64,000 bases of DNA from Agathobaculum sp. Marseille-P7918 (lineage in GTDB: Bacteria; Bacillota; Clostridia; Oscillospirales; Butyricicoccaceae): positions 124,001 to 188,000 of the forward strand of contig NZ_UYYD01000001.1 in assembly GCF_900625105.1 (NCBI RefSeq), in the 5' to 3' direction. Shown here piece after piece: positions 1-64,000 of this stretch (positions are counted from its first letter, which is position 1; the number at the start of each line of letters is the position of its first letter). The notes below the pieces were generated by a model. That model saw nothing but the letters and a program-made list of their open reading frames with translations, was not told the DNA's origin and did no database searches. A program made the position numbers and the translations under genes.

Positions 1-2
1 TC

Positions 3-1190
3 AACGGCCTTGGTCTGGATGCCGACGCGATCCTTTATACCGAAATGCAGTATCTGGGCGACGTGGAAAAGGTAAAGGTGCTGCTGGCGCGCGCCTTGTT
101 CGGCAAGCCGGATATCCTGCTGCTCGACGAGCCGACCAACCATCTGGATATCCAGGCAGTGCGCTGGCTGGAAGATTTCCTCGCGGACTTTGAAGGCACC
201 GTGCTGGTTGTTTCGCATGACCGTCACTTCCTCAATAACGTTTGTACGCATATCGTGGATATTGACTATGGCAAGATCAAGCTGTACGTCGGTAACTACG
301 AGTTCTGGTATGAGTCCTCTCAGCTGATCCAGCGCATGATTAAGGACCAGAACCGCAAGAACGAAGAGAAGATCAAGGAGCTGCAGAACTTCATTCAGCG
401 TTTTGCGGCAAACAAATCCAAGTCCCGTCAGGCGACCAGCCGCCGCAAGCTGATCGACAAGCTGACGGTGGAGGAACTGCCGGCGTCCTCGCGCCGCTAT
501 CCGTGGGTTTCGTTTGCGGCGGATCGCGAGGCGGGCAAGGATATTCTCGAGGTGCGCGGCATTTCCAAGACAATCGACGGCGAAAAGGTGCTGGACAACG
601 TCTCCTTTATTGTGCGCCGCGGGGATAAGATCGCATTCATCTCGGACAACGAACTGGCGATGACTACGCTGTTCCAGATTCTGATGGGAGAGATCAAGCC
701 GGACGAGGGCAGCTTTAAGTGGGGCGTTACTACGTCGCAGAGCTATTTCCCCAAGGACAACAACGAGTTCTTTGAAGGACATACCGAAAACATGCTGGAC
801 TGGATTGCGCCGTATTCGCGCACGGACACGCTGGAAAGCACGCTGCGCGGCTTCCTTGGCCGCATGCTGTTCTCAGGCGACGATGTGTATAAGCCGGTGC
901 GTGTACTGTCGGGCGGTGAAAAAGTGCGTCTGATGCTGGCGCGGATGATGCTGTTTGGCTCCAACGTGCTGGTGATCGACCAGCCGACCAACCATCTGGA
1001 TCTGGAATCCATCACGGCGGTCAACAATGGCGTGCGCGATTTCAAGGGTACGGTGCTTTTTGCTTCGCATGACCATGAGTTCGTGCAGACCATTGCAACG
1101 CGCATCATCGAAATCCGTGACAAGGGCGTGCTGGACAAGGAGTGCACCTATGACGAGTTCCTGGAGTTCCGCGAGACCTATCAGGGTTAA
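3..1190 (+). CDS. ABC-F family ATPase, 5' end cut by the window edge
   Basis: This is the C-terminal part of a soluble ABC-F ATPase, a family that acts on the ribosome rather than in transport. The frame is open from base 3, so the start lies outside the window. NBD1 ends with a Walker B box LLLDEPTNHLD (117-149), followed by a charged coiled linker (about 330-470) typical of the ABC-F interdomain arm. NBD2 carries a clear LSGGEKVRL signature. Several motifs are altered: the NBD1 signature region reads LGDVEKVKV instead of LSGG-type, the NBD2 Walker A position reads ISDNELAMTT without the GK(S/T) core, and the NBD2 Walker B glutamate is glutamine (DQPTNHLD, codon 981-983). It most resembles the YbiT-like branch. 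The stop codon directly abuts the next gene's ATG, so the two are probably co-transcribed. Family call is secure; the cellular role is unknown. Confidence 0.88.
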   Translation, partial: NGLGLDADAILYTEMQYLGDVEKVKVLLARALFGKPDILLLDEPTNHLDIQAVRWLEDFLADFEGTVLVVSHDRHFLNNVCTHIVDIDYGKIKLYVGNYEFWYESSQLIQRMIKDQNRKNEEKIKELQNFIQRFAANKSKSRQATSRRKLIDKLTVEELPASSRRYPWVSFAADREAGKDILEVRGISKTIDGEKVLDNVSFIVRRGDKIAFISDNELAMTTLFQILMGEIKPDEGSFKWGVTTSQSYFPKDNNEFFEGHTENMLDWIAPYSRTDTLESTLRGFLGRMLFSGDDVYKPVRVLSGGEKVRLMLARMMLFGSNVLVIDQPTNHLDLESITAVNNGVRDFKGTVLFASHDHEFVQTIATRIIEIRDKGVLDKECTYDEFLEFRETYQG

Positions 1191-1556
1191 ATGAAAAAAG
1201 GGGTATGCGGCCTTTTGGTGCTGCTGGCCATGACTGCGGCGGCGTTTGTGTCCTCCTCGATTTTGGGATGGGGCTGTCCGCTGCAGCATTTTACCGGTAT
1301 TCCTTGCCCGGGCTGCGGGTTGTCGCGCGCGGCGGTCGCGCTGCTGCGGTTGGATTTTGGGCTGGCGTTTCGCTATCACCCCATGATTTATGTGCTGCCG
1401 CCGGTGGTGCTTCTGGTTCTGTTCCGGCAAAAACCGCTGCTCGGCTCCAACCGGCGTGAGCGAATCTTCCTTTGGGGCGTGATGGCGCTGTGGGCAGGGA
1501 TTTGGATCGTACGACTGCTCTTGCGCGATCCGCTGATTTGCGGCACGGCGATATAG
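1191..1556 (+). CDS. DUF2752 family small membrane protein
   Basis: A 121-residue protein with hydrophobic segments at about residues 5-22, 60-80 and 90-108. It contains the hallmark CPGCGLSRA box near residue 38, which defines DUF2752 proteins; the family's function is not established. The ATG follows the ABC-F stop codon without a gap, so translation is probably coupled. A rho-independent terminator follows directly. The cysteine pair in the box could bind metal or undergo redox chemistry, but that is inference. Confidence 0.8.
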   Translation: MKKGVCGLLVLLAMTAAAFVSSSILGWGCPLQHFTGIPCPGCGLSRAAVALLRLDFGLAFRYHPMIYVLPPVVLLVLFRQKPLLGSNRRERIFLWGVMALWAGIWIVRLLLRDPLICGTAI

Positions 1557-1568
1557 AGATAAGACCAC

Positions 1569-1600
1569 AAAAACGCATGGCAGCAAACCATGCGTTTTTC
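1569..1600 (+). terminator. Rho-independent terminator after DUF2752
   Basis: A perfect 12-bp stem (AAAAACGCATGG / CCATGCGTTTTT) with a 7-base loop ends in a T-rich tract. It closes the ABC-F-DUF2752 unit. Confidence 0.85.
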
Positions 1601-1637
1601 CTTTATAATATTTAAGAAACAGGATATGCTGCATCGC

Positions 1638-1667
1638 TTGCTTCGAGCGTTTAAAATATGGTATAAT
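1638..1667 (+). promoter_or_regulatory. Probable sigma-A promoter for the CpXC gene
   Basis: TTGCTT (1638-1643) and a consensus TATAAT (1662-1667) are separated by 18 bases, 41 bases ahead of the CpXC start codon. Confidence 0.6.
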
Positions 1668-1707
1668 ACATTGAATTGGGTATATACCGAGGAGGAAAAC
1701 CAAAAAC

Positions 1708-2319
1708 ATGCTTATCACTTGTCCGCACTGTCAGGCCGAAACCGACCATAAGGTGCTTGATCATATCAATATTGACCGGAGCCCGGAACTCAGGGCACAG
1801 GTGCAGGATTTGTCCTGTTTCCGCGTCAAATGCCCCAATTGCGGCGAGACGGCGTTGGTGGTGCATCCCTGTCTGTATCACGATATGGCTAACCAGTTCA
1901 TGGTCTGGCTGTGGCCGGAGGAAGGGGAAGCTCCCAAAGCGCAGTTTGATCCGCTGTCCGGGTACACGCTGCGCATTGTGGACAGCCTGAACGCATTCCG
2001 CGAAAAGATCAACATTCTGGAAAAGGGATTGGATGATCGCGCGGTGGAGATTATGAAGCTGCTGCTGTTTTCGCAGCTGACCCATGATCTGGACGTTGTG
2101 GAACTGCTGTTTCACGAGCTGGATGAGCGCACGGGCGATTTCCGTTTTGTGGCGGTGTTGTCTGACGGCGCAGAGCAGTATGCTGCCATGCCCGGTACGG
2201 TGTATCAGCGACTGCGGGAGGACGTGGAAACCTATCTGTATACACCCGGTGGTGATTTTTCCAAGATCGATATGGCGTGGGCGCACAGCGCGCTGGAGCT
2301 GCTGCACGAACTGGGATAA
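1708..2319 (+). CDS. CpXC domain protein
   Basis: A 203-residue soluble protein beginning with a zinc-ribbon-like CPHC and, about 40 residues later, CPNCGE, the paired motifs of the CpXC domain. The family is widespread in Firmicutes with no assigned function. The C-terminal half is helical and acidic without a motif I recognise. It has its own promoter (1638-1667) and a GAGGAGG ribosome binding site, so it is a single-gene unit facing the convergent permease gene. Confidence 0.75.
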   Translation: MLITCPHCQAETDHKVLDHINIDRSPELRAQVQDLSCFRVKCPNCGETALVVHPCLYHDMANQFMVWLWPEEGEAPKAQFDPLSGYTLRIVDSLNAFREKINILEKGLDDRAVEIMKLLLFSQLTHDLDVVELLFHELDERTGDFRFVAVLSDGAEQYAAMPGTVYQRLREDVETYLYTPGGDFSKIDMAWAHSALELLHELG

Positions 2320-2349
2320 AAAAACGGCCTTCCCGTAAGGGAAGACCGT
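2317..2349 (-). terminator. Terminator for the minus-strand permease gene
   Basis: The stem ACGGCCTTCCC / GGGAAGACCGT has one mismatch and a GTAA loop. On the minus strand it is followed by a run of at least six T, so it mainly serves the permease gene; it may also slow plus-strand transcription. Confidence 0.75.
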
Positions 2350-2363
2350 AGAGAGTCCTTGTA

Positions 2364-3215
2364 TCAGCCGATCAACACCTGCACAAGCGTACCGCCGATC
2401 ACGGCGACAGCAAAAGTAGCTGCAATGACGGGAAGCGCACGGCGACGGCCTTCTTTTTCTTCGAACAGCACGATGTAGCCGAAGCCTGCGCCGGTCGAAA
2501 GGCCGGCGATCAACGCGCCGAAGCTGATGGTGCCGCCGACAAACAGTTCGCTCAGCAGCACGCTCATCGCACAGCTGGGGATCAAACCCAGGATGGCGCA
2601 CAGCAGCGGCTGGAAAATGCTGTCGGAAAGCAGAAGGGACGCCAACACCTCTTCACCGATGATATGAACGACCGTGTTGAGAATGAACAGAACGGCAAAC
2701 AGGAAGAACGCGGTTTTCAGCGTATGCCAGACCACGCTCCAAACCGGGGAACCGGCGCTGCAGTCGCAGGCGGACATTTCAATTTCCAGTTCTTCGTCGC
2801 TGTTCGGGCGGTGGCTGCGGAATACGGTATAGCGCAGGATGTATCCACCGATGACGGCGATGGCAAACTTGATCACCAGCAGCCAGACCACTTGCGGTAC
2901 ACTGGCGCCGCCCGCCAGCATGACGGGAACGGCTTCATCCGAGGTAGCCAGAAAGACGGCAACCAAGGTGGCAGGCGCCAAATACCCGGCAGAGAAAAGC
3001 GCAGCCGCGGCGGCGGAAAAGCCGCACTGCGGGATGGTTCCGGCGAGCGCGCCGACAACCGGACCGAATTGCGCTGCGCGGGAAAGCAGTGCCGGTGTAT
3101 TGGTCAGGCGGTTTTCGATATAATATAGAAGAGCATATACCACAAGTAAAAGCGGAATGGTCTTTAATACATCGAAAAACGCTTCCGGCAAAACATGAGA
3201 TAGGATATCGAGCAA
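2364..3215 (-). CDS. Putative manganese/arsenic-type multi-pass permease
   Basis: About 283 residues and strongly hydrophobic. It belongs to the family annotated as putative manganese transporter or arsenic efflux protein, with two repeated halves, each carrying a P-x-C motif: IPQCGFSAAA in the first and IPSCAMSVLL in the second, followed by similar glycine-rich segments. The halves are joined by a hydrophilic loop with acidic residues and a CDC motif that could bind metal. I chose TTG at 3215 because an AGGTGA Shine-Dalgarno lies 6 bases upstream; GTG at 3224 in the same frame is the alternative but would overlap that site. The substrate cannot be fixed from sequence. An inverted repeat sits at its promoter. 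Confidence 0.75.
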   Translation of the reverse strand: MLDILSHVLPEAFFDVLKTIPLLLVVYALLYYIENRLTNTPALLSRAAQFGPVVGALAGTIPQCGFSAAAAALFSAGYLAPATLVAVFLATSDEAVPVMLAGGASVPQVVWLLVIKFAIAVIGGYILRYTVFRSHRPNSDEELEIEMSACDCSAGSPVWSVVWHTLKTAFFLFAVLFILNTVVHIIGEEVLASLLLSDSIFQPLLCAILGLIPSCAMSVLLSELFVGGTISFGALIAGLSTGAGFGYIVLFEEKEGRRRALPVIAATFAVAVIGGTLVQVLIG

Positions 3216-3234
3216 AAATTTCACCTCATAGCTA

Positions 3235-3294
3235 TTTTCAGTTAAACGGAGACAACTGTAAAACAGTATAACACATGATTGTGCAATCGGGCAA
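3235..3294 (-). promoter_or_regulatory. Promoter with candidate operator for the permease gene
   Basis: On the minus strand TTGCCC (3289-3294) and TATACT (3265-3270) are 18 bases apart. Directly downstream of the -10, at 3235-3262, lies an inverted repeat (TTTaCAGTT, 10 bases, AACTGaAAA; 8 of 9 positions pair). Its position at the start of transcription fits a repressor site, for instance for a metal regulator, but it does not match a textbook MntR box. Confidence 0.5.
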
Positions 3295-3344
3295 GCGAGA
3301 TTTGCTGAAATGCACCAGTTTTGAAAAGGAAACGAAGTACGGTT

Positions 3345-4955
3345 ATGAAATTTAGTGATTTGAAGATTGAAAGAAGTATACTCAAGGCGCTGCGCGAGGC
3401 GGGGTATGAGGAACCGACGCCGATTCAGCAAAAGGCGATTCCGCCGGTGCTGGCGGGACACGATCTGATGGGCTGCGCACAGACCGGCACAGGCAAGACC
3501 TGTGCGTTTTCGGTGCCGATCATTCAGCGGCTGGATCGGGAAAGCGGAAAGGCCGGTACGATCCGCGCGCTGATCCTGACGCCGACGCGCGAACTGGCGC
3601 TGCAGATTTATGAAAATGTCTGCCAGTATGCGCGCTATACGCCGTGCACCGCAGCGGTTATTTTCGGCGGCGTGTCTCAGGTGCCGCAGGTGGAAGCGAT
3701 CGCACGCGGCGCGGATATCCTGATCGCCACGCCCGGCCGCCTTTGGGACCTGATGGGACAGGGGATTGTCAAGCTCAATAAAGTGGAATGCTTTGTGCTC
3801 GATGAGGCGGACCGCATGCTGGATATGGGCTTTTTCCCTGATGTCAAGCGGATCATTAAGTATCTGCCGTCCAAGCGGCAGACCCTGCTGTTTTCCGCGA
3901 CCATCCCGAATGAGATCGCCGCGTTGGCGGACAGCCTGCTGACCAATCCGGCGCGCATTTCGATCACGCCGTCGGCAAAGCCGGTGGAAAAGATCGAGCA
4001 GAAGGTTTTCCTGGTGGAAAAAGCGGAAAAGCGGGAACTGTTGGTTGACCTCATTCGTCAAAGCAATGTGCACCAGACTTTGGTGTTTACACGAACCAAA
4101 CACGGTGCGGACCGCGTTGCCCGCGATCTGAACCGCGCAGGCATCAAGGCAAAGTCCATCCACGGCGACAAAAGCCAGAATCAGCGGCAGCGCGCACTGG
4201 AGGATTTTAAGGAATGTAAGATTGCTGTCCTTGTTGCGACCGACATCGCCGCACGCGGCATTGACATCAACGAATTGCCGCTGGTCATTAACTTTGATCT
4301 GCCCAATATTCCGGAAACCTATGTCCATCGTATCGGCCGGACGGGCCGCGCGGGACAGGAAGGTACTGCTATTTCTTTCTGCGATCAGTCCGAGCGTCCG
4401 TATTTGGCGGATATTGAAAAGCTGATCGGCAAGCGCATTCCGCTGGCAGGGGAAATCCCGCATGTGGAAAAAGAGAAAGAACACACAGGACGGGACAGCG
4501 GGCAGCGCAAGACCACCAACGTGCGTACGCGCCGCAAGCCGGTTTCGGAGAATGCTTCGGCGGAAGAGGTCGCGGCGGATGTGGCCAGAGAAAAGGCTGC
4601 AAAGCAGAAGGCGCGCAGAAATGCGGCGGCCAAGCGTCCGTCCCGCAAGGAAAAAGCAGCGGAGATTCAGAACGAGCAGCGTGCCAAGGCGTCTGCGCCC
4701 CGCGCGCGGAAAACGGGTGCGGCTTCGCGCGGAAGAGGCCGCCGCAATGATCCGTACGCGCGTTATGAAAAGAATGAGCCGCGTGTGGATGCACATACGC
4801 CTTCGCGCGCCTATGCGCTGAGCGAGGAAGCGGCAGCGCGCATTCGCAAAAAGGTGGAAGCCGGTCTCGCGGCACGCGCACAGAAAAAAGCAGCGGCTCC
4901 TGCGGAGCCAGCCAAAAAGCCTGCTGCACGTCGCAGACGCCGTCGCGCAAAATAA
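3345..4955 (+). CDS. DEAD-box RNA helicase (RhlE/CshA type) with long basic tail
   Basis: A 536-residue ATP-dependent RNA helicase. The full set of motifs is visible in order: Q motif (EEPTPIQQKAIP), AQTGTGKT, PTREL, TPGR, DEAD, SAT, LVFTRTK, ATDIAARGID and HRIGRTGRAG. The helicase core ends near residue 375. The remaining 160 residues are rich in Ala, Lys and Arg and end in a run of arginines, typical of unstructured RNA-binding tails of such helicases. I placed the start at 3345 because the protein then begins MKFSDL, matching the family, although the AAGGA site is somewhat far upstream (about 14 bases). It is transcribed away from the permease. Confidence 0.93.
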   Translation: MKFSDLKIERSILKALREAGYEEPTPIQQKAIPPVLAGHDLMGCAQTGTGKTCAFSVPIIQRLDRESGKAGTIRALILTPTRELALQIYENVCQYARYTPCTAAVIFGGVSQVPQVEAIARGADILIATPGRLWDLMGQGIVKLNKVECFVLDEADRMLDMGFFPDVKRIIKYLPSKRQTLLFSATIPNEIAALADSLLTNPARISITPSAKPVEKIEQKVFLVEKAEKRELLVDLIRQSNVHQTLVFTRTKHGADRVARDLNRAGIKAKSIHGDKSQNQRQRALEDFKECKIAVLVATDIAARGIDINELPLVINFDLPNIPETYVHRIGRTGRAGQEGTAISFCDQSERPYLADIEKLIGKRIPLAGEIPHVEKEKEHTGRDSGQRKTTNVRTRRKPVSENASAEEVAADVAREKAAKQKARRNAAAKRPSRKEKAAEIQNEQRAKASAPRARKTGAASRGRGRRNDPYARYEKNEPRVDAHTPSRAYALSEEAAARIRKKVEAGLAARAQKKAAAPAEPAKKPAARRRRRRAK

Positions 4956-5015
4956 ACAGAGTTAAAAACATCCTTTTGATAGAAAAATACGGAACGGGAA
5001 AAGGAGTAAACGACA

Positions 5016-6197
5016 ATGAACGGCGCACGACACCGCTTTGCCCTTGGGCTCACCTGCTTTTTTATGATATGCCTGACCGTGGTTTACCCCTTTTTGCTGT
5101 ATACTCCGAACGAGTTCATCACGCGGTGGCGGGAGTGGTATATCGAAACGGCGATGGGCACCATGACGCATCAATGGCTTGCCACCTGGTTCATTCCGGG
5201 CGATATCATTGAAGAAGTGATGACCAAGCGGTATTTGCTCAACCAGAAACAAGAAGGCGTGGTCAGCGCGTGGGGCAATGTAGATGATGAAGACCGCACT
5301 GCATCCACGCCGGAAGAGCAGTTTTATCAGACGTTTTCCGAGTTGGACCGGGATAGCTTTGAGGCTTTCCTCCGGGACAATCCGGATTACATAGCCAATG
5401 GGTATGAGCATATCAATATCGATTTGATTGGGGACGCGACGCAAAAGAATTACAACACCGGCATTGTGACCAAGCAGGGAGATACCGTTTTGGCCATCAA
5501 CGCGGAACACGGCATCATGATCGCGGAAATTGTCGGCGAGGACTCTCTCGGTATGGAATATGCGGGCAAGATCGCGCTCTGCAAAAAACCGGAAAATATT
5601 TTTGTTGGGACTTGTGAAGGCCTGTTTTCCTATGGTTCTTATGTTTCGGACATGGTGCGTAAGTATGATGCGATCCTGGGTATCAATGCGTCGGGCTTTG
5701 CGGATTATGAAGGAAACGGTACCGGTGGCCTGCCGTACGGTTTCCTCAAGAGCGAAGGCGTGAAATTACAGAATGCCGTAGGGGACACCTGGAAAATCAT
5801 CGGCTTTGACGAGGATGACCATTTGCAGATCGGCGCGTTCAACGATACTTCCAATCTGCGCGATGCGGTGGAGTTCCATCCGGCGCTCATCATCAACGGA
5901 GAAAATTTGGTTGCCGGCACCGGCTTGAATGAGCAGCAGCCGCGCACTGCGATCGGTCAGGCGGAGGACGGAACGGTCATGATGCTGGTCGTCGATGGTC
6001 GCCAGTTCCATTCTTTCGGTATTTCGATCGAAAAATGCGCGGATATTATGGAAAAATACGGCGCGTATCAGGCATCGATGCTGGATGGCGGTTCGTCCTC
6101 GGTCATGGTGTACAGCGGACGGGAAATCACCAGCCCGACCACCTTGTCCAAAAATCCGGAGGGACGATATCTGCCGGACGCATTTTTGGTGCGATAA
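5016..6197 (+). CDS. Exported phosphodiester glycosidase (NAGPA domain)
   Basis: A 393-residue protein with an N-terminal hydrophobic segment (about residues 8-28) that should anchor or export it. The C-terminal two thirds match the phosphodiester glycosidase / NAGPA family: NASGF near the middle, PRTAIG, a VDGR box and the closing LDGGSSSVMVY motif. Family members remove GlcNAc-phosphodiester or act on exopolysaccharides, so a cell-surface glycan role is likely. The residues between the anchor and the domain have no recognisable fold. RBS AAAAGGAG precedes the ATG. It lies 60 bases after the helicase gene with no terminator between them. Confidence 0.8.
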   Translation: MNGARHRFALGLTCFFMICLTVVYPFLLYTPNEFITRWREWYIETAMGTMTHQWLATWFIPGDIIEEVMTKRYLLNQKQEGVVSAWGNVDDEDRTASTPEEQFYQTFSELDRDSFEAFLRDNPDYIANGYEHINIDLIGDATQKNYNTGIVTKQGDTVLAINAEHGIMIAEIVGEDSLGMEYAGKIALCKKPENIFVGTCEGLFSYGSYVSDMVRKYDAILGINASGFADYEGNGTGGLPYGFLKSEGVKLQNAVGDTWKIIGFDEDDHLQIGAFNDTSNLRDAVEFHPALIINGENLVAGTGLNEQQPRTAIGQAEDGTVMMLVVDGRQFHSFGISIEKCADIMEKYGAYQASMLDGGSSSVMVYSGREITSPTTLSKNPEGRYLPDAFLVR

Positions 6198-6226
6198 AAA
6201 AGATAGCATTGAATTTGAAAAAAGGC

Positions 6227-6281
6227 TTGTTTTTCTTTGCTTTGCATGGTATAATAATCAAGCGCCTGTAAGACAGGCGCT
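6227..6281 (+). promoter_or_regulatory. tRNA-Ser promoter and 5' leader hairpin
   Basis: TTGTTT (6227-6232) and TATAAT (6250-6255) are 17 bases apart. Between the promoter and the mature tRNA lies a perfect 9-bp hairpin (6261-6281, AGCGCCTGT / ACAGGCGCT, 3-base loop) that would form the 5' leader removed by RNase P. Confidence 0.7.
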
Positions 6282-6286
6282 GTCAT

Positions 6287-6377
6287 GGAGAAGTATCGAA
6301 GTGGTCATAACGAGCTCGACTCGAAATCGAGTTGACGGTAACACGTCACGTGGGTTCGAATCCCACCTTCTCCGCCA
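6287..6377 (+). tRNA. tRNA-Ser (anticodon CGA)
   Basis: The acceptor arms GGAGAAG / CTTCTCC pair fully and CCA is encoded (6375-6377). The anticodon stem CTCGA / TCGAG holds the loop CTCGAAA with anticodon CGA (6322-6324), reading UCG. The long variable arm (TTGACG...CGTCA) confirms a serine tRNA, and GGTTCGAATCC forms the T arm. Confidence 0.96.
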
Positions 6378-6378
6378 C

Positions 6379-6418
6379 AAAAACAGCACTTTATCTTATG
6401 ATAAAGTGCTGTTTTTTA
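6379..6418 (+). terminator. Terminator of the tRNA-Ser transcript
   Basis: A perfect stem AAACAGCACTTTATC / GATAAAGTGCTGTTT with a 4-base loop runs into TTTTTTATTT immediately after the CCA end. Confidence 0.9.
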
Positions 6419-6435
6419 TTTCATTTCTATATACG

Positions 6436-6466
6436 AAAAAGCGGGGCGTTGACGCCCCGCTTTTTT
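6436..6466 (-). terminator. Terminator after the aldo/keto reductase gene (bidirectional)
   Basis: AAAAAGCGGGGCG / CGCCCCGCTTTTTT with a TTGA loop. The stem abuts the reductase stop codon and has T-runs on both strands. Confidence 0.85.
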
Positions 6467-7305
6467 CATGAATCCGCTTTGGGATAGTCCGGATGCAGAC
6501 CGGACCAGCCGAATTGCGGCAGAGTGAGAATGCGATCCATATCCTCATCCGAGATGCAGAAGTCGAAAACATCCAGATTTGCGGCCATCCGTTCCGGGGA
6601 AGAGGATTTTGGCAGCGGAAGCACGCCGCATTGCAGCGCGAACCGGACGCAAAGCTGTGCGACCGATTTGTGGTAGTTTGCCGCGATCTCAGCCAGACGC
6701 GCATCCTGCAGAACGCGCTGGCGGCCGAGTGGACTCCATGCTTCCGGCAAAATATTGTTTTTGCGGCAAAACTCTACCGTGTAGGTTTGCGGGTAACCGG
6801 GATGGAATTCGATCTGATTGACCATAGGCATGATGTCCGCGCTTTCCATCAGGTTTCTCAGATGATGCGGCAGGAAATTGCTCACGCCGATGGCGCGGAC
6901 GCGTCCGGCGCGGTAAAGATCTTCGAGCGCACGCCAGGTATCGTGGTCCAGCTGCCGCCATTCGGCGGACAGATCATCCGTGCGGGGCCAATGGATCAGA
7001 TACAGATCCAGATAGTCGGTATGAAGCTTTTGCAGTGAACGTTCAAATGCCGCCAGCGCGCCATCATATCCCATTTCGGTTTTCCACAGTTTGCTGGTCA
7101 AGAACAGTTCGCTGCGCGGCACATGGGAGGATTGGAGCGCGTCGCCGAGCGCCTGCTCCGTGCCGTAGAAGGAGGCGGTATCAAAATGCCGGTATCCGGC
7201 CTCAAGCGCAGCTGCCACAGTTCCGTCGTCCCGCTCGCTGGTGAGATAGGTGCCGAAGCCGACGGCCGGGATGACAACGCCATTTATTAAAGTAAAGTTG
7301 TCCAT
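6466..7305 (-). CDS. Aldo/keto reductase
   Basis: About 279 residues and NADPH-dependent by family. The sequence shows the (beta/alpha)8 landmarks: GFGTY near the N terminus, HFDTASFYGTE with the catalytic Asp and Tyr, TSKLW with the catalytic Lys, LIHWPR with the catalytic His, IGVSNF and NQIEFHP. The physiological substrate cannot be read from sequence; small aldehydes or 2,5-diketogluconate-type compounds are typical. I chose ATG at 7305 because AAGGA lies 10 bases upstream. It is a single gene with its own promoter and terminator, divergent from the spore-coat pair. Confidence 0.92.
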   Translation of the reverse strand: MDNFTLINGVVIPAVGFGTYLTSERDDGTVAAALEAGYRHFDTASFYGTEQALGDALQSSHVPRSELFLTSKLWKTEMGYDGALAAFERSLQKLHTDYLDLYLIHWPRTDDLSAEWRQLDHDTWRALEDLYRAGRVRAIGVSNFLPHHLRNLMESADIMPMVNQIEFHPGYPQTYTVEFCRKNNILPEAWSPLGRQRVLQDARLAEIAANYHKSVAQLCVRFALQCGVLPLPKSSSPERMAANLDVFDFCISDEDMDRILTLPQFGWSGLHPDYPKADS

Positions 7306-7338
7306 GCGGATCACATCCTTGTCTGTTTGGTATTCTCA

Positions 7339-7347
7339 GTATACCAT
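7339..7347 (-). promoter_or_regulatory. Extended -10 promoter for the reductase gene
   Basis: On the minus strand the sequence reads TGGTATACT, an extended -10 element, about 34 bases ahead of the start codon. No good -35 box is present, as expected for extended -10 promoters. Confidence 0.5.
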
Positions 7348-7386
7348 GATCCCGTGTTCTTTGCATGAGGAATTGCTGGTACTTCT

Positions 7387-7414
7387 CATATTTTCTTTTG
7401 GGTGGACATATCGT
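7387..7414 (+). promoter_or_regulatory. Candidate sigma-E (sporulation) promoter for sipL-spoIVA
   Basis: CATATT (7387-7392) and CATATCGT (7407-7414) are 14 bases apart, close to the mother-cell sigma-E consensus (ATATT and CATAnnnT with 13-15 bases). The two genes downstream are expected mother-cell genes, which supports the reading. No good sigma-A promoter is seen here on the plus strand. Confidence 0.55.
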
Positions 7415-7451
7415 TATACAGGAGCGCAGCGAAAAGGAGGAGACAGCATCA

Positions 7452-8927
7452 ATGGAACTAAACCAAACAAGCATCCAATATTATGACAAGCGACTCGCGC
7501 GAATATCGACATGCAGCGAAACGGCAGATTCGATTGTACCAGACACGTTTCCGGATATCGGGAGGATTGTTTGCGCGTATGGCACCGCTGCGGTACGCGA
7601 CCAATCGCCGCAGAGCGGCCGGCTGCTGGCTTCCGGCATGGTACAGGTTGTTGTTTTGTATGAGCCGGAAAAAGGGGATGGACTGCGCCGGCTGACGGTG
7701 CCGGTCAGTTTTGCGCACATTGAAGAGTGCGAGGGAATCGATGCGGAAACTGTAAACATCGTGGATTGCCGGGTGGCGACGGTCGATGTGGTTGCCGTCA
7801 ACAGCCGCAAGGTAAATGTGAAGGTACAGCTTTGCTTTTCGATGGAAGGATATTGCCAAACTCAGTGTGAAATTACCGAGGGCACACAGGAAAAGCAGGT
7901 GCAACTGCTCAGTGAAATGCAGACGGTGACGCTGACCGAGCAGGCGCGCGCCTATCCGATCACAATTTTGGATGATGTCACCATGCAGGAAGCGGACGAC
8001 GCAGCGCTTCTGCATGCCAAATGCATGTTGCGCACGTCCGAGTGCCGCGCCATGCGGGGAAAGATCGTCCTGAAAGGGGAAGCTGAGGTGCAGTGCCTTG
8101 TGCTGCAGGAAGACGATGCGGTGCGGGTGTTATCCAATACGACGCCGTTTACGCAGATCCTCGAGCTGCCGGAAGTGGAGGAGCAGGATACTGTCGCTGC
8201 ACAGCTGGCGGTGCGGGAAATCGACTGCCGCTTGGAACAGGACGGTTTGCTTTCGTATACCGTATCGGTAACCGCGCTGATTACCGTCCGGCGCACCAGA
8301 TCCCTGTGCTGCATCAAGGATCTCTATTTACCGGGACAGACGCTGCGGTTAAGTGAAGAAAAAACGCTCCTGCATTCCACGCCGCCCTGCGTACCGTTTA
8401 CCGCCGATGCCACGGAAACACTGCCCACCGCGCAGCATGCGGCGCATATCGTGGCAGCGGAAGCGGTTTGCTGCGGCGCAAAACGCAGCAAAGAAGGCGA
8501 GATCCAGATGACGGCTGCCGTGCGCATCCTCTATTTGAGCGATGAGCAGCAGCTATATATGTTGGAACGGTTGGTGCCGCTTAGCATGTCGTGCATTGCG
8601 ACGGGAGAAGTTTCGGATATCACACTGGCGGTGCGCGCATCGGCTGCCGGGGAAACCGGGATTTTGCTGAACATGACGGCGTCAGGCATGGCGTCAGCAG
8701 AAGAGCGGGTCGCATTTCGCCACATCAAATCGCTGGAAGCCGGAGAGGCACAGCAAAAAACGGCGGATGCAACGCTGCTGCTTCGCTACATTGAGCAGGA
8801 ACAACAGTTATGGGAAATTGCCAAAGACTGCGGCACGACGATGGATGAGATCCGGCAGGCAAACGATCTTCCAGCGGATGCCACCTGTGTTTCCCATACG
8901 GTATTGCTGATACCGATTCAGGTATGA
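7452..8927 (+). CDS. sipL: DUF3794-LysM protein, SipL-like spore coat morphogenetic factor
   Basis: A 491-residue protein with repeated DUF3794-type beta-rich segments through most of its length and a C-terminal LysM-like domain (about 445-488: LWEIAKDCGTTMDEI, QANDLP and VLLIPI). In Clostridioides difficile, SipL has this architecture and binds the coat ATPase SpoIVA through its LysM domain, taking the place of Bacillus SpoVID. Here the gene lies directly upstream of spoIVA, which strongly supports the same role at the forespore surface. ATG at 7452 is chosen because AAGGAGGAG is 11 bases upstream. No signal peptide is seen, consistent with action in the mother-cell cytoplasm. The orthology call is inference from domain order plus context. 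Confidence 0.82.
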   Translation: MELNQTSIQYYDKRLARISTCSETADSIVPDTFPDIGRIVCAYGTAAVRDQSPQSGRLLASGMVQVVVLYEPEKGDGLRRLTVPVSFAHIEECEGIDAETVNIVDCRVATVDVVAVNSRKVNVKVQLCFSMEGYCQTQCEITEGTQEKQVQLLSEMQTVTLTEQARAYPITILDDVTMQEADDAALLHAKCMLRTSECRAMRGKIVLKGEAEVQCLVLQEDDAVRVLSNTTPFTQILELPEVEEQDTVAAQLAVREIDCRLEQDGLLSYTVSVTALITVRRTRSLCCIKDLYLPGQTLRLSEEKTLLHSTPPCVPFTADATETLPTAQHAAHIVAAEAVCCGAKRSKEGEIQMTAAVRILYLSDEQQLYMLERLVPLSMSCIATGEVSDITLAVRASAAGETGILLNMTASGMASAEERVAFRHIKSLEAGEAQQKTADATLLLRYIEQEQQLWEIAKDCGTTMDEIRQANDLPADATCVSHTVLLIPIQV

Positions 8928-8941
8928 AAGGCGGGGGAATC

Positions 8942-10417
8942 TTGGATCATCAAATTTACAATCAGATCAGCGCGCGCACCGGCGGCGATATCTATATCGG
9001 TGTGGTGGGACCGGTGCGCACCGGTAAGTCAACGTTTATCAAGCGGTTTATGGAAACCATGGTGCTGCCCGGCATGGATAACGTGTATAAGCGGGAGCGG
9101 GCGCGCGATGAACTGCCGCAATCGGGCGCGGGCAAGACCATCATGACGGCGGAACCCAAATTCGTGCCGGAGGAAGCAGCGGAGATCGCCCTGCCGGACG
9201 GCGGTATGTGCCGCGTGCGTTTGGTGGATTGCGTTGGTTATCTGGTGGATGGTGCATTGGGCGGCATGGAGGACGATATGCCGCGCATGGTTTCCACGCC
9301 ATGGCGCGAAGAGCCGATGACTCTGGCTGAAGCGGCGGAAACGGGTACACACAAAGTCATCGGCGAGCATTCCACAATCGGCCTTGTGGTGACGACCGAC
9401 GGCAGCTTCACAGAGATCCCGCGGGAAAACTATGTTCCGGCGGAACAGCGCGTGATCGAAGAACTGCGGGCGTTGGGCAAACCGTTTTTGGTGTTGGTCA
9501 ATTCCGCGGAACCGGATGGAGAGCGCGCCAAGGCGGTGTGCGAGACGCTACGCACCCAGTATCAGATCGAACCGCTTGCCGTCAACTGCATGGAACTGGA
9601 TGAAAACGACATTGCGTTCATCATGCAGCGGGTTCTGTATGAGTTTCCAGTGTGTGAAATTGCCTTCGTTTTGCCACGGTACATCAGCGCCTTGCCGGCG
9701 CAGCATGCAGTCCGTCAAAGCATTTTCCAATCCGTTCGCACTTCGGCGCAGGGCGGAGAAAAAATGCGGGACATCCGCAGTATCTGCGAGAAGATCGGAC
9801 AAAACGAATATGTCGGGCGCGTGGATATCGATCAGATGGCGTTGGGTAACGGAAAGGCCAGTATCCGGATCGAAATTCCGGAACGGGTGTTTTACGAGAT
9901 CGTCGGCGATCAGACCAATATTCGTGTGCAGGACGCGGCAGATCTGATCTCTGTGCTCAGCGATTTCGCAGAGGTGAAAAAGAAATATGAACGGCTGCGC
10001 GGTGCGCTGGATCAGGTTTATCAGACCGGTTATGGCATTGTCATGCCGTCGGTGGATGAACTGACGCTGGAAGCGCCGGAAATTGTCCGACAGGGCGGCC
10101 GGTACGGTGTTCGCTTGCGTGCGTCGGCGCCGTCCATTCATCTCATGCGTGCCAACATCAAGGCAGAGGTCAATCCGATCGTAGGCACGGAAAAGCAGTC
10201 GGAGGAGCTGGTGCATTATCTGCTTAGCGAATTTGAGGAGCAGCCGGAAAAGATTTGGGATACAAATATTTTCGGCAAATCCCTCAATGAGCTGGTGCGG
10301 GAAGAGCTGTCTCACAAACTCAGCCGCATGCCGGATGATGCGCGGGGTAAAATCCGGGAAACACTGGAAAAAATCATCAACGAAAGCGCGGGCGGACTGA
10401 TCTGCATCATTCTTTGA
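8942..10417 (+). CDS. spoIVA: Stage IV sporulation protein A, coat-basement ATPase
   Basis: SpoIVA is the ATPase that polymerises on the forespore outer membrane to form the base of the spore coat. From TTG 8942 the product is 491 residues, the family's usual length (492 in Bacillus subtilis). The N terminus RTGGDIYIGVVGPVRTGKST contains the Walker A box (residues 23-31), with LVDCVGY as the Walker B-like element. The C-terminal end (SAGGLICIIL) is the hydrophobic tail used for membrane targeting. TTG is preferred over ATG 8924 because AAAGGCGGGG lies upstream of it while the ATG lacks a Shine-Dalgarno and would overlap sipL. The gene follows sipL by 14 bases and is closed by a strong terminator. 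Confidence 0.97.
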   Translation: MDHQIYNQISARTGGDIYIGVVGPVRTGKSTFIKRFMETMVLPGMDNVYKRERARDELPQSGAGKTIMTAEPKFVPEEAAEIALPDGGMCRVRLVDCVGYLVDGALGGMEDDMPRMVSTPWREEPMTLAEAAETGTHKVIGEHSTIGLVVTTDGSFTEIPRENYVPAEQRVIEELRALGKPFLVLVNSAEPDGERAKAVCETLRTQYQIEPLAVNCMELDENDIAFIMQRVLYEFPVCEIAFVLPRYISALPAQHAVRQSIFQSVRTSAQGGEKMRDIRSICEKIGQNEYVGRVDIDQMALGNGKASIRIEIPERVFYEIVGDQTNIRVQDAADLISVLSDFAEVKKKYERLRGALDQVYQTGYGIVMPSVDELTLEAPEIVRQGGRYGVRLRASAPSIHLMRANIKAEVNPIVGTEKQSEELVHYLLSEFEEQPEKIWDTNIFGKSLNELVREELSHKLSRMPDDARGKIRETLEKIINESAGGLICIIL

Positions 10418-10423
10418 CGCGTC

Positions 10424-10454
10424 AAGCGGGTATCCATGTGATACCCGCTTTTTT
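10424..10454 (+). terminator. Terminator after spoIVA
   Basis: A perfect 11-bp stem AAGCGGGTATC / GATACCCGCTT with a 5-base loop and T6 tail. Confidence 0.92.
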
Positions 10455-10513
10455 CTGCTGCAAAGCAAGCGGCAGCGCGGAAAAACTCCTGTTTGCCGCA
10501 TTTTGATGTATTC

Positions 10514-10545
10514 TTGACAGGAGAGACATTCGATGATACTATAAT
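10514..10545 (+). promoter_or_regulatory. Promoter of the ArsR-P-type ATPase operon
   Basis: A consensus TTGACA (10514-10519) is followed by TACTAT (10537-10542, 17-base spacer), which overlaps a perfect TATAAT (10540-10545, 20-base spacer). Either could act as the -10. The AT-rich stretch around it is the expected place for the ArsR operator, but I do not find a clear 12-2-12 palindrome. Confidence 0.55.
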
Positions 10546-10580
10546 TTAATAGATAATTGTGTGTTGCGGGAGGGATCCGG

Positions 10581-10955
10581 TTGGCTGATACGCGTATCAA
10601 TGAGGAAGTGGAATGCTGCGAAGAGCATGTCATTCATACCGATGCCGTGTCGCATGCGCGTGCAGCTATGCCGGGGGATGAGATCACCTCTGCGGCTTCG
10701 GATTTTTTTAAGGCTTTTTCCGATAAAACGCGTTTGCGTATTTTGACTGCGCTGGTTGCAGACGAATTGTGCGTATGCGATATTGCCTCGCTGTTGGGGA
10801 TGAGCCAGTCGGCGATCTCGCATCAGCTGCGGTTTTTGAAGCAGGCCCGTCTGGTGAAAAGCAGGAAAAGCGGAAAAACAGTGTATTATGCGCTTTGCGA
10901 TGACCATATCCAAGTGATTTTAGCGCAGGGAATCGCACATGTGCAGGAGGGATAG
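10581..10955 (+). CDS. ArsR/SmtB-family metal-sensing repressor
   Basis: A 124-residue winged-helix repressor. The DNA-reading helix region is LGMSQSAISHQLRFLKQARLV. Two metal sites are visible. The alpha3N type: an N-terminal CCEEH plus ELCVCD. The alpha5 type at the C terminus: D-x-H, then His 11 residues on and Glu three further (CDDHIQ...AHVQE), the same spacing as SmtB Asp104-His106-His117-Glu120. This dual set-up is known from ZiaR/CadC-type Zn/Cd/Pb sensors. I chose TTG 10581 because GGGAGGG lies 6 bases upstream. It precedes a metal ATPase by 4 bases and should repress both genes until metal is in excess. Confidence 0.9.
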   Translation: MADTRINEEVECCEEHVIHTDAVSHARAAMPGDEITSAASDFFKAFSDKTRLRILTALVADELCVCDIASLLGMSQSAISHQLRFLKQARLVKSRKSGKTVYYALCDDHIQVILAQGIAHVQEG

Positions 10956-10959
10956 ATGA

Positions 10960-13410
10960 ATGAGTGATATGAATAACCGCCTTGCGGGACAGCCGGAAGA
11001 GGATCAGCGGCTGGAACAAAACGGTTCGGTGACTGAGACGCCTGCTGCGGATTCGGCTGCTCCGGTGCAGGAAACCGAACTGCCTTCTCCGACGGAACTG
11101 CTCAATAATCTGTTGTCCGGTTTGGAAAACAGTGTGGCGCAAGCGCAGCCGGTGCAGGCTGAACAGCCGGAAGCCGTCACCGAAGAAACGACGGAAGAGC
11201 AGCCTTTGGAAGAGGCAGCGCCGCAAACCATGCCGGAGCAAACCGAAGAGGTGCCCTCGGCGGAAGCGGTACCCGAGCAGACTGCGGAGCAGGAAGGGGA
11301 ACCGGAAGATACGGCCGAAGATGCTGCGTCTCAAGTAGTGCTCGAGACGGAACCGGCAGAGGCGGAAGAAGAGGACGAAACCGAACTGCCGCCGATTTCG
11401 GAAACGGCTTTGACGGTGAAGCCGAGCGGCGCGGATGAAACCGAAGGCATGACGCTGATTGAGCGTGCGCAATACCATGCGCGGATGCGCCGGCGTGAAC
11501 AGACACGTCTGCGCCGTGAAAACGCCAAGCGGGGCGCTTCCGGCGGAGAAGTGCCGTATCAGGCGATGACACCGATGGATATGCGCTTTACGCTGGTTCG
11601 TTTGGCCATTGCTGCTATTTTCCTGATCTTTGGCGTTTTCCTGCGGCAGACCGGCGTCGGTGTCGTATTTTATCTGATCGCGTATTTGATTACGGTTTTG
11701 CCGATTCTGACGAAGGTTGCATATCATTTTACCCATGGCAAGTATTTTGACGAATATCTGCTGATTTTTATTGCATCGCTCGGCGCGTTTCTGCTGGGTA
11801 ATCACGCGGAAGCCAGCGTAGTGCTGATTTTGCATGGGGTCGGCAAAATTGTCAGCGATTTGGTGCTCAGCTCCACCCATAAATCGCTCACGCAGCAGAC
11901 GGATTTCATTCCGGACCGCGCATCTGTGGTCAATATGCAGGGCGAGGAGCGTCAGGTCGCTCCCAGTGAAATCAAAATCGGCGATTTCATTCTGGTTCGT
12001 TCGGGAGAGCGTATCCCGATCGACGGTGTTGTCCTTCGTGGCGAAGGCACGGTGGATGACACGGTTCTGACCGGTGAAAATGAACCGGTTCCGGTTGTCA
12101 AAAACGCAAAGGTGCTGGCCGGCAGCCTGTATAACGGCTCGCTGCTGCTGCTTCGTGCAGCAGCCCGGTTTGATGACTGTGCGGTAAATCAGATCCTGCG
12201 CGTGCAGGAAGAAGGCAAAGATCGAAAAGCAGCGCTGGAGAACAGTGTAGTGCAGGGCGCGGCGCGCGTGATTCCGGTGATCATTGTGCTGGCGGTGCTG
12301 TTGTCTGTGATCCCGCCGCTGTTTAATTCCGGTACGTCGATGTCCAACTGGGTGTATCGCGCGCTGACCATTTTGGTGGTTTGCTGCCCGACCGCACTGA
12401 TGATTTCGGTACCGCTGTGCTTCCTGTGCGGCGGCGGACGATTGATGCAAAAGGGTATCCATGTCAAGGGCAGTGAGGCCATTGAGAAAATGGCAGAACT
12501 GCGCATGGTGGTGTTTGACAAGACGGGTACGCTGACCGAAGGCAATCTGCGCGTCAAGGAAATTCATGGCACGCAGGACTTCAATCAGGAGAGCTGCCTT
12601 GCATTGGCGGCGGCTGCCGAGCAGCTGTCTCAGCATCCGGTTGCCCGTGCGGTGGTTGCGGCCTATCAGGGCGTGCCCCAGAAGATCAGCGAGTTTGAAG
12701 AGTTCCCCGGCCGCGGCGTGCGGGCAAGAATTGGAAACCGCAATCTGCTGGCCGGTAACCGCAGGTTGATGATCTCCCGTGGTGTGAAGGGCGTACCGGA
12801 TATCCGCGGCACGGTGGTATATGTCGCGTACGAAGGCGATTATGCAGGTGCGATCGTGCTGGAAGATACCGTTCGCGCGGAAGCGTCGGACGCGATCAAG
12901 GAACTGAAAAATCAGGGCGTTCTGCGCACGGTCATCCTGACTGGTGATACCGAGTTGCCCACGCATCAGGCGGCGGAAGCCATCGGCATCGATACGGTGC
13001 ATTTCGGCTTGCAGCCGGAAGAGAAGGCATCCAAAATGGAATTCCTGATGCGCACCATTCCGACAGACGGTACGGCAGCTTATGTTGGCGACGGCGTCAA
13101 TGACATCGAAGAACTCAAAATGGCGGATGTCGGTGTCGCAATGGGTGTCGCTGGTTCGCAGCAGTCGGCGTCGGCGACCAATGTGCTCGTGATGAGCAAT
13201 GATCTGACGCGTCTGAGCGATACGTTGCGGATTTGCCGCCGGACGCACAGCATTGCGCTGCAGAACATGGTTGTTGTGATCTTGATCAAAATCGTTTTGG
13301 CGCTGCTGACGTTGGTGGGCGTTGCCTATATGTGGCAGGCCGTTGCGGCAGATGTCTTGCTCACGGTGCTGACCGTTTTGAATGCAGCCCGTATTTTAGG
13401 CATTAAGTAA
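10960..13410 (+). CDS. P1B-type heavy-metal ATPase with acidic N-terminal extension
   Basis: An 816-residue metal-exporting P-type ATPase. Visible motifs: TGE 371-373 (actuator), CCPT 475-478 (membrane metal site), phosphorylated Asp520 in DKTGT, SQHP (SxxHP locus) near 555 and GDGVND 710-715. The last membrane helices contain the conserved Lys and Asp of Zn/Cd ATPases (LIKIVLA, ADVLL). Two oddities: the metal motif is CPT rather than CPC, and there is no HMA or His-rich domain; instead residues 1-160 are extremely rich in Glu, Pro and Ala, followed by a basic stretch. RBS AGGAGGG lies inside the end of arsR, so the two genes are coupled. Zinc or cadmium export is the best guess, from the regulator and the last helices. 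Confidence 0.9.
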   Translation: MSDMNNRLAGQPEEDQRLEQNGSVTETPAADSAAPVQETELPSPTELLNNLLSGLENSVAQAQPVQAEQPEAVTEETTEEQPLEEAAPQTMPEQTEEVPSAEAVPEQTAEQEGEPEDTAEDAASQVVLETEPAEAEEEDETELPPISETALTVKPSGADETEGMTLIERAQYHARMRRREQTRLRRENAKRGASGGEVPYQAMTPMDMRFTLVRLAIAAIFLIFGVFLRQTGVGVVFYLIAYLITVLPILTKVAYHFTHGKYFDEYLLIFIASLGAFLLGNHAEASVVLILHGVGKIVSDLVLSSTHKSLTQQTDFIPDRASVVNMQGEERQVAPSEIKIGDFILVRSGERIPIDGVVLRGEGTVDDTVLTGENEPVPVVKNAKVLAGSLYNGSLLLLRAAARFDDCAVNQILRVQEEGKDRKAALENSVVQGAARVIPVIIVLAVLLSVIPPLFNSGTSMSNWVYRALTILVVCCPTALMISVPLCFLCGGGRLMQKGIHVKGSEAIEKMAELRMVVFDKTGTLTEGNLRVKEIHGTQDFNQESCLALAAAAEQLSQHPVARAVVAAYQGVPQKISEFEEFPGRGVRARIGNRNLLAGNRRLMISRGVKGVPDIRGTVVYVAYEGDYAGAIVLEDTVRAEASDAIKELKNQGVLRTVILTGDTELPTHQAAEAIGIDTVHFGLQPEEKASKMEFLMRTIPTDGTAAYVGDGVNDIEELKMADVGVAMGVAGSQQSASATNVLVMSNDLTRLSDTLRICRRTHSIALQNMVVVILIKIVLALLTLVGVAYMWQAVAADVLLTVLTVLNAARILGIK

Positions 13411-13423
13411 ATATAGGAAAAGG

Positions 13424-13456
13424 GGCCATGCCGGCGCAAGTCGGTATGGCCTTCTT
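13424..13456 (+). terminator. Hairpin after the metal ATPase
   Basis: GGCCATGCCG / CGGTATGGCC form a 10-bp stem with one G-T pair and an 8-base loop. The following T-tract is weak (TTCTT), so termination may be partial. Confidence 0.65.
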
Positions 13457-13466
13457 GCACCTTTTA

Positions 13467-13475
13467 TGCTATAAT
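13467..13475 (+). promoter_or_regulatory. Extended -10 promoter for the housekeeping run
   Basis: TGCTATAAT is a perfect extended -10 located 31 bases before the TTG start at 13507. No convincing -35. Confidence 0.55.
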
Positions 13476-13506
13476 AACTTTGTATTTTGCTTTGGAGGAA
13501 AACGAC

Positions 13507-15342
13507 TTGCATAAGAAAATGGAAGCGATCCTGTCCCGCGTGCAGAAGCCGGCGCGCTATGTCGGCGGAGAGTGGGGTTCAGTGACAAAAGATAAGGCAG
13601 AAGTCGACTTGCGCTTCGCTTTTTGTTTCCCGGATACCTATGAGGTTGCCATGTCGCATCTTGGTTCCCGTATTCTGTATGGTCTGCTCAACGACCAAAA
13701 GGGAATCTGGTGCGAGCGCGTTTGCGCGCCTTGGATCGATATGGAAGCCGAAATGCGCGCCGCCGGCATTCCACTGTACGGTTTGGAAAGCGGCGACCCG
13801 CTCTATGATTTTGATATCATTGCATTTACCCTGCAATATGAGCTTTCTTTCTCGAATATTCTGAACATGCTTGATCTCGGCGGTGTCCCGGTGCTGGCGA
13901 AGGACCGCACGGAGCTCAAGCACATTGTCGCCTGCGGCGGACCATGCGCGTATAACCCTGAGCCGCTTTGCGACTTTGTCGATCTGTTTATGATCGGCGA
14001 CGGCGAGGAGATCATGCTCGAGTTTACCGACCTGTACCGCAAGGCAAAGCGGGAAAACTGGAGCAAGCAAGAGTTTTTGATCGCGGCCGCTCAGATCGAG
14101 GGCATGTATGTGCCGTCGCTTTACGAGGTTAGCTATCATGAGGACGGAACGATCGATCAAGTGACGCCGACGCACGGCGCGCCCGCCATGGTACAAAAGC
14201 GCATTGTCAAGGATTTGGATACCATGTATTATCCGGAATCCTTTGTTGTACCGTCTACCGACATCGTATTCGACCGCGCGATGATCGAGCTGTTTCGCGG
14301 CTGTCCGCGTGGCTGCCGGTTCTGTCAGGCGGGACACACCTATCGTCCGCTGCGCACCAAATCCAAGGAGACGCTGCTTCGGCAGGCGAAAGCGGTGCTG
14401 AAAAAATCGGGCTATGAGGAAATCTCGCTTTCCTCTCTGTCCACCAGCGACTATGGCGATCTGTCCGGCTTGACCGAGTGCATGCTTGACTACTGCGAGC
14501 CGCGTCACATCAGCCTGTCGCTGCCCAGCCTGCGTGCAGACAGCTTCAGCGCCGAACTGATGCAGCGCGTGCAGAAAACGCGCAAGAGCGGTCTGACCTT
14601 TGCCTGCGAAGCGGGCACGCAGCGCCTGCGCGACGTCATCAACAAGAATATCCGTGAAGAGGACGTGCTGCACGCGTGTGAAATCGCGTTCCAGGGCGGT
14701 TGGAACAATGTAAAGCTGTATTTCATGATCGGCCTGCCGACCGAAACGACCGAAGATCTGGACGGCATTGCGGAGATCTGCAAAAAGGTGGCCTACTGCT
14801 GGCGCATGAACACCAACAACCGCGCGCGCGGCGTGCGCATCACGGCGTCGGCATCCTGCTTTGTGCCCAAGCCGCAGACCCCGTTCCAGTGGGACGCGCA
14901 GGACACGCTCGAGCAGTTTGTTGAAAAGCAGGCGCACATGAAGGAGATCATGCGCACGCGCAATGTGACGTATAACTGGCACGACGCCAAAACCTCGGTG
15001 CTGGAGGGGGTCATTGCCCGCGGCGACCGCCGTCAGGGCGCAGCGATCTATCTGGCATGGCAGCGCGGCTGCAAGATGGATGGTTGGGACCAGTGCTTTG
15101 ACTTTGATAAGTGGATGCAGGCGTTTGCCGACTGCGGTCTTGATCCTGCGTTTTACGCGTCCCGTCAGCGTCCGCTGGATGAAGTGTTCCCGTGGGATCA
15201 CATCGGCTGCGGCACGCGCAAAGAGCATTTGAAGCGGGAATGGGAGCGCTCGCGTGAAGCGGCCATCACGCCCGACTGCATGCATCAGTGTGCCGGCTGC
15301 GGCGCAAATGCGCTGCTGGAAGGGGGCAAGTGTCATGTTTAA
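13507..15342 (+). CDS. B12-binding radical SAM protein (TIGR03960 type)
   Basis: About 611 residues. The N-terminal part resembles a cobalamin-binding domain (FCFPDTYEVAMSHLG, then DIIAFTLQYELSFSN), followed by a radical SAM core with the Cx3Cx2C cluster motif CPRGCRFC near residue 270 and SLPSLRAD. The C-terminal end is cysteine-rich (CMHQCAGCGA). The family is common in Clostridia and is nearly always followed by a DUF2344 protein, as here; its substrate is unknown, with tRNA or rRNA modification usually suspected. TTG 13507 is chosen because GGAGG is 8 bases upstream. Confidence 0.9.
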   Translation: MHKKMEAILSRVQKPARYVGGEWGSVTKDKAEVDLRFAFCFPDTYEVAMSHLGSRILYGLLNDQKGIWCERVCAPWIDMEAEMRAAGIPLYGLESGDPLYDFDIIAFTLQYELSFSNILNMLDLGGVPVLAKDRTELKHIVACGGPCAYNPEPLCDFVDLFMIGDGEEIMLEFTDLYRKAKRENWSKQEFLIAAAQIEGMYVPSLYEVSYHEDGTIDQVTPTHGAPAMVQKRIVKDLDTMYYPESFVVPSTDIVFDRAMIELFRGCPRGCRFCQAGHTYRPLRTKSKETLLRQAKAVLKKSGYEEISLSSLSTSDYGDLSGLTECMLDYCEPRHISLSLPSLRADSFSAELMQRVQKTRKSGLTFACEAGTQRLRDVINKNIREEDVLHACEIAFQGGWNNVKLYFMIGLPTETTEDLDGIAEICKKVAYCWRMNTNNRARGVRITASASCFVPKPQTPFQWDAQDTLEQFVEKQAHMKEIMRTRNVTYNWHDAKTSVLEGVIARGDRRQGAAIYLAWQRGCKMDGWDQCFDFDKWMQAFADCGLDPAFYASRQRPLDEVFPWDHIGCGTRKEHLKREWERSREAAITPDCMHQCAGCGANALLEGGKCHV

Positions 15343-16003
15343 GGCGCGGATGAAGTTTGCCAAAGAGGGGAGAGCCAAGTATATCTCCCACCTCGACTTG
15401 ATGCATACCATGCAGCGCGCGATGGCACGCTGCCAGATGCCGCTCTGGTTTACCGAGGGATTTAACCAGCATGCGTATGTGTCGGTCGCTCTGCCGCTTT
15501 CGACCGGATATTCGGGCGAATGTGAGTTTTTGGACTTTAATATCATCGCGGATGCTGTGCCGGAAAACGCGGTCGAGGCGCTCAATGATGTATTCCCGGA
15601 AGGGCTGCGCGCGATCGAGATTTATCCGCTGGAGGACGGCGGCATGAAGGTCGGCGCGATCGCATGGTCGCAGTACCGCATTACCTGGGGCTTTGAGGAC
15701 GGAATCCCGTCCGGCTTTTTGCCCGCGGTGCGCGAACTGTTTGGACGGCAGAAAGTCGAGATCGTAAAGCGCAGCAAGCGCGGCGAAAAGACGGTCAATA
15801 TGAAGGAACTGATGCGCGATCTGACCATCAACGAGCAGGATGGGGAGATCGTGGCAGTCGTGACGACGGCTGCCGGCAATAACAATATGAGCCCGGAATA
15901 CCTGACCCGTGCCATTCGCCAATATCTGCCGCAGTTTGAAATCCCATTCTGCGCCTATCACCGTCTGAATGTGTTCACGGCAGACGGCACTCCATTCCGA
16001 TAA
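15335..16003 (+). CDS. TIGR03936/DUF2344 radical SAM-associated protein
   Basis: A 222-residue partner of the preceding radical SAM enzyme; in some genomes the two are fused. The motif YISHLDLMHTMQRAMAR near the N terminus and the FNQHAYVSVALPL segment are diagnostic. The start overlaps the upstream gene by 8 bases, showing translational coupling, with GGGGG as the likely Shine-Dalgarno. In many Firmicutes the next gene is rng and the L21/L27 ribosomal genes; here it is miaB instead. Reaction unknown. Confidence 0.88.
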   Translation: MFKARMKFAKEGRAKYISHLDLMHTMQRAMARCQMPLWFTEGFNQHAYVSVALPLSTGYSGECEFLDFNIIADAVPENAVEALNDVFPEGLRAIEIYPLEDGGMKVGAIAWSQYRITWGFEDGIPSGFLPAVRELFGRQKVEIVKRSKRGEKTVNMKELMRDLTINEQDGEIVAVVTTAAGNNNMSPEYLTRAIRQYLPQFEIPFCAYHRLNVFTADGTPFR

Positions 16004-16016
16004 GAGGAGGCACAAG

Positions 16017-17411
16017 ATGCCTGTTACCGTTTCTCAAGAACAACTGCAAAGTCAGTTCACTTATATCGACGCAGTCGCCGCGCTGATCCGCGGTAAACAG
16101 CTGCGCGCTTATACCCACACCTTTGGCTGCCAGCAGAACGAAGCGGATACCGAACGCATCCGCGGCATGCTGCATGAGATGGGATACACCATGACCGACA
16201 AGCCGGAAGACGCGGATTTTATCCTGTTCAATACCTGTGCGGTGCGTGAGCACGCGGAGGACCGTGCGTTTGGCAATATCGGCGCGCTCAGCCATTTGAA
16301 AAAACAGCGTCCCGACGTGGTGATTGCGCTGTGCGGCTGTATGGCGCAGCAGGAGAAAAACGTCGAAAAAATCAAGAAAAGTTATCCGCAGGTTAGCCTT
16401 CTGTTTGGAACGCATGCGCTGTGGCGTTTTCCGTCGCTTCTGTATCGGGCGCTGACCGAGAAAAAACGGGTGTTTGACATCGGCGGTGAGGATGATATTG
16501 CCGAAGGTCTGCCGGTGCTGCGTGCGCAGGGCCCGAAGGCGTGGCTGTCAATCATGTATGGCTGCAACAACTTCTGCACTTACTGCATTGTGCCCTATGT
16601 GCGCGGACGCGAGCGCAGCCGCCGGCCGGAGGAGATTGAAAAAGAGCTGCGTGAGCTGGTGGCAGCAGGCTATAAGGAGATTACGCTGCTGGGCCAGAAT
16701 GTCAATTCCTACGGCAAGGATCTGGGATTGGATATCGACTTTGCTGACCTGCTGCGGCGGCTCAATGCCGTGCCGGGCGACTTCTGGCTGCGGTTTATGA
16801 CCAGCCACCCGAAGGACGCGTCGCCCCGTCTGTTTGACGCGATGGCCGAGTGTGACAAGGTGGCCAAACAGCTGCATCTGCCGTTCCAGTCGGGCAGCGA
16901 CGAGATCCTGCGCCGCATGAACCGTCGGTACACAGCGGAAGAATACCGCGCGTTGATTGCGGATGCACGGGCAAAAATGCCGGATATTACGCTGTCGAGT
17001 GATATCATTGTCGGTTTCCCGGGGGAAAACGAGGAGGATTTCCAGCAAACGCTGCGTCTGGTGAAAGACGTCCGTTTTGATCTGCTGTTTACGTTCCTGT
17101 ATTCGCCCCGTACCGGGACGCCGGCAGCTTCCTACGAGGATAACGCCACTTCGCAGGAAAAGCAGGACCGCTTTGAACGGCTACTCAAAGCACAGGATGA
17201 GATCGTCGCTGAGCGGCAGGCAGCATATCAGGGGAAAACGCTTCGCCTGCTGGTAGACGGCACGGCAAAGGGGCCAGAATACCCGTTTACTGCGCGCACG
17301 GAGGGTAATCTGCTGGTATGCGTGCGCGGTGAGAATATCCAAATTGGTCAGTTCATCGAAGCAAAGATTGAAAAGACCAGCCTGCGCTGTCTGTTTGCGC
17401 AGAAATTGTAG
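16017..17411 (+). CDS. miaB: tRNA-2-methylthio-N6-dimethylallyladenosine synthase
   Basis: MiaB adds the methylthio group to i6A37 in tRNAs reading UNN codons. The 464-residue product has the MTTase N-terminal cysteines (TFGCQQNEAD, NTCAVREHAED, CGCMAQQ), the radical SAM motif CNNFCTYC near residue 183, LLGQNVNSYG, the SDIIVGFPGE box and a C-terminal TRAM-like domain. ATG 16017 has AGAGGAGG 6 bases upstream. Its substrate is made by MiaA, encoded 4 genes downstream in the same run, and UCG-reading tRNA-Ser(CGA) in this window is a plausible substrate. Confidence 0.97.
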   Translation: MPVTVSQEQLQSQFTYIDAVAALIRGKQLRAYTHTFGCQQNEADTERIRGMLHEMGYTMTDKPEDADFILFNTCAVREHAEDRAFGNIGALSHLKKQRPDVVIALCGCMAQQEKNVEKIKKSYPQVSLLFGTHALWRFPSLLYRALTEKKRVFDIGGEDDIAEGLPVLRAQGPKAWLSIMYGCNNFCTYCIVPYVRGRERSRRPEEIEKELRELVAAGYKEITLLGQNVNSYGKDLGLDIDFADLLRRLNAVPGDFWLRFMTSHPKDASPRLFDAMAECDKVAKQLHLPFQSGSDEILRRMNRRYTAEEYRALIADARAKMPDITLSSDIIVGFPGENEEDFQQTLRLVKDVRFDLLFTFLYSPRTGTPAASYEDNATSQEKQDRFERLLKAQDEIVAERQAAYQGKTLRLLVDGTAKGPEYPFTARTEGNLLVCVRGENIQIGQFIEAKIEKTSLRCLFAQKL

Positions 17412-17426
17412 AAAGAGGTAGAATCA

Positions 17427-20021
17427 ATGGCAGAACTCACGCCCATGATGAAACAGTATTTTGAAATCAAAAACAAAAACAAGGATTATATCCTGTTTTA
17501 TCGTCTGGGCGATTTCTATGAAATGTTCTATGAGGATGCCAAGCTGGCCTCCCGTGAACTCGAGCTGACGCTGACCGGCCGTGACTGCGGACAGGAAGAA
17601 CGCGCGCCCATGTGCGGCGTGCCGTATCACAGTGCGGAAGGATATATTGCAAAGCTGGTGCGCAAGGGGTATAAAATTGCCATCTGCGAACAGGTGGAAG
17701 ATCCCAAGCTGGCCAAAGGGCTGGTGAAACGAGAGATCGTCCGCCGTGTCACGCCCGGCACGGTTGTGGAAGCCTCTATGCTGGACGAGGGACGCAATAA
17801 CTTCCTCGGCTGTGTTTACGCGGAGCAGGGCGGCATCGGCGTGAGCTTTGCCGATATCACCACTGGTGAGGTCTGGGCGACCGGTTCGGATAACTGGCAG
17901 GATATTGCCAGTGAACTGGGACGGTTTGGCCCGCGCGAGGTGTTGGTCGGCGGTGTGGCCGCGTCTGCAGAAGCTTTTCTGACGTTTTTGAAAGATCGGC
18001 TGGAGGCCCTTGTCGAGCCCATGGCGGAGGAGAGCTTTGAAACGCAGCATGCCGCGGAACGGATCCGCTCGCATTTTCAGGTGGAGGATTTCGATGCTGC
18101 GGGTCTGACCGATCTGCCGCAGACGATTCAATGTCTGGGCGGATTGCTCGAATATCTGGAACAGACCCAGCAGGCAAGTCTTGCGGCGCTCAATCATTTG
18201 CAGGTCTATCATCAGGGACAGTACATGGAGCTCGATCTGATTGCACGCCGCAATCTTGAGCTGTGCGAGACCATGCGAACCAAAGAGAAAAAGGGTACGC
18301 TGCTTTGGGTGCTCGACCGCACCAAAACCGCGATGGGTTCGCGGCTGATTCGCCAGTGGCTGGAGAAGCCGCTGTATAATCCGCTGCACATTGTTCGCCG
18401 CCAGCAGGCGGTAGGGGCGTTGTGTGATGATGTGATCGCACGAACCGCGCTGTCCGACGCCATGAAAAAGGTGTTTGATATCGAGCGCTTGATCGGGCGC
18501 GTCACCTACGGCACGGCCAATGGCCGTGATCTGCACGCGCTTTCGTCGGCGATCGCCTGCCTGCCGGAAATCCGAGAGCAGGCGGCGCAGTTTTCTCAGC
18601 CCATGCTACGGGAGATCACGCAGAATATGGATTTGCTGGAAGATATCCATGCGCTGGTGGAACTGGCCATTGTGGATGAGCCGCCCATTCTGCTGCGCGA
18701 AGGCGGTTTGATTCGGACCGGCTATAACGAGGAAATTGATTATCTGCGCGATCTGGCATCCGGCGGTAAAGGCAAAATCGCCGCGATCGAGCAGACCGAG
18801 CGCGAAAAAACCGGCATTAGCAAGCTGAAAATTGGATACAACCGTGTGTTTGGATATTACATTGAAGTCAGCAAATCCAATGTGGATGCCGTGCCGGATT
18901 ACTATATCCGCAAACAGACGCTTGCCAACGGCGAGCGGTACATTACAGAAGAGCTCAAACAGCTGGAAAGCACGGTGCTTGGCGCGCAGGAGCGGCTGAC
19001 GACGCTGGAATACGAGGTGTTTGTATCGGTTCGCGATCAGATCGCGGAGCAGGTACACCGCGTGCAGAAAACTGCACAGGCGGTCGCGGCGCTCGATGTT
19101 CTGTGTGCGCTGGCAGAAGTTGCATGCGATAATAATTACACCTGCCCGGTCGTTGATTTCTCCGACAAGATTGAGATTCATGACGGCCGCCATCCGGTTG
19201 TCGAGAAAATGTTGGCGGACAGCCTGTTTATCCCGAATGATACGCTTTTGGACAGCGGCGAAAACCGTGTGGCGATCATCACGGGTCCCAATATGGCAGG
19301 TAAGTCCACTTATATGCGGCAAGTGGCACTCATCACGATCATGGCGCAGATCGGCTCGTTTGTGCCGGCGTCCTCTGCCCATATCGGCGTTGCCGACCGG
19401 GTGTTTACCCGTGTAGGTGCGTCGGATGATCTGGCAAGCGGCCAGTCCACTTTTATGGTGGAGATGAGCGAAGTTGCGGACATTCTCAAGCACGCCACCA
19501 AGTCCAGCCTGCTGATTCTGGACGAGATTGGCCGCGGCACCTCGACGTACGACGGTATGTCGATTGCCCGCGCGGTCATTGAATACGTCGCGGACAAGCG
19601 GAAGGTAGGTGCGCGCGCGCTGTTTGCCACGCATTATCACGAGCTGACCGTGTTGGAAGAAATGGTCAAGGGAGTCAAGAATTATAACATTGCGGTCAAA
19701 AAGCGCGGCGACGATATCACGTTCCTGCGCAAGATCGTACGCGGCGGCGCGGATGACAGCTACGGCATCGAGGTGGCGAAGCTCGCAGGCATTCCCAATG
19801 CGGTCATCAAGCGAGCTAAAGCTGTGCTGGCTGATTTGGAGTCAACGATGCCCAAACCAGAACTGCACGAGCTGTCTGACGCCGAGGACGAAGGCCCGCA
19901 GATCACGATGGAAACACTGGCGGACAGCGCGGTCGCGCAGCGTCTGCGTGCGCTGCAGGTGGATACCATGACGCCGATCGAAGCGCTCAACGCCCTATAT
20001 GAACTGAAAAAACTGCTCTGA
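17427..20021 (+). CDS. mutS: DNA mismatch recognition ATPase MutS
   Basis: 864 residues, normal length. The mismatch-reading Phe-x-Glu is visible in GDFYEMF near residue 30, the connector/core region contains GYNRVFGYYIEVSKS, and the ATPase domain has Walker A GPNMAGKST, the ST(F)MVEM loop, Walker B ILDEIGRGTSTYDG and the signature ATHYHEL. It lies 15 bases after miaB with a GAGGT ribosome site and is upstream of mutL with one small gene between. Confidence 0.98.
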   Translation: MAELTPMMKQYFEIKNKNKDYILFYRLGDFYEMFYEDAKLASRELELTLTGRDCGQEERAPMCGVPYHSAEGYIAKLVRKGYKIAICEQVEDPKLAKGLVKREIVRRVTPGTVVEASMLDEGRNNFLGCVYAEQGGIGVSFADITTGEVWATGSDNWQDIASELGRFGPREVLVGGVAASAEAFLTFLKDRLEALVEPMAEESFETQHAAERIRSHFQVEDFDAAGLTDLPQTIQCLGGLLEYLEQTQQASLAALNHLQVYHQGQYMELDLIARRNLELCETMRTKEKKGTLLWVLDRTKTAMGSRLIRQWLEKPLYNPLHIVRRQQAVGALCDDVIARTALSDAMKKVFDIERLIGRVTYGTANGRDLHALSSAIACLPEIREQAAQFSQPMLREITQNMDLLEDIHALVELAIVDEPPILLREGGLIRTGYNEEIDYLRDLASGGKGKIAAIEQTEREKTGISKLKIGYNRVFGYYIEVSKSNVDAVPDYYIRKQTLANGERYITEELKQLESTVLGAQERLTTLEYEVFVSVRDQIAEQVHRVQKTAQAVAALDVLCALAEVACDNNYTCPVVDFSDKIEIHDGRHPVVEKMLADSLFIPNDTLLDSGENRVAIITGPNMAGKSTYMRQVALITIMAQIGSFVPASSAHIGVADRVFTRVGASDDLASGQSTFMVEMSEVADILKHATKSSLLILDEIGRGTSTYDGMSIARAVIEYVADKRKVGARALFATHYHELTVLEEMVKGVKNYNIAVKKRGDDITFLRKIVRGGADDSYGIEVAKLAGIPNAVIKRAKAVLADLESTMPKPELHELSDAEDEGPQITMETLADSAVAQRLRALQVDTMTPIEALNALYELKKLL

Positions 20022-20043
20022 TGACGCTGGGAGGCGGATGGAT

Positions 20044-20331
20044 ATGACCGAGCGAAACTGTTTGCAATGCGGCGTGCCGCTGGAGCCAATCGTTTGCAGC
20101 ACGATCCAGCTTGGCAAAACCAGCTGGATTTTTGGCGATCTGCCGAATCTGATATCCGGTGGGCTGGATGTGATGATTATGTCCTGCCCGCAGTGCGGCC
20201 GGATCGAGCTGTTTCAGCCTACCGATGAGGACCGCCATTTGACGCAGTCCAAAGTTACTTGTCCCAAATGCGGCAAGCAGTCCGTGCTCGGTACACGGCG
20301 CTGCCCGGACTGTGGGCATACTTTTTACTGA
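20044..20331 (+). CDS. Small double zinc-ribbon protein between mutS and mutL
   Basis: A 95-residue protein with four CxxC pairs (CLQCG, CPQCG, CPKCG, CPDCG), enough for two zinc ribbons; the middle part (GLDVMIMSCPQCGRIELF) resembles short nucleic-acid-binding zinc proteins of Clostridia. ATG 20044 is preferred over 20038 because GGGAGG is then 9 bases away instead of 3. Its place between mutS and mutL may only reflect operon packing. No specific function recognised. Confidence 0.75.
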   Translation: MTERNCLQCGVPLEPIVCSTIQLGKTSWIFGDLPNLISGGLDVMIMSCPQCGRIELFQPTDEDRHLTQSKVTCPKCGKQSVLGTRRCPDCGHTFY

Positions 20332-20357
20332 GAATCCCAAGTGGAAAGGACACTGGA

Positions 20358-22310
20358 ATGGCAGTTATCCATGAATTATCTCCGCATCTGGCGGATTTGA
20401 TTGCAGCCGGCGAGGTTGTGGAGCGACCTGCTTCGGTTGCAAAAGAGCTGGTCGAAAACGCGATCGACGCGGGTTCGACCCGTATTACCGTGGAAATTGA
20501 AAACGGTGGAATCACTTATCTGCGCATTGCGGATAACGGCTGCGGCATGTCTGCGGAAGACGCGCCGGTGGCGTTTCGACGTCACGCGACCAGTAAGCTG
20601 CGCACGGAGGCGGATCTGGCGGCAATCGGAACGCTGGGCTTTCGAGGAGAAGCACTGGCGGCAATTTCTTCGGTCACCCGCATCGATCTGTTTACAAGGC
20701 AGAAAGGCGCGATCGCGGGCCTGCATCTGCACCTGGAAGCGGGGGAGATCCTGACCCAGGAGGAAGCCGGTTGCCCGGAGGGCACCACCATCGTGGTGCG
20801 GGATTTGTTTTACAACACGCCTGCGCGCATGAAGTTTTTGAAGAAAGATTTTACCGAAGCGGGTTACATTTTAGGCGTTGTGCAGCATGCAGCGCTTTCG
20901 CATCCCGAAATCGCCTTTTGCCTGATCCGTGACGGCAAGCAGGTGTTTTCCACCGATGGCAAAGGCAAACTGATGGCGCCTGTGTTTGCGGTATTCGGCA
21001 AAGAAATGACGGCCAACATGATCGAAGTGCCGCGCTCTGAGCGAAACGGCATGACGGTTTACGGATACATTGTCAAGCCGCACGCCGGGCGGCCCAACCG
21101 CTCCATGCAGCACTTTTTTGTCAACGGCCGATATGTGAAAAGCCGCCTGATGCAAGCGGCGCTGGAGGAAGCCTATCGCAACGCCATTATCACGGGGAAA
21201 TACCCGTCCGGCGCGGTATTCCTGGAAATGCCGCTTTCTGCGGTGGATGTCAATGTACATCCGGCCAAAACTGAGGTCAAATTTTCGCAGGAAAAGCCTG
21301 TGTTTGAAGCGGTATATGTTGCCTGCAAGAACGCCATCGCGGCAAACGACAATATACCGCGTTTGGCGCACCAGGAGAAGGCTTCGGCGGAGGAAAAACC
21401 GAAGGAAAGTGTTCCTGTGTATACGCAGCAGCGCTTTGCGGTGCCCAAACCGACGTCCCTCCCATCTTCCGGCAAGACGTTGGATCCGCCGGATCTGGAA
21501 GATTTTCTGGTTGCTGTGCCGCCGCGTGCCAAAAAGCCCGTACATACAGGCACCGTGCTTTCATCACCGCGCATTTTGCAGGATCGGCCAACCGAATTCG
21601 TGCAGGACCACTCGTTTGTAAGTTCGCCGCGCGCAGTTGAGGAGCCTGTGTCTGCCGTGCCTGAAAACGTTTCTGTATCGCGCAGTCCGGCAGAACCGAT
21701 CGAAGAACAGGTGTCGGAACACGAGGTACTGGAACCGATCGACAGCGGTGCGCGGGTGATCGGGGAATGCTTCCAGACCTATTTGATCGCGGAAGATCAG
21801 GACGGCCTGATCCTGATCGATAAGCATGCGGCGCATGAGCGACTGTTGTTTAACAAATTGCGCAAGGAAACCCAGATGCCGCAGCAGGAATTGCTGACGC
21901 CTGTTGTCGTGGAACTGACCGGGGAAGAGGCGGCTGCGGTGCAGGCTGGTTTGGAGGAAATCCGGCAGGCTGGTTTTGTGATTGATGCGTTCGGGGAAAA
22001 CAGCTTTGCGGTGCGCAGTGTGCCGGCCTATCTGGACAGCGCTGATGTCCCGGCCGTTATCGGAGAGCTGGCGGAAAAGCTGATGAACAGCCGCATAGCG
22101 GTGCCGGACCGGCTGGACGATCTGATCCATACGGTTGCCTGTAAGGCGGCAATCAAGGCAGGAAAATCCTCCAGTCTGACTGAATTGCAGGATCTGTGCG
22201 ACCGAGTATTGGCGGACGACGATGTGCGGTCTTGTCCGCATGGACGGCCGACCACGGTACGGCTGACCAAATACGAGCTGGATAAAATGTTTAAGCGAGT
22301 CAATCAATGA
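20358..22310 (+). CDS. mutL: DNA mismatch repair protein MutL
   Basis: 650 residues. The GHKL ATPase domain shows IAAGEVVERP, ELVENAIDAG, the DNGCGM box, RHATSK and TLGFRGEAL. A variable Pro-rich linker follows (about 345-480). The C-terminal domain has endonuclease-MutL motifs: DKHAAHE, ACKAAIKAG and SCPHGRP, so it is probably the nicking type used by bacteria without MutH. The final Glu of the DQHA(x)2E(x)4E motif is Asn here. ATG 20358 has GGAAAGGA upstream and yields the conserved start of the family. Confidence 0.97.
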   Translation: MAVIHELSPHLADLIAAGEVVERPASVAKELVENAIDAGSTRITVEIENGGITYLRIADNGCGMSAEDAPVAFRRHATSKLRTEADLAAIGTLGFRGEALAAISSVTRIDLFTRQKGAIAGLHLHLEAGEILTQEEAGCPEGTTIVVRDLFYNTPARMKFLKKDFTEAGYILGVVQHAALSHPEIAFCLIRDGKQVFSTDGKGKLMAPVFAVFGKEMTANMIEVPRSERNGMTVYGYIVKPHAGRPNRSMQHFFVNGRYVKSRLMQAALEEAYRNAIITGKYPSGAVFLEMPLSAVDVNVHPAKTEVKFSQEKPVFEAVYVACKNAIAANDNIPRLAHQEKASAEEKPKESVPVYTQQRFAVPKPTSLPSSGKTLDPPDLEDFLVAVPPRAKKPVHTGTVLSSPRILQDRPTEFVQDHSFVSSPRAVEEPVSAVPENVSVSRSPAEPIEEQVSEHEVLEPIDSGARVIGECFQTYLIAEDQDGLILIDKHAAHERLLFNKLRKETQMPQQELLTPVVVELTGEEAAAVQAGLEEIRQAGFVIDAFGENSFAVRSVPAYLDSADVPAVIGELAEKLMNSRIAVPDRLDDLIHTVACKAAIKAGKSSSLTELQDLCDRVLADDDVRSCPHGRPTTVRLTKYELDKMFKRVNQ

Positions 22311-22320
22311 GGAGAACAGA

Positions 22321-23262
22321 ATGGAAAACCGTTTGATCTGCATTTGCGGACCGACCGCCAGCGGGAAAACCGCGTTGTCGGTTGCGCTGGCCAGACAACT
22401 GCACACAGAAATCATATCGGCGGATTCGATGCAGATCTATCGCGGCATGGATATCGGTACGGCAAAGCCGACCATGGAGGAACGGCAGGGTGTGCCGCAC
22501 CATTTGTTGGATGTTTGTGAGCCGAACGAGGCTTTTTCCGTGGCCCGATATGTGGAATTGGCGGATGCCGCCGCGCAGGACATCCTTTCGCGTGGTATGA
22601 CGCCGATCGTCGTTGGCGGCACAGGGCTGTATATGGATGCGCTCATCGAATGCAGCACGTTTTCCGGCGATGAGACCGATCTGACGGTGCGGCAGAAATA
22701 TCAGCAAATCGCAGATACACAGGGCAATTTAGCGGTGCATGCGCTGCTGGCTAAGGTGGATCCGGAAAGCGCGCAGCGCCTACATCCGAACAATCTCAAA
22801 CGAGTGATTCGAGCACTCGAAGTATATGAACAGACCGGCATGACGATCGGTGAATTCAATCGCATGCACAAGCGCCCGGAACCAAAATATCAGGCGGTCA
22901 AGATCGGTGTTTGCCCTGCGGAGCGGCAGGTGCTTTATGATCGAATTGATCGGCGCGTGGATGAGATGCTTTCGGCGGGGTTACTGGAAGAAACACGGCG
23001 TTTGCTGCACCAGGGCGCTCTGTCCAGTACGGCGGCGCAGGCCATTGGCTACAAGGAGCTGCTGACCTATTTGGACGGGTCGGATTCTTTGGATTCTTGT
23101 GTGCAATTGCTCAAACAGCGCAGCCGGAATTATGCAAAAAGACAACTAACATGGTTAAAAAGGGATGACAGCATCCATTGGATTTATTATAATAGAGAAG
23201 AGGACTTCTCTTGCGTCTTACAGGATGCGACAGAATATCTGCAAAATCAAAGAGTACAATGA
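22321..23262 (+). CDS. miaA: tRNA dimethylallyltransferase MiaA
   Basis: MiaA attaches the dimethylallyl group to A37, the substrate for MiaB. The 313-residue product has P-loop GPTASGKTAL at residues 10-19, ISADSMQIYRGMDIGTAKP, the PHHLLD box, VVGGTGLY and the C-terminal tRNA-binding region with SRNYAKRQLTWLK. GAGGAG sits 8 bases before the ATG, 10 bases after mutL. Confidence 0.97.
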   Translation: MENRLICICGPTASGKTALSVALARQLHTEIISADSMQIYRGMDIGTAKPTMEERQGVPHHLLDVCEPNEAFSVARYVELADAAAQDILSRGMTPIVVGGTGLYMDALIECSTFSGDETDLTVRQKYQQIADTQGNLAVHALLAKVDPESAQRLHPNNLKRVIRALEVYEQTGMTIGEFNRMHKRPEPKYQAVKIGVCPAERQVLYDRIDRRVDEMLSAGLLEETRRLLHQGALSSTAAQAIGYKELLTYLDGSDSLDSCVQLLKQRSRNYAKRQLTWLKRDDSIHWIYYNREEDFSCVLQDATEYLQNQRVQ

Positions 23263-23295
23263 TACCATAAATTGTAAAATATTGGAGGAGTCATT

Positions 23296-23541
23296 GTGCG
23301 AAACGAAATGAATCTGCAGGATCGGATGCTGTGCGCGCTGCGCCAGCAAGGAGTTACCACCACTGTTTTTTTGACAAATGGGTTTCAGATGCGCGGGGTT
23401 ATCCGCGGGTTTGACAGCTTTGTTGTGATTCTGGACAGCGATGGCAAACAGCAAATGATATACAAACATGCCATTTCCACGTTGATCCCGCAGAATCGCA
23501 TAGATCTGCATGCGCCGCGAGAGGAGCGTGCAGCAGAATGA
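23296..23541 (+). CDS. hfq: RNA chaperone Hfq
   Basis: 81 residues with the Sm1 motif (LNLQD-type N terminus, [20 protein letters not shown]) and Sm2 ([10 protein letters not shown], the YKHA box). It forms a hexamer that binds A- and U-rich RNA. The start is GTG 23296, 5 bases after GGAGGAG; the in-frame ATG at 23308 is too far from the site. The order miaA-hfq is conserved in many bacteria. Confidence 0.97.
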
Positions 23542-23559
23542 TTCGATACGAGGTTCTAT

Positions 23560-24840
23560 ATGCAGCAGCAAACCGAAAACAAACAACAACATAGAAGAAA
23601 CCGTATTGACGGCAGCCGCCTCATTTTTTTGCTGATTGTTGTGGTCATTGTGGTCTACATGGGACAAAAAGTGATCAGTGCATTCTCTGTTACCACAGAA
23701 ACCGTTCCTGCGGTACAGGTATCTGTCAACGACAGCATCGAAGCGGAAGGTTGGTTTTTCCGTGACGAAGTTCCGATCAGCGGCAGCACGGGAGGATCGG
23801 TCAAACATATCGTATATAGCGGTGAACGGGTACAGCAGAATGCGCCGCTTGCCATTGTGTATTCGGATGCGGATGCGCTTGCTTTGAGTCAGCAGCTGGA
23901 TCCGCTGGAAAACCGGATTTCGCTGCTGAACACAGCTCTGCAATCCGCGACGGACGGCTCGGATGCGGCAAAACTCGATCAAATGATTATCTTGTCGCTG
24001 CAGCAGATGGCCGATCAGGCGAAAACCGGCTCGGGCAGTGCACTGTCGTCCTCTGCGGATTCGCTGCGTACCCTTTCTCTCCGACGGGAATCGGATAGCG
24101 TGGACACGGCGGCAATCACCGAAGAGCGCAATACCTTGGAAGCAGAACGAGATAGCCTGAATGCGCAGCTGTCCGGTCACACGACACAGTTGACTGCGCC
24201 GGCCGCCGGCTATTTTTCCGAAGTGGTGGACGGTTATGAAGATATCCTTACATTGGATGCGCTGGATGACCTAACAGTCGATCGTTTTCGGGAGCTGACA
24301 CAGACCCAGCCGGCTGCCAGCACAGACAGCTGGGGCAAGATCATTCAAGGGTATACCTGGTATTTGGTTGCAGAAATTTCGCAGGAGGACGCTTCCCGGC
24401 TTTCGGTGGGGAAGAGTCTTCGTGTGAATTTTACGCAGGCATCTTTGGAGGCGCCGGTTACCGTCTACTCCATTGTGAAGGATCGCAACAGCGACTCTGC
24501 GTTGGTCATTTTGGCGGGCACGGAATTCAACAGCGAGATGGTTTCTATGCGCCAGCAACCGGTCGAAATCATCATTGCAACTTACACCGGCTTGCGCGTG
24601 CCGAAGGAAGCGGTCAGCGTGCAGGAAGTCACGGAAAGCGATGGTACGGTAACACAGGAGACCGGCGTATACATTCTCAGCGGTTCGTTCTCCAAGTTTA
24701 AGATTATCAATAAACTGTACGAGGCAGATGACTATTATGTAGTGGAGCAAAGTGCAACGAATTCGGACATGCTGGTGGAGCAGGACCAAATTATCGTGCG
24801 AGGAAAAAATTTGCAAAACAATATGGTGGTGAAGACATGA
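23560..24840 (+). CDS. HlyD-like membrane-anchored adaptor in the division cluster
   Basis: A 426-residue single-pass protein: short basic N terminus, membrane helix at about 20-38, then an extracellular part with a barrel-sandwich (lipoyl-like) fold. The two half motifs flank a helical hairpin: EAEGWFFRDEVPISG / GSVKHIVYSGERVQQNAPL before it and LTAPAAGYFSE after it, with coiled segments between about 110 and 215. It resembles HlyD-family periplasmic adaptors, but no exporter is encoded nearby. It sits between hfq and yggS-sepF-divIVA. The ATG has GAGG 7 bases upstream and the stop overlaps the yggS start (ATGA). A role in envelope assembly near the divisome is inference. Confidence 0.72.
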   Translation: MQQQTENKQQHRRNRIDGSRLIFLLIVVVIVVYMGQKVISAFSVTTETVPAVQVSVNDSIEAEGWFFRDEVPISGSTGGSVKHIVYSGERVQQNAPLAIVYSDADALALSQQLDPLENRISLLNTALQSATDGSDAAKLDQMIILSLQQMADQAKTGSGSALSSSADSLRTLSLRRESDSVDTAAITEERNTLEAERDSLNAQLSGHTTQLTAPAAGYFSEVVDGYEDILTLDALDDLTVDRFRELTQTQPAASTDSWGKIIQGYTWYLVAEISQEDASRLSVGKSLRVNFTQASLEAPVTVYSIVKDRNSDSALVILAGTEFNSEMVSMRQQPVEIIIATYTGLRVPKEAVSVQEVTESDGTVTQETGVYILSGSFSKFKIINKLYEADDYYVVEQSATNSDMLVEQDQIIVRGKNLQNNMVVKT

Positions 24841-25568
24841 CGGAGCAAGAAAACATGGAACTGACAGAGCGTATTAAGTCAGTTAAGGAGCGCGTAGCGC
24901 AGGCCGCTTTGCGCGCAGGAAAAAAGCCGGAAGATATCATTCTGGTGGCGGCGTCTAAAATGAATGATGCAGAGCGGGTTCGCGCTGCAATTTCTGCCGG
25001 AATCAAGGTTTGCGGAGAAAACCGGGTGCAGGAGCTGCTGGAGAAATATGAGCAGCACGCATATGACGGTGCGGATCTGCAATTTATTGGTACGCTTCAG
25101 ACCAACAAGGTGAAATACCTGATCGGAAAGGTATCGCTCATCCAGTCGGTCGGTTCGGTCCATTTGGGCGAGGCCATCGCGAAGGAAGCGGCAAAACACA
25201 ATGTCCGTCAGGATATCCTTCTGGAAGTCAATATCGGCAGAGAAACCGCTAAAAGCGGCTTGCTGATCGAGGAATTGGACGAAGCGATTGCACGGTTGAG
25301 CGAGAAACCGTCGCTTCATATTCGCGGCTTGATGGCAATTCCACCCATTGCGGATGAAATATCGAAAAATTCAAGCTACTTTACTGAAATGCATCAAGTA
25401 TTTGTTGACATTTTGACGAAAAAATACGATAATGTAAATATGGATTATTTGTCTATGGGAATGACGAATGATTTCGAAACGGCGATTGAGTGCGGTGCGA
25501 ATATGGTTCGCATCGGCACGGCGATTTTTGGTGCGCGTCCGTATCAGATCGTTTCGCCTAAAACATAA
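24837..25568 (+). CDS. YggS/PROSC-family PLP homeostasis protein
   Basis: 243 residues, single-domain PLP-binding TIM barrel. The PLP lysine lies in VAASKM near residue 41, followed by [28 protein letters not shown]...IRGLMAIPP and the phosphate-binding [15 protein letters not shown]. Family members buffer free PLP and have no known enzymatic activity. Start overlaps the upstream stop by 4 bases (ATGA), indicating coupling. Gene order yggS-sepF-yggT-divIVA is conserved in Gram-positives. Confidence 0.95.
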
Positions 25569-25580
25569 GGAGGAACTTTC

Positions 25581-26081
25581 ATGGGTTCGATCAAAGGCTT
25601 TATCGATTGGGTTAAGGGCGAGGATGTAGAGGACGAATACGAAGAAGAAATGCCCCGTCAGCGCAGTGAAGAACCGGTGAAGAGCAGTGCAGCATCCTCG
25701 TATGAGCGGTCTTATGACAGATCGTATGACCGTTCCTATGATACCGCATCTGCAGACGCGGCTTCACCCCGTCGTGGAAATAAAGTAGTCAACATCAATA
25801 CAACGACACAGCTTGCGGTTGTTCTGGTCAAGCCGGACCGCTTTGAAAATGCAGCAGAGATTGCAGATCATCTCAAGGACAAGCGCACGGTTGTGCTCAA
25901 TCTGGAGCAAACCAACAAGGATGTGGCGCGTCGTCTGGTTGATTTTCTCAGCGGCGTTGCGTATGCAAACGAAGGAAAAATCAAGAAGGTTGCGAACAGC
26001 ACATACATCATTACGCCCTATAATGTCGATATTATGGGGGATTTGATTGATGAACTGGAAAGCAGCGGAATGTATTTTTAA
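25581..26081 (+). CDS. sepF: Cell division protein SepF
   Basis: 166 residues. The N-terminal amphipathic helix MGSIKGFIDWVKG should bind membrane, a low-complexity linker follows, and residues about 73-166 form the SepF core that binds FtsZ (VVLVKPDRFENAAEIADHL, VVLNLEQTN, RRLVDFLSG). The linker has a tandem RSYD repeat (three copies, 25707-25742) written with different synonymous codons each time. RBS AAGGAGG lies 9 bases before ATG. Confidence 0.96.
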   Translation: MGSIKGFIDWVKGEDVEDEYEEEMPRQRSEEPVKSSAASSYERSYDRSYDRSYDTASADAASPRRGNKVVNINTTTQLAVVLVKPDRFENAAEIADHLKDKRTVVLNLEQTNKDVARRLVDFLSGVAYANEGKIKKVANSTYIITPYNVDIMGDLIDELESSGMYF

Positions 26082-26093
26082 GGTCATAGCGCC

Positions 26094-26360
26094 GTGAATA
26101 CAATAGTGGTATATGTGGTCAGCAGCCTGCTGCGGATTCTGGAATTTCTGTTTTTTGCACGGGCGATCATGAGCTGGTTTGCACAGGGCAGCAGTTCACA
26201 AATATACGAATTTCTGTGTTTGGTTACCGAGCCGCTGATCCAGCCGTTCCGCAGTTTGCTCAGCCGTATTGATGCGCTGCGAAACAGTCCGTTTGACTTG
26301 GCGTTTTTGGTGGCGTTCTTTGTTCTGATCGCGTTGGAACAAGTTTTATACATGCTCTAA
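26094..26360 (+). CDS. YggT family membrane protein
   Basis: 88 residues with two membrane segments (about 4-26 and 66-86) and the family motif PLIQPFRSLL between them. The role of YggT is poorly known; it is linked to the divisome/SepF region and osmotic tolerance in other bacteria. The start is GTG 26094 with a weak AAGG upstream. 12 bases after sepF. Confidence 0.88.
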   Translation: MNTIVVYVVSSLLRILEFLFFARAIMSWFAQGSSSQIYEFLCLVTEPLIQPFRSLLSRIDALRNSPFDLAFLVAFFVLIALEQVLYML

Positions 26361-26386
26361 GCCTGTCGAAAATACGGCAAAATAAG

Positions 26387-26411
26387 TGGTCGGGCTGCGC
26401 CCGACCATTTT
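26387..26411 (+). terminator. Intercistronic hairpin between yggT and divIVA
   Basis: TGGTCGGG / CCCGACCA with a 5-base loop and a TTTT tail. It may partially terminate and set the ratio of divIVA to upstream genes. Confidence 0.6.
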
Positions 26412-26453
26412 CCCGTAAGGACGACAAAAGATAAAAAAACGGAGGAGAAACAT

Positions 26454-27083
26454 ATGACGGTACAGGAAATTCAGGAAATCGGCTTTGAAAAGGCGGTTTT
26501 CGGTGGGTATGATATGAAATCAGTCGATACCTTCCTGGAGCGCGTTGCAGAAGAATTCGCTGCCATGCAGAAGGAAAACGCTGCTCTGAAAGCGAAAATG
26601 AAGGTGCTGGTGGATAAGATCGAAGAGTATCGCGGCGTGGAAGACGGCATGCGCCGCGCACTGATGAGCGCTCAGACGATCGCGCAGGACACGATCGATA
26701 AGGCGAAAAAGGAAGCGCAGGATATCGTCTCCGCGGCAAAGGACGAGACGGAAAACAAGGTTAAAAATACGCGCGATGAGATCGAGCTGGAAGAGCAGAA
26801 GCTCGAAGCTGCGAAAAAGAATACGATTGAATTCATTGCGCGTGTTTCTGCGGTTTATCAGGCGCAGGCAAAGGCTTTGGTGGAACTGGCCAAGGCGGAG
26901 CAGCTGGTGCGTCAGCAGCAGGAACCGGCTAAGCCGGCAGCCCAGCCTGCGGAGCAGCAGGCGCCGGCGCAGCAGCCGAAGCAGGAAGAAAAAGCCGATG
27001 CCCCGATTGAGGACGCCACGCGCAAGTTTGATTTTGGCGAACTGAAATTCGGCGCCGATTATGACCCCAAGGAAGTAAAGTAA
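26454..27083 (+). CDS. divIVA: DivIVA-family polar/septal scaffold
   Basis: 209 residues. The conserved N-terminal lipid-binding segment is present (FEKAVFGGYDMKSVDTFLERV), followed by long coiled coils (about 30-155) and a Pro/Ala/Gln linker, ending in DFGELKFGADYDP. The protein is expected to sense negative membrane curvature at the septum and poles. AGAGGAG-type ribosome site just upstream of ATG. The C-terminal half is variable within the family. Confidence 0.93.
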   Translation: MTVQEIQEIGFEKAVFGGYDMKSVDTFLERVAEEFAAMQKENAALKAKMKVLVDKIEEYRGVEDGMRRALMSAQTIAQDTIDKAKKEAQDIVSAAKDETENKVKNTRDEIELEEQKLEAAKKNTIEFIARVSAVYQAQAKALVELAKAEQLVRQQQEPAKPAAQPAEQQAPAQQPKQEEKADAPIEDATRKFDFGELKFGADYDPKEVK

Positions 27084-27109
27084 CAAGCGAAAGGACTGAA
27101 TACTGCACA

Positions 27110-29902
27110 ATGCAGCAGGATTACAATAACACGATCAATTTGCCGAAAACCGACTTCCCGATGCGTGCGGGACTGCCCAAGCGTGAGCCGGGCTTTCTGG
27201 AAAACTGGGAAAAGAACGATCTGTACCACGAACTGATGAAGAAGAACGAAGGCAAGCCGCTTTTCGTTCTGCATGACGGCCCTCCGTATGCAAACGGCAA
27301 TCTGCATATGGGGCATGCGCTCAACAAGATTTTGAAGGATTTCATCGTCCGTTCCCGCAATATGATGGGCTATCAGGCGCCTTATATTCCGGGCTGGGAT
27401 ACGCACGGCCTGCCGATCGAGCGTCAGGCGATCAAGGCATACGGCATGGACCGCGACAAGGTTTCCACGGCGGAATTCCGTTCCAAGTGCGAAGAGTTTG
27501 CGCATGACCATGTCAACACGCAGCGCAGCCAGTTCAAGCGTTTGGGCGTTGTGGGCGATTGGGATCGTCCGTATCTGACGTTGACGCATGATTATGAGGC
27601 AACGCAGATTGAGATCTTTGGCGAGATGGCCAAGAAGGGCTACATCTACAAGGGCATGAAGCCAGTTTACTGGTGCCCGCATGATGAAACGGCGCTGGCT
27701 GAGGCGGAGATCGAATATCAGGATGAGCCCTGCTCTTCGATTTATGTCAAGTTCCATGTGACCGATGATAAGGGCGGCAAGATTTCTGCCATCACCGGCA
27801 GCTTGGACAATGTTTACTTTGTCATTTGGACCACGACGACCTGGACCCTGCCGGGCAACCTTGCGATCTCGGTCAATCCGGTCTTTGAATATGATCTGGT
27901 TAAGGTTCCGTCGGGTGATATCTATGTGCTCGCCAAGGAACTGGTGGAGTCTGTGATGCAGGCCGCCAAGATCGACTCTTGGGAAGTGCTGGGCACGCTG
28001 CTTGGCTCGGATCTGGAACTGATGCGCACCAAGCACCCGATTATGGATCGTGACAGCGTTGTTATCTGCGGCGACCATGTTACGCTGGATGCCGGTACCG
28101 GCTGCGTTCATACAGCGCCTGGCTTTGGTGCGGATGACTTTATTGTCTGCCAGAAGTATGATATTCCGATCATCGTTCCGGTTGACGGCAAGGGTATGAC
28201 GACAGAGGATGCCGGTAAGTACGCAAACATGTACTACGAAAAGACCACGCCGATCATTCTGGAAGATCTGAAGGCTTGCGGTGCGCTGCTGGCGATCGAA
28301 GAAATCGTGCATAGCTATCCGCATTGCTGGCGCTGCAAGAACCCGATCATTTTCCGCACGACCGAACAGTGGTTCTGCTCTGTGGATGCGCTCAAGGACG
28401 ATGCGGTCAAGGCATGCGAAGGCATCCAGTGGATCCCGGGCTGGGGTCAGGAGCGCATGACCTCCATGATCCGCGAGCGTTCGGACTGGTGCATTTCCCG
28501 TCAGCGTGTTTGGGGTGTGCCGATCCCGATCTTCACCTGCAAGAAGTGCGGCAAGCCGCTGGTCAACGAGCAGACGATCAAGATTGTAGCCGATCTGTTC
28601 CGCGAAAAGGGTTCGAATGCTTGGTTTGATATGGATCCGTCCGAGATCCTGCCGGCTGATATCAAGTGCGAATGCGGCTGCGGCGACTTCGATAAGGAAA
28701 CTGACACCATGGACGTATGGTTTGACTCCGGTTCGTCTTGGCGTGCGGTCATTGAGAATCGTGAGCATCAGTCTACGCCGGTTGATGTCTATCTGGAAGG
28801 CAACGACCAGTATCGTGGCTGGTTCCAGTCCTCTATGCTGACGTCGATCGCAACGCAGGGCAAGGCACCGTACAAGACGGTCATCACGCACGGCATGATC
28901 GTGGATGAAGAGCGTCAGAAGATGTCCAAGTCGCTTGGCAACGGTATTGCGCCGGAAGATATCCTGAACCAGTATGGTGCAGACGTGATGCGCCTGTGGG
29001 TTGCTTCTTCCGATTATCGTCAGGATATGCGTATTTCCAAGGACATGCTCAAGCATCTGTCCCAGAACTACCTCAAGATCCGTAATACGGCGCGGTATAT
29101 CCTGGGTAATCTGTTTGATTTCGATCCCAAGACCGATATGGTTGCTTACGCGGATCTGCCGGAGCTGGATAAGTGGGCACTCATGCGCCTCAATGAACTG
29201 GTCGCAAAGGTTCGTGAGGGGTACGATTCCTATGAATTCCATACGGTATTCCATGCGATCCATAACTTCTGCGTTGTTGATATGTCCAACTTCTATCTGG
29301 ATGTCATCAAGGATCGTCTGTATTGCGACGAAACGACCGGGCTGAGCCGCCGCGCTGCACAGACCGCGATTTATCGCATTCTCAGCGCTTTAGTGCGCAT
29401 GCTGTCCCCGATCCTCTGCTTCACCGCTGATGAGATCTGGCAGTCCATGCCGCATACGGCGGAGGATGACGTGCGCAACGTGGCATACAACGAAATGCCG
29501 GTAGCAGATGAAACGCTGGCGTTCAGCGATGCGGACGTTGAGAAGTGGTCCAAGCTGACGGCGTTCCGCGATGATGTGAATAAGGCGCTGGAAGGTGCGC
29601 GCAATGCCAAGACGATTGGCAAGCCGCTGGAAGCCAGCGTGACGGTTTACGCAGATGCGGATTTGGCCGTGTTCCTGAACGGCTGCGGTCAGGATTTGGC
29701 GGATCTGTGCATCGTGTCCGAGCTCGCGGTTGTCGAAGGTGCTGGTGAGGGCACGGCAAGTGAGAACCTGCCGGGTATGACGATTGCAGTTGCCCGCGCG
29801 GCAGGCGAAAAGTGCCTGCGCTGCTGGAAGCAGTCCAAATCGGTTGGCACGGATGCAAAGCATCCTGGCCTGTGCGCTCGTTGCGCCAAAGTTGTTGGTT
29901 AA
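27110..29902 (+). CDS. ileS: Isoleucine--tRNA ligase
   Basis: 930 residues, class I synthetase of the bacterial zinc type. Visible motifs: HIGH version NGNLHMGHALNK near residue 65, the editing (CP1) domain with TTTTWTLPGNLA, the QKMSKSLGNG loop near residue 605, and the C-terminal zinc finger CLRCWK...CARC. RBS AAAGGA lies 17 bases upstream. Only 26 bases separate it from divIVA, so there is no room for a T-box; its expression must follow the upstream genes. Confidence 0.98.
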   Translation: MQQDYNNTINLPKTDFPMRAGLPKREPGFLENWEKNDLYHELMKKNEGKPLFVLHDGPPYANGNLHMGHALNKILKDFIVRSRNMMGYQAPYIPGWDTHGLPIERQAIKAYGMDRDKVSTAEFRSKCEEFAHDHVNTQRSQFKRLGVVGDWDRPYLTLTHDYEATQIEIFGEMAKKGYIYKGMKPVYWCPHDETALAEAEIEYQDEPCSSIYVKFHVTDDKGGKISAITGSLDNVYFVIWTTTTWTLPGNLAISVNPVFEYDLVKVPSGDIYVLAKELVESVMQAAKIDSWEVLGTLLGSDLELMRTKHPIMDRDSVVICGDHVTLDAGTGCVHTAPGFGADDFIVCQKYDIPIIVPVDGKGMTTEDAGKYANMYYEKTTPIILEDLKACGALLAIEEIVHSYPHCWRCKNPIIFRTTEQWFCSVDALKDDAVKACEGIQWIPGWGQERMTSMIRERSDWCISRQRVWGVPIPIFTCKKCGKPLVNEQTIKIVADLFREKGSNAWFDMDPSEILPADIKCECGCGDFDKETDTMDVWFDSGSSWRAVIENREHQSTPVDVYLEGNDQYRGWFQSSMLTSIATQGKAPYKTVITHGMIVDEERQKMSKSLGNGIAPEDILNQYGADVMRLWVASSDYRQDMRISKDMLKHLSQNYLKIRNTARYILGNLFDFDPKTDMVAYADLPELDKWALMRLNELVAKVREGYDSYEFHTVFHAIHNFCVVDMSNFYLDVIKDRLYCDETTGLSRRAAQTAIYRILSALVRMLSPILCFTADEIWQSMPHTAEDDVRNVAYNEMPVADETLAFSDADVEKWSKLTAFRDDVNKALEGARNAKTIGKPLEASVTVYADADLAVFLNGCGQDLADLCIVSELAVVEGAGEGTASENLPGMTIAVARAAGEKCLRCWKQSKSVGTDAKHPGLCARCAKVVG

Positions 29903-29915
29903 CAGGACAAAGGGG

Positions 29916-29948
29916 AAGGGGAACAGAATGTTTTCTGTTCCCCTTTTT
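29916..29948 (+). terminator. Terminator between ileS and lspA
   Basis: AAGGGGAACAGAA / TTCTGTTCCCCTT is a perfect 13-bp stem with a 4-base loop and T5 tail. No strong promoter is seen before lspA, so read-through may supply it. Confidence 0.85.
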
Positions 29949-29970
29949 AAGCGGTAAGGAGTTTGCTCAG

Positions 29971-30477
29971 ATGCTGTATTTTATCATTGCAGTGCTTATG
30001 ATTGCACTGGATCAGGCCGTAAAATATTGGGCCTATACCAGCTTGCAGGCGCAGCACACGATCCCGCTGCTGGATAACATTTTCCATCTAACCTATGTGG
30101 AAAATCGCGGCGCTGCATTCAGTATGTTTGCGCAGTTTGATTCGCGCTGGATTTTTACTTCTTTGGCCGTTATCATTACGGTTGCAATCATCATTGCGCT
30201 GCGAAAGCATTGGGTGCAGACTGCGCTGGGGCGTTGGTCGCTGGTGCTCGTGGCGGCCGGTGCAATTGGCAATGCGATCGATCGTGTGGTGCATGGATTT
30301 GTGGTGGATTTCTTTGATTTTCGCCTGATTCATTTCCCGGTTTTTAATATTGCGGATATTTTTATTTGCGTTGGCGGTGTTTTGTTCATCGTATATTTTA
30401 TGTTTCAGCACAAGGATGAGCAAAAAAGTATCGAGGATCAAAACACAGAGATGACGGAGCAGGATGACCATGAATGA
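29971..30477 (+). CDS. lspA: Lipoprotein signal peptidase
   Basis: 168 residues with four membrane helices. Catalytic aspartates are in GNAIDR and FNIADIFI, and YVENRGAAFS is the conserved family box. It cleaves prolipoproteins such as the sugar-binding lipoprotein in this window. ATG 29971 is preceded by TAAGGA. The C-terminal tail is charged and hydrophilic. Overlaps the start of the next gene. Confidence 0.96.
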   Translation: MLYFIIAVLMIALDQAVKYWAYTSLQAQHTIPLLDNIFHLTYVENRGAAFSMFAQFDSRWIFTSLAVIITVAIIIALRKHWVQTALGRWSLVLVAAGAIGNAIDRVVHGFVVDFFDFRLIHFPVFNIADIFICVGGVLFIVYFMFQHKDEQKSIEDQNTEMTEQDDHE

Positions 30478-31390
30478 ACTGTGTTTGACCGCATCGGCAG
30501 ATCAGGCTGGCGTTCGGGTGGACAGTTGGCTGGCGGAGCAAATTGATGGTTTGACCCGCTCTGCGGTGCAAAATCTGCTTTCGGAAAAGATGGTTTGCTG
30601 CAACGGACAGCCGCTCAAGAAAAATTATAAGCTGATCGGCGGGGAATGCATTACTGTTACTTTGCCGGAACTGCGCGAGGTCGATCTGGTTCCGGAGAAT
30701 ATCCCACTGGATATCATTTACGAAGATTCAGATATCATCGTTGTCAATAAGCCGCGCGGCATGGTGGTGCATCCGGCGCCTGGAAACTGGTCCGGCACGC
30801 TGGTCAATGCACTGATGTATCATTGCGGCGATAGCCTGTCCGGTATCAACGGCGAACATCGTCCCGGTATCGTGCATCGCATCGATAAGGATACCAGCGG
30901 ATTGCTGGTGGTGGCCAAGAATGATGCCGCGCATCAAAGTCTTGCATCACAGATCGCTGCGCACACGGCATACCGTGGTTATGAAGCGATTGTCGTCGGA
31001 AGCCCGCGCGAGGATTCCGGAACGATCAATAAGCCGATTGCACGGCATAAGACCGACCGCAAGAAAATGGCGATCATGGAGGGCGGCCGGGAAGCCATCA
31101 CGCATTATCGGGTGTTGCAGCGCTTCCGCGGATATACGCATATGGCGTTTCAGCTGGAAACCGGACGTACGCATCAGATTCGTGTGCACATGGCGTCTAT
31201 TGGGCATCCGATTATTGGAGACCCGGTTTATGGCCTCAAAAAGGATCGTTTTTCCGACATTGGCGGGCAATGCCTGCATGCAGCACGTTTGACGCTTTGC
31301 CATCCGACGACACAGGAAATGATGCACTTTACTGCTCCGCTGCCGGAGTATTTTACGCAGATTCTGGATAAATTGGAGAAGATGGGATGA
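30470..31390 (+). CDS. RluA-family pseudouridine synthase (RluD-like)
   Basis: About 306 residues with an N-terminal S4-like RNA-binding region (RVDSWLAEQIDGLTRSAVQNLL) and the catalytic box HRIDKDTSGLLVVAKN containing the essential Asp; later GRTHQIRVHMA and HAARLTL. It isomerises uridine in rRNA or tRNA; the exact site is not readable. ATG 30470 is 10 bases from GGAG; ATG 30464 is the alternative. The start overlaps the lspA stop, a pairing common in Firmicutes. Confidence 0.94.
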   Translation: MNELCLTASADQAGVRVDSWLAEQIDGLTRSAVQNLLSEKMVCCNGQPLKKNYKLIGGECITVTLPELREVDLVPENIPLDIIYEDSDIIVVNKPRGMVVHPAPGNWSGTLVNALMYHCGDSLSGINGEHRPGIVHRIDKDTSGLLVVAKNDAAHQSLASQIAAHTAYRGYEAIVVGSPREDSGTINKPIARHKTDRKKMAIMEGGREAITHYRVLQRFRGYTHMAFQLETGRTHQIRVHMASIGHPIIGDPVYGLKKDRFSDIGGQCLHAARLTLCHPTTQEMMHFTAPLPEYFTQILDKLEKMG

Positions 31391-32199
31391 AAAAGTTTGA
31401 TGGAATGCTGCTTGCCTGCGATATGGATGGTACGCTGCTGGACAGTGACCGTCAGATATCGGACGCAAATCTTCAGGCACTGCGTTATTTCACAGCACAA
31501 GGCGGACTTTTTTCTCTCGCGACCGGGCGCGCTTTTGCGGCTGTGACCGACTATATCGATTTGCTGCCGATCAATGCGCCATACAGCTTGCTCAATGGTT
31601 CGCTTGTGATGGATGCGCAGCATCGTGTGCTGCACTGCGCCGGTATGCCGGAACAATCACCAGATTTGACTCAACAGATCTTATCTGCTTTCCCGCAGGT
31701 CGGCTGTGAGGTGTTCCTGCCGGATCGGATTTTGGTTTGCCGGATGAGTTCGGAAACCGAGCATCACATGCGTGTGCTGCATTTGGCATATGATTGTGTG
31801 GAGGTGACGGATCTTCCGGATCCGGCTGGGTGGTGCCAAATCAATTTTACTGGAAAAGCATCCGAGGTGGATCCGGTGCGCGCATTTTTATCTCCACTGG
31901 CGGATAGCTTTCACGCGGTTTACACCATGCCGACATTTTGCGAAGTGACACGGTGTGGCGTCAGCAAAGGGGCGGCTATGATGCAGATTGCAGCGGATTG
32001 TGGTGTGCATCCCAAAAACATTTATGCCGTTGGTGACAGCGACAACGATTTGTCCATGCTTTGCCATGCGGCGGTATCTTTTGTGCCGCAAAATGCTGCA
32101 CCGGATATTTTGCAGCAGGGAACCATACAGGTGCGTGACAACGATCATGATGCTGTGGCGCATGTAATTGAATATTTGGATCAATTTCAAAACGTCTGA
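31387..32199 (+). CDS. Cof-type HAD-superfamily phosphatase
   Basis: 270 residues. HAD motifs: DMDGTLLDSD near residue 12 with both catalytic Asp, LATGR, and GDSDNDLSMLCHA near residue 220, with a C2-type cap between. Likely acts on a sugar phosphate or flavin phosphate; the substrate is not determinable. The start overlaps the upstream stop by 4 bases (ATGA). Last gene of the long plus-strand run. Confidence 0.93.
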   Translation: MKKFDGMLLACDMDGTLLDSDRQISDANLQALRYFTAQGGLFSLATGRAFAAVTDYIDLLPINAPYSLLNGSLVMDAQHRVLHCAGMPEQSPDLTQQILSAFPQVGCEVFLPDRILVCRMSSETEHHMRVLHLAYDCVEVTDLPDPAGWCQINFTGKASEVDPVRAFLSPLADSFHAVYTMPTFCEVTRCGVSKGAAMMQIAADCGVHPKNIYAVGDSDNDLSMLCHAAVSFVPQNAAPDILQQGTIQVRDNDHDAVAHVIEYLDQFQNV

Positions 32200-32228
32200 C
32201 AGAATGAACAATTCTGCCAGACGTTTTT
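32191..32228 (+). terminator. Terminator ending the housekeeping run
   Basis: AACGTCTGacAGAAT / ATTCTgcCAGACGTT with a short loop and T5 tail; the 5' arm includes the HAD stop codon. Confidence 0.88.
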
Positions 32229-32264
32229 CTATATCCGGGAAGCACTGCATGGAACGGTATTCTA

Positions 32265-32293
32265 TTGACGTACAACCGTATTATAGATATAAT
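32265..32293 (+). promoter_or_regulatory. Sigma-A promoter of the GntR-ABC operon
   Basis: TTGACG (32265-32270), 17 bases, TATAAT (32288-32293): almost consensus. Confidence 0.88.
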
Positions 32294-32305
32294 ACAGTTA
32301 CAGAG

Positions 32306-32331
32306 AAGTGTATTATAGGAGTGATACACTT
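32306..32331 (+). promoter_or_regulatory. Candidate GntR/YtrA operator
   Basis: An 8-bp inverted repeat AAGTGTAT / ATACACTT with a 10-base spacer, just downstream of the promoter. The GTGTA...TACAC half sites resemble known YtrA-subfamily operators, and the first gene encodes such a regulator, so autoregulation is likely. Confidence 0.7.
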
Positions 32332-32356
32332 TGAGTGGGAAGGAGGCTGATACGGA

Positions 32357-32728
32357 TTGATTTCATTTGATGATTTTCATATGGAAGAGGGAATACCGAT
32401 CTATCAGCAGATCCTTTTGTACCTGAAACGAGGGGTTGTGGCAGGGGAGTTTCATAACGGGGATGAGCTTCCTTCACGCCGCATGCTAAGCGCGCTACTT
32501 GGAGTAAATCCGAATACCGTCCAAAAGGCCTATCGGCAGCTGGAAGAGGAGAACCTCATCTGTTCGCATACCGGCGCCAAAAGCTATATGGTTTTGGATG
32601 AAAAAAAGGTCGAACAAATTCGCAGGGAATTGCTGAAAAGCGATGTGAAAAGTGTGGTGCAGTCGATGAAGCAGATGGGGCTGTCCAAATCGGAGGCACT
32701 TCGATTGATTCAGGCATATTGGGATTGA
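32357..32728 (+). CDS. GntR-family regulator, YtrA subfamily
   Basis: 123 residues: an N-terminal winged helix (PIYQQILLYLKRGVVAGEF, LPSRRMLSALLGVNPNTVQKAYRQLE) with only a short C-terminal helix pair for dimerisation, the hallmark of the YtrA subfamily, whose members control ABC transporters encoded in the same operon. TTG start at 32357 with AAGGAGG 10 bases upstream. The downstream genes include an ABC ATPase, as expected. The inducer is unknown; cell-wall antibiotics act on related systems. Confidence 0.93.
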   Translation: MISFDDFHMEEGIPIYQQILLYLKRGVVAGEFHNGDELPSRRMLSALLGVNPNTVQKAYRQLEEENLICSHTGAKSYMVLDEKKVEQIRRELLKSDVKSVVQSMKQMGLSKSEALRLIQAYWD

Positions 32729-32742
32729 GAGGAGGAAGGAAC

Positions 32743-33459
32743 ATGGGGAGAAAACATCTTTCTGTATTGATGTTATATGTGCGTGGCTGCATCTATCCAG
32801 CGCTTGCGGTACTGCTCCTTTTGGCTGCTGTGCAAACAGGATTATTCTGTTGGCTGATACAGCGTGGCGCAGGTTCGTTAGATGCCATTATGCAAAACAG
32901 AGGTTGGTGGATCACTTGGATGGTCGGCATCGTGCTGGTAATTGTGCTATTGTTCCGTATGCATGGAGGCAATTATACGGTACGCCGTTTGCGCATTTCT
33001 GAGCGCGCAGCCTTTCTATGGCAAAGCTTATCCTGCTTATTCTGTTATGTGCTTCTTTGGCTGACAGAGGTAATCCTTTTTACAGTGCTGTGTCGATATT
33101 ATCTTAAGTTGCCGGCAGCAGCCAGCGCTTCAGAACAGACGCTGTTTCTTACGTTTTATCACAATACATTTTTGCATAGTATGCTGCCGCTCGAAGAGCT
33201 CAGCCGGTGGGTTTATTTGTTGACAGCTTTTGTGGCGTTGTCCATGGGAACTGCAAATGCAGTAGTACGCATGCGATATGGCAGCAAGCCGTTTCCGCTG
33301 CTTTTGGCAGTAATATCATTTCAATGGTATTTTTCGCGGTCGCTTGGCAGCCTGACGTCCGATGTTCTTGTCAGCCTGCTGCATTTAGCAATCATTGCTT
33401 ACACCATTTGGGATGCATGGTTCAATATGGAGGAGGTGCCAAGTGATGAAAACAATTGA
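32743..33459 (+). CDS. Multi-pass membrane protein of the GntR-ABC operon
   Basis: 238 residues with about six hydrophobic segments. No family recognised with certainty; it lies where ABC-2-type permease subunits sit in ytr-like operons, so a permease subunit is the likeliest reading. AGGAGGAAGG precedes the ATG at 32743. Overlaps the next gene by 14 bases. Confidence 0.7.
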   Translation: MGRKHLSVLMLYVRGCIYPALAVLLLLAAVQTGLFCWLIQRGAGSLDAIMQNRGWWITWMVGIVLVIVLLFRMHGGNYTVRRLRISERAAFLWQSLSCLFCYVLLWLTEVILFTVLCRYYLKLPAAASASEQTLFLTFYHNTFLHSMLPLEELSRWVYLLTAFVALSMGTANAVVRMRYGSKPFPLLLAVISFQWYFSRSLGSLTSDVLVSLLHLAIIAYTIWDAWFNMEEVPSDENN

Positions 33460-33922
33460 TCTTTCGCGTCTCGCACCGCCGGGCACCGCGATCAAAGAGG
33501 AAATTAGACGCTTATGCGTTGGTCTTGCGGGTGCGACCGGCTGCGCGGTTCTGATTTATGGAGTCAATTATCGAAACGCTTATGATCTTCTGTTTGATCG
33601 TTATGGTGTGGATCGCGTACTGCGTCCAGATGCGGTCATGCCGCCCTTTGATGCATTATCATGGGGATCGTTGACGTTCTTTTATTTCGTCGCGCTTGGT
33701 TCGCTTGCGGCAGCGATTTTCCATCACTTCAGCTTTTATTCCGGCGGCAGCAAAAGTATCTATCTCATGCGTCGCCTGCCGCAGCGCTGGGAACTACTGC
33801 GGCGGGATATCACGCTGCCGATTGCAGGGGCGGCGATCAGCCTGCTGGCAGCGCTGCTGCTCAAGCTGCTGTTTATGGGAGTGTATTATTTTGTGACACC
33901 AGAGCAGTGTCTGGGAATTTGA
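33446..33922 (+). CDS. Second small membrane protein of the GntR-ABC operon
   Basis: 158 residues, a hydrophilic N terminus and about three membrane segments (near 25-45, 75-95 and 125-150). Between the last two is SKSIYLMRRLPQRWELL, a YLMRRLP motif seen in ABC-2-type permease proteins of Clostridia. GGAGGTG lies 8 bases before ATG 33446. Probably pairs with the preceding protein as the membrane part of the transporter. Confidence 0.68.
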   Translation: MKTIDLSRLAPPGTAIKEEIRRLCVGLAGATGCAVLIYGVNYRNAYDLLFDRYGVDRVLRPDAVMPPFDALSWGSLTFFYFVALGSLAAAIFHHFSFYSGGSKSIYLMRRLPQRWELLRRDITLPIAGAAISLLAALLLKLLFMGVYYFVTPEQCLGI

Positions 33923-33938
33923 ATAGGGGGGATTTCAG

Positions 33939-34691
33939 ATGCTGGAAATCAAGAACGTGAGCAAAAGCTATACGCTGAACCAGCGGCTGCATGGAAAACA
34001 GGCGCTCCAGTCAGTCGATCTGTCGATCGGTCCGGGCGAGATTGTCGGCCTGTTTGGAGAAAACGGTGCAGGCAAGACAACATTGATGAAGTGTATCCTT
34101 GGTTTTCTGCGGTACGATGGCGAGATCCTGCTGGACGGGGCGCCGATTACCTGCAACAATATCGAGCGATTGTCCTTCGCAACGAGTGAGCACTCTTTTT
34201 TTCCCAATCTAACCGCAGAAGCACATCGGCAGTTCTACAAGGAACACTTTCCACGTTTCATTGACAAACGATTTTATGGATTGATGGAGTTCTTTGAACT
34301 TCCGCTGCACAAGCTGCTGCACAGTTTTTCGACCGGTCAGAAAAACCAATTTGAAGTGATTCTTGCGCTGTGTCAGGGTGCGGATTATATCCTAATGGAT
34401 GAACCGTTTGCAGGCAACGATGTGTTCAACCGGGAGGATTTCTATAAGGTACTGCTCGGCATTCTCGAGCCGAATGAGACGGTTATCCTGTCCACACACC
34501 TGATCGAAGAGGTTTCCAACTTCATCAGCCGCGCGGTGCTGATCCGCCAAGGGCAGATCGTGGGAGATGTATTGGCTTGTGATCTGGATGAAAGCGGCAT
34601 CAGTCTGATGGATTATATTAAACAAACCTACCATTACAGCGCCGACCGCGTCAGCCGTGCGCTGAACGACATCACAGGTGGGGAGGGATGA
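33939..34691 (+). CDS. ABC transporter ATPase of the GntR-controlled operon
   Basis: 250 residues. Walker A GENGAGKTT near residue 40, signature FSTGQKNQFEV (Thr replaces the usual Gly after Ser), Walker B YILMDEPFAGND and the switch STHLIEEV. This FSTGQ/MDEPF form is typical of ATPases in YtrA-type operons. 16 bases after the membrane gene and 3 bases before the next one. Confidence 0.93.
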   Translation: MLEIKNVSKSYTLNQRLHGKQALQSVDLSIGPGEIVGLFGENGAGKTTLMKCILGFLRYDGEILLDGAPITCNNIERLSFATSEHSFFPNLTAEAHRQFYKEHFPRFIDKRFYGLMEFFELPLHKLLHSFSTGQKNQFEVILALCQGADYILMDEPFAGNDVFNREDFYKVLLGILEPNETVILSTHLIEEVSNFISRAVLIRQGQIVGDVLACDLDESGISLMDYIKQTYHYSADRVSRALNDITGGEG

Positions 34692-34694
34692 GCC

Positions 34695-36137
34695 ATGCGC
34701 AAAGCATTGGGTTTGATGGCGATACTGCTGATGCTGGGCATTGCTGCATTCGGCTGGTGCGCAAAAACCGTGTATGAGCCACACGATCAGGTGCAGTTTA
34801 CCCAAACCGTGTTAGCCGGCGATCCAGCTGCGGCAAAAGGATTATCTGTCCAGACACATGCTACGTTAGGAAACCAGTTGTTCTGGGATTGTGCAACACT
34901 GTTGCAAGGGGATGCGCCTTCGATCACGCAGACGGAATACCGCTTTTCCAACACGAAGCAGCAGGAGGAAACAGAACAGTCTTATCCAGGCGTTGTGCTG
35001 TTTTCTGGACTCGATTCCAGCAGTGACTTTCTGGATATACCGGAAAGCCAATACACAGGCCTGGACCGTGCCTATCGGGAACTGTATGACAGTGCAGTAC
35101 CTGGACAGGAATCGCAGAAAACCATCAAGGTTGCGGATTATTACGATTATTATCCGCTCGCGGGATATATCAGCTTACAAGGTATCCGTTACGATTTCGA
35201 CATTTGGAGCCGCATGCTTCCGGGATATGATGCCTCGATACAGAATAAACTGGAGGAGTTTTTTCGTATTCCAGTGCTTCCGGATGAGAAACTCACGATT
35301 TTATTGGAAAAAGACAGCGCTGGTACGGTTATCTCCTCCGGAACGAGTACGGACGAAGGGGATCAGTTCAGTTTTTACACACAAGGAGTTGTTACGCCGC
35401 AAACTGTTTATTTCTCTTTCTATAATCGTACAAGTCAAAACAATATCGTAGATACTAGTTTGATTCCGGGTGGATATGGTATTTATGCGATGGACTATAC
35501 GGCAGGAACAGTACAGCAGCAAGGAAATGCAACACAAACATTAGAAAGTGGGGAGTTGAATCTCGACAGTCTGCGGCTTGCATATCCGATTGATCCCAAA
35601 GAGGAGCTCCTTGATCTGCGTCAGTGGTCGGATGGAAAAACATTACTTTTATATACGCGAGAAGATAATACATACTATTTAACTGTGATCTTAATGGATA
35701 CTATGCAGCGGGTGCAGCGACTGAAAATCCAGACAATAGCCAATTCTTATCTAGTCAATAATATGGTGTTGGAAAATCGTAGTTTTTTGGTCACTGTCAT
35801 CGGTAAGACGGTAACTGTTTTGCTGCCAAACGGCGACGGAACATTCCGGATTGATATGCAGACGCCCAATACACTGGATTATCAGCAAATGCGATTTCTT
35901 GACGGTGAATCGATGGATTATCGGGATGGCAAATTGGCCGTGGTCTATGGAGCTGATGGCAGCTATACGGAAACACGCGATTACACAGGTTTTGATGTCA
36001 TAATTCTGGATCAAGACGGCCTACAGTTTTGGGCGCGATACAAAAGCAGTCTGCAAAATGATCTGACAGGCGGATATAATACCGATGAAATTGTGCGGCT
36101 ATTGTACAATCATCCAGTTGATGTGACATGGCAATAA
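34695..36137 (+). CDS. Large exported protein of unknown function, end of GntR-ABC operon
   Basis: 480 residues. One N-terminal hydrophobic segment (about 4-22), no convincing lipobox, so probably membrane-anchored with the rest outside the cell. The extracellular part is rich in Tyr, Asp, Gln and Thr and looks beta-rich, with repeated short strands toward the C terminus (LDLRQWSDGKTLLLYT, FLVTVIGKTVTVLLP, DGKLAVVYGADGS) reminiscent of a beta-propeller. I recognise no family. The second half of the gene is more AT-rich than its neighbours. It is coupled to the ATPase gene (3-base gap), suggesting it works with the transporter, perhaps as a ligand-sensing or substrate-handling subunit. Confidence 0.75.
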   Translation: MRKALGLMAILLMLGIAAFGWCAKTVYEPHDQVQFTQTVLAGDPAAAKGLSVQTHATLGNQLFWDCATLLQGDAPSITQTEYRFSNTKQQEETEQSYPGVVLFSGLDSSSDFLDIPESQYTGLDRAYRELYDSAVPGQESQKTIKVADYYDYYPLAGYISLQGIRYDFDIWSRMLPGYDASIQNKLEEFFRIPVLPDEKLTILLEKDSAGTVISSGTSTDEGDQFSFYTQGVVTPQTVYFSFYNRTSQNNIVDTSLIPGGYGIYAMDYTAGTVQQQGNATQTLESGELNLDSLRLAYPIDPKEELLDLRQWSDGKTLLLYTREDNTYYLTVILMDTMQRVQRLKIQTIANSYLVNNMVLENRSFLVTVIGKTVTVLLPNGDGTFRIDMQTPNTLDYQQMRFLDGESMDYRDGKLAVVYGADGSYTETRDYTGFDVIILDQDGLQFWARYKSSLQNDLTGGYNTDEIVRLLYNHPVDVTWQ

Positions 36138-36139
36138 GA

Positions 36140-36182
36140 AAAATCCGGATGCGAAAACGGTATGATCGTATCCGGATTTTCT
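36140..36182 (+). terminator. Terminator of the GntR-ABC operon
   Basis: AAAATCCGGAT / ATCCGGATTTT, an 11-bp perfect stem with a 19-base loop that can extend the stem internally, 3 bases after the stop. Confidence 0.8.
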
Positions 36183-36211
36183 ATCGGCAATATCAAATTT
36201 TATATCCCCTC

Positions 36212-36241
36212 AATTATACAAAACTTTTCTTTTGTATAATT
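36212..36241. repeat. AT-rich perfect inverted repeat between convergent genes
   Basis: AATTATACAAAA / TTTTGTATAATT, 12 bp with a 6-base loop, in a 155-base AT-rich gap. It could act as a weak terminator for the minus-strand gene or be a protein-binding site; there is otherwise nothing recognisable in 36183-36292. Confidence 0.6.
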
Positions 36242-36292
36242 AAATATATTGCTTATTTCATTACCCTATGGGATGATAGATTCGTTTACTTG

Positions 36293-37141
36293 TCAGTTCA
36301 TACCAACGATATCTACTACGACAATTTCCGGCGGATTAAAGATACGCGGTTTCCAGTCGCGTGCCAAGCCGCGGCCGACGATTTCTGTCATGGTTCCGCA
36401 GGTGTATACGCCGCCAGCGTATTTGGGAAACAATCCTTGGTTTGGTGCAATCAAGCCGTTGAGTAAATATGGGATACGCCATTGTCCGCCGTGTGCATGA
36501 CCGCACAAGACCAGATCAAACGGATATTTTGCATATTCCAAAATATACTCCGGACGATGCGCCAGAAGAATGTTTAGCTGCTTGGATGGCAAATTGTGAA
36601 AGGATTGTAAGATACGCTGATACGTCGTTGCCTCTCCATAAGATTTGGGTCGTTGGTCACCTGTGGCCGCCGGGTCATCCACGCCGCAAAGCGTAAAACT
36701 GACTCCCTGGATCGTCACAGTTTCCTGCTCGTTACGAAGCACACGAATTCCATACGATTCGATCATATCAAAGATCTCTTCCGCTTGATTGCTCCAAAAT
36801 TCATGATTCCCTGAGACATAATAGCATGGCGCAATGTCGGTGATTTGCTGCAACAACTGTTCGGCTCCAGCACGTGGCGCCTTATCATCTACTATATCGC
36901 CGCACAGCAAAATACAATCCGGTTTTTGCTGTTGGATTTGATAAATCAATTGACTTTGATTTTCGCCATATATACAACTATGCAGGTCGGAGAGCATCAG
37001 GAAGCGGATCCCCTGCCCCTCCCTTATCTTATTGGTCTCTAATTTGTAATATCGTGTGATCAATCCGCATTGCAGGCCGGCAATGCCGATACCAACAGCG
37101 CATAATACCAGTGCATGCAGAAATTTCTTTTTGATGGCCAT
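36293..37141 (-). CDS. Membrane-anchored metallophosphoesterase
   Basis: 282 residues with an N-terminal membrane helix (about 8-27) and a calcineurin-like phosphoesterase domain: SDLHS, GDIVDD, GNHEFW, and the later H in LLAHRPEY and GHAHGGQWR that complete the two-metal site. YkuE/YaeI-type enzymes of this kind are linked to lipid or cell-surface phosphoester cleavage. ATG 37141 has AAAGGA 7 bases upstream, but that site is inside a hairpin (37149-37168). Confidence 0.9.
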   Translation of the reverse strand: MAIKKKFLHALVLCAVGIGIAGLQCGLITRYYKLETNKIREGQGIRFLMLSDLHSCIYGENQSQLIYQIQQQKPDCILLCGDIVDDKAPRAGAEQLLQQITDIAPCYYVSGNHEFWSNQAEEIFDMIESYGIRVLRNEQETVTIQGVSFTLCGVDDPAATGDQRPKSYGEATTYQRILQSFHNLPSKQLNILLAHRPEYILEYAKYPFDLVLCGHAHGGQWRIPYLLNGLIAPNQGLFPKYAGGVYTCGTMTEIVGRGLARDWKPRIFNPPEIVVVDIVGMN

Positions 37142-37148
37142 GATGTGT

Positions 37149-37168
37149 CCTTTCTGAAAACAGAAAGG
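37149..37168 (-). promoter_or_regulatory. Hairpin covering the phosphoesterase ribosome binding site
   Basis: CCTTTCTG / CAGAAAGG with a 4-base loop. On the minus strand its 3' arm contains the AAAGG of the ribosome binding site. It shares two bases with the upstream ribU terminator stem, so the two structures compete slightly. Confidence 0.45.
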
Positions 37169-37197
37169 GACACGAACAGCAGTTCTGTTCATGTCCC
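37167..37197 (-). terminator. Terminator after ribU
   Basis: On the minus strand GGGACATGAACAG / CTGTTCGTGTCCC (one mismatch) followed by TTTCTGTTTT. Confidence 0.75.
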
Positions 37198-37209
37198 CCA
37201 TTTGACAGA

Positions 37210-37824
37210 TTAGTTTGCTTTTTGTTTGGTATGAATGGCGATTTGCTTGGATTTGATGAAAACACTCAGCTTCTTATATGCAACCATTGTGATGATGGTC
37301 AGGATCACACCTTTGATCAAATTAAACGGTAAAACGCCAATCAGAAGATAGGCTGCCATACCGTTGATTGCAGGATTGACAGCACGACACAGATCAAAAA
37401 TCGCATCCAGATTCCAACCCATGCCGTTGACGTAAAACGGAATGATGAGGAAGTAATTGGTCAGCATACCCATACACGCCATGGCAAGCGAACCGCACAA
37501 GCAGCCGACTACCGCCATCTTACGGGTTTTGTGTGCACGATAGATCAGAACCGCAATAATAACCAACGTTGACAGCATCAGAAAATCAGCCAACTCGCCG
37601 GAACCCGCTGTCTGGGTCTGCGTTAAATGAATCAAATCCTTGATGCCGATCATGGTGATTGCCGGGCCGATACCAAAAATGAAAGCACCGATCAATACCA
37701 CTGCGCCGGACAAATCGACTTTAAGAAACGGCGGCATCAGTGGAATGGGAAATTCAAAATACATCAAAACGGTTGCGATAGCCGCAAAGACAGCGGTATA
37801 GGTGATTTTGCTTGTTTTGGTCAT
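37210..37824 (-). CDS. ribU: Riboflavin ECF transporter substrate-binding subunit RibU
   Basis: 204 residues with about six membrane helices, matching the RibU S-component of energy-coupling factor transporters (FEFPIPLMPPFLKVDLSG, GPAITMIGIKDLIHL, NYFLIIPFY). It binds riboflavin and depends on shared EcfA/A'/T subunits encoded elsewhere. The FMN riboswitch directly upstream is strong support for the substrate. ATG 37824 lies 8 bases after AAGGAGA. Confidence 0.95.
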   Translation of the reverse strand: MTKTSKITYTAVFAAIATVLMYFEFPIPLMPPFLKVDLSGAVVLIGAFIFGIGPAITMIGIKDLIHLTQTQTAGSGELADFLMLSTLVIIAVLIYRAHKTRKMAVVGCLCGSLAMACMGMLTNYFLIIPFYVNGMGWNLDAIFDLCRAVNPAINGMAAYLLIGVLPFNLIKGVILTIITMVAYKKLSVFIKSKQIAIHTKQKAN

Positions 37825-37860
37825 GAAGAATATCTCCTTTTTCAGGAGTTCTGTTTGGTT

Positions 37861-37895
37861 GGGTAATAAAAATGCCCTTGGAAAGCTCCAAGGGC
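37861..37895 (-). terminator. Expression-platform terminator of the FMN riboswitch
   Basis: On the minus strand GCCCTTGG / CCAAGGGC with a 6-base loop, then ATTTTTATT. It lies between the aptamer and ribU, so FMN binding should stop transcription here. Confidence 0.85.
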
Positions 37896-37917
37896 GTGCA
37901 GACGTACCGAAATACAC

Positions 37918-38043
37918 CTGTTTCTTCCATCCGGACTATAACCGTCGGTCGGGATTTACACCCGTCATGCCTTGCGGCTCGCAGACTATCGGACACAAGA
38001 TCCGTATACTGCCGGTGGAGACTTTCACTCCGCCCTGAAACAG
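37918..38043 (-). ncRNA. FMN riboswitch (RFN element)
   Basis: Read on the minus strand, the conserved aptamer blocks are present in order: P1 arm CTGTTTC with AGGGCGGAGTGAAA, then CCACCGGC, a variable arm, GAGCC, ATGACGGGTGTAAATCCCGA, CGACGGT-ATAGTCCGGATG and the closing GAAGAAACAG. The P1 strands pair. It controls ribU through the terminator at 37861-37895. Confidence 0.96.
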
Positions 38044-38065
38044 AACTGTTTATTTTTACAGTGCT

Positions 38066-38094
38066 ATTATAGAACGATCAGCTGTTTTTGTCAA
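38066..38094 (-). promoter_or_regulatory. Consensus sigma-A promoter for the riboswitch-ribU transcript
   Basis: On the minus strand TTGACA (38089-38094), 17 bases, TATAAT (38066-38071): both boxes perfect. The -35 shares bases with the rnmV stop codon. Confidence 0.93.
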
Positions 38095-38696
38095 TCCCCT
38101 ACTGTTATGCTGGAAATAACCTTCTCGATTTCCGCGCGTGTGCTGACGGCGTTGATATATTCCAACAACGCATTGGCCGTCATATGCGCGGGTAGATCCA
38201 ATGCTTTGAGCACGGCAGCGCGGCGATTTGCGCTGTCCTTTTGTCCGGATAAGCCCCAAGCGAAGAAATCCGCTTTATTAATGGGTTTGGCTTTCTGTGT
38301 TGCTTGCTCTTCCTCGTCCTCAAAGGTTGCTCCAGCGCGGCGCAGGGCCTCCAGAATCACTTCCGGACGCATCCCCTCCACGCCGAGCTTCCCTTCTTTG
38401 GAACCATGCCGTTTGCGACGTTCTTTGCCGGCAATATCCGGTATATAAGCCTGCTTGATGCTGCCGGGCGGCAATGCCCCTTTGAGGTAATTGCGAATGA
38501 CAAATCCGGCTCCATCGCTGTCGGTCAGCACAATCAACCCGCGTGAAGAAGCGATGCGCCGCAGCAAGCGGAGCTGATCTTTGTCGTTAAAGATGCGAAA
38601 TCCGCCGCTTTCCAGAACCACTGCATCCACAACCTGCCGAACTGTATTGACATCGTATCGCCCTTCAACCAAAATGGCTTCCCGAATGCGCTGCAT
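38091..38696 (-). CDS. rnmV: Ribonuclease M5
   Basis: 201 residues. TOPRIM domain with Glu in ILVEGRYDVNTV and the DxD of LTDSDGAGF, then PDIAGKERRKRHGSKEGKLGVEG, a hallmark of RNase M5, which matures 5S rRNA. The C-terminal part is DUF4093. AAGGAGGG lies 6 bases before ATG. Follows holA with a 1-base gap. Its 3' end holds the ribU promoter. Confidence 0.95.
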   Translation of the reverse strand: MQRIREAILVEGRYDVNTVRQVVDAVVLESGGFRIFNDKDQLRLLRRIASSRGLIVLTDSDGAGFVIRNYLKGALPPGSIKQAYIPDIAGKERRKRHGSKEGKLGVEGMRPEVILEALRRAGATFEDEEEQATQKAKPINKADFFAWGLSGQKDSANRRAAVLKALDLPAHMTANALLEYINAVSTRAEIEKVISSITVGD

Positions 38697-38697
38697 G

Positions 38698-39744
38698 CTA
38701 TCCCTCCTTCAGAGCGGACGCCATGGAAAGAAGCGTCAACTCAATTTGCTTTTGCCGATCCACCGCGCTGCCTTTGAGCGCGGCATCAGTCTGTGCGCAC
38801 AGCGAAGCGGCTTTGCGAAGCCAACGCAGAGAGACACGGCGTGCGGCTGTTTGAATCTGTTTGGCGTAATATGGGGACTTGGAGCCGATCATCTCCATCA
38901 GCTGCTTCTCCCCGGCACGCGCTTCTGCGCATAACTTTGCGGCATACAATCGCTGGATATGCCGGGTGATGGTGGTGAAAATCATCACTTCATTATTTTT
39001 TTGCGCAATTAGATCACCGACCAAAGACACCGCGCGATCAAATTTTCCGGCCGTGATGGCGTCGGTCAAGTCAAAGACAACGGCATCCAAAACCGGCGAA
39101 CAGACAGCGTCGATGTTATATTTCTTGATTTGCCCGGTGGTCGTATGGGCTGCGGCTTTTTCCATTTCCCCAGCGAGATTGGTCATGGAATTGCCGCACA
39201 GAAAAATCATATACGAAGCATCATCCGGTGCAATCATGCAGCCGAGCGCACGGGCGCGCCGCTCCAGCCAGGCCACCAGTTCGCGTTCTTCCATATGCGA
39301 AAACTCGGCAAAGCAGCCGATTTTTTGCAGCACCTTATATAATTTCGTACGCTTGTCCGGTTTGCCGTCCAAAATATCAAAATAGAACACCAAACACACA
39401 TATTCAGGCAGATCGCTCAGTAACGCAGGCAGCATGTCAGAGAAGCCGGCGGGCGGTTTGTACAGGTCAAAATCCGTCAAGATAATCAGCTTTTTTTCCG
39501 ACATCGCCGGGTAGCTGTCCACCGCTTCGGTCAGCTGTTCCGGTGTCATCCCCTTCCCTTCCAGTTCGATCAAATTGAAGTCTGCAAAGGTGGGATCGAT
39601 CACGTTTTCCCGCAGCTGCTGCAAATAATATTCTTTCAAATAGCTTTCTTCACCGGAAATCAGATAGAGTGGTGCAAACTCCCCTGTTTTCAAATCGCGA
39701 ATCAGCTGTGCCTTTCCGTTTGATTTGCTTTTCTCCTGTGACAT
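38698..39744 (-). CDS. holA: DNA polymerase III delta subunit
   Basis: 348 residues, clamp-loader subunit that opens the beta clamp. Motifs include LYLISGEESYLKEYYLQQLRE near the N terminus, the LIILTDFDLY strand and KSPYYAKQIQTAARR near the C terminus. ATG 39744 with AAAGGAG upstream gives the family's usual start. The order comEC-holA is conserved in many bacteria and the genes are 4 bases apart. Confidence 0.95.
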   Translation of the reverse strand: MSQEKSKSNGKAQLIRDLKTGEFAPLYLISGEESYLKEYYLQQLRENVIDPTFADFNLIELEGKGMTPEQLTEAVDSYPAMSEKKLIILTDFDLYKPPAGFSDMLPALLSDLPEYVCLVFYFDILDGKPDKRTKLYKVLQKIGCFAEFSHMEERELVAWLERRARALGCMIAPDDASYMIFLCGNSMTNLAGEMEKAAAHTTTGQIKKYNIDAVCSPVLDAVVFDLTDAITAGKFDRAVSLVGDLIAQKNNEVMIFTTITRHIQRLYAAKLCAEARAGEKQLMEMIGSKSPYYAKQIQTAARRVSLRWLRKAASLCAQTDAALKGSAVDRQKQIELTLLSMASALKEG

Positions 39745-39748
39745 GGTT

Positions 39749-41983
39749 TCACTCCTTTGTAAACTGCCGTACGATTTCGCCCTCAATATACGGACTTTGT
39801 ATCGGCAGCCCATCATATTGCGATGCAACTTCTCCAAATCCGGCTTGTACGATAATCTTCTCCGCATGCATCGCGGTCAATGCCTGTGTCAGCAAGGCTT
39901 CATCTTCCATGTTGCTTTGTGAAAGCACGATTTCCGGAGCAGAGATCGAAACGGTTTCCAGATATGCGGCTAACTGCTTTTGCGTCGGACTGTGCAAAAC
40001 CAGAATTTGATCGGCAATTTGCACGCCGGTTTTGCCGTCGGTGATTGGAAAGACCGTAATGGGTGCGGCGCCGGAATACAAGATCTCTGTCTGATCGATT
40101 TCTATGGCGCCGTACTGTGTGCAAAGTGCCAGCAGATCCGTATTGTACTTGGTGGTTTTGCATCCAGCCGGCATCAGAATCTCGCCTACCGGAACTGTTT
40201 CCAGCAGCGCCGGCAGATCTCGCGCGTGTCCCCGATCCACCGCAGTCAAAATCAGTGTATCGATGCGGTCAATGTTGTGGTAGCGCATCCATTTTGCAAC
40301 CAGTTGCGCTGCGTCCCGATATCCGCCGTCTCCGGCACAATCGATCAAGGTGGCATGGCTCGTATCGGAAACCAGTATTGCTTGCCCGGTGCCGCATGGC
40401 AAATAGGTGACGCGATAGGTTTGCTGATATTGGTAGGTGCTCAAACCGCTGAAAAGAAGCAGAAATACACAAATCGTCGGCAATACGATCTTCCATTTGA
40501 CGTGGCTGCCTACCATCAGCCAAAGTAAGACTGCGGCGAAAAAGAGAAACAGCGCGGCAAGACCGTAATTGTCGCCCCAGTTGACCAGGCCGAACGGAAT
40601 GGATGATATCCGTTCAGAAACCCAAAGGATGTAATGCAGTGGCGGCTGGGTAAGCGCAGCTAAAGCCGGAACTGCGCCAGGGAAAATCGCTGATGCAATA
40701 CACAGGAGAAACCCTCCGATAAAGCAAACCGCTGTGACCCCAACGACCAACAAATTGCTCAAAACGGACAAGATTGATACATAACCAAAGGCAGACAGTA
40801 AAATGGGTGTTGTAAATATGGTAGCGCAAACCGTACAGGACAGTGCGCCTGCGAAAAAAGCAAGGATTTTTCTTGAAATGTGTGACAGCCCATGAAATGG
40901 GTGCAGCAGTTTGGCCTGCATCTTCCCTGCAAACAGCACCAATCCCAGTGTAGCAGCAAAGGAAAGCTGCAAGCTGAGACTTGCGATGGCATAAGGATTT
41001 TGTATCAATAAGATCGCGAGCGCCGCAAACAAAGAATTTAGGGTGTTTGCCTCTTTGCGCGTGATAAATGCAGCAGCCGCGATCAGATACATGATTGCGG
41101 CGCGGATGACCGACGGGGACGCACCTGCGATCGGGACAAACAAAAGAATCAGAGGAATGGAACAATAGGTTCCCCATCTGCGGCCGAAAAGTAAATAGCA
41201 AAAGGCAACCAGAAATCCGACATGCAGGCCGGAAACAGCCACCAAGTGGCTCAGTCCGGCAATACGCAGCGACAGTGTATCACCGGAAGAAAGGTTGTCC
41301 GTGTTGCCGATCAGCAGGCCGGTCAAGAGGCCGGCTTCCCGCTCCGGCAAAGCAGTTGCAATGGCTTGCCGGCAGAAGCGCGCGATGCGCTGCGGCAGCC
41401 AACGGATCGATTTATTTTCCGTTTGCGTGACAGCAAAGGAAACCGGGGTATCATCTTCGTTTTTCGTATAGGAAGCGGTGATATAGCAGCCTTCGGATGC
41501 CTGATAGGCTGCCCGGTCAAACCCTTCCGAATTACCCGGCAGATAAAACCCGACATTGACTTTGATCCGATCTCCGGCTTGCAGCGGCGTTTCGGTCAAC
41601 GGCAGATAGCAATACATCCGAAAACTGCGTGGCAGGACGTCGTTATCTTCCGCGGTTAATTCGGCGCGCTGATTGTCCTCATATACGGCAGCATCCTGCA
41701 AAACGGTTGCCGTGATTTCTGCGTGCGTTTCCGCAAGCAGACGTACCGGCTCGACGAAAACGGTTTGATACGCAGCAAAGCAGGCAGACGCAAGGAAAAA
41801 GGCGGAGAGCATACAAGAGAGCGTAAATAGCCGCCGGAAATCGATCAGCGCACCAGCTGCTGCCAGAGAAACCGCCAGCAAAAGGAGCGAGAGACTGGGC
41901 GGCAATGCCCAATGCAGGCATACAGTGCTGTACACGGCCGCCGCAGCTGGCGGCACCAAAAACACAAGCGGTCGCTCACGCAT
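39749..41983 (-). CDS. comEC: ComEC/Rec2 DNA uptake channel with degenerate MBL domain
   Basis: 744 residues. N-terminal membrane helices, DUF4131 soluble domain, the central competence domain (GLLIGNTDNLSSGD, AGLSHLVAVSGLHVGF, SPSVIRAAIMYLIAA) and a C-terminal metallo-beta-lactamase-like domain (from about 530). The MBL zinc motif is ruined: where THPHADHIGG is expected it has LTAVDRGHARD (579-589). It should still form the DNA channel, but nuclease activity is doubtful. AGGGAG lies 6 bases before ATG. First gene of the comEC-holA-rnmV group. Confidence 0.93.
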   Translation of the reverse strand: MRERPLVFLVPPAAAAVYSTVCLHWALPPSLSLLLLAVSLAAAGALIDFRRLFTLSCMLSAFFLASACFAAYQTVFVEPVRLLAETHAEITATVLQDAAVYEDNQRAELTAEDNDVLPRSFRMYCYLPLTETPLQAGDRIKVNVGFYLPGNSEGFDRAAYQASEGCYITASYTKNEDDTPVSFAVTQTENKSIRWLPQRIARFCRQAIATALPEREAGLLTGLLIGNTDNLSSGDTLSLRIAGLSHLVAVSGLHVGFLVAFCYLLFGRRWGTYCSIPLILLFVPIAGASPSVIRAAIMYLIAAAAFITRKEANTLNSLFAALAILLIQNPYAIASLSLQLSFAATLGLVLFAGKMQAKLLHPFHGLSHISRKILAFFAGALSCTVCATIFTTPILLSAFGYVSILSVLSNLLVVGVTAVCFIGGFLLCIASAIFPGAVPALAALTQPPLHYILWVSERISSIPFGLVNWGDNYGLAALFLFFAAVLLWLMVGSHVKWKIVLPTICVFLLLFSGLSTYQYQQTYRVTYLPCGTGQAILVSDTSHATLIDCAGDGGYRDAAQLVAKWMRYHNIDRIDTLILTAVDRGHARDLPALLETVPVGEILMPAGCKTTKYNTDLLALCTQYGAIEIDQTEILYSGAAPITVFPITDGKTGVQIADQILVLHSPTQKQLAAYLETVSISAPEIVLSQSNMEDEALLTQALTAMHAEKIIVQAGFGEVASQYDGLPIQSPYIEGEIVRQFTKE

Positions 41984-42009
41984 CTGTCTCCCTCTTTCCT
42001 GTGATGAGA

Positions 42010-42041
42010 AAAAAGAAGTGGCGGTGAGGCCACTTCTTTTT
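42010..42041. terminator. Bidirectional terminator after the HIT gene
   Basis: AAAAAGAAGTGGC / GCCACTTCTTTTT, 13-bp perfect stem, 6-base loop, T-runs on both sides. Confidence 0.85.
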
Positions 42042-42046
42042 GTTAA

Positions 42047-42385
42047 TCAGCCCGGAGGCCAGGTCATATCACGGCCGGAAAGCACATGGAAGTGCAGATG
42101 GAACACGCTCTGCCCCGCCTGCTCTCCAATATTGGAAACCACGCGGAAGCTGTCCATCTTCATATCTGCCGCAATCTTCGCGATCACCTCAAAGCAATGT
42201 GCGACAATTGCACTGTTGGAGGCATCCACAGCAGCCACCGATTTGATATGCTGCTTGGGAATCACCAGAAAATGTGTCGGTGCCTGCGGATCGATGTCAT
42301 AAAAGGCATAGCACAGGTCATCTTCATAAACCTTGTTGGAAGGAATCTCTCCAGCAACGATTTTACAGAACAGGCAATCTTCCAT
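42047..42385 (-). CDS. HIT family nucleotide hydrolase
   Basis: 112 residues, HINT-type. Histidine triad HLHFHVL near residue 97 with N-terminal CLFCKIVAGEIPS. It hydrolyses AMP-lysine-like phosphoramidates in the family. AAAGGAG precedes ATG. It has its own promoter inside the tail of alaS but no terminator lies between, so alaS read-through is possible. Confidence 0.95.
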   Translation of the reverse strand: MEDCLFCKIVAGEIPSNKVYEDDLCYAFYDIDPQAPTHFLVIPKQHIKSVAAVDASNSAIVAHCFEVIAKIAADMKMDSFRVVSNIGEQAGQSVFHLHFHVLSGRDMTWPPG

Positions 42386-42416
42386 TCAAACCGCTCCTTT
42401 CTGTTCTTCTGCTTCC

Positions 42417-42445
42417 ATTATACCGGATTTAGATCAGCGATTCAA
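42417..42445 (-). promoter_or_regulatory. Promoter of the HIT gene
   Basis: On the minus strand TTGAAT (42440-42445), 17 bases, TATAAT (42417-42422). The -35 lies in the alaS coding end. Confidence 0.75.
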
Positions 42446-45056
42446 CAATATTGTTGACCGCTTCCAGCGCTTCTTCCAGCTTCTCCGGCTGCTTGCCGCC
42501 AGCGGTTGCGCTGTCCGGACGGCCACCGCCGCCACCGCCGACCATCTTGGCGACTTCCTTGATGATCTTGCCGGCGTGTGCGCCCTTCTTGACGGCTTCT
42601 GCGCCGCAAACGCACAGCAGATTGATCTTGCCGTCGTTGACTGCAGAGAGAACTGCCACCATATTCGGCGCCTTTTCCTTGACGCTGTCGCCCATGGTGC
42701 GCAGGACATCCGCGGTTGCGTCCTCCAGCTTGGTTGCAACAACGTTGACGCCCTTGACATCGCGAGAAATGTTGAGCAGATCCACCATCTGCATCGATGC
42801 GATCTTGCCGTTAAGCTTTTCCAGCTTTTTGTTCATCGCACGCAGTTCGCCAACCGTCTGCTCAATCTTGGCAGGCAGCTCGTTCGGCGAAGTTTTGAGC
42901 GCTGCAGAAGCCTCGGTCAGCAACTGCTGACGCTCGTTGAGGTAGTTGAGCACTGCCTTACCAGTTACCGCTTCGATACGGCGTACGCCGGCCGCAACGG
43001 ATGCTTCACCGATGATTTTGAACGAACCGGCCTTTGCAGTGTTGTCCAGATGTGTGCCGCCGCACAGTTCGATCGAATCACCGGCCTGTACCACGCGGAC
43101 AACAGCGCCGTATTTCTCGCCAAACAGCGCCATGGCGCCCTTTTTCTTGGCGTCGTCAATGGACATTTCCTCGGTGATCACCGGGCTGCCGGCCAGAATT
43201 GCATCGTTGACCAGCGTTTCCACCTGTGCCAGTTCTTCCGCAGTCAGTGCAGCAAAGTGCGTGAAGTCAAAGCGGATATGGTCGTTGGCGGTGTAGGAAC
43301 CGGCCTGCTCAACGTGATCGCCCAGCACCTTGCGCAGCGCCTTCTGCAGCAGGTGGGTCGAAGTATGCGCACGGCAGATCGCCTGACGGTATTCCGCATC
43401 GACCTTAGCCTGCACCTCATCCTCTACCGAGATTTCGCCCTCGGTGACGACACCGATGTGCATATACTTGCCGTCCTTGGTCTTCTGCACATCGGAAACG
43501 GTTACGGCACCATTCTTGCCTTCCAGAATACCGTGGTCGCCGATCTGGCCGCCCATTTCTGCGTAGAACGGCGTATGGTCGAGAACAACGGTAATTTTTT
43601 CACCCTTGGCTGCGGCTCCGGACGGTTCGCCCTCGTTAACGATCGCCAGCACCTTGGCTGCCTCGCCCAGCGTTTCATAGCCGTCAAAACGGGTCTTGAT
43701 CGACTTGTCCAGACCCAGATCCTCGCTCTGCCAGCCCAGATCGCCCATCTTCTTGCGGTCTTCACGCGCGCGTTCGCGCTGCTCGTTCATCAGGCGGTCA
43801 AATTCCTCACGGTTGGTGGTCATGCCCTGTTCTTCGAGGATCTCGAGCGTCAGATCGATCGGGAAACCGTAGGTGTCATACAGCTGGAAGGCATCTGCCG
43901 CCGGCAATTCCTTGCCATTTGCTGCTGCAATGCGTTCGTTCAGAATAGACAGGCCGCTGTCAATCGTCTTGTTGAAGCTGGCTTCCTCGTTTTCAATGAC
44001 CTTATGGATATACTTCTGCTTCTCGACCAGTTCCGGATAAGCGCCGCCGGATTCCTGGATGACGGTCGTTGCTACATCAGACAGGAACGGATGATCGATG
44101 CCGAGCAGCTTGCCGTGACGCGCAGCGCGGCGCAGCAGGCGGCGCAGCACATAGCCGCGGCCTTCGTTGGACGGGATAACGCCGTCGCAGATCATCATAA
44201 CGGTCGAACGGATGTGGTCGGTGACGACGCGCAGCGAAATATCGGTCTTTTCGCTTTCGCCATAGTGTTTGCCGGCGATCTCGGAAACTTTGTTGGTGAT
44301 GTTGCGGACGGTATCAACGTCAAACAGAGAGCCGACGCCCTGTACCACACAGGCCAGACGCTCCAGGCCCATGCCGGTATCGATGTTCTTCTGCTTCAGT
44401 TCGGTATAGTTACCATGGCCGTCATTGTCAAACTGCGAGAATACGTTGTTCCAGACCTCCATATAACGGTCGCAGTCGCAGCCGACCGTGCAGCCCGGCT
44501 TGCCGCAGCCGTATTCCGGTCCGCGGTCGTAGTAGATCTCGGAGCAAGGGCCGCACGGACCGGAGCCATGCTCCCAGAAGTTATCTTCCTTGCCAAAGCG
44601 GAAGATACGCTCAGCCGGAATACCGATCTGCTTGTTCCAGATTTCAAATGCCTCGTCATCATCCTCATAGATAGACGGATACAGGCGGTCCGGGTCAATG
44701 CCAACCCAGTCCGGGCTGGTCAGGAATTCCCAGCTCCAGGCAATAGCTTCCTTCTTGAAATAATCACCGAACGAAAAGTTGCCCAGCATTTCAAAGAACG
44801 TGCCGTGACGCGCCGTCTTGCCAACGTTTTCGATATCGCCGGTGCGGATGCACTTCTGGCAGGTGGTAACACGATGACGCGGCGGCTCCTGCTCGCCGGT
44901 GAAGTACGGCTTCATCGGCGCCATACCGGAGTTGATCAGCAGAAGCGACGGATCGTTCTGCGGGATGAGCGAAAAGCTCGGCAGGCGAAGATGCCCCTTG
45001 GTTTCAAAAAACTTCAGGTACATTTCGCGCAGTTCATTCAAACCTCTGTACTGCAT
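42429..45056 (-). CDS. alaS: Alanine--tRNA ligase
   Basis: 875 residues, class II synthetase. Motifs: RHRVTTCQKCIRTGDIENVG, FFEMLGNFSFGDYFK, GMGLERLA, and the editing domain with HTSTHLLQKALR and CGGTHLDNT metal ligands; the C-Ala end has the Gly-rich GGGGGGRPDSA. A short cysteine cluster (YGCGKPGCTVGCDCDRY) sits in the catalytic half, as in many Clostridial AlaRS. Expression is set by the T-box upstream. Confidence 0.98.
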   Translation of the reverse strand: MQYRGLNELREMYLKFFETKGHLRLPSFSLIPQNDPSLLLINSGMAPMKPYFTGEQEPPRHRVTTCQKCIRTGDIENVGKTARHGTFFEMLGNFSFGDYFKKEAIAWSWEFLTSPDWVGIDPDRLYPSIYEDDDEAFEIWNKQIGIPAERIFRFGKEDNFWEHGSGPCGPCSEIYYDRGPEYGCGKPGCTVGCDCDRYMEVWNNVFSQFDNDGHGNYTELKQKNIDTGMGLERLACVVQGVGSLFDVDTVRNITNKVSEIAGKHYGESEKTDISLRVVTDHIRSTVMMICDGVIPSNEGRGYVLRRLLRRAARHGKLLGIDHPFLSDVATTVIQESGGAYPELVEKQKYIHKVIENEEASFNKTIDSGLSILNERIAAANGKELPAADAFQLYDTYGFPIDLTLEILEEQGMTTNREEFDRLMNEQRERAREDRKKMGDLGWQSEDLGLDKSIKTRFDGYETLGEAAKVLAIVNEGEPSGAAAKGEKITVVLDHTPFYAEMGGQIGDHGILEGKNGAVTVSDVQKTKDGKYMHIGVVTEGEISVEDEVQAKVDAEYRQAICRAHTSTHLLQKALRKVLGDHVEQAGSYTANDHIRFDFTHFAALTAEELAQVETLVNDAILAGSPVITEEMSIDDAKKKGAMALFGEKYGAVVRVVQAGDSIELCGGTHLDNTAKAGSFKIIGEASVAAGVRRIEAVTGKAVLNYLNERQQLLTEASAALKTSPNELPAKIEQTVGELRAMNKKLEKLNGKIASMQMVDLLNISRDVKGVNVVATKLEDATADVLRTMGDSVKEKAPNMVAVLSAVNDGKINLLCVCGAEAVKKGAHAGKIIKEVAKMVGGGGGGRPDSATAGGKQPEKLEEALEAVNNIVESLI

Positions 45057-45089
45057 TTTTGTTATCCTCCAAATTTTGATTTACAAAAC

Positions 45090-45310
45090 AAAAAAGCCTC
45101 CGCCCACTCGTTAGGGGCGAAAGCATTTCTTCCACGGTACCACCCTAATTTGTGCCCATCAGGACACATCTTAGTGATCGGATATCGCGGATCAGGCGGT
45201 CTGCTTTCACAGACTGCTCGGAAGTGGCTGTCATTCGGATTGGCAAAGGGCTTGCACTCTCCCCTCTCGCTATCTGCCAAAGATCGAAAAACTCGTTTCC
45301 TCATTGCATT
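45090..45310 (-). ncRNA. T-box leader of alaS, specifier GCC
   Basis: On the minus strand the T-box sequence AGGGTGGTACCGTGGAAG is present (TGGTACC at 45137-45143), followed by a terminator stem GCTTTCGCCC / GGGCGGAGGC and TTTTTT (45090-45126). A stem III-like hairpin GTCTG / CAGAC and a long Stem I precede it. GCC in the Stem I 3' side (45226-45228), followed by A, is the best specifier and matches alanine. It fills the 350-base gap upstream of alaS. Confidence 0.93.
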
Positions 45311-45330
45311 TGCATATTGGCTCTTATAAA

Positions 45331-45358
45331 AGTATATCATTTATTCCGCGTTTGTCAA
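45331..45358 (-). promoter_or_regulatory. Sigma-A promoter of the T-box-alaS transcript
   Basis: On the minus strand TTGACA (45353-45358), 16 bases, TATACT (45331-45336). Confidence 0.85.
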
Positions 45359-45361
45359 CAG

Positions 45362-45387
45362 AAAAACCGGCCTTTCGGCCGGCTTTT
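45362..45387 (-). terminator. Terminator after the MATE gene
   Basis: CCGGCC / GGCCGG core with a TTTC loop and flanking A/T runs; on the minus strand it ends in TTTTT. Confidence 0.75.
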
Positions 45388-45409
45388 CGGGAGAGAGAAA
45401 GAGAAATAT

Positions 45410-46780
45410 TCATGTAGATGATGCGGAATCCGGTCGGGTGACCTTTTTGACCCATTTCCAGCTGCGCAGCCGGATGACCACCGGAATCGCTTTATAGAGC
45501 TGATCCCATTTGAGTAGGAAGAAGACAATGATCGGCGGGCACTTCCACCAGAAAGCCGCCATGGCAGAAAATGGAACGATAATCAGCCACATACTGATGA
45601 GATTCATTTTGGCGCTGAAAGTGGTGTCTCCGCCGCCGCGGATGATGCCGTTGTCACAGGCCATTTGATAAGAAGTACCGACAGTCGTAATGGCGAGCAC
45701 CAACATAAACTGCATGGACAGCTCATAGGCACGCTCGGTCAATGTGCCGCCAAACACCGCGAGGATGGGCACGCGCAAAATAAAAATCAAAAATCCGGAG
45801 CAGATTCCGATGGTAATAAACAATACTTGCAGTGTGGTGACAAGTGGATGCAGACGCTGCTCGTTTCCCTCGCCGATGGTGCGTCCAACCACAATACCCG
45901 AAGCGGAGGCTGCACCGTAGGCCACAACCGACAGCACCTGATATACCTGAACTGCGATGGCATTTGCCGCGGTCACGTCTCCGCCGAGATGGCCGAGAAT
46001 ACCGGTCTGCACCATTTGAGCCACTCCCCAAAGCGCCTGATTGATCAGAACCGGCGAGGAAACCCGGCCGTAGTCGCGGACATAGCTGGTATCGATATGC
46101 AGCAGCTTTTTTAGGGTCAAATTGAGTTTATGCTCTTTGAATTTCAGGTAATAGATGACGATCAAGAGTTCCACGCAGCGGGAAACCAGTGTTGCAACAG
46201 CCGCACCGCGTACACCAAGCTCCGGGAAACCCAGATTGCCGTAAATCAGGCAGTAGTTGAGGCAGACGTTGATGACCAAGGTGGAACCGGAAATGACATA
46301 TCCGATTTTAACAATGCCGATCGAACGCAGCGACGCCACCAGGATGTTGGTTACGGTGAAAATGATGTAAGTAAAGCAGATGATCTGAAAATATTTTGCC
46401 CCTTCCGCAATCACCGCGCTGTCGTTGGACAACAGGCTCAAAAGCTGCGTCGGAAAAAGCAGCACAATGCCAAACATGATCACGGCCAGACTGCCGCCGA
46501 AGCGCAAAGCCACGCCGATGATGTGCGGGATGGGTTCCAGCTTTCCTTTGCCCCAGTATTGCGAACCGAGTACCACTGCGCCTTCCCCTGCGCCGACAAC
46601 CAGCATTTGCAGCAAATACTGCACTTGGTTGCACAAGCTGACGCCGCCCATGGCGTCCTGACTGTATCGGCCAAGCATGACCGTATCCATCATGTTGACA
46701 CCGTAAGTCAGCAGGTTTTGAAGCGCCAATGAAAGCGCCAAAACCATGAAGGATTTATAAAATGTCTTTTCCTTAATCAT
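45410..46780 (-). CDS. MATE family multidrug/metabolite exporter
   Basis: 456 residues with about twelve membrane helices, two similar halves: NMMDTVMLGRYSQDAMGGVSLCNQ in the first and GGDVTAANAIAVQVYQVLS in the second. ATG 46780 with AAAGGTG upstream gives the normal family start. Divergently transcribed from an AraC-type regulator across a 150-base region with mirrored elements, so that regulator probably controls it. Substrate unknown. Confidence 0.93.
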   Translation of the reverse strand: MIKEKTFYKSFMVLALSLALQNLLTYGVNMMDTVMLGRYSQDAMGGVSLCNQVQYLLQMLVVGAGEGAVVLGSQYWGKGKLEPIPHIIGVALRFGGSLAVIMFGIVLLFPTQLLSLLSNDSAVIAEGAKYFQIICFTYIIFTVTNILVASLRSIGIVKIGYVISGSTLVINVCLNYCLIYGNLGFPELGVRGAAVATLVSRCVELLIVIYYLKFKEHKLNLTLKKLLHIDTSYVRDYGRVSSPVLINQALWGVAQMVQTGILGHLGGDVTAANAIAVQVYQVLSVVAYGAASASGIVVGRTIGEGNEQRLHPLVTTLQVLFITIGICSGFLIFILRVPILAVFGGTLTERAYELSMQFMLVLAITTVGTSYQMACDNGIIRGGGDTTFSAKMNLISMWLIIVPFSAMAAFWWKCPPIIVFFLLKWDQLYKAIPVVIRLRSWKWVKKVTRPDSASST

Positions 46781-46838
46781 GTAAAACACCTTTGAAAAAT
46801 GAGGATAAAACCGCATTTGTGACATCTTGCTGATTTCT

Positions 46839-46912
46839 ATGATAGCATACTGGATTATGTTTCGTTTTGCAATAATAAAACACTGCAATTTATTTATATT
46901 TTGTGCTATCAT
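46839..46912. promoter_or_regulatory. Mirrored promoter elements between MATE and AraC genes
   Basis: ATGATAGCA (46839-46847) and TGCTATCAT (46904-46912) form a 9-bp inverted repeat spaced by 56 bases. On each strand TGCTATCAT is an extended -10-like element. They could be the two divergent promoters or a regulator's half sites. Confidence 0.5.
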
Positions 46913-46934
46913 AAAAACAGAGAGGTGATTTCAC

Positions 46935-47801
46935 TTGAAGGTAACCAATGAACCGGGGGTTCTGCTTCGGTCGGAACGTTTTTTTTCCACGCCGTCTGCT
47001 ATGGCGCGTTCGTTGTTTTTCTATGTCACTCGTGTCGGACATTACTACTATGATGAACGATATAACTTTTTGGATTCTTGTGACGTTGCCAATCAGGAAA
47101 GTCATAAAAACTTCTTTCTAACTTATGTTCGTTCGGGCACCATTTACTATGAGACATCTCAGCAATTTGCTGCCGAACAAGGACAGGTTGCATTGGTGGA
47201 TTGCCGTAAACCGCACCGTTTTTACACCAAAGGCCCGGCAGAAGCCATGTGGATCCATTTCGATGGCGCCAATGCGGCTGCTTTTTTCGATCAGATTACC
47301 GCGTTTCGCGGCGGAAAGCAATCTTTCCGTCCTGCGCCGGACGGCAGGATCGAGCAGGAAATGGCGCAGATCATTTCCGGACTGCGCAGCGCAACCATCA
47401 GCGAAGTAGAGTGCTCCAAGTGTATTTATCGCATCCTATGCGCGTTGCTGTTTCCGGCTTCTGCGAAAAAGAACGTGATTGGAAACGATGCGATTTCAGA
47501 GGCGATCGGGTATATTGACCGGCATTTGTTTGAGCAGCTCAATGTGAACCAAGTGGCGTCTAAGGTGAATTTGAGCGCTTCGCATTTTTCCCGCTTATTC
47601 CGCAGCACAACCGGTTTTTCTCCGCACGAATATATCATGCTGCATCGCATTGACGAGGCGAAGGCCCTGCTGCAATCAACTTCCCTGTCCGTAAAGGAGA
47701 TTGCTTTTCGAGTCGGCTACCGCAGTGAGGTGAACTTCATCATCGCATTCACGGACAAAACCGGTATGTCTCCAACGCAGTTTCGAAAAAATACATATTA
47801 A
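46935..47801 (+). CDS. AraC-family transcriptional regulator
   Basis: 288 residues. The N-terminal half is a cupin-like ligand domain (GTIYYETSQQFAAEQGQVALVDCRKPHRFY and MWIHFDG). The C-terminal AraC DNA-binding domain has two helix-turn-helix motifs (LNVNQVASKVNLSASHFSRLF and LSVKEIAFRVGYRSEVNFIIAF). TTG start with GAGAGGTGA 7 bases upstream. Such regulators usually sense a sugar; here the divergent MATE exporter is the likely target. Confidence 0.93.
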   Translation: MKVTNEPGVLLRSERFFSTPSAMARSLFFYVTRVGHYYYDERYNFLDSCDVANQESHKNFFLTYVRSGTIYYETSQQFAAEQGQVALVDCRKPHRFYTKGPAEAMWIHFDGANAAAFFDQITAFRGGKQSFRPAPDGRIEQEMAQIISGLRSATISEVECSKCIYRILCALLFPASAKKNVIGNDAISEAIGYIDRHLFEQLNVNQVASKVNLSASHFSRLFRSTTGFSPHEYIMLHRIDEAKALLQSTSLSVKEIAFRVGYRSEVNFIIAFTDKTGMSPTQFRKNTY

Positions 47802-47808
47802 CAAACAA

Positions 47809-47843
47809 AAGAGCAGCCGCAGAATGAATCTGCAGCTGCTCTT
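47809..47843. terminator. Bidirectional terminator between AraC and SLH genes
   Basis: AAGAGCAGCCGCAG / CTGCAGCTGCTCTT (one mismatch) with a 7-base loop between convergent genes. Confidence 0.82.
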
Positions 47844-47854
47844 GGTTTATGGAC

Positions 47855-50137
47855 TCAGGAGGCAGTGATCACGCGGATCTTACCGCCGTTCTCCGCAGTT
47901 TTATTGGCATAAACCCGGAAGGAAGTGTAATTGGACTTGGCGCTTTGCAGTGAAATAAATTCGCCTTGCGCCGGGATATAGACGCCGATATTGCTTGCCA
48001 AAGCGTAATAGCCATCCTTGGTTTTGACACCGGACGAGCCGTCAAACGCCGTTACATCGACGGTATCCACAAGGGTCAGTTTCTGCGTAGAAAGCGAAGT
48101 ATTGACAATATCCTTGTTGGTAGAATATCCCTTCGGAATACCAACAGGCGTTCCGTTCAAAGTGCTTGTCAGCACAGGAACGCGATATTTTACTTCTGTT
48201 TCTGCTGAACCGGACCAGTATTTCAGCTTGATGAAATACGTTTTGTCGGAATCGCTGGACTCATCGCCAATGGTTTCACCATTGGCAATGCCGTATACCC
48301 AACTTTCGCCGGTCACATCGCCAAGCACAATATCCGTTACCGTACCTGCGGTGTCAGTCACCGTATAGCGGATCTGCTGCGACGGCACCGTGCTGAGCGC
48401 GATGTCCGAAGCATTGATGGCGCAAAGCGGTGCACCGGACAGTACCTCCTCATATACTCGCACCTTCGGCGATACCACGCGATCACCGAGCTTGTTTTCC
48501 GCAATGTTCCAACTGCCGGATACCTTGCCGGACAAGGTGCGCTTTGTGAGGTATATACTGCCGTTGGTGGACTGGCCAACCGTTACCACGCGGCCCAGCA
48601 TGCTGGTCAGTTCATCCGCTTGGACGGAAATGTCCCGCAGCGTCAGTCCGTTAAACAGCGCGATCGTTGCCGAGGAATTCTCCTTGATATCGGTGACAAT
48701 ACCCTGCATATCTGCGTTGATTGCACTCTTGGGATATGCAGCTGCAACATTTCCATCCGCATCGAACAAGAGCGTGATGAAATCTTTGAGCTTGATATCC
48801 TTAAAGGTCGCGGCTGCACTATCTGAAATGGTGAAATTCTTACCAAACAGTGTGATCGTCTGCGGATAGCTAAAGGTCGGCGTACCGCTTTGATATTGGC
48901 CGCTCAGCTTTGCATCCGAAACAAGCGCCTGCTTGTTTGCAGCGTCCAGTGTTACCACGTCATACTTTTTCAGCTTGGTGCGATCGACAACCGTACCGTT
49001 CTTTATGATCTGATACTCTTCCGGAATGTTGATGGAAGTCGAAACACCATAAACGAACGTTCTTCCGGAGGAGGTGGAAATACGCGGCAGTACGGCCATC
49101 AGTTCCATCGTGCCATATTCGTTATAATAGCACGTCAGGGTATCGCCGGGCTGAATGCTCGACCACATTTCCGCAAAGGTGCCCAGTTTTCTGCCTTCGC
49201 TGGAAACATACAGGTTGGCATTCCGATCCGGGCGCAGCATCTGGGTATCCGTCTGGATCCCATCGGCAGTAACAGCACGCACCGTATACGTTTCAACCTT
49301 ATTGTTGTTGGGCACCACACCGAGTGCAACCTTGTCGCCTTCCTTGCCGATCACAATGGTGCCATAAACACCGATCAGGCTCTTGTCCAGCGTACCGGCT
49401 GTCTTGCGCGGTGTTTCGGTAACCGAACCGCCTTCATAGAAAATCGCTTCATCGACGCCCAATTCGCTGTCAGTATCGCAGGTTTCGAGCAGAATGCTGT
49501 CCTTAATGGTGGCAGAAGCCACACGGTCCAGCAGCAGGCCGCCCTCATTGCCCTTGAGCGGCGTACCGAGCGTGTTGAGCAACATGGTTGCGGCATCCGA
49601 GCGCTTGACAACGGATTTGGCATCCGTCAGCGACACATTGCGGGTCAAGCCAAGGGACTGTGCTTTTGCGACATAGTCCGCAGGCCAGAAAGGACCGACA
49701 TCCGCTTCGGAATAGCCGAGCATGCGCAGCAGCATCGTACAGACCTCACCGAAGTTTACCGTTTTATCCGGGCCAAACGTGCCATCGGCATAGCCACGGA
49801 TAATCGCCTGTTCCTTCAGGTCCGGATGACGGACCGCAGCGTTGATGTATTGTGCCGCCCAGTGGGTGTTTTTCACATCGGGGAAAATGGTGTAGCTGCC
49901 ATAGGCACTGACATCAGAGAAGCCCAAAGCGGTCACCGCCAGTTTGCAGAACTGCGCGCGTGTCAACGAGCTGTTCGGATCGAAACGGTTGTTGCCCATG
50001 CCCTGCATAATGCCAAGTGCATCCAGAACGGAAGCCGTCTGTGCCAATCTGGTATCCGAGATATCAGAAAAAGCAGCAGAGGCGGAAGATAAGACAAACA
50101 ATAGAGATAATAATATGCTGATAAATCGCTTTTTCAC
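47855..50137 (-). CDS. S-layer homology (SLH) domain exported protein
   Basis: 760 residues with a signal peptide (KKRFISILLSLLFVLSSASAAFS) and three N-terminal SLH repeats (about 25-75, 85-145, 150-195; GMGNNRFDPNSSLTRAQF, IRGYADGTFGPDKTVN). SLH domains bind pyruvylated wall polymers. The remaining 560 residues are beta-rich and Thr/Ser/Asp-rich, of unknown function, with several similar segments (VTADGIQTD, VVTLDAANKQALVSD, LGDVTGESWVYGIANGE). Starts at GTG with GAGGTGA 6-7 bases upstream. Only 16 bases separate it from the upstream permease gene, so it is the last gene of the efflux operon. Confidence 0.85.
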   Translation of the reverse strand: MKKRFISILLSLLFVLSSASAAFSDISDTRLAQTASVLDALGIMQGMGNNRFDPNSSLTRAQFCKLAVTALGFSDVSAYGSYTIFPDVKNTHWAAQYINAAVRHPDLKEQAIIRGYADGTFGPDKTVNFGEVCTMLLRMLGYSEADVGPFWPADYVAKAQSLGLTRNVSLTDAKSVVKRSDAATMLLNTLGTPLKGNEGGLLLDRVASATIKDSILLETCDTDSELGVDEAIFYEGGSVTETPRKTAGTLDKSLIGVYGTIVIGKEGDKVALGVVPNNNKVETYTVRAVTADGIQTDTQMLRPDRNANLYVSSEGRKLGTFAEMWSSIQPGDTLTCYYNEYGTMELMAVLPRISTSSGRTFVYGVSTSINIPEEYQIIKNGTVVDRTKLKKYDVVTLDAANKQALVSDAKLSGQYQSGTPTFSYPQTITLFGKNFTISDSAAATFKDIKLKDFITLLFDADGNVAAAYPKSAINADMQGIVTDIKENSSATIALFNGLTLRDISVQADELTSMLGRVVTVGQSTNGSIYLTKRTLSGKVSGSWNIAENKLGDRVVSPKVRVYEEVLSGAPLCAINASDIALSTVPSQQIRYTVTDTAGTVTDIVLGDVTGESWVYGIANGETIGDESSDSDKTYFIKLKYWSGSAETEVKYRVPVLTSTLNGTPVGIPKGYSTNKDIVNTSLSTQKLTLVDTVDVTAFDGSSGVKTKDGYYALASNIGVYIPAQGEFISLQSAKSNYTSFRVYANKTAENGGKIRVITAS

Positions 50138-50153
50138 GATGGTTCACCTCGCT

Positions 50154-51404
50154 TTATTGCGTGCGCAGCGCGTCAACCGGCTGCAAATTGGAGGCCTTAT
50201 TGGCAGGATAAAGGCCGAAAATAATACCAATCAATGCAGAGAACAGGAAAGCACCAATGATCAGGCCGAAGGACGGCAAAACCGTAAACTGTTCAATGGT
50301 CGGCATATAGCTGTTCTGCATTTGCGGCACCAAAAGTATATTGCCAAGGATCGCGGACAAGAAGCAGCCGAGTATAATTCCGATGATGCCGCCAAAACAC
50401 GATACAACTGCCGCTTCGATCAGAAATTGGCTGATGATATCGCGCTTTCGAGCGCCGATTGCCATACGGATACCAATTTCCCGTGTGCGTTGCGTGACGG
50501 ACACCAACATAATATTCATAATTCCGATGCCGCCAACCAGCAAGGAAATGCCGGCAATGCCGCCACCGATCATGGCATACATGTTGGCCGATGCTTCGGA
50601 TTGCTCCTGCCACTGGCTGTTGGAATAAGCACTGAAATATCCGCCGTTGGATTCGCATCGACTCTGCATAAAATCAGGCAGCAGCTTATCCGTCAACTCT
50701 GGGATATCCTCTTTCGTGGCGGCCTTGATGACATATTGTTTATCCGACATGCCACTTATGCTCATCATGCTGTTTTGCAGCGTATAAGGGAATACGATCA
50801 ATTGGTCCTCGGTATTTAATTTACCGTCATATTTGCCGGTATACACACCGACGACTTCAAAACTCTTGCCGCCGATGCGCAGTTTCTGTCCCAGCGGACT
50901 CATCGCACCGAAAAAGTACTTTTTCAGGGTTTCACCAATGACACAGACGCGTGCGCGGGTATTACAGTCCTCCTTGGACAGGTCGCGGCCAATCGAAATC
51001 GTTCGGCTGGTCACTTCTCCATAATCCTGATTGCCGAAATACATATAGGTATAACCGTTGTCATTGGTCAGTTTCTTGGTGCGATATTGGATGCCGTCAC
51101 TCTGCCAGTCATAATACTGGCTCTGCGGCGACCAGGCGGCAATTTTATCCGCAAGTTCGGTGTCCAGGTATTCTTCAAAATCCTGCCAGTCCTTGCTCTT
51201 GGCTCCATATCCGTATACATCAATACGATTGAGGCCCATCGCTTCATATTGCAGGCGCTGCAGCTTGGTACCGCCTTGGATGTATGAGACGATGGCGATA
51301 ACCGAAGCTACGCCGATGATAATGCCAAGCATGGTCAAAATCGATCGCACTTTATTATCCATAATGGATTTCAAAGCCATGCGCATGCTTTGCAGCCAGT
51401 TCAT
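50154..51404 (-). CDS. MacB-type ABC transporter permease
   Basis: 416 residues: N-terminal helix with NKVRSILTMLGIIIGVASVIAI, a large extracytoplasmic MacB core domain (about 45-280), then three helices with GGIGIMNIMLVSVTQRTREIGIRMAIGARKRDI and the closing LYPANKASNLQPVDALR. Such mechanotransmission permeases export peptides, lipoproteins or drugs together with an adaptor. Overlaps the ATPase stop by 4 bases. Confidence 0.94.
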   Translation of the reverse strand: MNWLQSMRMALKSIMDNKVRSILTMLGIIIGVASVIAIVSYIQGGTKLQRLQYEAMGLNRIDVYGYGAKSKDWQDFEEYLDTELADKIAAWSPQSQYYDWQSDGIQYRTKKLTNDNGYTYMYFGNQDYGEVTSRTISIGRDLSKEDCNTRARVCVIGETLKKYFFGAMSPLGQKLRIGGKSFEVVGVYTGKYDGKLNTEDQLIVFPYTLQNSMMSISGMSDKQYVIKAATKEDIPELTDKLLPDFMQSRCESNGGYFSAYSNSQWQEQSEASANMYAMIGGGIAGISLLVGGIGIMNIMLVSVTQRTREIGIRMAIGARKRDIISQFLIEAAVVSCFGGIIGIILGCFLSAILGNILLVPQMQNSYMPTIEQFTVLPSFGLIIGAFLFSALIGIIFGLYPANKASNLQPVDALRTQ

Positions 51405-52159
51405 GCTTCCAATCCTCCTTTCGCGGGAGCATCGGAAATAATATGTCCATCCTGAATGGTCACAATCCGCTTTGCCATTTGAGCAAGATGATTATCATGA
51501 GTGATCAGGATGATGGATGTTCCCTGCTCGTTCAATGTCGTCAGCTGCCGCATGATTTCCAAACCGGACGCGGAATCCAGATTGCCGGTAGGCTCATCTG
51601 CCATGATGATCGGCGGTTTTGCCGCGACGGCGCGTGCAATCGCAACACGCTGCTGCTGGCCACCCGACATCTCGCCCGGACGATGGTCCATGCGCTTTTC
51701 CAGTCCAACCGAAGTCAGTGCGTCGATTGCCAACTGCCTGCGCTCTTCCCTGCCCATACCGCGATAAATCAGCGGCAACTCGACATTTTCCAGCGCGGTC
51801 AGCGCGGGGATCAGATTGAACCCCTGAAAGATAAATCCAATTTCACGATTTCGGATACCGGACAAGACGGACGGCTTCATATCGCTGACTGCCTGTCCGT
51901 TCAGGTAATACGTTCCATAAGTCGGGATATCCAGGCAGCCGAGAATATTCATCAGTGTGGATTTGCCGGAACCGGATTGTCCCAAAATGCAGAGAAACTC
52001 TCCCCAATGGACCGCCAGTGAAATGTTATCCAAAGCACGGACTTCATTTTCCCGGCCTTCATTATAGATTTTACTCATTTGCTGAACATCAATCAGCAGA
52101 TCGGTTGCGGCCGTTTCCACATCGGCCTGCACCGACTGAGGCGCTTTTTTCCAGAACAT
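51401..52159 (-). CDS. MacB/LolD-type ABC ATPase
   Basis: 252 residues. Walker [10 protein letters not shown] near residue 60, the LolD-type [16 protein letters not shown] segment, signature [14 protein letters not shown] and Walker [14 protein letters not shown]. It has an N-terminal extension of about 20 residues. All catalytic residues are intact. Acts with the permease and adaptor of the same operon. Confidence 0.95.
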
Positions 52160-52170
52160 TGCGCCCCTCC

Positions 52171-54135
52171 TTATCCAACCGCCATCACGCCGGAATCGCC
52201 ACCCATATCCGCATACAGATCCTGCGGTCCTGCAAGGAATACGGTTGTTCCTTCATCAATACCCCAGAGGATTTCCGTGTTGGTGGAATCCGCAATGCCA
52301 ATTTCAACCGGCACCAGAACAAAACCTTCCGGGATATCCTCGGTTCCTTCTGGAATCGGCAGCGTTTCAGTAAAGGGAATTTCCTCGCCATTTTCATCGA
52401 TCAGCGGTTTTGCAAATACAGCTGTGCCGCTGTCCGTATTGACGATTGCGCGGGACGGAACCATCAGACAATCCATCGAAGACGCGGTTGTGATTTGATA
52501 TTCCACCATCATACCGCTGTAAATGGACTGTCCTTCGATCGGATCGATGGAAATAACAGCGCGGAACGTGGGCATGCTGCCCTGTCCGCCGCTGCTGTCT
52601 TGCGAGGGCTCCAGCGCCACCGAGTCCACCGTTCCGGTAAGCGAGAGCTGCGAACCATCATAAGTATACATACTCATGGTGGCAGGCTGGCCGGGCTGCA
52701 CGGCTCCGACATCCGTGGACAGAATGTCTGCATTAACTACGATATCATTCAGGTCGGCCACAACAACCAGCGCGTCCGTTCCAGTGACTTCCTGATCCGG
52801 GACCGCATTCAGACTGACGACTACGCCGTCAATCGTGGATTCCACCGTGGAATTTGCAATCAATTTTTTTAGTTCTGTGATGCGCTCCTGCTTATCCTTG
52901 ACCAGATTTTGCGCTGTCGTGACGCCGTTGCGCGCCGTTGTCACGCCGTTCTGCGCATTTTTCACTTCATCCTGTGCCGCATCGCTCGACAGACGCATAA
53001 TCGTTGCACCACTATTATAATTATAATAGTCGATGCCATTGAGGGACGTGATTTCACCGCTGATCTGTGCGGTGACTGCTTCCTCACGGTTATATTCCAG
53101 CGTGCCGGACTCCGCCGGATAAACGGTGCCTGCACTGCTCGTGGAGATCGTTGCTGTCGCCGTCATACCCTTGGTCAGCGTACCCGGGTTCTTCATGGAA
53201 ATTACAACGCGAAATACTTTGACACCCTCAGCCGAGATCTTTTCTGTCTTTTCCACCGAAGAAACCGAGCCCGAGATCTCGCTCATTGCCGACGGGATCG
53301 AAACGGTTGCCGACTGGCCGCTCTTGATATTATTGATGTAAGCGGAACTGAAATACAGCGAAAGGTTCATCTTGCTGTCATCGACCATGTAACCGATAAC
53401 TTCGCCTTCGCTGATCTGCTGACCTACGCGATAGGACGTGGAATTGCCATCCGAATCCGTGGAAGGAATGATCTTGCCGGTAAACGGTGCGGTAACATTC
53501 AGCTTATTCAGCTTTTTCTGTGCAGTGCTCAATGTATTCTGCGCCTGCGTTACTTCAGCCTGCGCATCGGTAACGGAACGCTGCGCATCCGCCAATTCGT
53601 TTTGCGCGGTTTCCAGTTCCTTGCGCGTTTCAGTGGGATTGACAACGACAAGCTTGTCTCCCTTCTTGACCTCGTCACCAACCTCTACCAAAACATCGGT
53701 GACCTTACCCTTTAAATCCCGGCCAAGCTCTTCCCGCTTTTTGGCCGCGGTCACGCCGCTGCCTTCAATATAGGTTTCCAACATGCCGCGAGATGCGACA
53801 GCCGTTGTTTCGCCCTGCAGTTCGGTTCCCGTGTTGCGGGTTTTGAAAACCAGGAAGATTCCGGCGGCGATCAGCAAAACGATGACCGCAATGCCGATGC
53901 CGATACGCACGCCTTTGCTCAGACGGCTTTTCTTCTTATTCATCTTATCTGCATACTTGTTGCGTTTGGGGAGCGCGTTTTTATCCCCTTCCGCTTTGGC
54001 CGGTTCCGCGGCGGCTGCGGCAGTGGTAGTCTTTGCAGCCGTGGATGCAGCTACTGCAACCTTGCTGCCTGCTTTGGCGACATGTGCGCCGCCCTTGGAA
54101 GCGGTTTGCGGCTTCTGCTTGTTTTCTTCACTCAT
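52171..54135 (-). CDS. Two-module HlyD/MacA-like membrane adaptor
   Basis: 654 residues, clearly longer than the usual 350-450. Residues 1-75 are an Ala/Lys-rich cytoplasmic tail, followed by a membrane helix (77-97). Then two successive adaptor modules: the first (about 110-340) with a coiled hairpin at 167-212 flanked by LKGKVTDVLVEVGDEVKKGD and VTAPFTGKI; the second (about 345-545) with AQISGEITSLNG, a coil at 385-427 and VESTIDGVVVSLNA. A MacA-like beta-barrel/MP domain ends the protein. It should link the permease to the wall or outside. AAAGGAA precedes the start. First gene of the operon. Confidence 0.87.
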   Translation of the reverse strand: MSEENKQKPQTASKGGAHVAKAGSKVAVAASTAAKTTTAAAAAEPAKAEGDKNALPKRNKYADKMNKKKSRLSKGVRIGIGIAVIVLLIAAGIFLVFKTRNTGTELQGETTAVASRGMLETYIEGSGVTAAKKREELGRDLKGKVTDVLVEVGDEVKKGDKLVVVNPTETRKELETAQNELADAQRSVTDAQAEVTQAQNTLSTAQKKLNKLNVTAPFTGKIIPSTDSDGNSTSYRVGQQISEGEVIGYMVDDSKMNLSLYFSSAYINNIKSGQSATVSIPSAMSEISGSVSSVEKTEKISAEGVKVFRVVISMKNPGTLTKGMTATATISTSSAGTVYPAESGTLEYNREEAVTAQISGEITSLNGIDYYNYNSGATIMRLSSDAAQDEVKNAQNGVTTARNGVTTAQNLVKDKQERITELKKLIANSTVESTIDGVVVSLNAVPDQEVTGTDALVVVADLNDIVVNADILSTDVGAVQPGQPATMSMYTYDGSQLSLTGTVDSVALEPSQDSSGGQGSMPTFRAVISIDPIEGQSIYSGMMVEYQITTASSMDCLMVPSRAIVNTDSGTAVFAKPLIDENGEEIPFTETLPIPEGTEDIPEGFVLVPVEIGIADSTNTEILWGIDEGTTVFLAGPQDLYADMGGDSGVMAVG

Positions 54136-54220
54136 AAACGTCGTTCCTTTCTCTTCTCTATCCTGAAGCTATATGCGGAAAGCATGCACAGGGGTTTATG
54201 TTGATTTGATTTTTGGCTTG

Positions 54221-54733
54221 TCACAGCGTCATAAATTGCTGAAAAAACGTGTGAACCTGATCCGGCAAATGCTCCAGTGTTCCGTCGTTGACGAAGATGC
54301 CGTCATAGGTGTAATTGTTGACACCATCATCCGAACGGTTTCCAAGTGCACCACGGGCCTGTTCCAGACTGGGTCTATGCACCAGAACAGTTTTACAGTC
54401 CCCACCGACCGCTTGTCGGAAGCGTTCAATCGCTTCCGGTTCCCGTATATGGACAAACAGTATTTCTGCATCGCTTTGCAAAAACTGCTCATATTGCTCC
54501 ATACAATACCGGAATGGCAAATCGTTAAACTCTGTGCAGATTTCCTTGAGTTGGGATAAGAAACGCCGCGCTTCCGGCGTTTTGTTGCCATCCCATCCCG
54601 CGGAACGTGCTACTTGAAGGATCGGAGTGATGGAAGATATGTTCTGCACTTTCCAAAAAGCGGCTGCTGTTTGGCAAATGGTATCTTTTCCTACGCCGCC
54701 GCTGCCATTGATAATAAACACATGCTTCTGCAT
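54221..54733 (-). CDS. P-loop nucleotide/nucleoside kinase-like protein
   Basis: 170 residues. P-loop NGSGGVGKDT at residues 9-18, a mid-protein FVHIREPEAIERF and the C-terminal YDGIFVNDGTLEHL segment resemble deoxynucleoside or dephospho-CoA kinase-type folds. The specific substrate is unknown. ATG 54733 has GGAGGGG 8 bases upstream. Single gene with its own promoter. Confidence 0.72.
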   Translation of the reverse strand: MQKHVFIINGSGGVGKDTICQTAAAFWKVQNISSITPILQVARSAGWDGNKTPEARRFLSQLKEICTEFNDLPFRYCMEQYEQFLQSDAEILFVHIREPEAIERFRQAVGGDCKTVLVHRPSLEQARGALGNRSDDGVNNYTYDGIFVNDGTLEHLPDQVHTFFQQFMTL

Positions 54734-54768
54734 CAAAACGCCCCTCCAAAGCACACTTTAACGCATAT

Positions 54769-54797
54769 AGTGTACCACAATATATTGCGCGTTGCAA
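54769..54797 (-). promoter_or_regulatory. Promoter of the P-loop kinase gene
   Basis: On the minus strand TTGCAA (54792-54797), 17 bases, TACACT (54769-54774). Confidence 0.62.
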
Positions 54798-54819
54798 GCA
54801 AAGGCGCAGGCGATATCGT

Positions 54820-54850
54820 GAAAAACAGCCCGCCTAAAACGGCGGGCTGC
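54820..54850 (-). terminator. Terminator after the SPFH gene
   Basis: On the minus strand CAGCCCGCC / GGCGGGCTG with a 6-base loop and T5 tail. Confidence 0.9.
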
Positions 54851-54863
54851 ATGAGTACCAGAG

Positions 54864-55775
54864 TTACTTTTCGGTTTTGGGGTCGGTAATGACTTCTTTG
54901 AACGAAGTCGCAAGGCCGGCAAGGCTCTGGATCTCGCTCGGGATGATGATTTTGGTGGATTTACCATCCGCTGCTGCGCTGAACGCTTCGAGGGATTTGA
55001 GTTTGATGACCTGTTCGGTCGGTGCCGCTTGGTTGAGCATGGCAATCGAATCGGCCAGTGCTTTTTGCACTGTCAGCAGTGCTTCAGCTTCGCCTTCCGC
55101 TTCCTTGATCTTTGCCAGGCGATTTGCTTCCGCAGCCAGAACAGTGGCTTCCTTTTCGCCTTCTGCCACCAGAATCGCGGATTGCTTTTTGCCTTCCGCC
55201 ACCAGAATGGATTCGCGGCGTTCGCGCTCTGCCTTCATCTGCTTCTCCATGGATTCCTGGATTGCAGCCGGCGGGATGATGTTCTTCAGCTCCACGCGAT
55301 TAACCTTAATGCCCCAAGCGTCGGTTGCTTCGTCCAGAATCGAACGCATCTTGGTGTTGATGATATCGCGGCTGGTCAGCGTCTGATCCAGTTCCAAGTC
55401 GCCGATGATATTACGGAGTGTGGTTGCTGTCAAGTTTTCGATCGCAGCCATCGGGCTCTCAATACCATAGGTGAACAGCTTGGGATCGGTGATCTGGAAA
55501 TATACGACTGTGTCGATCTGCATCGTAACATTATCCTTCGTGATAACCGGCTGGGGCGGGAAATCCACAACCTGCTCTTTGAGGGTCACTCTGCGTGCCA
55601 CGCGCTCAAACAGCGGCACTTTAATATGCAGACCGGTGTTCCAAGTGCACTTGTATGTGCCCAGTCGTTCCACAATATAGGCTTTTGCCTGCGGAACAAT
55701 AACGATGTTGCTTGCCAGAAAAGCAATCAGCAGGATGGCTAAAACGATCCAAAGTCCATAAATCAAAAACGGCAT
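54864..55775 (-). CDS. SPFH/Band 7 membrane protein (QmcA-like)
   Basis: 303 residues. N-terminal membrane helix (about 5-27), SPFH domain (AYIVERLGTYKCTWNTGLH, FPPQPVITKDNVTMQIDTVVYFQI) and a long coiled region with LVAEG repeats (about 195-240). Members oligomerise into membrane rings, often with an NfeD partner, as here. ATG is preceded by AAAGGAG. Confidence 0.95.
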   Translation of the reverse strand: MPFLIYGLWIVLAILLIAFLASNIVIVPQAKAYIVERLGTYKCTWNTGLHIKVPLFERVARRVTLKEQVVDFPPQPVITKDNVTMQIDTVVYFQITDPKLFTYGIESPMAAIENLTATTLRNIIGDLELDQTLTSRDIINTKMRSILDEATDAWGIKVNRVELKNIIPPAAIQESMEKQMKAERERRESILVAEGKKQSAILVAEGEKEATVLAAEANRLAKIKEAEGEAEALLTVQKALADSIAMLNQAAPTEQVIKLKSLEAFSAAADGKSTKIIIPSEIQSLAGLATSFKEVITDPKTEK

Positions 55776-55800
55776 ACTGTTCTCCTTTACTCCTCAAAAA

Positions 55801-56244
55801 TTATCCAACCTTTTGCACCACGGCTTTGACGCCGCGGATTGCAACAACCTTGACTGTCGTGCCTTCCGGGATAACAGAATCATCCTCGCTGCGGGCGGTC
55901 CAAATAGATCCCATAATCTTGACCGCGCCGGTTTCATGCACATTATCAATCTGCTCCGTAACCACTGCGATCTCACCGATGATACGATCTGCATTGGTGG
56001 GTTCATTTTTTGTTTTCAGAAATTTGCGGCAGAACGGACGAACCAGTGCAAGCAGCGCCGCGGAAAACAGGACGAAAATCGTCAGCTGCGCAGAGATCTC
56101 CAACGAAAGGCTTGCGGCGATCAAGGCGGCAACACCACCGACTGCAAACCAAATGGCACACAGATCCAGAGTGAATGCCTCAACTGCTACACATATAATG
56201 ATGACACCCATCCAGATATAAAGGGTGTTGATTCCAAACAGCAT
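55801..56244 (-). CDS. NfeD-family membrane protein
   Basis: 147 residues with three membrane helices (about 8-28, 32-50, 52-72) and a C-terminal OB-fold (IIGEIAVVTEQID, GAVKIMGSIWTAR, VKVVAIRGVKAVV). This short NfeD form without the protease domain pairs with SPFH proteins to organise membrane domains. ATG 56244 lies after AAAGGAGGG. Upstream of the SPFH gene by 25 bases; the two form an operon. Confidence 0.93.
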   Translation of the reverse strand: MLFGINTLYIWMGVIIICVAVEAFTLDLCAIWFAVGGVAALIAASLSLEISAQLTIFVLFSAALLALVRPFCRKFLKTKNEPTNADRIIGEIAVVTEQIDNVHETGAVKIMGSIWTARSEDDSVIPEGTTVKVVAIRGVKAVVQKVG

Positions 56245-56268
56245 CTTGCAGATCCCTCCTTTGGCAAC

Positions 56269-56297
56269 AGTATAGCATGCAGGTGTGAAAATGTACA
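56269..56297 (-). promoter_or_regulatory. Promoter of the nfeD-SPFH pair
   Basis: On the minus strand TGTACA (56292-56297), 17 bases, TATACT (56269-56274), the latter with an extended TGC. Confidence 0.65.
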
Positions 56298-56337
56298 GTA
56301 AAACCATAGTAACAATCAGCGGTGGGAATGCATCAAT

Positions 56338-57771
56338 TCATTCGTTGATATAATGCAGCCTCTGCAGAAATTCCTTGTTCTGTGTTTTCTCACAAATTGC
56401 ATCAATGCCGGAGGATATGACCCAGATCGCCATGCCCCGTCTGGCGCAAGTCACAAGCATATCGATGATCATTTCATGGTGTGCCGACTCCTGCCCGGCA
56501 AACGGGAAAAAGCAGATCAGCAGCCGTGGATTGATCAAATACCATTTATAATAGGAAAACCGTAACCGCTCCGGTAAGGTCCATTCGCATAAGGGACGCA
56601 ATAACGCTTCCCGCGTGAACCACCCGGAGGCTTCCTGCAAAATATTTTCCATGATTTTCTTTCGGACGATATGCCGTCCGGCTTTGGGAAGCAGGCAGGT
56701 GCTGAGATTGTCTAATGCGGTCAATTTGTCAAACAAGACACCGCTTGGACGATCCGGGCGTTCAATTTGAATCCCGATATCCGTACCTATGATTTTTGAC
56801 AGTTCACTGTGCTCATATTTTTTCCCATCCAAACGAAATTCCCCGCTCAACCAGCTTTTTTCCCGCAAAAAACAATCCCGGATCTGTGATACGGTATTGT
56901 AATTCTCATCCCGCAGGAACGCGATCTCACCGCTGCGGATCTGAAAATTCATCGGTTTTAACGTAGGGAAAGTCAGATTGGCAACTGACAGGATAACTTT
57001 TTCATCATCACGAGGCTCCGAACGCACCGCGCTGTTGCTGCTTCGGCGTTTCCACCCCAATATTTCATACAGCCGGTCATCGTATTCTTCCGGATACAGC
57101 CGATAGAACGATTTCCGGTTTTTGATGATATCCACCCGGTTTGCATACTGATACAGAAATTCCTCATTCATATCGCAAACCAACACTGCAGAGCCCTGCT
57201 TGAGCAAATACTGGACGCATTGCATCAGCTGTTTCAGATCTCTCCAACGAAGGATTTCTGTCAAACGATCCAGAATCAGCAGCTCACTCTTCCAAAACCA
57301 AACACGAAAGACCGAAAGGCGATAATAATCCAACAGAGAAAGCGCGGAAAGCTTCTGTTCCCATGACAAAAACAACCCCATCTGCTGCATCATGTCTGCG
57401 GTTGCTTTTGCATGAAGTTCTTCTTCCGCAGCCTTGTTTTTTCTCCACCGAGTGGGTTTTCCCAAAGACATGACAAAATCCCATACGGTCAGTTCCTTGG
57501 AATCGAAGCGGAATTTGTCGGCGATCATGCTGCGCTGCGTGATCCAACGCTCCAAATCAATGGAACCAGCACGGCGGCCATACAGGAATACTTTGCCGCT
57601 TCTCATATGGGAATATCCTTTGAAAATGTCCAGGAAAGCCGTACCGGAAGTAAGGTGATCATCAACGTATATGCCAATACATTCCCCGCGTGAGATAGCA
57701 ATATCAAATTGATAGTCGCTGCCTTCACGCTGGAAATGGCCATTCTCAACGCGGATCAGTTCCTCTTTCAT
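56338..57771 (-). CDS. Degenerate sugar-type ABC ATPase paralogue (no catalytic motifs)
   Basis: 477 residues with the two-domain layout of a ribose-type sugar ATPase, but neither domain can hydrolyse ATP by the known mechanism. At the NBD1 Walker A position it reads VDDHLTSGT (36-44) and at Walker B LLILDRLTE (164-172). In NBD2 Walker A is RDENYNTVS (287-295), the signature is TLPERL (399-403 region) and Walker B LLICFFPFAG (417-426) in place of DEPTRG. Flanking residues still align with the active ATPase at 62322-63815: YYKWYLINPRLLI against AKWLLNDPDIII, and the stretches around NRVDIIKN. The frame is intact and has a good GGAGG/GAGG site, so it is not a pseudogene. It is 7 bases after the histidine kinase gene, so probably translated with it. 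A signalling or inhibitory role is inferred. Confidence 0.85.
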   Translation of the reverse strand: MKEELIRVENGHFQREGSDYQFDIAISRGECIGIYVDDHLTSGTAFLDIFKGYSHMRSGKVFLYGRRAGSIDLERWITQRSMIADKFRFDSKELTVWDFVMSLGKPTRWRKNKAAEEELHAKATADMMQQMGLFLSWEQKLSALSLLDYYRLSVFRVWFWKSELLILDRLTEILRWRDLKQLMQCVQYLLKQGSAVLVCDMNEEFLYQYANRVDIIKNRKSFYRLYPEEYDDRLYEILGWKRRSSNSAVRSEPRDDEKVILSVANLTFPTLKPMNFQIRSGEIAFLRDENYNTVSQIRDCFLREKSWLSGEFRLDGKKYEHSELSKIIGTDIGIQIERPDRPSGVLFDKLTALDNLSTCLLPKAGRHIVRKKIMENILQEASGWFTREALLRPLCEWTLPERLRFSYYKWYLINPRLLICFFPFAGQESAHHEMIIDMLVTCARRGMAIWVISSGIDAICEKTQNKEFLQRLHYINE

Positions 57772-57778
57772 TGATTCC

Positions 57779-58597
57779 TCAGTCCTCCTGCGAAAGCAGC
57801 GGCAATGTGATACAGCACTCTGTGCCGATGCCTGCAGCACTGTAAATGCGCAGGCCGTAATCCTCTCCGAACATCAAACGGATACGACTGTTGACATTTC
57901 GCAGCGCGATACCGCCTCGCTGTTGTCCGCTTACGGTTGTGCTGTCCCCCGCGAATTGTGCATTTAATCGCTCGACCTGTTCTTCCGGCATACCGATTCC
58001 ATCATCCCGTACACGCAGAAACAAAGTTTGTTCACTGTTTTCTACGATGATCCGCACGGTACCATGTTCGATTTTTCCTTCCAGGCCATGCGAAACCGCA
58101 TTTTCAACAAGCGGCTGCAAAATGAGCTTGGGCATACGCGCTTCCAGCAGCTCTTCGTTTTCCATTTCAAGCTCGAGAGAAAGCTTATCGCCAAAACGAC
58201 AGCGCTGAATGGTGAAATAATTTTCTGCATTATCCAGTTCATCAGAAAAGGTGACATATTCCTGCACATTGGAAATGGTATAACGAAAAAAAGTGGCCAA
58301 TGCCTCTGTGGTTTCTGCAATTTCTTCGCAGTCTGCTAAAAGGGCATCCGCGCGGATCGCTTCCAATGCATTATACAGAAAATGCGGATTGATTTGGTTT
58401 TGCAGGGCGAGATATTCCGCCTGCTTTTGCTGTAGCTTCGTGATTTCTTCGCCATGCAGCCGGTCTTCGATGTCGCCCAGAAACACATTCAGATCGGGGC
58501 TTTTGCTCCAATCCATATGTAATACGGCTTCCAGGTTTTTATCATTGCGATAACGCCGCAACGCACGCCAAAGTTTCCATCCACCTCTCAGCGACAT
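57779..58597 (-). CDS. Soluble YesM/LytS-type histidine kinase
   Basis: 272 residues. H-box NQINPHFLYNALEAIR with His72, N-box LVENAVSHGLEGK, G-box VRDDGIGMP and GGIALRNVNSRI identify a His_kinase/HATPase pair of the YesM type. Unlike typical YesM proteins it has no membrane helix and no extracellular sensor; the first 50 residues are a short helical region only. Input must therefore come from another protein. RBS AAGGTGAG. 9 bases after the response regulator. Confidence 0.93.
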   Translation of the reverse strand: MSLRGGWKLWRALRRYRNDKNLEAVLHMDWSKSPDLNVFLGDIEDRLHGEEITKLQQKQAEYLALQNQINPHFLYNALEAIRADALLADCEEIAETTEALATFFRYTISNVQEYVTFSDELDNAENYFTIQRCRFGDKLSLELEMENEELLEARMPKLILQPLVENAVSHGLEGKIEHGTVRIIVENSEQTLFLRVRDDGIGMPEEQVERLNAQFAGDSTTVSGQQRGGIALRNVNSRIRLMFGEDYGLRIYSAAGIGTECCITLPLLSQED

Positions 58598-58606
58598 ATG
58601 CTCACC

Positions 58607-60190
58607 TTACTTGTACAACTTTTTATAGTCCGACGGACTGACGCCCGTTATTTTCTTAAACAGACGGGAGAAATATTTCAGATCCCGGTAACCCACCATC
58701 TCCGCGACGTCCTGAATGGACAAATTATCCGTGCAAAGAAGTTCTTTGGACTTATTGATGCGCAGTTCGGTCAGGTAATCCATGAAATTCTGACCGGTTT
58801 CCTTTTTAAACAGCGCAGAAAAATAGGTTGCGTTAAATCCGACCGCACTGCTGACATCTTCCAGGCGCAACGCTTCCTGATAGTGCTGTTGGATATAGTG
58901 TTTAGCTTCTGTGATGGGACGTGTTTCCTGCATGGATTTTACTTCCCGAAGGCGCTGGATCTGCCTTTGAACCCCTTCCCGCAGCAACCGGAATATATCC
59001 TGAGCGTTAGTGCAGCGCCAGAAGTTTTCCTGCATGGTTTCCTCAAAACGCTCCTCTACATTGCCGCTCTGCTTCATACCATAATTGGCAGCCTCCAAAA
59101 TCTGCTCGAACCAATCTTCGAGCATTTGTCCGTTGAGCGGTTTCCGGGGTAAAATGCAGCGATAACTATCCTCCAATTCCTGTTTGAAGCGCTCCTCGTC
59201 CAGATACTCTGCCGCTTCCTGGAATCGTTTTTTCTGTGCAGGGTCCATTTGGTACCGTTCGTCGAAGGCGGGCGGTTCAGTTTCCGCGTCACGCCACGGC
59301 TGCACCCGGCAAAGCCGATCCAGACAAAGCCAAAGTGCCTCGCGCATAGATTCATCCATTTGTTCCAGACTGGATTTTCGACTTCCAAGGCAAATAGTGC
59401 CTCGAATATCCCAAAAAAGATCCCGCTGTTTTTCAATTTCTTTCCGGATTTTAGTAAAGCACTGTTTCACCTCAACCGCCTGATAATCCCGCAGGAACAA
59501 AACGGCGGCTACGCCTTCCTTCTGCACGGAGACTGCATATTCATCAGCCAGCTGCTGTACCTCTCGCCGCACAATCTCCAATGTGTGGTGCATCATGATC
59601 TGGTACCCATCCAAATACTGTTCCGCATTGGAAATATCGGGTTTGACCAATACAGCAAAATAGCTTCCCGCACCAAAGTGGAAGCCGTATTCTGATTCGG
59701 CCTGTTCCGCGCTCAGAAAAGGTTGCTGCCGTTTGGTGGCATTTTTCAGTGCAGTCATCAGCAGTTCCTGACGCCGCTCGCCGCTCTTTTTCAATTGGAA
59801 TTCCAACGCGGCTTCCTCGCCCAATTTATCTTTCAATCGAAGCAGAATCCCGTAGAGTTCTTCCTGCTTGAGCGGTTTGAGCAGATAATCCTCTACACCA
59901 TATTTCAAGGCATTCTGCGCGTACTCGAATTGGCGGTATCCACTGATTACGATTGAGTGCAATTTAGGCTGCAGCTCTTTGGCGCGGCGTATCAAATCAA
60001 TCCCATCGCAACCAGGCATGCGAATATCGGTTATGAGCAAATGCGGCTGTTTTTCTTTCACCAGCTCCAGTGCCCGATAACCGTCGTTGGCAATTCCGAC
60101 GACTTCGTAACCAAGCGATTGCCAGTCGATCAATTTCTGCATCAGCAAAATCACTTTGATCTCATCGTCTGCAAGAACTACCCTTAACAT
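58607..60190 (-). CDS. YesN-type response regulator, AraC output
   Basis: 527 residues. Receiver domain with Asp8, Asp9, phosphoacceptor Asp55 (LLITDIRMPG) and Lys105 (DYLLKP). A central region of about 300 residues follows, then a C-terminal AraC domain with two HTH motifs (LRLEDVSSAVGFNATYFSALF, LSIQDVAEMVGYRDLKYFSRLF). Such regulators activate sugar-uptake genes. It follows the sugar-binding protein gene after a terminator and is the likely regulator of the ABC importer genes. Confidence 0.95.
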   Translation of the reverse strand: MLRVVLADDEIKVILLMQKLIDWQSLGYEVVGIANDGYRALELVKEKQPHLLITDIRMPGCDGIDLIRRAKELQPKLHSIVISGYRQFEYAQNALKYGVEDYLLKPLKQEELYGILLRLKDKLGEEAALEFQLKKSGERRQELLMTALKNATKRQQPFLSAEQAESEYGFHFGAGSYFAVLVKPDISNAEQYLDGYQIMMHHTLEIVRREVQQLADEYAVSVQKEGVAAVLFLRDYQAVEVKQCFTKIRKEIEKQRDLFWDIRGTICLGSRKSSLEQMDESMREALWLCLDRLCRVQPWRDAETEPPAFDERYQMDPAQKKRFQEAAEYLDEERFKQELEDSYRCILPRKPLNGQMLEDWFEQILEAANYGMKQSGNVEERFEETMQENFWRCTNAQDIFRLLREGVQRQIQRLREVKSMQETRPITEAKHYIQQHYQEALRLEDVSSAVGFNATYFSALFKKETGQNFMDYLTELRINKSKELLCTDNLSIQDVAEMVGYRDLKYFSRLFKKITGVSPSDYKKLYK

Positions 60191-60222
60191 AATCCACCCC
60201 CGGTAAAATACGGATCCTATGA

Positions 60223-60254
60223 GAAAAGGGAAAACGAATTCGTTTTCCCTTTTC
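60223..60254 (-). terminator. Terminator between sugar importer and regulators
   Basis: GAAAAGGGAAAACG / CGTTTTCCCTTTTC, 14-bp perfect palindrome with AATT loop, T-rich tail on the minus strand. It should reduce transcription into the regulator genes; no strong new promoter is seen after it. Confidence 0.8.
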
Positions 60255-60317
60255 CATATTCATCATAACACGTTCGCTGGCATTTGCCAAATGGAAATCA
60301 TGCGCATACGAATTATC

Positions 60318-61289
60318 TTATTCGTAATCTGCAACGTTGGATGCATCGATCCAAGTGTTGTCCGTAATGATAACATTCTCATCCAGCGTGCCGCCGCCAA
60401 GCAGCGTAACCGCAGCTTCGATGGCATTTGCCGCCATTGCGCCGCCGTTCTGAGAAACCGTACCGGTGATGCGGCCGTCATTGATCGCTTCAAAGCCGTC
60501 CGGCGTGCCGTCAACACCCGTGATAATAATACCGCTGTTCGCGCCTGCTGCATTACCGGCGCCAACCGCCATGCCGTCGTTCTCGCAGATGATCGCATCC
60601 AGATCATATGCGGACAGCCAGCTCTCAACCGTTGCCTGTGCGCTTGCAGTATCCCACTGGCAGTCTGCCGGTGCAACCACCTGAACCATGTCCGGATAGT
60701 TCTTCAGGACATTCTCATAGCCTTCCATGCGCTGCAGTCCGCCGGAGTCGCCGGAGGGGCCGGTCAAGATTGCGATGTTGCCCTTACCATTCAGCAGGTC
60801 CGCAACATGCTGCATTTCGGTTTCGCCAGCCTTGACGTTATCGCCGTAAGAAACTGCCGAGATACCGTAGTTTTCCCAATCGGTGCATGCAGAAATGATA
60901 TTGATGACCACGACGCCCGCATCCGCCGCGCTCTTAGCCGCATCACACAGGCCGTCCGGATCAACAGGCTCGAACAGGATTGCGTCATACCCCTCAGAGA
61001 CACACTGCTCGATCTGGCTGATCTGCGTTGCAGCGTCCTGATCTGCGCTCAGGATCGTCAGGTCAACGCCCATTTCCTCTGCCTTTGCCTCAGCCGCTTC
61101 GGATACTGCGATCTGAAATGCGTTGGTCTGATGCTGCTGGATCAGTGCGATCTTATAAGCACCATCGGTCGAATCTGTACTCGCGTCGGAATTCTGCGAG
61201 TCGTCGGTTGCGGTGTTGCCGCAGCCGGTTGCCATACCAAGCGTCATTGCGCCGGCCATTAACATGGCAAGAAGTCTCTTTTTGCTCAT
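60318..61289 (-). CDS. Sugar-binding lipoprotein of ABC importer
   Basis: 323 residues. Signal peptide and lipobox MATGC (Cys23), then a Ser/Thr/Asp-rich linker and a ribose/galactose-binding type 1 fold (KIALIQQHQTNAFQIAVSEAAEAKA, AILFEPVD, ENDGMAVGAG, GVDGTPDGFEAI). The ligand is probably a monosaccharide or similar. GAGGAGG lies 7 bases before ATG. Made after an intercistronic hairpin, as is common for high-level binding proteins. Confidence 0.94.
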   Translation of the reverse strand: MSKKRLLAMLMAGAMTLGMATGCGNTATDDSQNSDASTDSTDGAYKIALIQQHQTNAFQIAVSEAAEAKAEEMGVDLTILSADQDAATQISQIEQCVSEGYDAILFEPVDPDGLCDAAKSAADAGVVVINIISACTDWENYGISAVSYGDNVKAGETEMQHVADLLNGKGNIAILTGPSGDSGGLQRMEGYENVLKNYPDMVQVVAPADCQWDTASAQATVESWLSAYDLDAIICENDGMAVGAGNAAGANSGIIITGVDGTPDGFEAINDGRITGTVSQNGGAMAANAIEAAVTLLGGGTLDENVIITDNTWIDASNVADYE

Positions 61290-61320
61290 TTTACTTCCTC
61301 CTCAAAAGCTTTTATGATAA

Positions 61321-61348
61321 GAACAGGACGCAACACTTGTCCTCGTTC
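61321..61348 (-). promoter_or_regulatory. Intercistronic stem-loop before the binding-protein gene
   Basis: GAACAGGAC / GTCCTcGTTC, a 9-bp stem with one bulge and a 9-base loop, without T-run. It probably protects the binding-protein mRNA, allowing more protein than permease. Confidence 0.5.
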
Positions 61349-61358
61349 CTAACATCCG

Positions 61359-62306
61359 TCAGTTTTTCTTGCTTTTTCCCTTGACATCGATCAAAACGGC
61401 CAAAACGATGATGACGCCCTTGACAATCTTCTGCCAGTGAGACGAAACGCCCATGATGTCCAAGCCGTTTGCAATCACCGTAATCAACAGACAGCCGATC
61501 ACAACGCCCCACGGCTTGCCGACGCCGCCCGACATGGATACGCCGCCAACCACGCATGCCGTAATGGCATCCATTTCATAGCTTTCGGCTGCAGTCGGCT
61601 GACCGATGGTGACACGCGAAGTCATCAGAAAACCGCTTAAACCCGCCAGCAGGCCTGCGATCGCAAATGTGGAAATGCGAATCAAGGTCGTATTGATACC
61701 GGAAACACGCGCAGCCTGCAAATTACCACCGCAGGCATAGACGCGGCGGCCGTAAACTGTTTTGGCCAAAATAAAAGAGCAGATAAGAATGACTATCACA
61801 AGGAAAACTGCCAGCATCGGAATGCCTGCAATCGAGCTTGCTGCAACAGCCTTGTATTCCGCGCTGATACCGGTGATCGGTTTGCCGTTGGAAGTCAGGA
61901 GCGCCAAGCCGCGCACTGCGGTCATGGTACCAAGCGTCATAATAAACGGAGGCAAATCTCCTACTGCAACGCCAACGCCATTGACAACTCCGACAGCCAA
62001 ACCCGCCAGCATGGCGACAACAAGCGGAACGATCAGCGGATACTGCCCCTGCCCCAGCATAGCAGCCAAAATGCCGGCAAATGCGACAGTGGAACCGACC
62101 GACATATCAAAACCGCCGGCAATGATGACAAACATCATGCCAAAGGCCAAAATACCGTTGATAGAAGCTTGCTTCAAGATGTTGACCAAGTTGCCTGGCT
62201 GAATGAAACTGGGCTTTAAGCACGTCAACACAATGACCAGCACAATAAAGATTACAAAGATAAAGTATTCGCTGATCAGCGCTTTTGCATTTTTCGTCTT
62301 TTTCAT
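61359..62306 (-). CDS. Ribose-type ABC importer permease
   Basis: 315 residues with about ten membrane helices. The BPD_transp_2 (RbsC) family is clear: GGFDMSVGSTVAFAG, PPFIMTLGTMTAVRGLALL, and GVSMSGGVGKPWGVVIG. Acts as homodimer with the following ATPase. Start is ATG 15 bases after the ATPase stop. Confidence 0.95.
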   Translation of the reverse strand: MKKTKNAKALISEYFIFVIFIVLVIVLTCLKPSFIQPGNLVNILKQASINGILAFGMMFVIIAGGFDMSVGSTVAFAGILAAMLGQGQYPLIVPLVVAMLAGLAVGVVNGVGVAVGDLPPFIMTLGTMTAVRGLALLTSNGKPITGISAEYKAVAASSIAGIPMLAVFLVIVILICSFILAKTVYGRRVYACGGNLQAARVSGINTTLIRISTFAIAGLLAGLSGFLMTSRVTIGQPTAAESYEMDAITACVVGGVSMSGGVGKPWGVVIGCLLITVIANGLDIMGVSSHWQKIVKGVIIVLAVLIDVKGKSKKN

Positions 62307-62321
62307 GTTTTCCCCTTCCTT

Positions 62322-63815
62322 TTATACCTCGATGGCAGAGGCAAGCGTCATAATCCGCTCCTGAGAGAACTCTTCTCGCGTGACCTCACCCGAAAAATTG
62401 CCTTCGCACATTACCATGATCCGGTCACAAACACCCATCAGTTCCGGAATTTCCGAAGAAATCATGATAACCGCCTTGCCCTGCTGTACCAGACTGCCCA
62501 GCAGCAAGTAAATATCGCGCTTTGCACCGACGTCAATGCCGCGAGTGGGTTCATCCAAAATGATGATATCCGGATCATTCAGCAGCCACTTTGCAATAAC
62601 CACTTTCTGCTGATTGCCGCCGGACAAATTCCCGACAATCTGATCTCCGGAAGGAGTTTTGATATTCAGCTTTTCGATATACTCTTGTGATGCGCTGCGC
62701 GCTTTGTTTTTGTTATACAAGCCGTTGGTGACCAGTTTTTGGATGGCTACCATTGCAATGTTGTCATTGACCGAACCGCTCAGATTCAGACCGGTTACCT
62801 TGCGATCCTCGGTAATCAGTGCGACGCCTTCCTTGATGATATCGCGCGGCGAATGCACATGGACCTTTTTGCCCTTCACAATAATTTCTCCGCCGGACAA
62901 TTCATGCATCCCGAAGATACCTTCTACCAATTCACTGCGTCCTGCGCCGACCAGACCGCCAATGCCAAGAATTTCGCCCTTGCGAACAGAAAGGCTGACG
63001 CCCTTGACTTTATTGTCCGCACGAACGATGTCCTTCGCTTCAAAAATCACTTCGCCGATCTTGGCTTCCAGCTTGGGAAATACATCCGTGATTTCACGAC
63101 CGACCATCATTTTGATCAATTGTGCTTCATTCAGATCTTTTGTCTCACCGGAACCAATGTATTGGCCGTCCCGATATACACTGACACGGTCACAAATGGA
63201 GAAAATTTCATCCATACGATGCGATATGTAAATGATCGCAACGCCCTTTTCCTTCAATCTGCGAATATGACCAAACAGAAGCTCAACTTCGCGCTCGGTA
63301 ATGGCCGCTGTCGGCTCATCCATAATGATAACCTTTGCGTTGATCGAAATCGCCTTGATGATCTCGATTAACTGGCATTGTGCAACCGTCAGGTTGCGAA
63401 GCCGTTCTTTGGGAGAAACATGCAGACCACATTCTTCAATCAGACGCTGCGCTTCTTCGATTTCCGCCTTGTTATCTACCAAGCCATGCTTGCGCAGCTC
63501 CCGGCCTACAAAGATGTTTTCAAACACGGTCATATCCAGAATCGGATTCAGCTCCTGATGGATCATTGCAACACCATGATCCATGGCCTCCTTTGGATTG
63601 GCTACTTTATAAGGCTGTCCGTTGAAAAGGATCTCGCCGCCTTCGTCCTTTGTGTAAATACCCATCAGGATTTTCATCAATGTGGACTTGCCGGCGCCGT
63701 TCTCGCCCATCAATGCATGCACTTCTCCAGGCTTCACCTGCAATTGCACATGATCCAGCGCTTTGACACCCGGGAAGGTCTTGCTGATATCCTTCATTTC
63801 CAGTATATATTCCAT
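62322..63815 (-). CDS. Ribose-type sugar ABC ATPase (two NBDs)
   Basis: 497 residues with two intact nucleotide-binding domains. NBD1: GENGAGKST, signature LTVAQCQLIE, IIMDEPTAAI. NBD2: GLVGAGRSE (the altered P-loop usual in this family), LSGGNQQKVVIAKW and IILDEPTRGID. ATG 63815 has GAGGAGG 9 bases upstream. First gene of the importer operon and the apparent parent of the degenerate paralogue at 56338-57771. Confidence 0.96.
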   Translation of the reverse strand: MEYILEMKDISKTFPGVKALDHVQLQVKPGEVHALMGENGAGKSTLMKILMGIYTKDEGGEILFNGQPYKVANPKEAMDHGVAMIHQELNPILDMTVFENIFVGRELRKHGLVDNKAEIEEAQRLIEECGLHVSPKERLRNLTVAQCQLIEIIKAISINAKVIIMDEPTAAITEREVELLFGHIRRLKEKGVAIIYISHRMDEIFSICDRVSVYRDGQYIGSGETKDLNEAQLIKMMVGREITDVFPKLEAKIGEVIFEAKDIVRADNKVKGVSLSVRKGEILGIGGLVGAGRSELVEGIFGMHELSGGEIIVKGKKVHVHSPRDIIKEGVALITEDRKVTGLNLSGSVNDNIAMVAIQKLVTNGLYNKNKARSASQEYIEKLNIKTPSGDQIVGNLSGGNQQKVVIAKWLLNDPDIIILDEPTRGIDVGAKRDIYLLLGSLVQQGKAVIMISSEIPELMGVCDRIMVMCEGNFSGEVTREEFSQERIMTLASAIEV

Positions 63816-64000
63816 GCTTTCTTCCCTCCTCACTCTTCATTTCTTTGTGATTATTTTATCAAAGCATTTATCTTCGCGAAACTTCTATTTTTCACATGAG
63901 GGGGGAGATTCTTTGGAAATTTCTCAAAAAAGTCAATTTAGAAAAAAATAGAACCAATACTTTGTATGATTTGCATATATTTTACATAAGACGCACAGCA
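63816..64000 (-). promoter_or_regulatory. Upstream region of the sugar importer operon
   Basis: 185 AT-rich bases to the window edge. On the minus strand TTTCGC (weak -35) and TAAAAT are 17 bases apart near 63870; TTTCGCGAAG around 63870-63885 includes a TTCGCGAA palindrome that could be a regulator site. I see no coding sequence and no clear catabolite-repression box. Confidence 0.4.

Follow-up and report, generated by a model that had tools for sequence, protein, structure and literature searches.

The window, by which we mean the whole 64 kb stretch of DNA analysed, encodes a tandem ABC-ATPase fold protein, pABC, that is catalytically dead by its motifs and is closely linked to a soluble histidine kinase (HK) and a response regulator (RR) next to a sugar importer. 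This gene set and its likely target are well supported. We give about an even chance to the idea that RR, HK and pABC form a signalling unit controlling the adjoining RbsABC-type importer, with pABC as a permease adaptor that would pass the state of the permease to the kinase; the docking of these proteins on one another is the part of this model that we infer.

The gene set

The RR-HK-pABC set lies downstream of RbsA-RbsC-RbsB type importer genes, and the features of the locus are as follows.

56338..57771, minus strand: pABC, tandem ABC-ATPase fold protein of 477 aa, catalytically dead by motifs; start ATG at 57771
57779..58597, minus strand: HK, 272-aa histidine kinase with His_kinase and HATPase_c, without predicted transmembrane segment
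58607..60190, minus strand: RR, 527-aa YesN-type response regulator with receiver, weak GGDEF_2 and AraC-type HTH
60200..60262, minus strand: hairpin stretch between SBP and RR, GAAAAGGGAAAACG-AATT-CGTTTTCCCTTTTC, z -5.4
60262..60290, minus strand: putative own promoter of RR, TTGGCA-17-TATGAT
60318..61289, minus strand: SBP, RbsB-like sugar-binding protein, Peripla_BP_4, lipobox by eye
61359..62306, minus strand: PERM, RbsC-like permease, BPD_transp_2
62322..63833, minus strand: RbsA-like importer ATPase with an intact consensus ATP site
63873..63917, minus strand: conserved importer upstream element, TCCAAAGAATCTCCCCCCTCATGTGAAAAATAGAAGTTT

The intergenic spacing is 9 nt between RR and HK and 7 nt between HK and pABC. 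The open reading frame, start, 477-aa length and tight operon spacing of pABC agree with a preliminary description of this DNA, and domains and hydropathy bear out its report of a sensor-less kinase and a YesN-type regulator beside pABC. RR passes as YesN-type on its receiver domain and AraC-type HTH, with GGDEF_2 just under the cut-off. For the importer RbsA, the first start of the open reading frame is GTG at 63833, and ATG at 63815 aligns with the orthologues. By Pfam and NCBIfam the transporter adjoining pABC and HK is an RbsABC-type importer, not a BceAB-type one.

Reading of the open reading frames also picked out three minus-strand genes resembling a MacAB-type ABC exporter (50154-54135; permease at 50154-51404, ATPase at 51401-52159 and a 654-aa adaptor-like protein at 52171-54135). 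An SPFH/stomatin-like and an NfeD-like membrane protein are encoded directly 3' of pABC on the same strand (54864-56307), and a 760-aa protein with an S-layer-homology-like N-terminus lies at 47855-50137.

Homology of pABC to RbsA and loss of motifs

Comparison of pABC with the importer RbsA by BLASTP gave 17% identity and an E-value of 4e-7, so the homology is weak but real. The match to Pfam ABC_tran was below cut-off (E 0.0026, 18.8 against 25), and the best NCBIfam match, YtfR (E 2e-12), was far below it with 46.3 bits against 850. Profile-profile comparison matched pABC to RbsA-type tandem ATPases with 97% probability over 351 columns; with wider relatives added, the match reached 100% over 477 columns (E 7.5e-53). 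A search of PDB sequences returned ABC ATPases in general, and was weak with the tight pABC profile A1. An AlphaFold model made from 13 rows was itself weak (pLDDT 58, pTM 0.38). Foldseek with this model found tandem and single ABC ATPases at low TM-scores on the query (0.25-0.36), which is a rough fold check; an unrelated fold, which the preliminary description had named as evidence against its reading, was not shown by the model.

Neither the P-loop pattern GxxxxGK nor LSGG is found in any of the 13 pABC orthologues, that of the window included, and the intact ATP site (Walker A1, DEPT in B1, LSGGNQQK signature 2) is absent in all 13. In pABC the place of Walker A1 is taken by 'DDHLTSGTA' and that of Walker B1 by 'LILDRLT'; in the second half, A2 reads 'DENYNTVSQ', signature 2 'EWTLPER' and B2 'LICFFPF'. 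Blocks common to the orthologues, such as RLRFSYYKWYL..P.LLICFFPF.GQE..HHEMIIDMLV, replace the catalytic motifs. All 13 retain the first-half Walker B aspartate (LDRLT), with arginine in the position of the catalytic glutamate. The claim that all Walker and signature motifs were lost thus stands for the P-loop, LSGG and DEPT but not for this aspartate.

That description also had pABC losing both Walker A motifs and both signatures relative to the active sugar ATPase. The tandem homology holds, but the local RbsA has one consensus site. Because its second Walker A lacks the lysine (GLVGAGRSE) and its first signature is atypical (LTVAQCQ), the parent RbsA type has one consensus site rather than two, and in the passages of PMC11466899 consulted, one degenerate site is likewise reported for RbsA/NupO of Bacillus subtilis. 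Eighteen positions are common to 16 pABCs and 12 active RbsAs. The catalytic residues are not among them; they are mostly glycines, together with L-V after Q-loop 1 and E..N after Q-loop 2. In ABC importers the neighbourhood following the Q-loop meets the coupling helices of the permease.

Conservation of the locus and selection on pABC

Twelve pABC orthologues were found in named contigs, at 62-88% identity and all equally dead; the contigs are labelled Agathobaculum, Butyricicoccus, Oscillibacter, Dysosmobacter or unnamed bacteria. The order RR-HK-pABC is present in 12/12 of these loci, with RbsA-RbsC-RbsB importer genes within about 3 kb of the set in every case. A conserved order of regulator, soluble kinase and pseudo-ATPase near the importer had been proposed as a check, and missing kinase linkage as evidence against the reading; we looked for both and found order and linkage in 12/12. 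In 9/12 loci the importer is directly upstream on the same strand (the contig of L008 ends within the permease gene, before RbsA; the L004 permease was located by tblastn at 4471-5415). In L009, L010 and L012 it lies 0.3-3 kb off on the opposite side and strand, with up to two genes between. Because the importer has moved in these three and is still near, proximity survived the rearrangement.

Estimates of dN/dS (NG86) were 0.085-0.24 for pABC in the 8 of 12 pairs with usable dS, 0.042-0.16 for HK in 8 pairs and 0.058-0.11 for RbsA in 7 of those pairs. By this measure pABC evolves faster than HK or RbsA. Among 87 genomes of the window's family, pABC is present in 15, and the frame is open in all 15 with a full-length copy. 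An HK orthologue (E below 1e-140) occurs in the same 15 genomes, and a sixteenth HK match, a relative with an E-value of 2e-75, lies in genome G030. These 15 genomes also have the SBP orthologue (81-100% identity), in a scan that scored at most 25 candidates. The low dN/dS and the occurrence in the same 15/87 genomes argue for selection, and on these comparisons we take the loss of motifs to be old and selected, not decay, in keeping with what had been proposed for this gene.

Orthologues with normal Walker motifs would have counted against the preliminary reading, and none with intact motifs was found by the tight profile A1. At E 1e-25 this profile detected pABC in at least 11/394 genomes of the order and at least 1/391 of the class, all inside the window's family; these are lower bounds, with mostly 4 candidates scored per genome.

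Genome G002 has a true relic of a second pABC copy, a C-terminal fragment of about 84 aa (L034, 1291-1761), and an intact copy is present on a different contig of this genome. G763 has an intact but solitary pABC, which does not share a contig with the RR-HK-RbsA-PERM-SBP operon; that operon has no pABC in the usual slot. The neighbours of this orphan, read by eye, are ileS and M42 peptidases, and no element of the importer type was seen by eye upstream of it. In this genome pABC and the operon are unlinked, yet both are kept.

Ancestry and wider relatives

The preliminary description took pABC for a paralogue of the neighbouring importer ATPase, and the tree speaks against this. In a tree of 32 rows, 20 labelled pseudo and 12 active are split by one branch (99/98). 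L109p and L110p were counted as pseudo, L110p despite being nearly intact, and the tree does not include L106p, whose frame is broken, or the partial L108. The window's RbsA has an active RbsA from the same family as its partner and is distant from pABC, which groups with pseudo-ATPases of other families. On this tree, pABC is placed in an older family. Recent duplication of the neighbouring RbsA as the origin of pABC was rejected.

The strict wider profile A3 (E below 1e-85) had matches in at least 13/391 genomes of the class and at least 1/149 of the phylum, the own one; both are lower bounds, the class scan having scored mostly 4 candidates per genome and the phylum scan mostly 10. Wholly dead members occur in f1 and in six other family-level groups of the class (f5, f23, f32, f46, f62, f66). 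The common order in other families is RR - HK - dead RbsA - active RbsA - permease - binding protein, and pABC stands directly before active RbsA-PERM-SBP in L094, L095, L096, L097, L099, L103 (where RR is out of view), L125, L126 and L127. Partly kept intermediates appeared only through the kinase profile, not through profile A1.

Several relatives differ from this order. At L105 it is RR - binding protein - HK - degenerate ABC - permease, the 16 kb fetched contain no further RbsA-like frame, and the set adjoins MFS, SSF and dehydrogenase genes. The ABC protein there has a partial P-loop (GLRHAGKRT) and passes the Pfam ABC_tran cut-off (39.1 against 25); because of this we regard it as degenerate rather than surely dead. 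In its anatomy L105 would resemble a receptor and not a pump, though its ABC protein keeps a partial P-loop. At L104 a second permease follows pABC. L135 (genome G581) has an RR-HK-RbsA-like set without a P-loop, and an active importer on the other side. In L134 (genome G030) an RbsA-like frame follows HK, and an insertion separates RR and HK; the inserted open frames (2502-3531) look by eye like transposase.

Kinase anchors and ATPase motifs

The H-box QNQINPHFLYN is invariant in 13/13 window-group kinases. Hydropathy gave no transmembrane segment in 10/13; the kinases of L006, L008 and L011 each have a single borderline stretch (1.62-1.74), which lies at residue 251 where the ATPase domain ends and is not an anchor. 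The window HK is without an extracellular sensor and without a membrane anchor, and an anchor is present in relatives. By hydropathy, the kinases of L101, L109 and L110 have two transmembrane segments with an extracellular-sized domain between, and partly kept ATPases are beside them. Those of L093-L100, L102-L105, L107 and L108 have one or two transmembrane segments and no room for a sensor.

The motifs of the companion ATPases also form a series. L110p is nearly intact; motifs are partly lost in L109, L101, L102 and L107, mostly lost in L100, L104 and L105 (P-loop-like strings occur in L104 and L105), and the wholly dead end is made up of L093-L099, L103 and the window group. Membrane kinases without a sensor go mostly with degenerate or dead ATPases, and the soluble kinases of the window group with a dead one. 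Judged from the sequences, the two series seem to match roughly. In L106 (genome G027, 5893-7224) the companion keeps an intact Walker A1, its frame breaks in the second half and the kinase is without the NPHF string.

Outside the window's own genus or family, the HK profile matched kinases 343-394 aa long. HK is followed by an RbsA-like frame in 13/15 of these loci (L044 has it on the opposite strand, and in L043 the contig end cuts it). In L047 and L070 the RbsA-like companion is upstream of RR instead, as seen only in larger regions. The kinase frame is shorter than 400 aa in 18/58 HK loci, and for each of these 18 there is an RbsA-like companion that shows no complete catalytic set (the companion frame of L071 is broken); among the remaining 40, 3 have an RbsA-like gene within 1.5 kb flanks. 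This companion scan covered 57/58 loci with 1.5 kb flanks, the own locus L035 being already known. Five further short kinase frames were examined. L105 and L135 have a pseudo companion and L136, L137 and L138 do not; no RbsA-like companion is present at L136 and L138, and only an active importer at L137. In total, 20/23 examined kinase frames under 400 aa, among the matches listed (there are more kinase matches than loci), have an RbsA-like companion with no complete catalytic set seen. The kinases of L136-L138 look by eye like pieces of longer kinases and match the profile more weakly (E 1e-39 to 1e-47). At L137 (genome G611, 6890-9418) a 235-aa kinase frame immediately precedes an active RbsA-type importer, and no pseudo-ATPase is present.

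Upstream element and transcription

The regions upstream of the window-group importer genes have a common block, tCCAAAaAtnnnCCCCCnTcATG.gAAaA, and the element in front of these genes can be written as TCCAAARAATnnnCCCCC. With a weight matrix built with the window site itself included, the window site scored 58.6, the next best site in the 64 kb 7.1 and the shuffled window 7.6. A loose form of the pattern was found in 10/11 window-group members against 2.0 expected and in 11/14 relatives against 2.5 expected, given that the pattern was chosen after viewing the alignment and that the relatives are not independent (pairs from one genus). All 11 relatives with a wholly dead or unlinked pABC have it, and the pattern is absent in L100, L101 and L104. 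Of eleven sources, only the window and L005 fitted a tighter version of the pattern. A search for the importer element in front of RR was negative.

The -35 of RR is TTGGCA in 10/11 aligned loci, an alignment without L004 and L005; L003 differs, and the loci with a relocated importer (L009, L010, L012) keep the hexamer. Over the region as a whole, promoter-like matches number 11 against 10.2 expected by chance. The hairpin between SBP and RR perhaps ends the importer transcript; it was not listed by the terminator scan. Given the separate promoter-like site of RR, the hairpin and the importer element, pABC probably shares a transcript with RR and HK, and the importer is the likely target.

Discussion

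We propose that pABC is an RbsA-derived pseudo-ATPase serving as an adaptor, which would take the place of RbsA on the permease without driving transport. Because pABC has the tandem-NBD layout and keeps the segments following the Q-loops, it could occupy the permease. HK, with no extracellular sensor or membrane anchor of its own, would be held on the permease-pABC complex. Docking of the sugar-loaded binding protein would shift the permease, this would move pABC, and the kinase would be switched; RR would then act at the TCCAAARAATnnnCCCCC element before the importer genes. We infer the position of pABC on the permease, that of HK on pABC, the direction of the signal and the binding of RR to the element. 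An adaptor on the permease is favoured by the kept positions after the Q-loops, by L105 and L104, and by the kinase series. Several points weigh against it. Neighbours in an operon co-occur whether or not they bind, the single-chain model of pABC is poor (pLDDT 58), and pABC evolves faster than HK or RbsA. Short kinase frames without a pseudo companion exist (L136-L138), the L105 companion is degenerate rather than surely dead, and that of L106 has an intact Walker A1. The element pattern is post hoc, is missing from L100, L101 and L104, and by eye does not occur upstream of the orphan pABC of G763. A related reading, which we hold tentatively and consider somewhat less than even, is that dead ABC importers are true receptors, in which binding protein, permease and pseudo-ATPase would signal ligand across the membrane to a sensor-less kinase, in the window group also an anchor-less one. 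L105 would be the pure form, and in the window group one permease would serve both transport and sensing, its RbsA being exchanged for the dead relative. This reading is weakened by the partial P-loop kept at L105.

Other explanations place pABC differently. It might bind HK and dock transiently beside RbsA-RbsC2, with RbsA not replaced, so that the kinase reads importer flux or occupancy as BceS reads BceAB. We consider this unlikely, even though pABC is near an active importer in 12/12 orthologous loci and nine relatives, the related kinases are sensor-less membrane kinases like BceS, and flux sensing is proposed for BceS-BceAB (PMC10314905, in the part consulted); BceS reads an active ATPase with no dead copy involved, and because no other RbsA-like ATPase is in the 16 kb fetched at L105, a neighbouring active ATPase seems unneeded there. 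A cytosolic sensor, with pABC as a soluble protein that binds a ligand (sugar phosphate or nucleotide) or inhibits the kinase and never contacts the permease, fits the want of predicted membrane segments in both window HK and pABC and the first-half Walker B aspartate kept in 13/13. We nevertheless think it decidedly unlikely: the close relatives of HK are membrane proteins, at L105 and L104 the ABC protein comes together with a permease, and the positions after the Q-loops rank among the best conserved.

A place in the operon is by itself no proof of a role in signalling, and pABC might be a structural partner or assembly factor of the permease that shares an operon with RR-HK by chance. This is very improbable, since pABC is closely spaced behind RR-HK, which appear to have a promoter apart from that of the importer, and since its motif loss accompanies loss of the kinase sensor. 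A decaying pseudogene of a former importer ATPase would account for the missing catalytic motifs, and one true relic exists, in G002. We give this next to no credence and reject it on selection, conservation and co-occurrence, the frame being open in 15 family genomes and 12/12 named contigs, with dN/dS well under 1, 62-88% identity and presence in exactly the 15 genomes that have HK and SBP.

Transporters with a second role as sensors are already known. A dead relative of the transporter's own motor as the link to a kinase is without named precedent in the open-licence papers searched, where we found none on a pseudo-ATPase linking importer to kinase, in agreement with the preliminary description, which knew of no named system of this form. 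Related gene sets in other families of the class suggest that an importer part has been turned into a sensor. If the adaptor model is true, it opens a clean route to the question of how extracellular sugar is sensed by a soluble kinase, with an adaptor that could be deleted without loss of transport, and the graded kinase and ATPase series would document in nature how an enzyme turned into a component of signalling. Genes of the pABC type might readily be annotated as sugar ABC ATPases and overlooked.

In its tandem ABC layout, its size, and the RbsC-type permease and RbsB-type binding protein adjoining it, pABC resembles ATPases of the RbsA/MglA/NupO type. RbsA and NupO keep one site with the other degenerate, according to the part of PMC11466899 consulted, whereas pABC keeps none. 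The BceRS-BceAB systems, as treated in portions of PMC10314905 and PMC6978683, are like the window in combining a sensor-less kinase with an ABC transporter that acts as co-sensor and controls its own expression. BceS is membrane-anchored and reads an active ATPase, whereas the window has a soluble kinase, a dead importer ATPase and a YesN-type RR. In PstSCAB-PhoU-PhoR and DctA/DcuS a transporter also takes part in sensing, with PhoU as adaptor (PMC6978683, in the sections consulted). For BceS-BceAB, PstSCAB-PhoU-PhoR and DctA-DcuS, no dead motor copy is described in those parts of PMC10314905 and PMC6978683. The window set is without PhoU, and the proposed adaptor would instead be a dead relative of the transporter's own ATPase. 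The XylFII-LytS system of Clostridia is like the window in that a sugar-binding protein is tied to a kinase and a regulator. The XylFII-LytS kinase contacts the binding protein through an extracellular part. By contrast, the window-group kinase has neither an extracellular part nor a membrane anchor.
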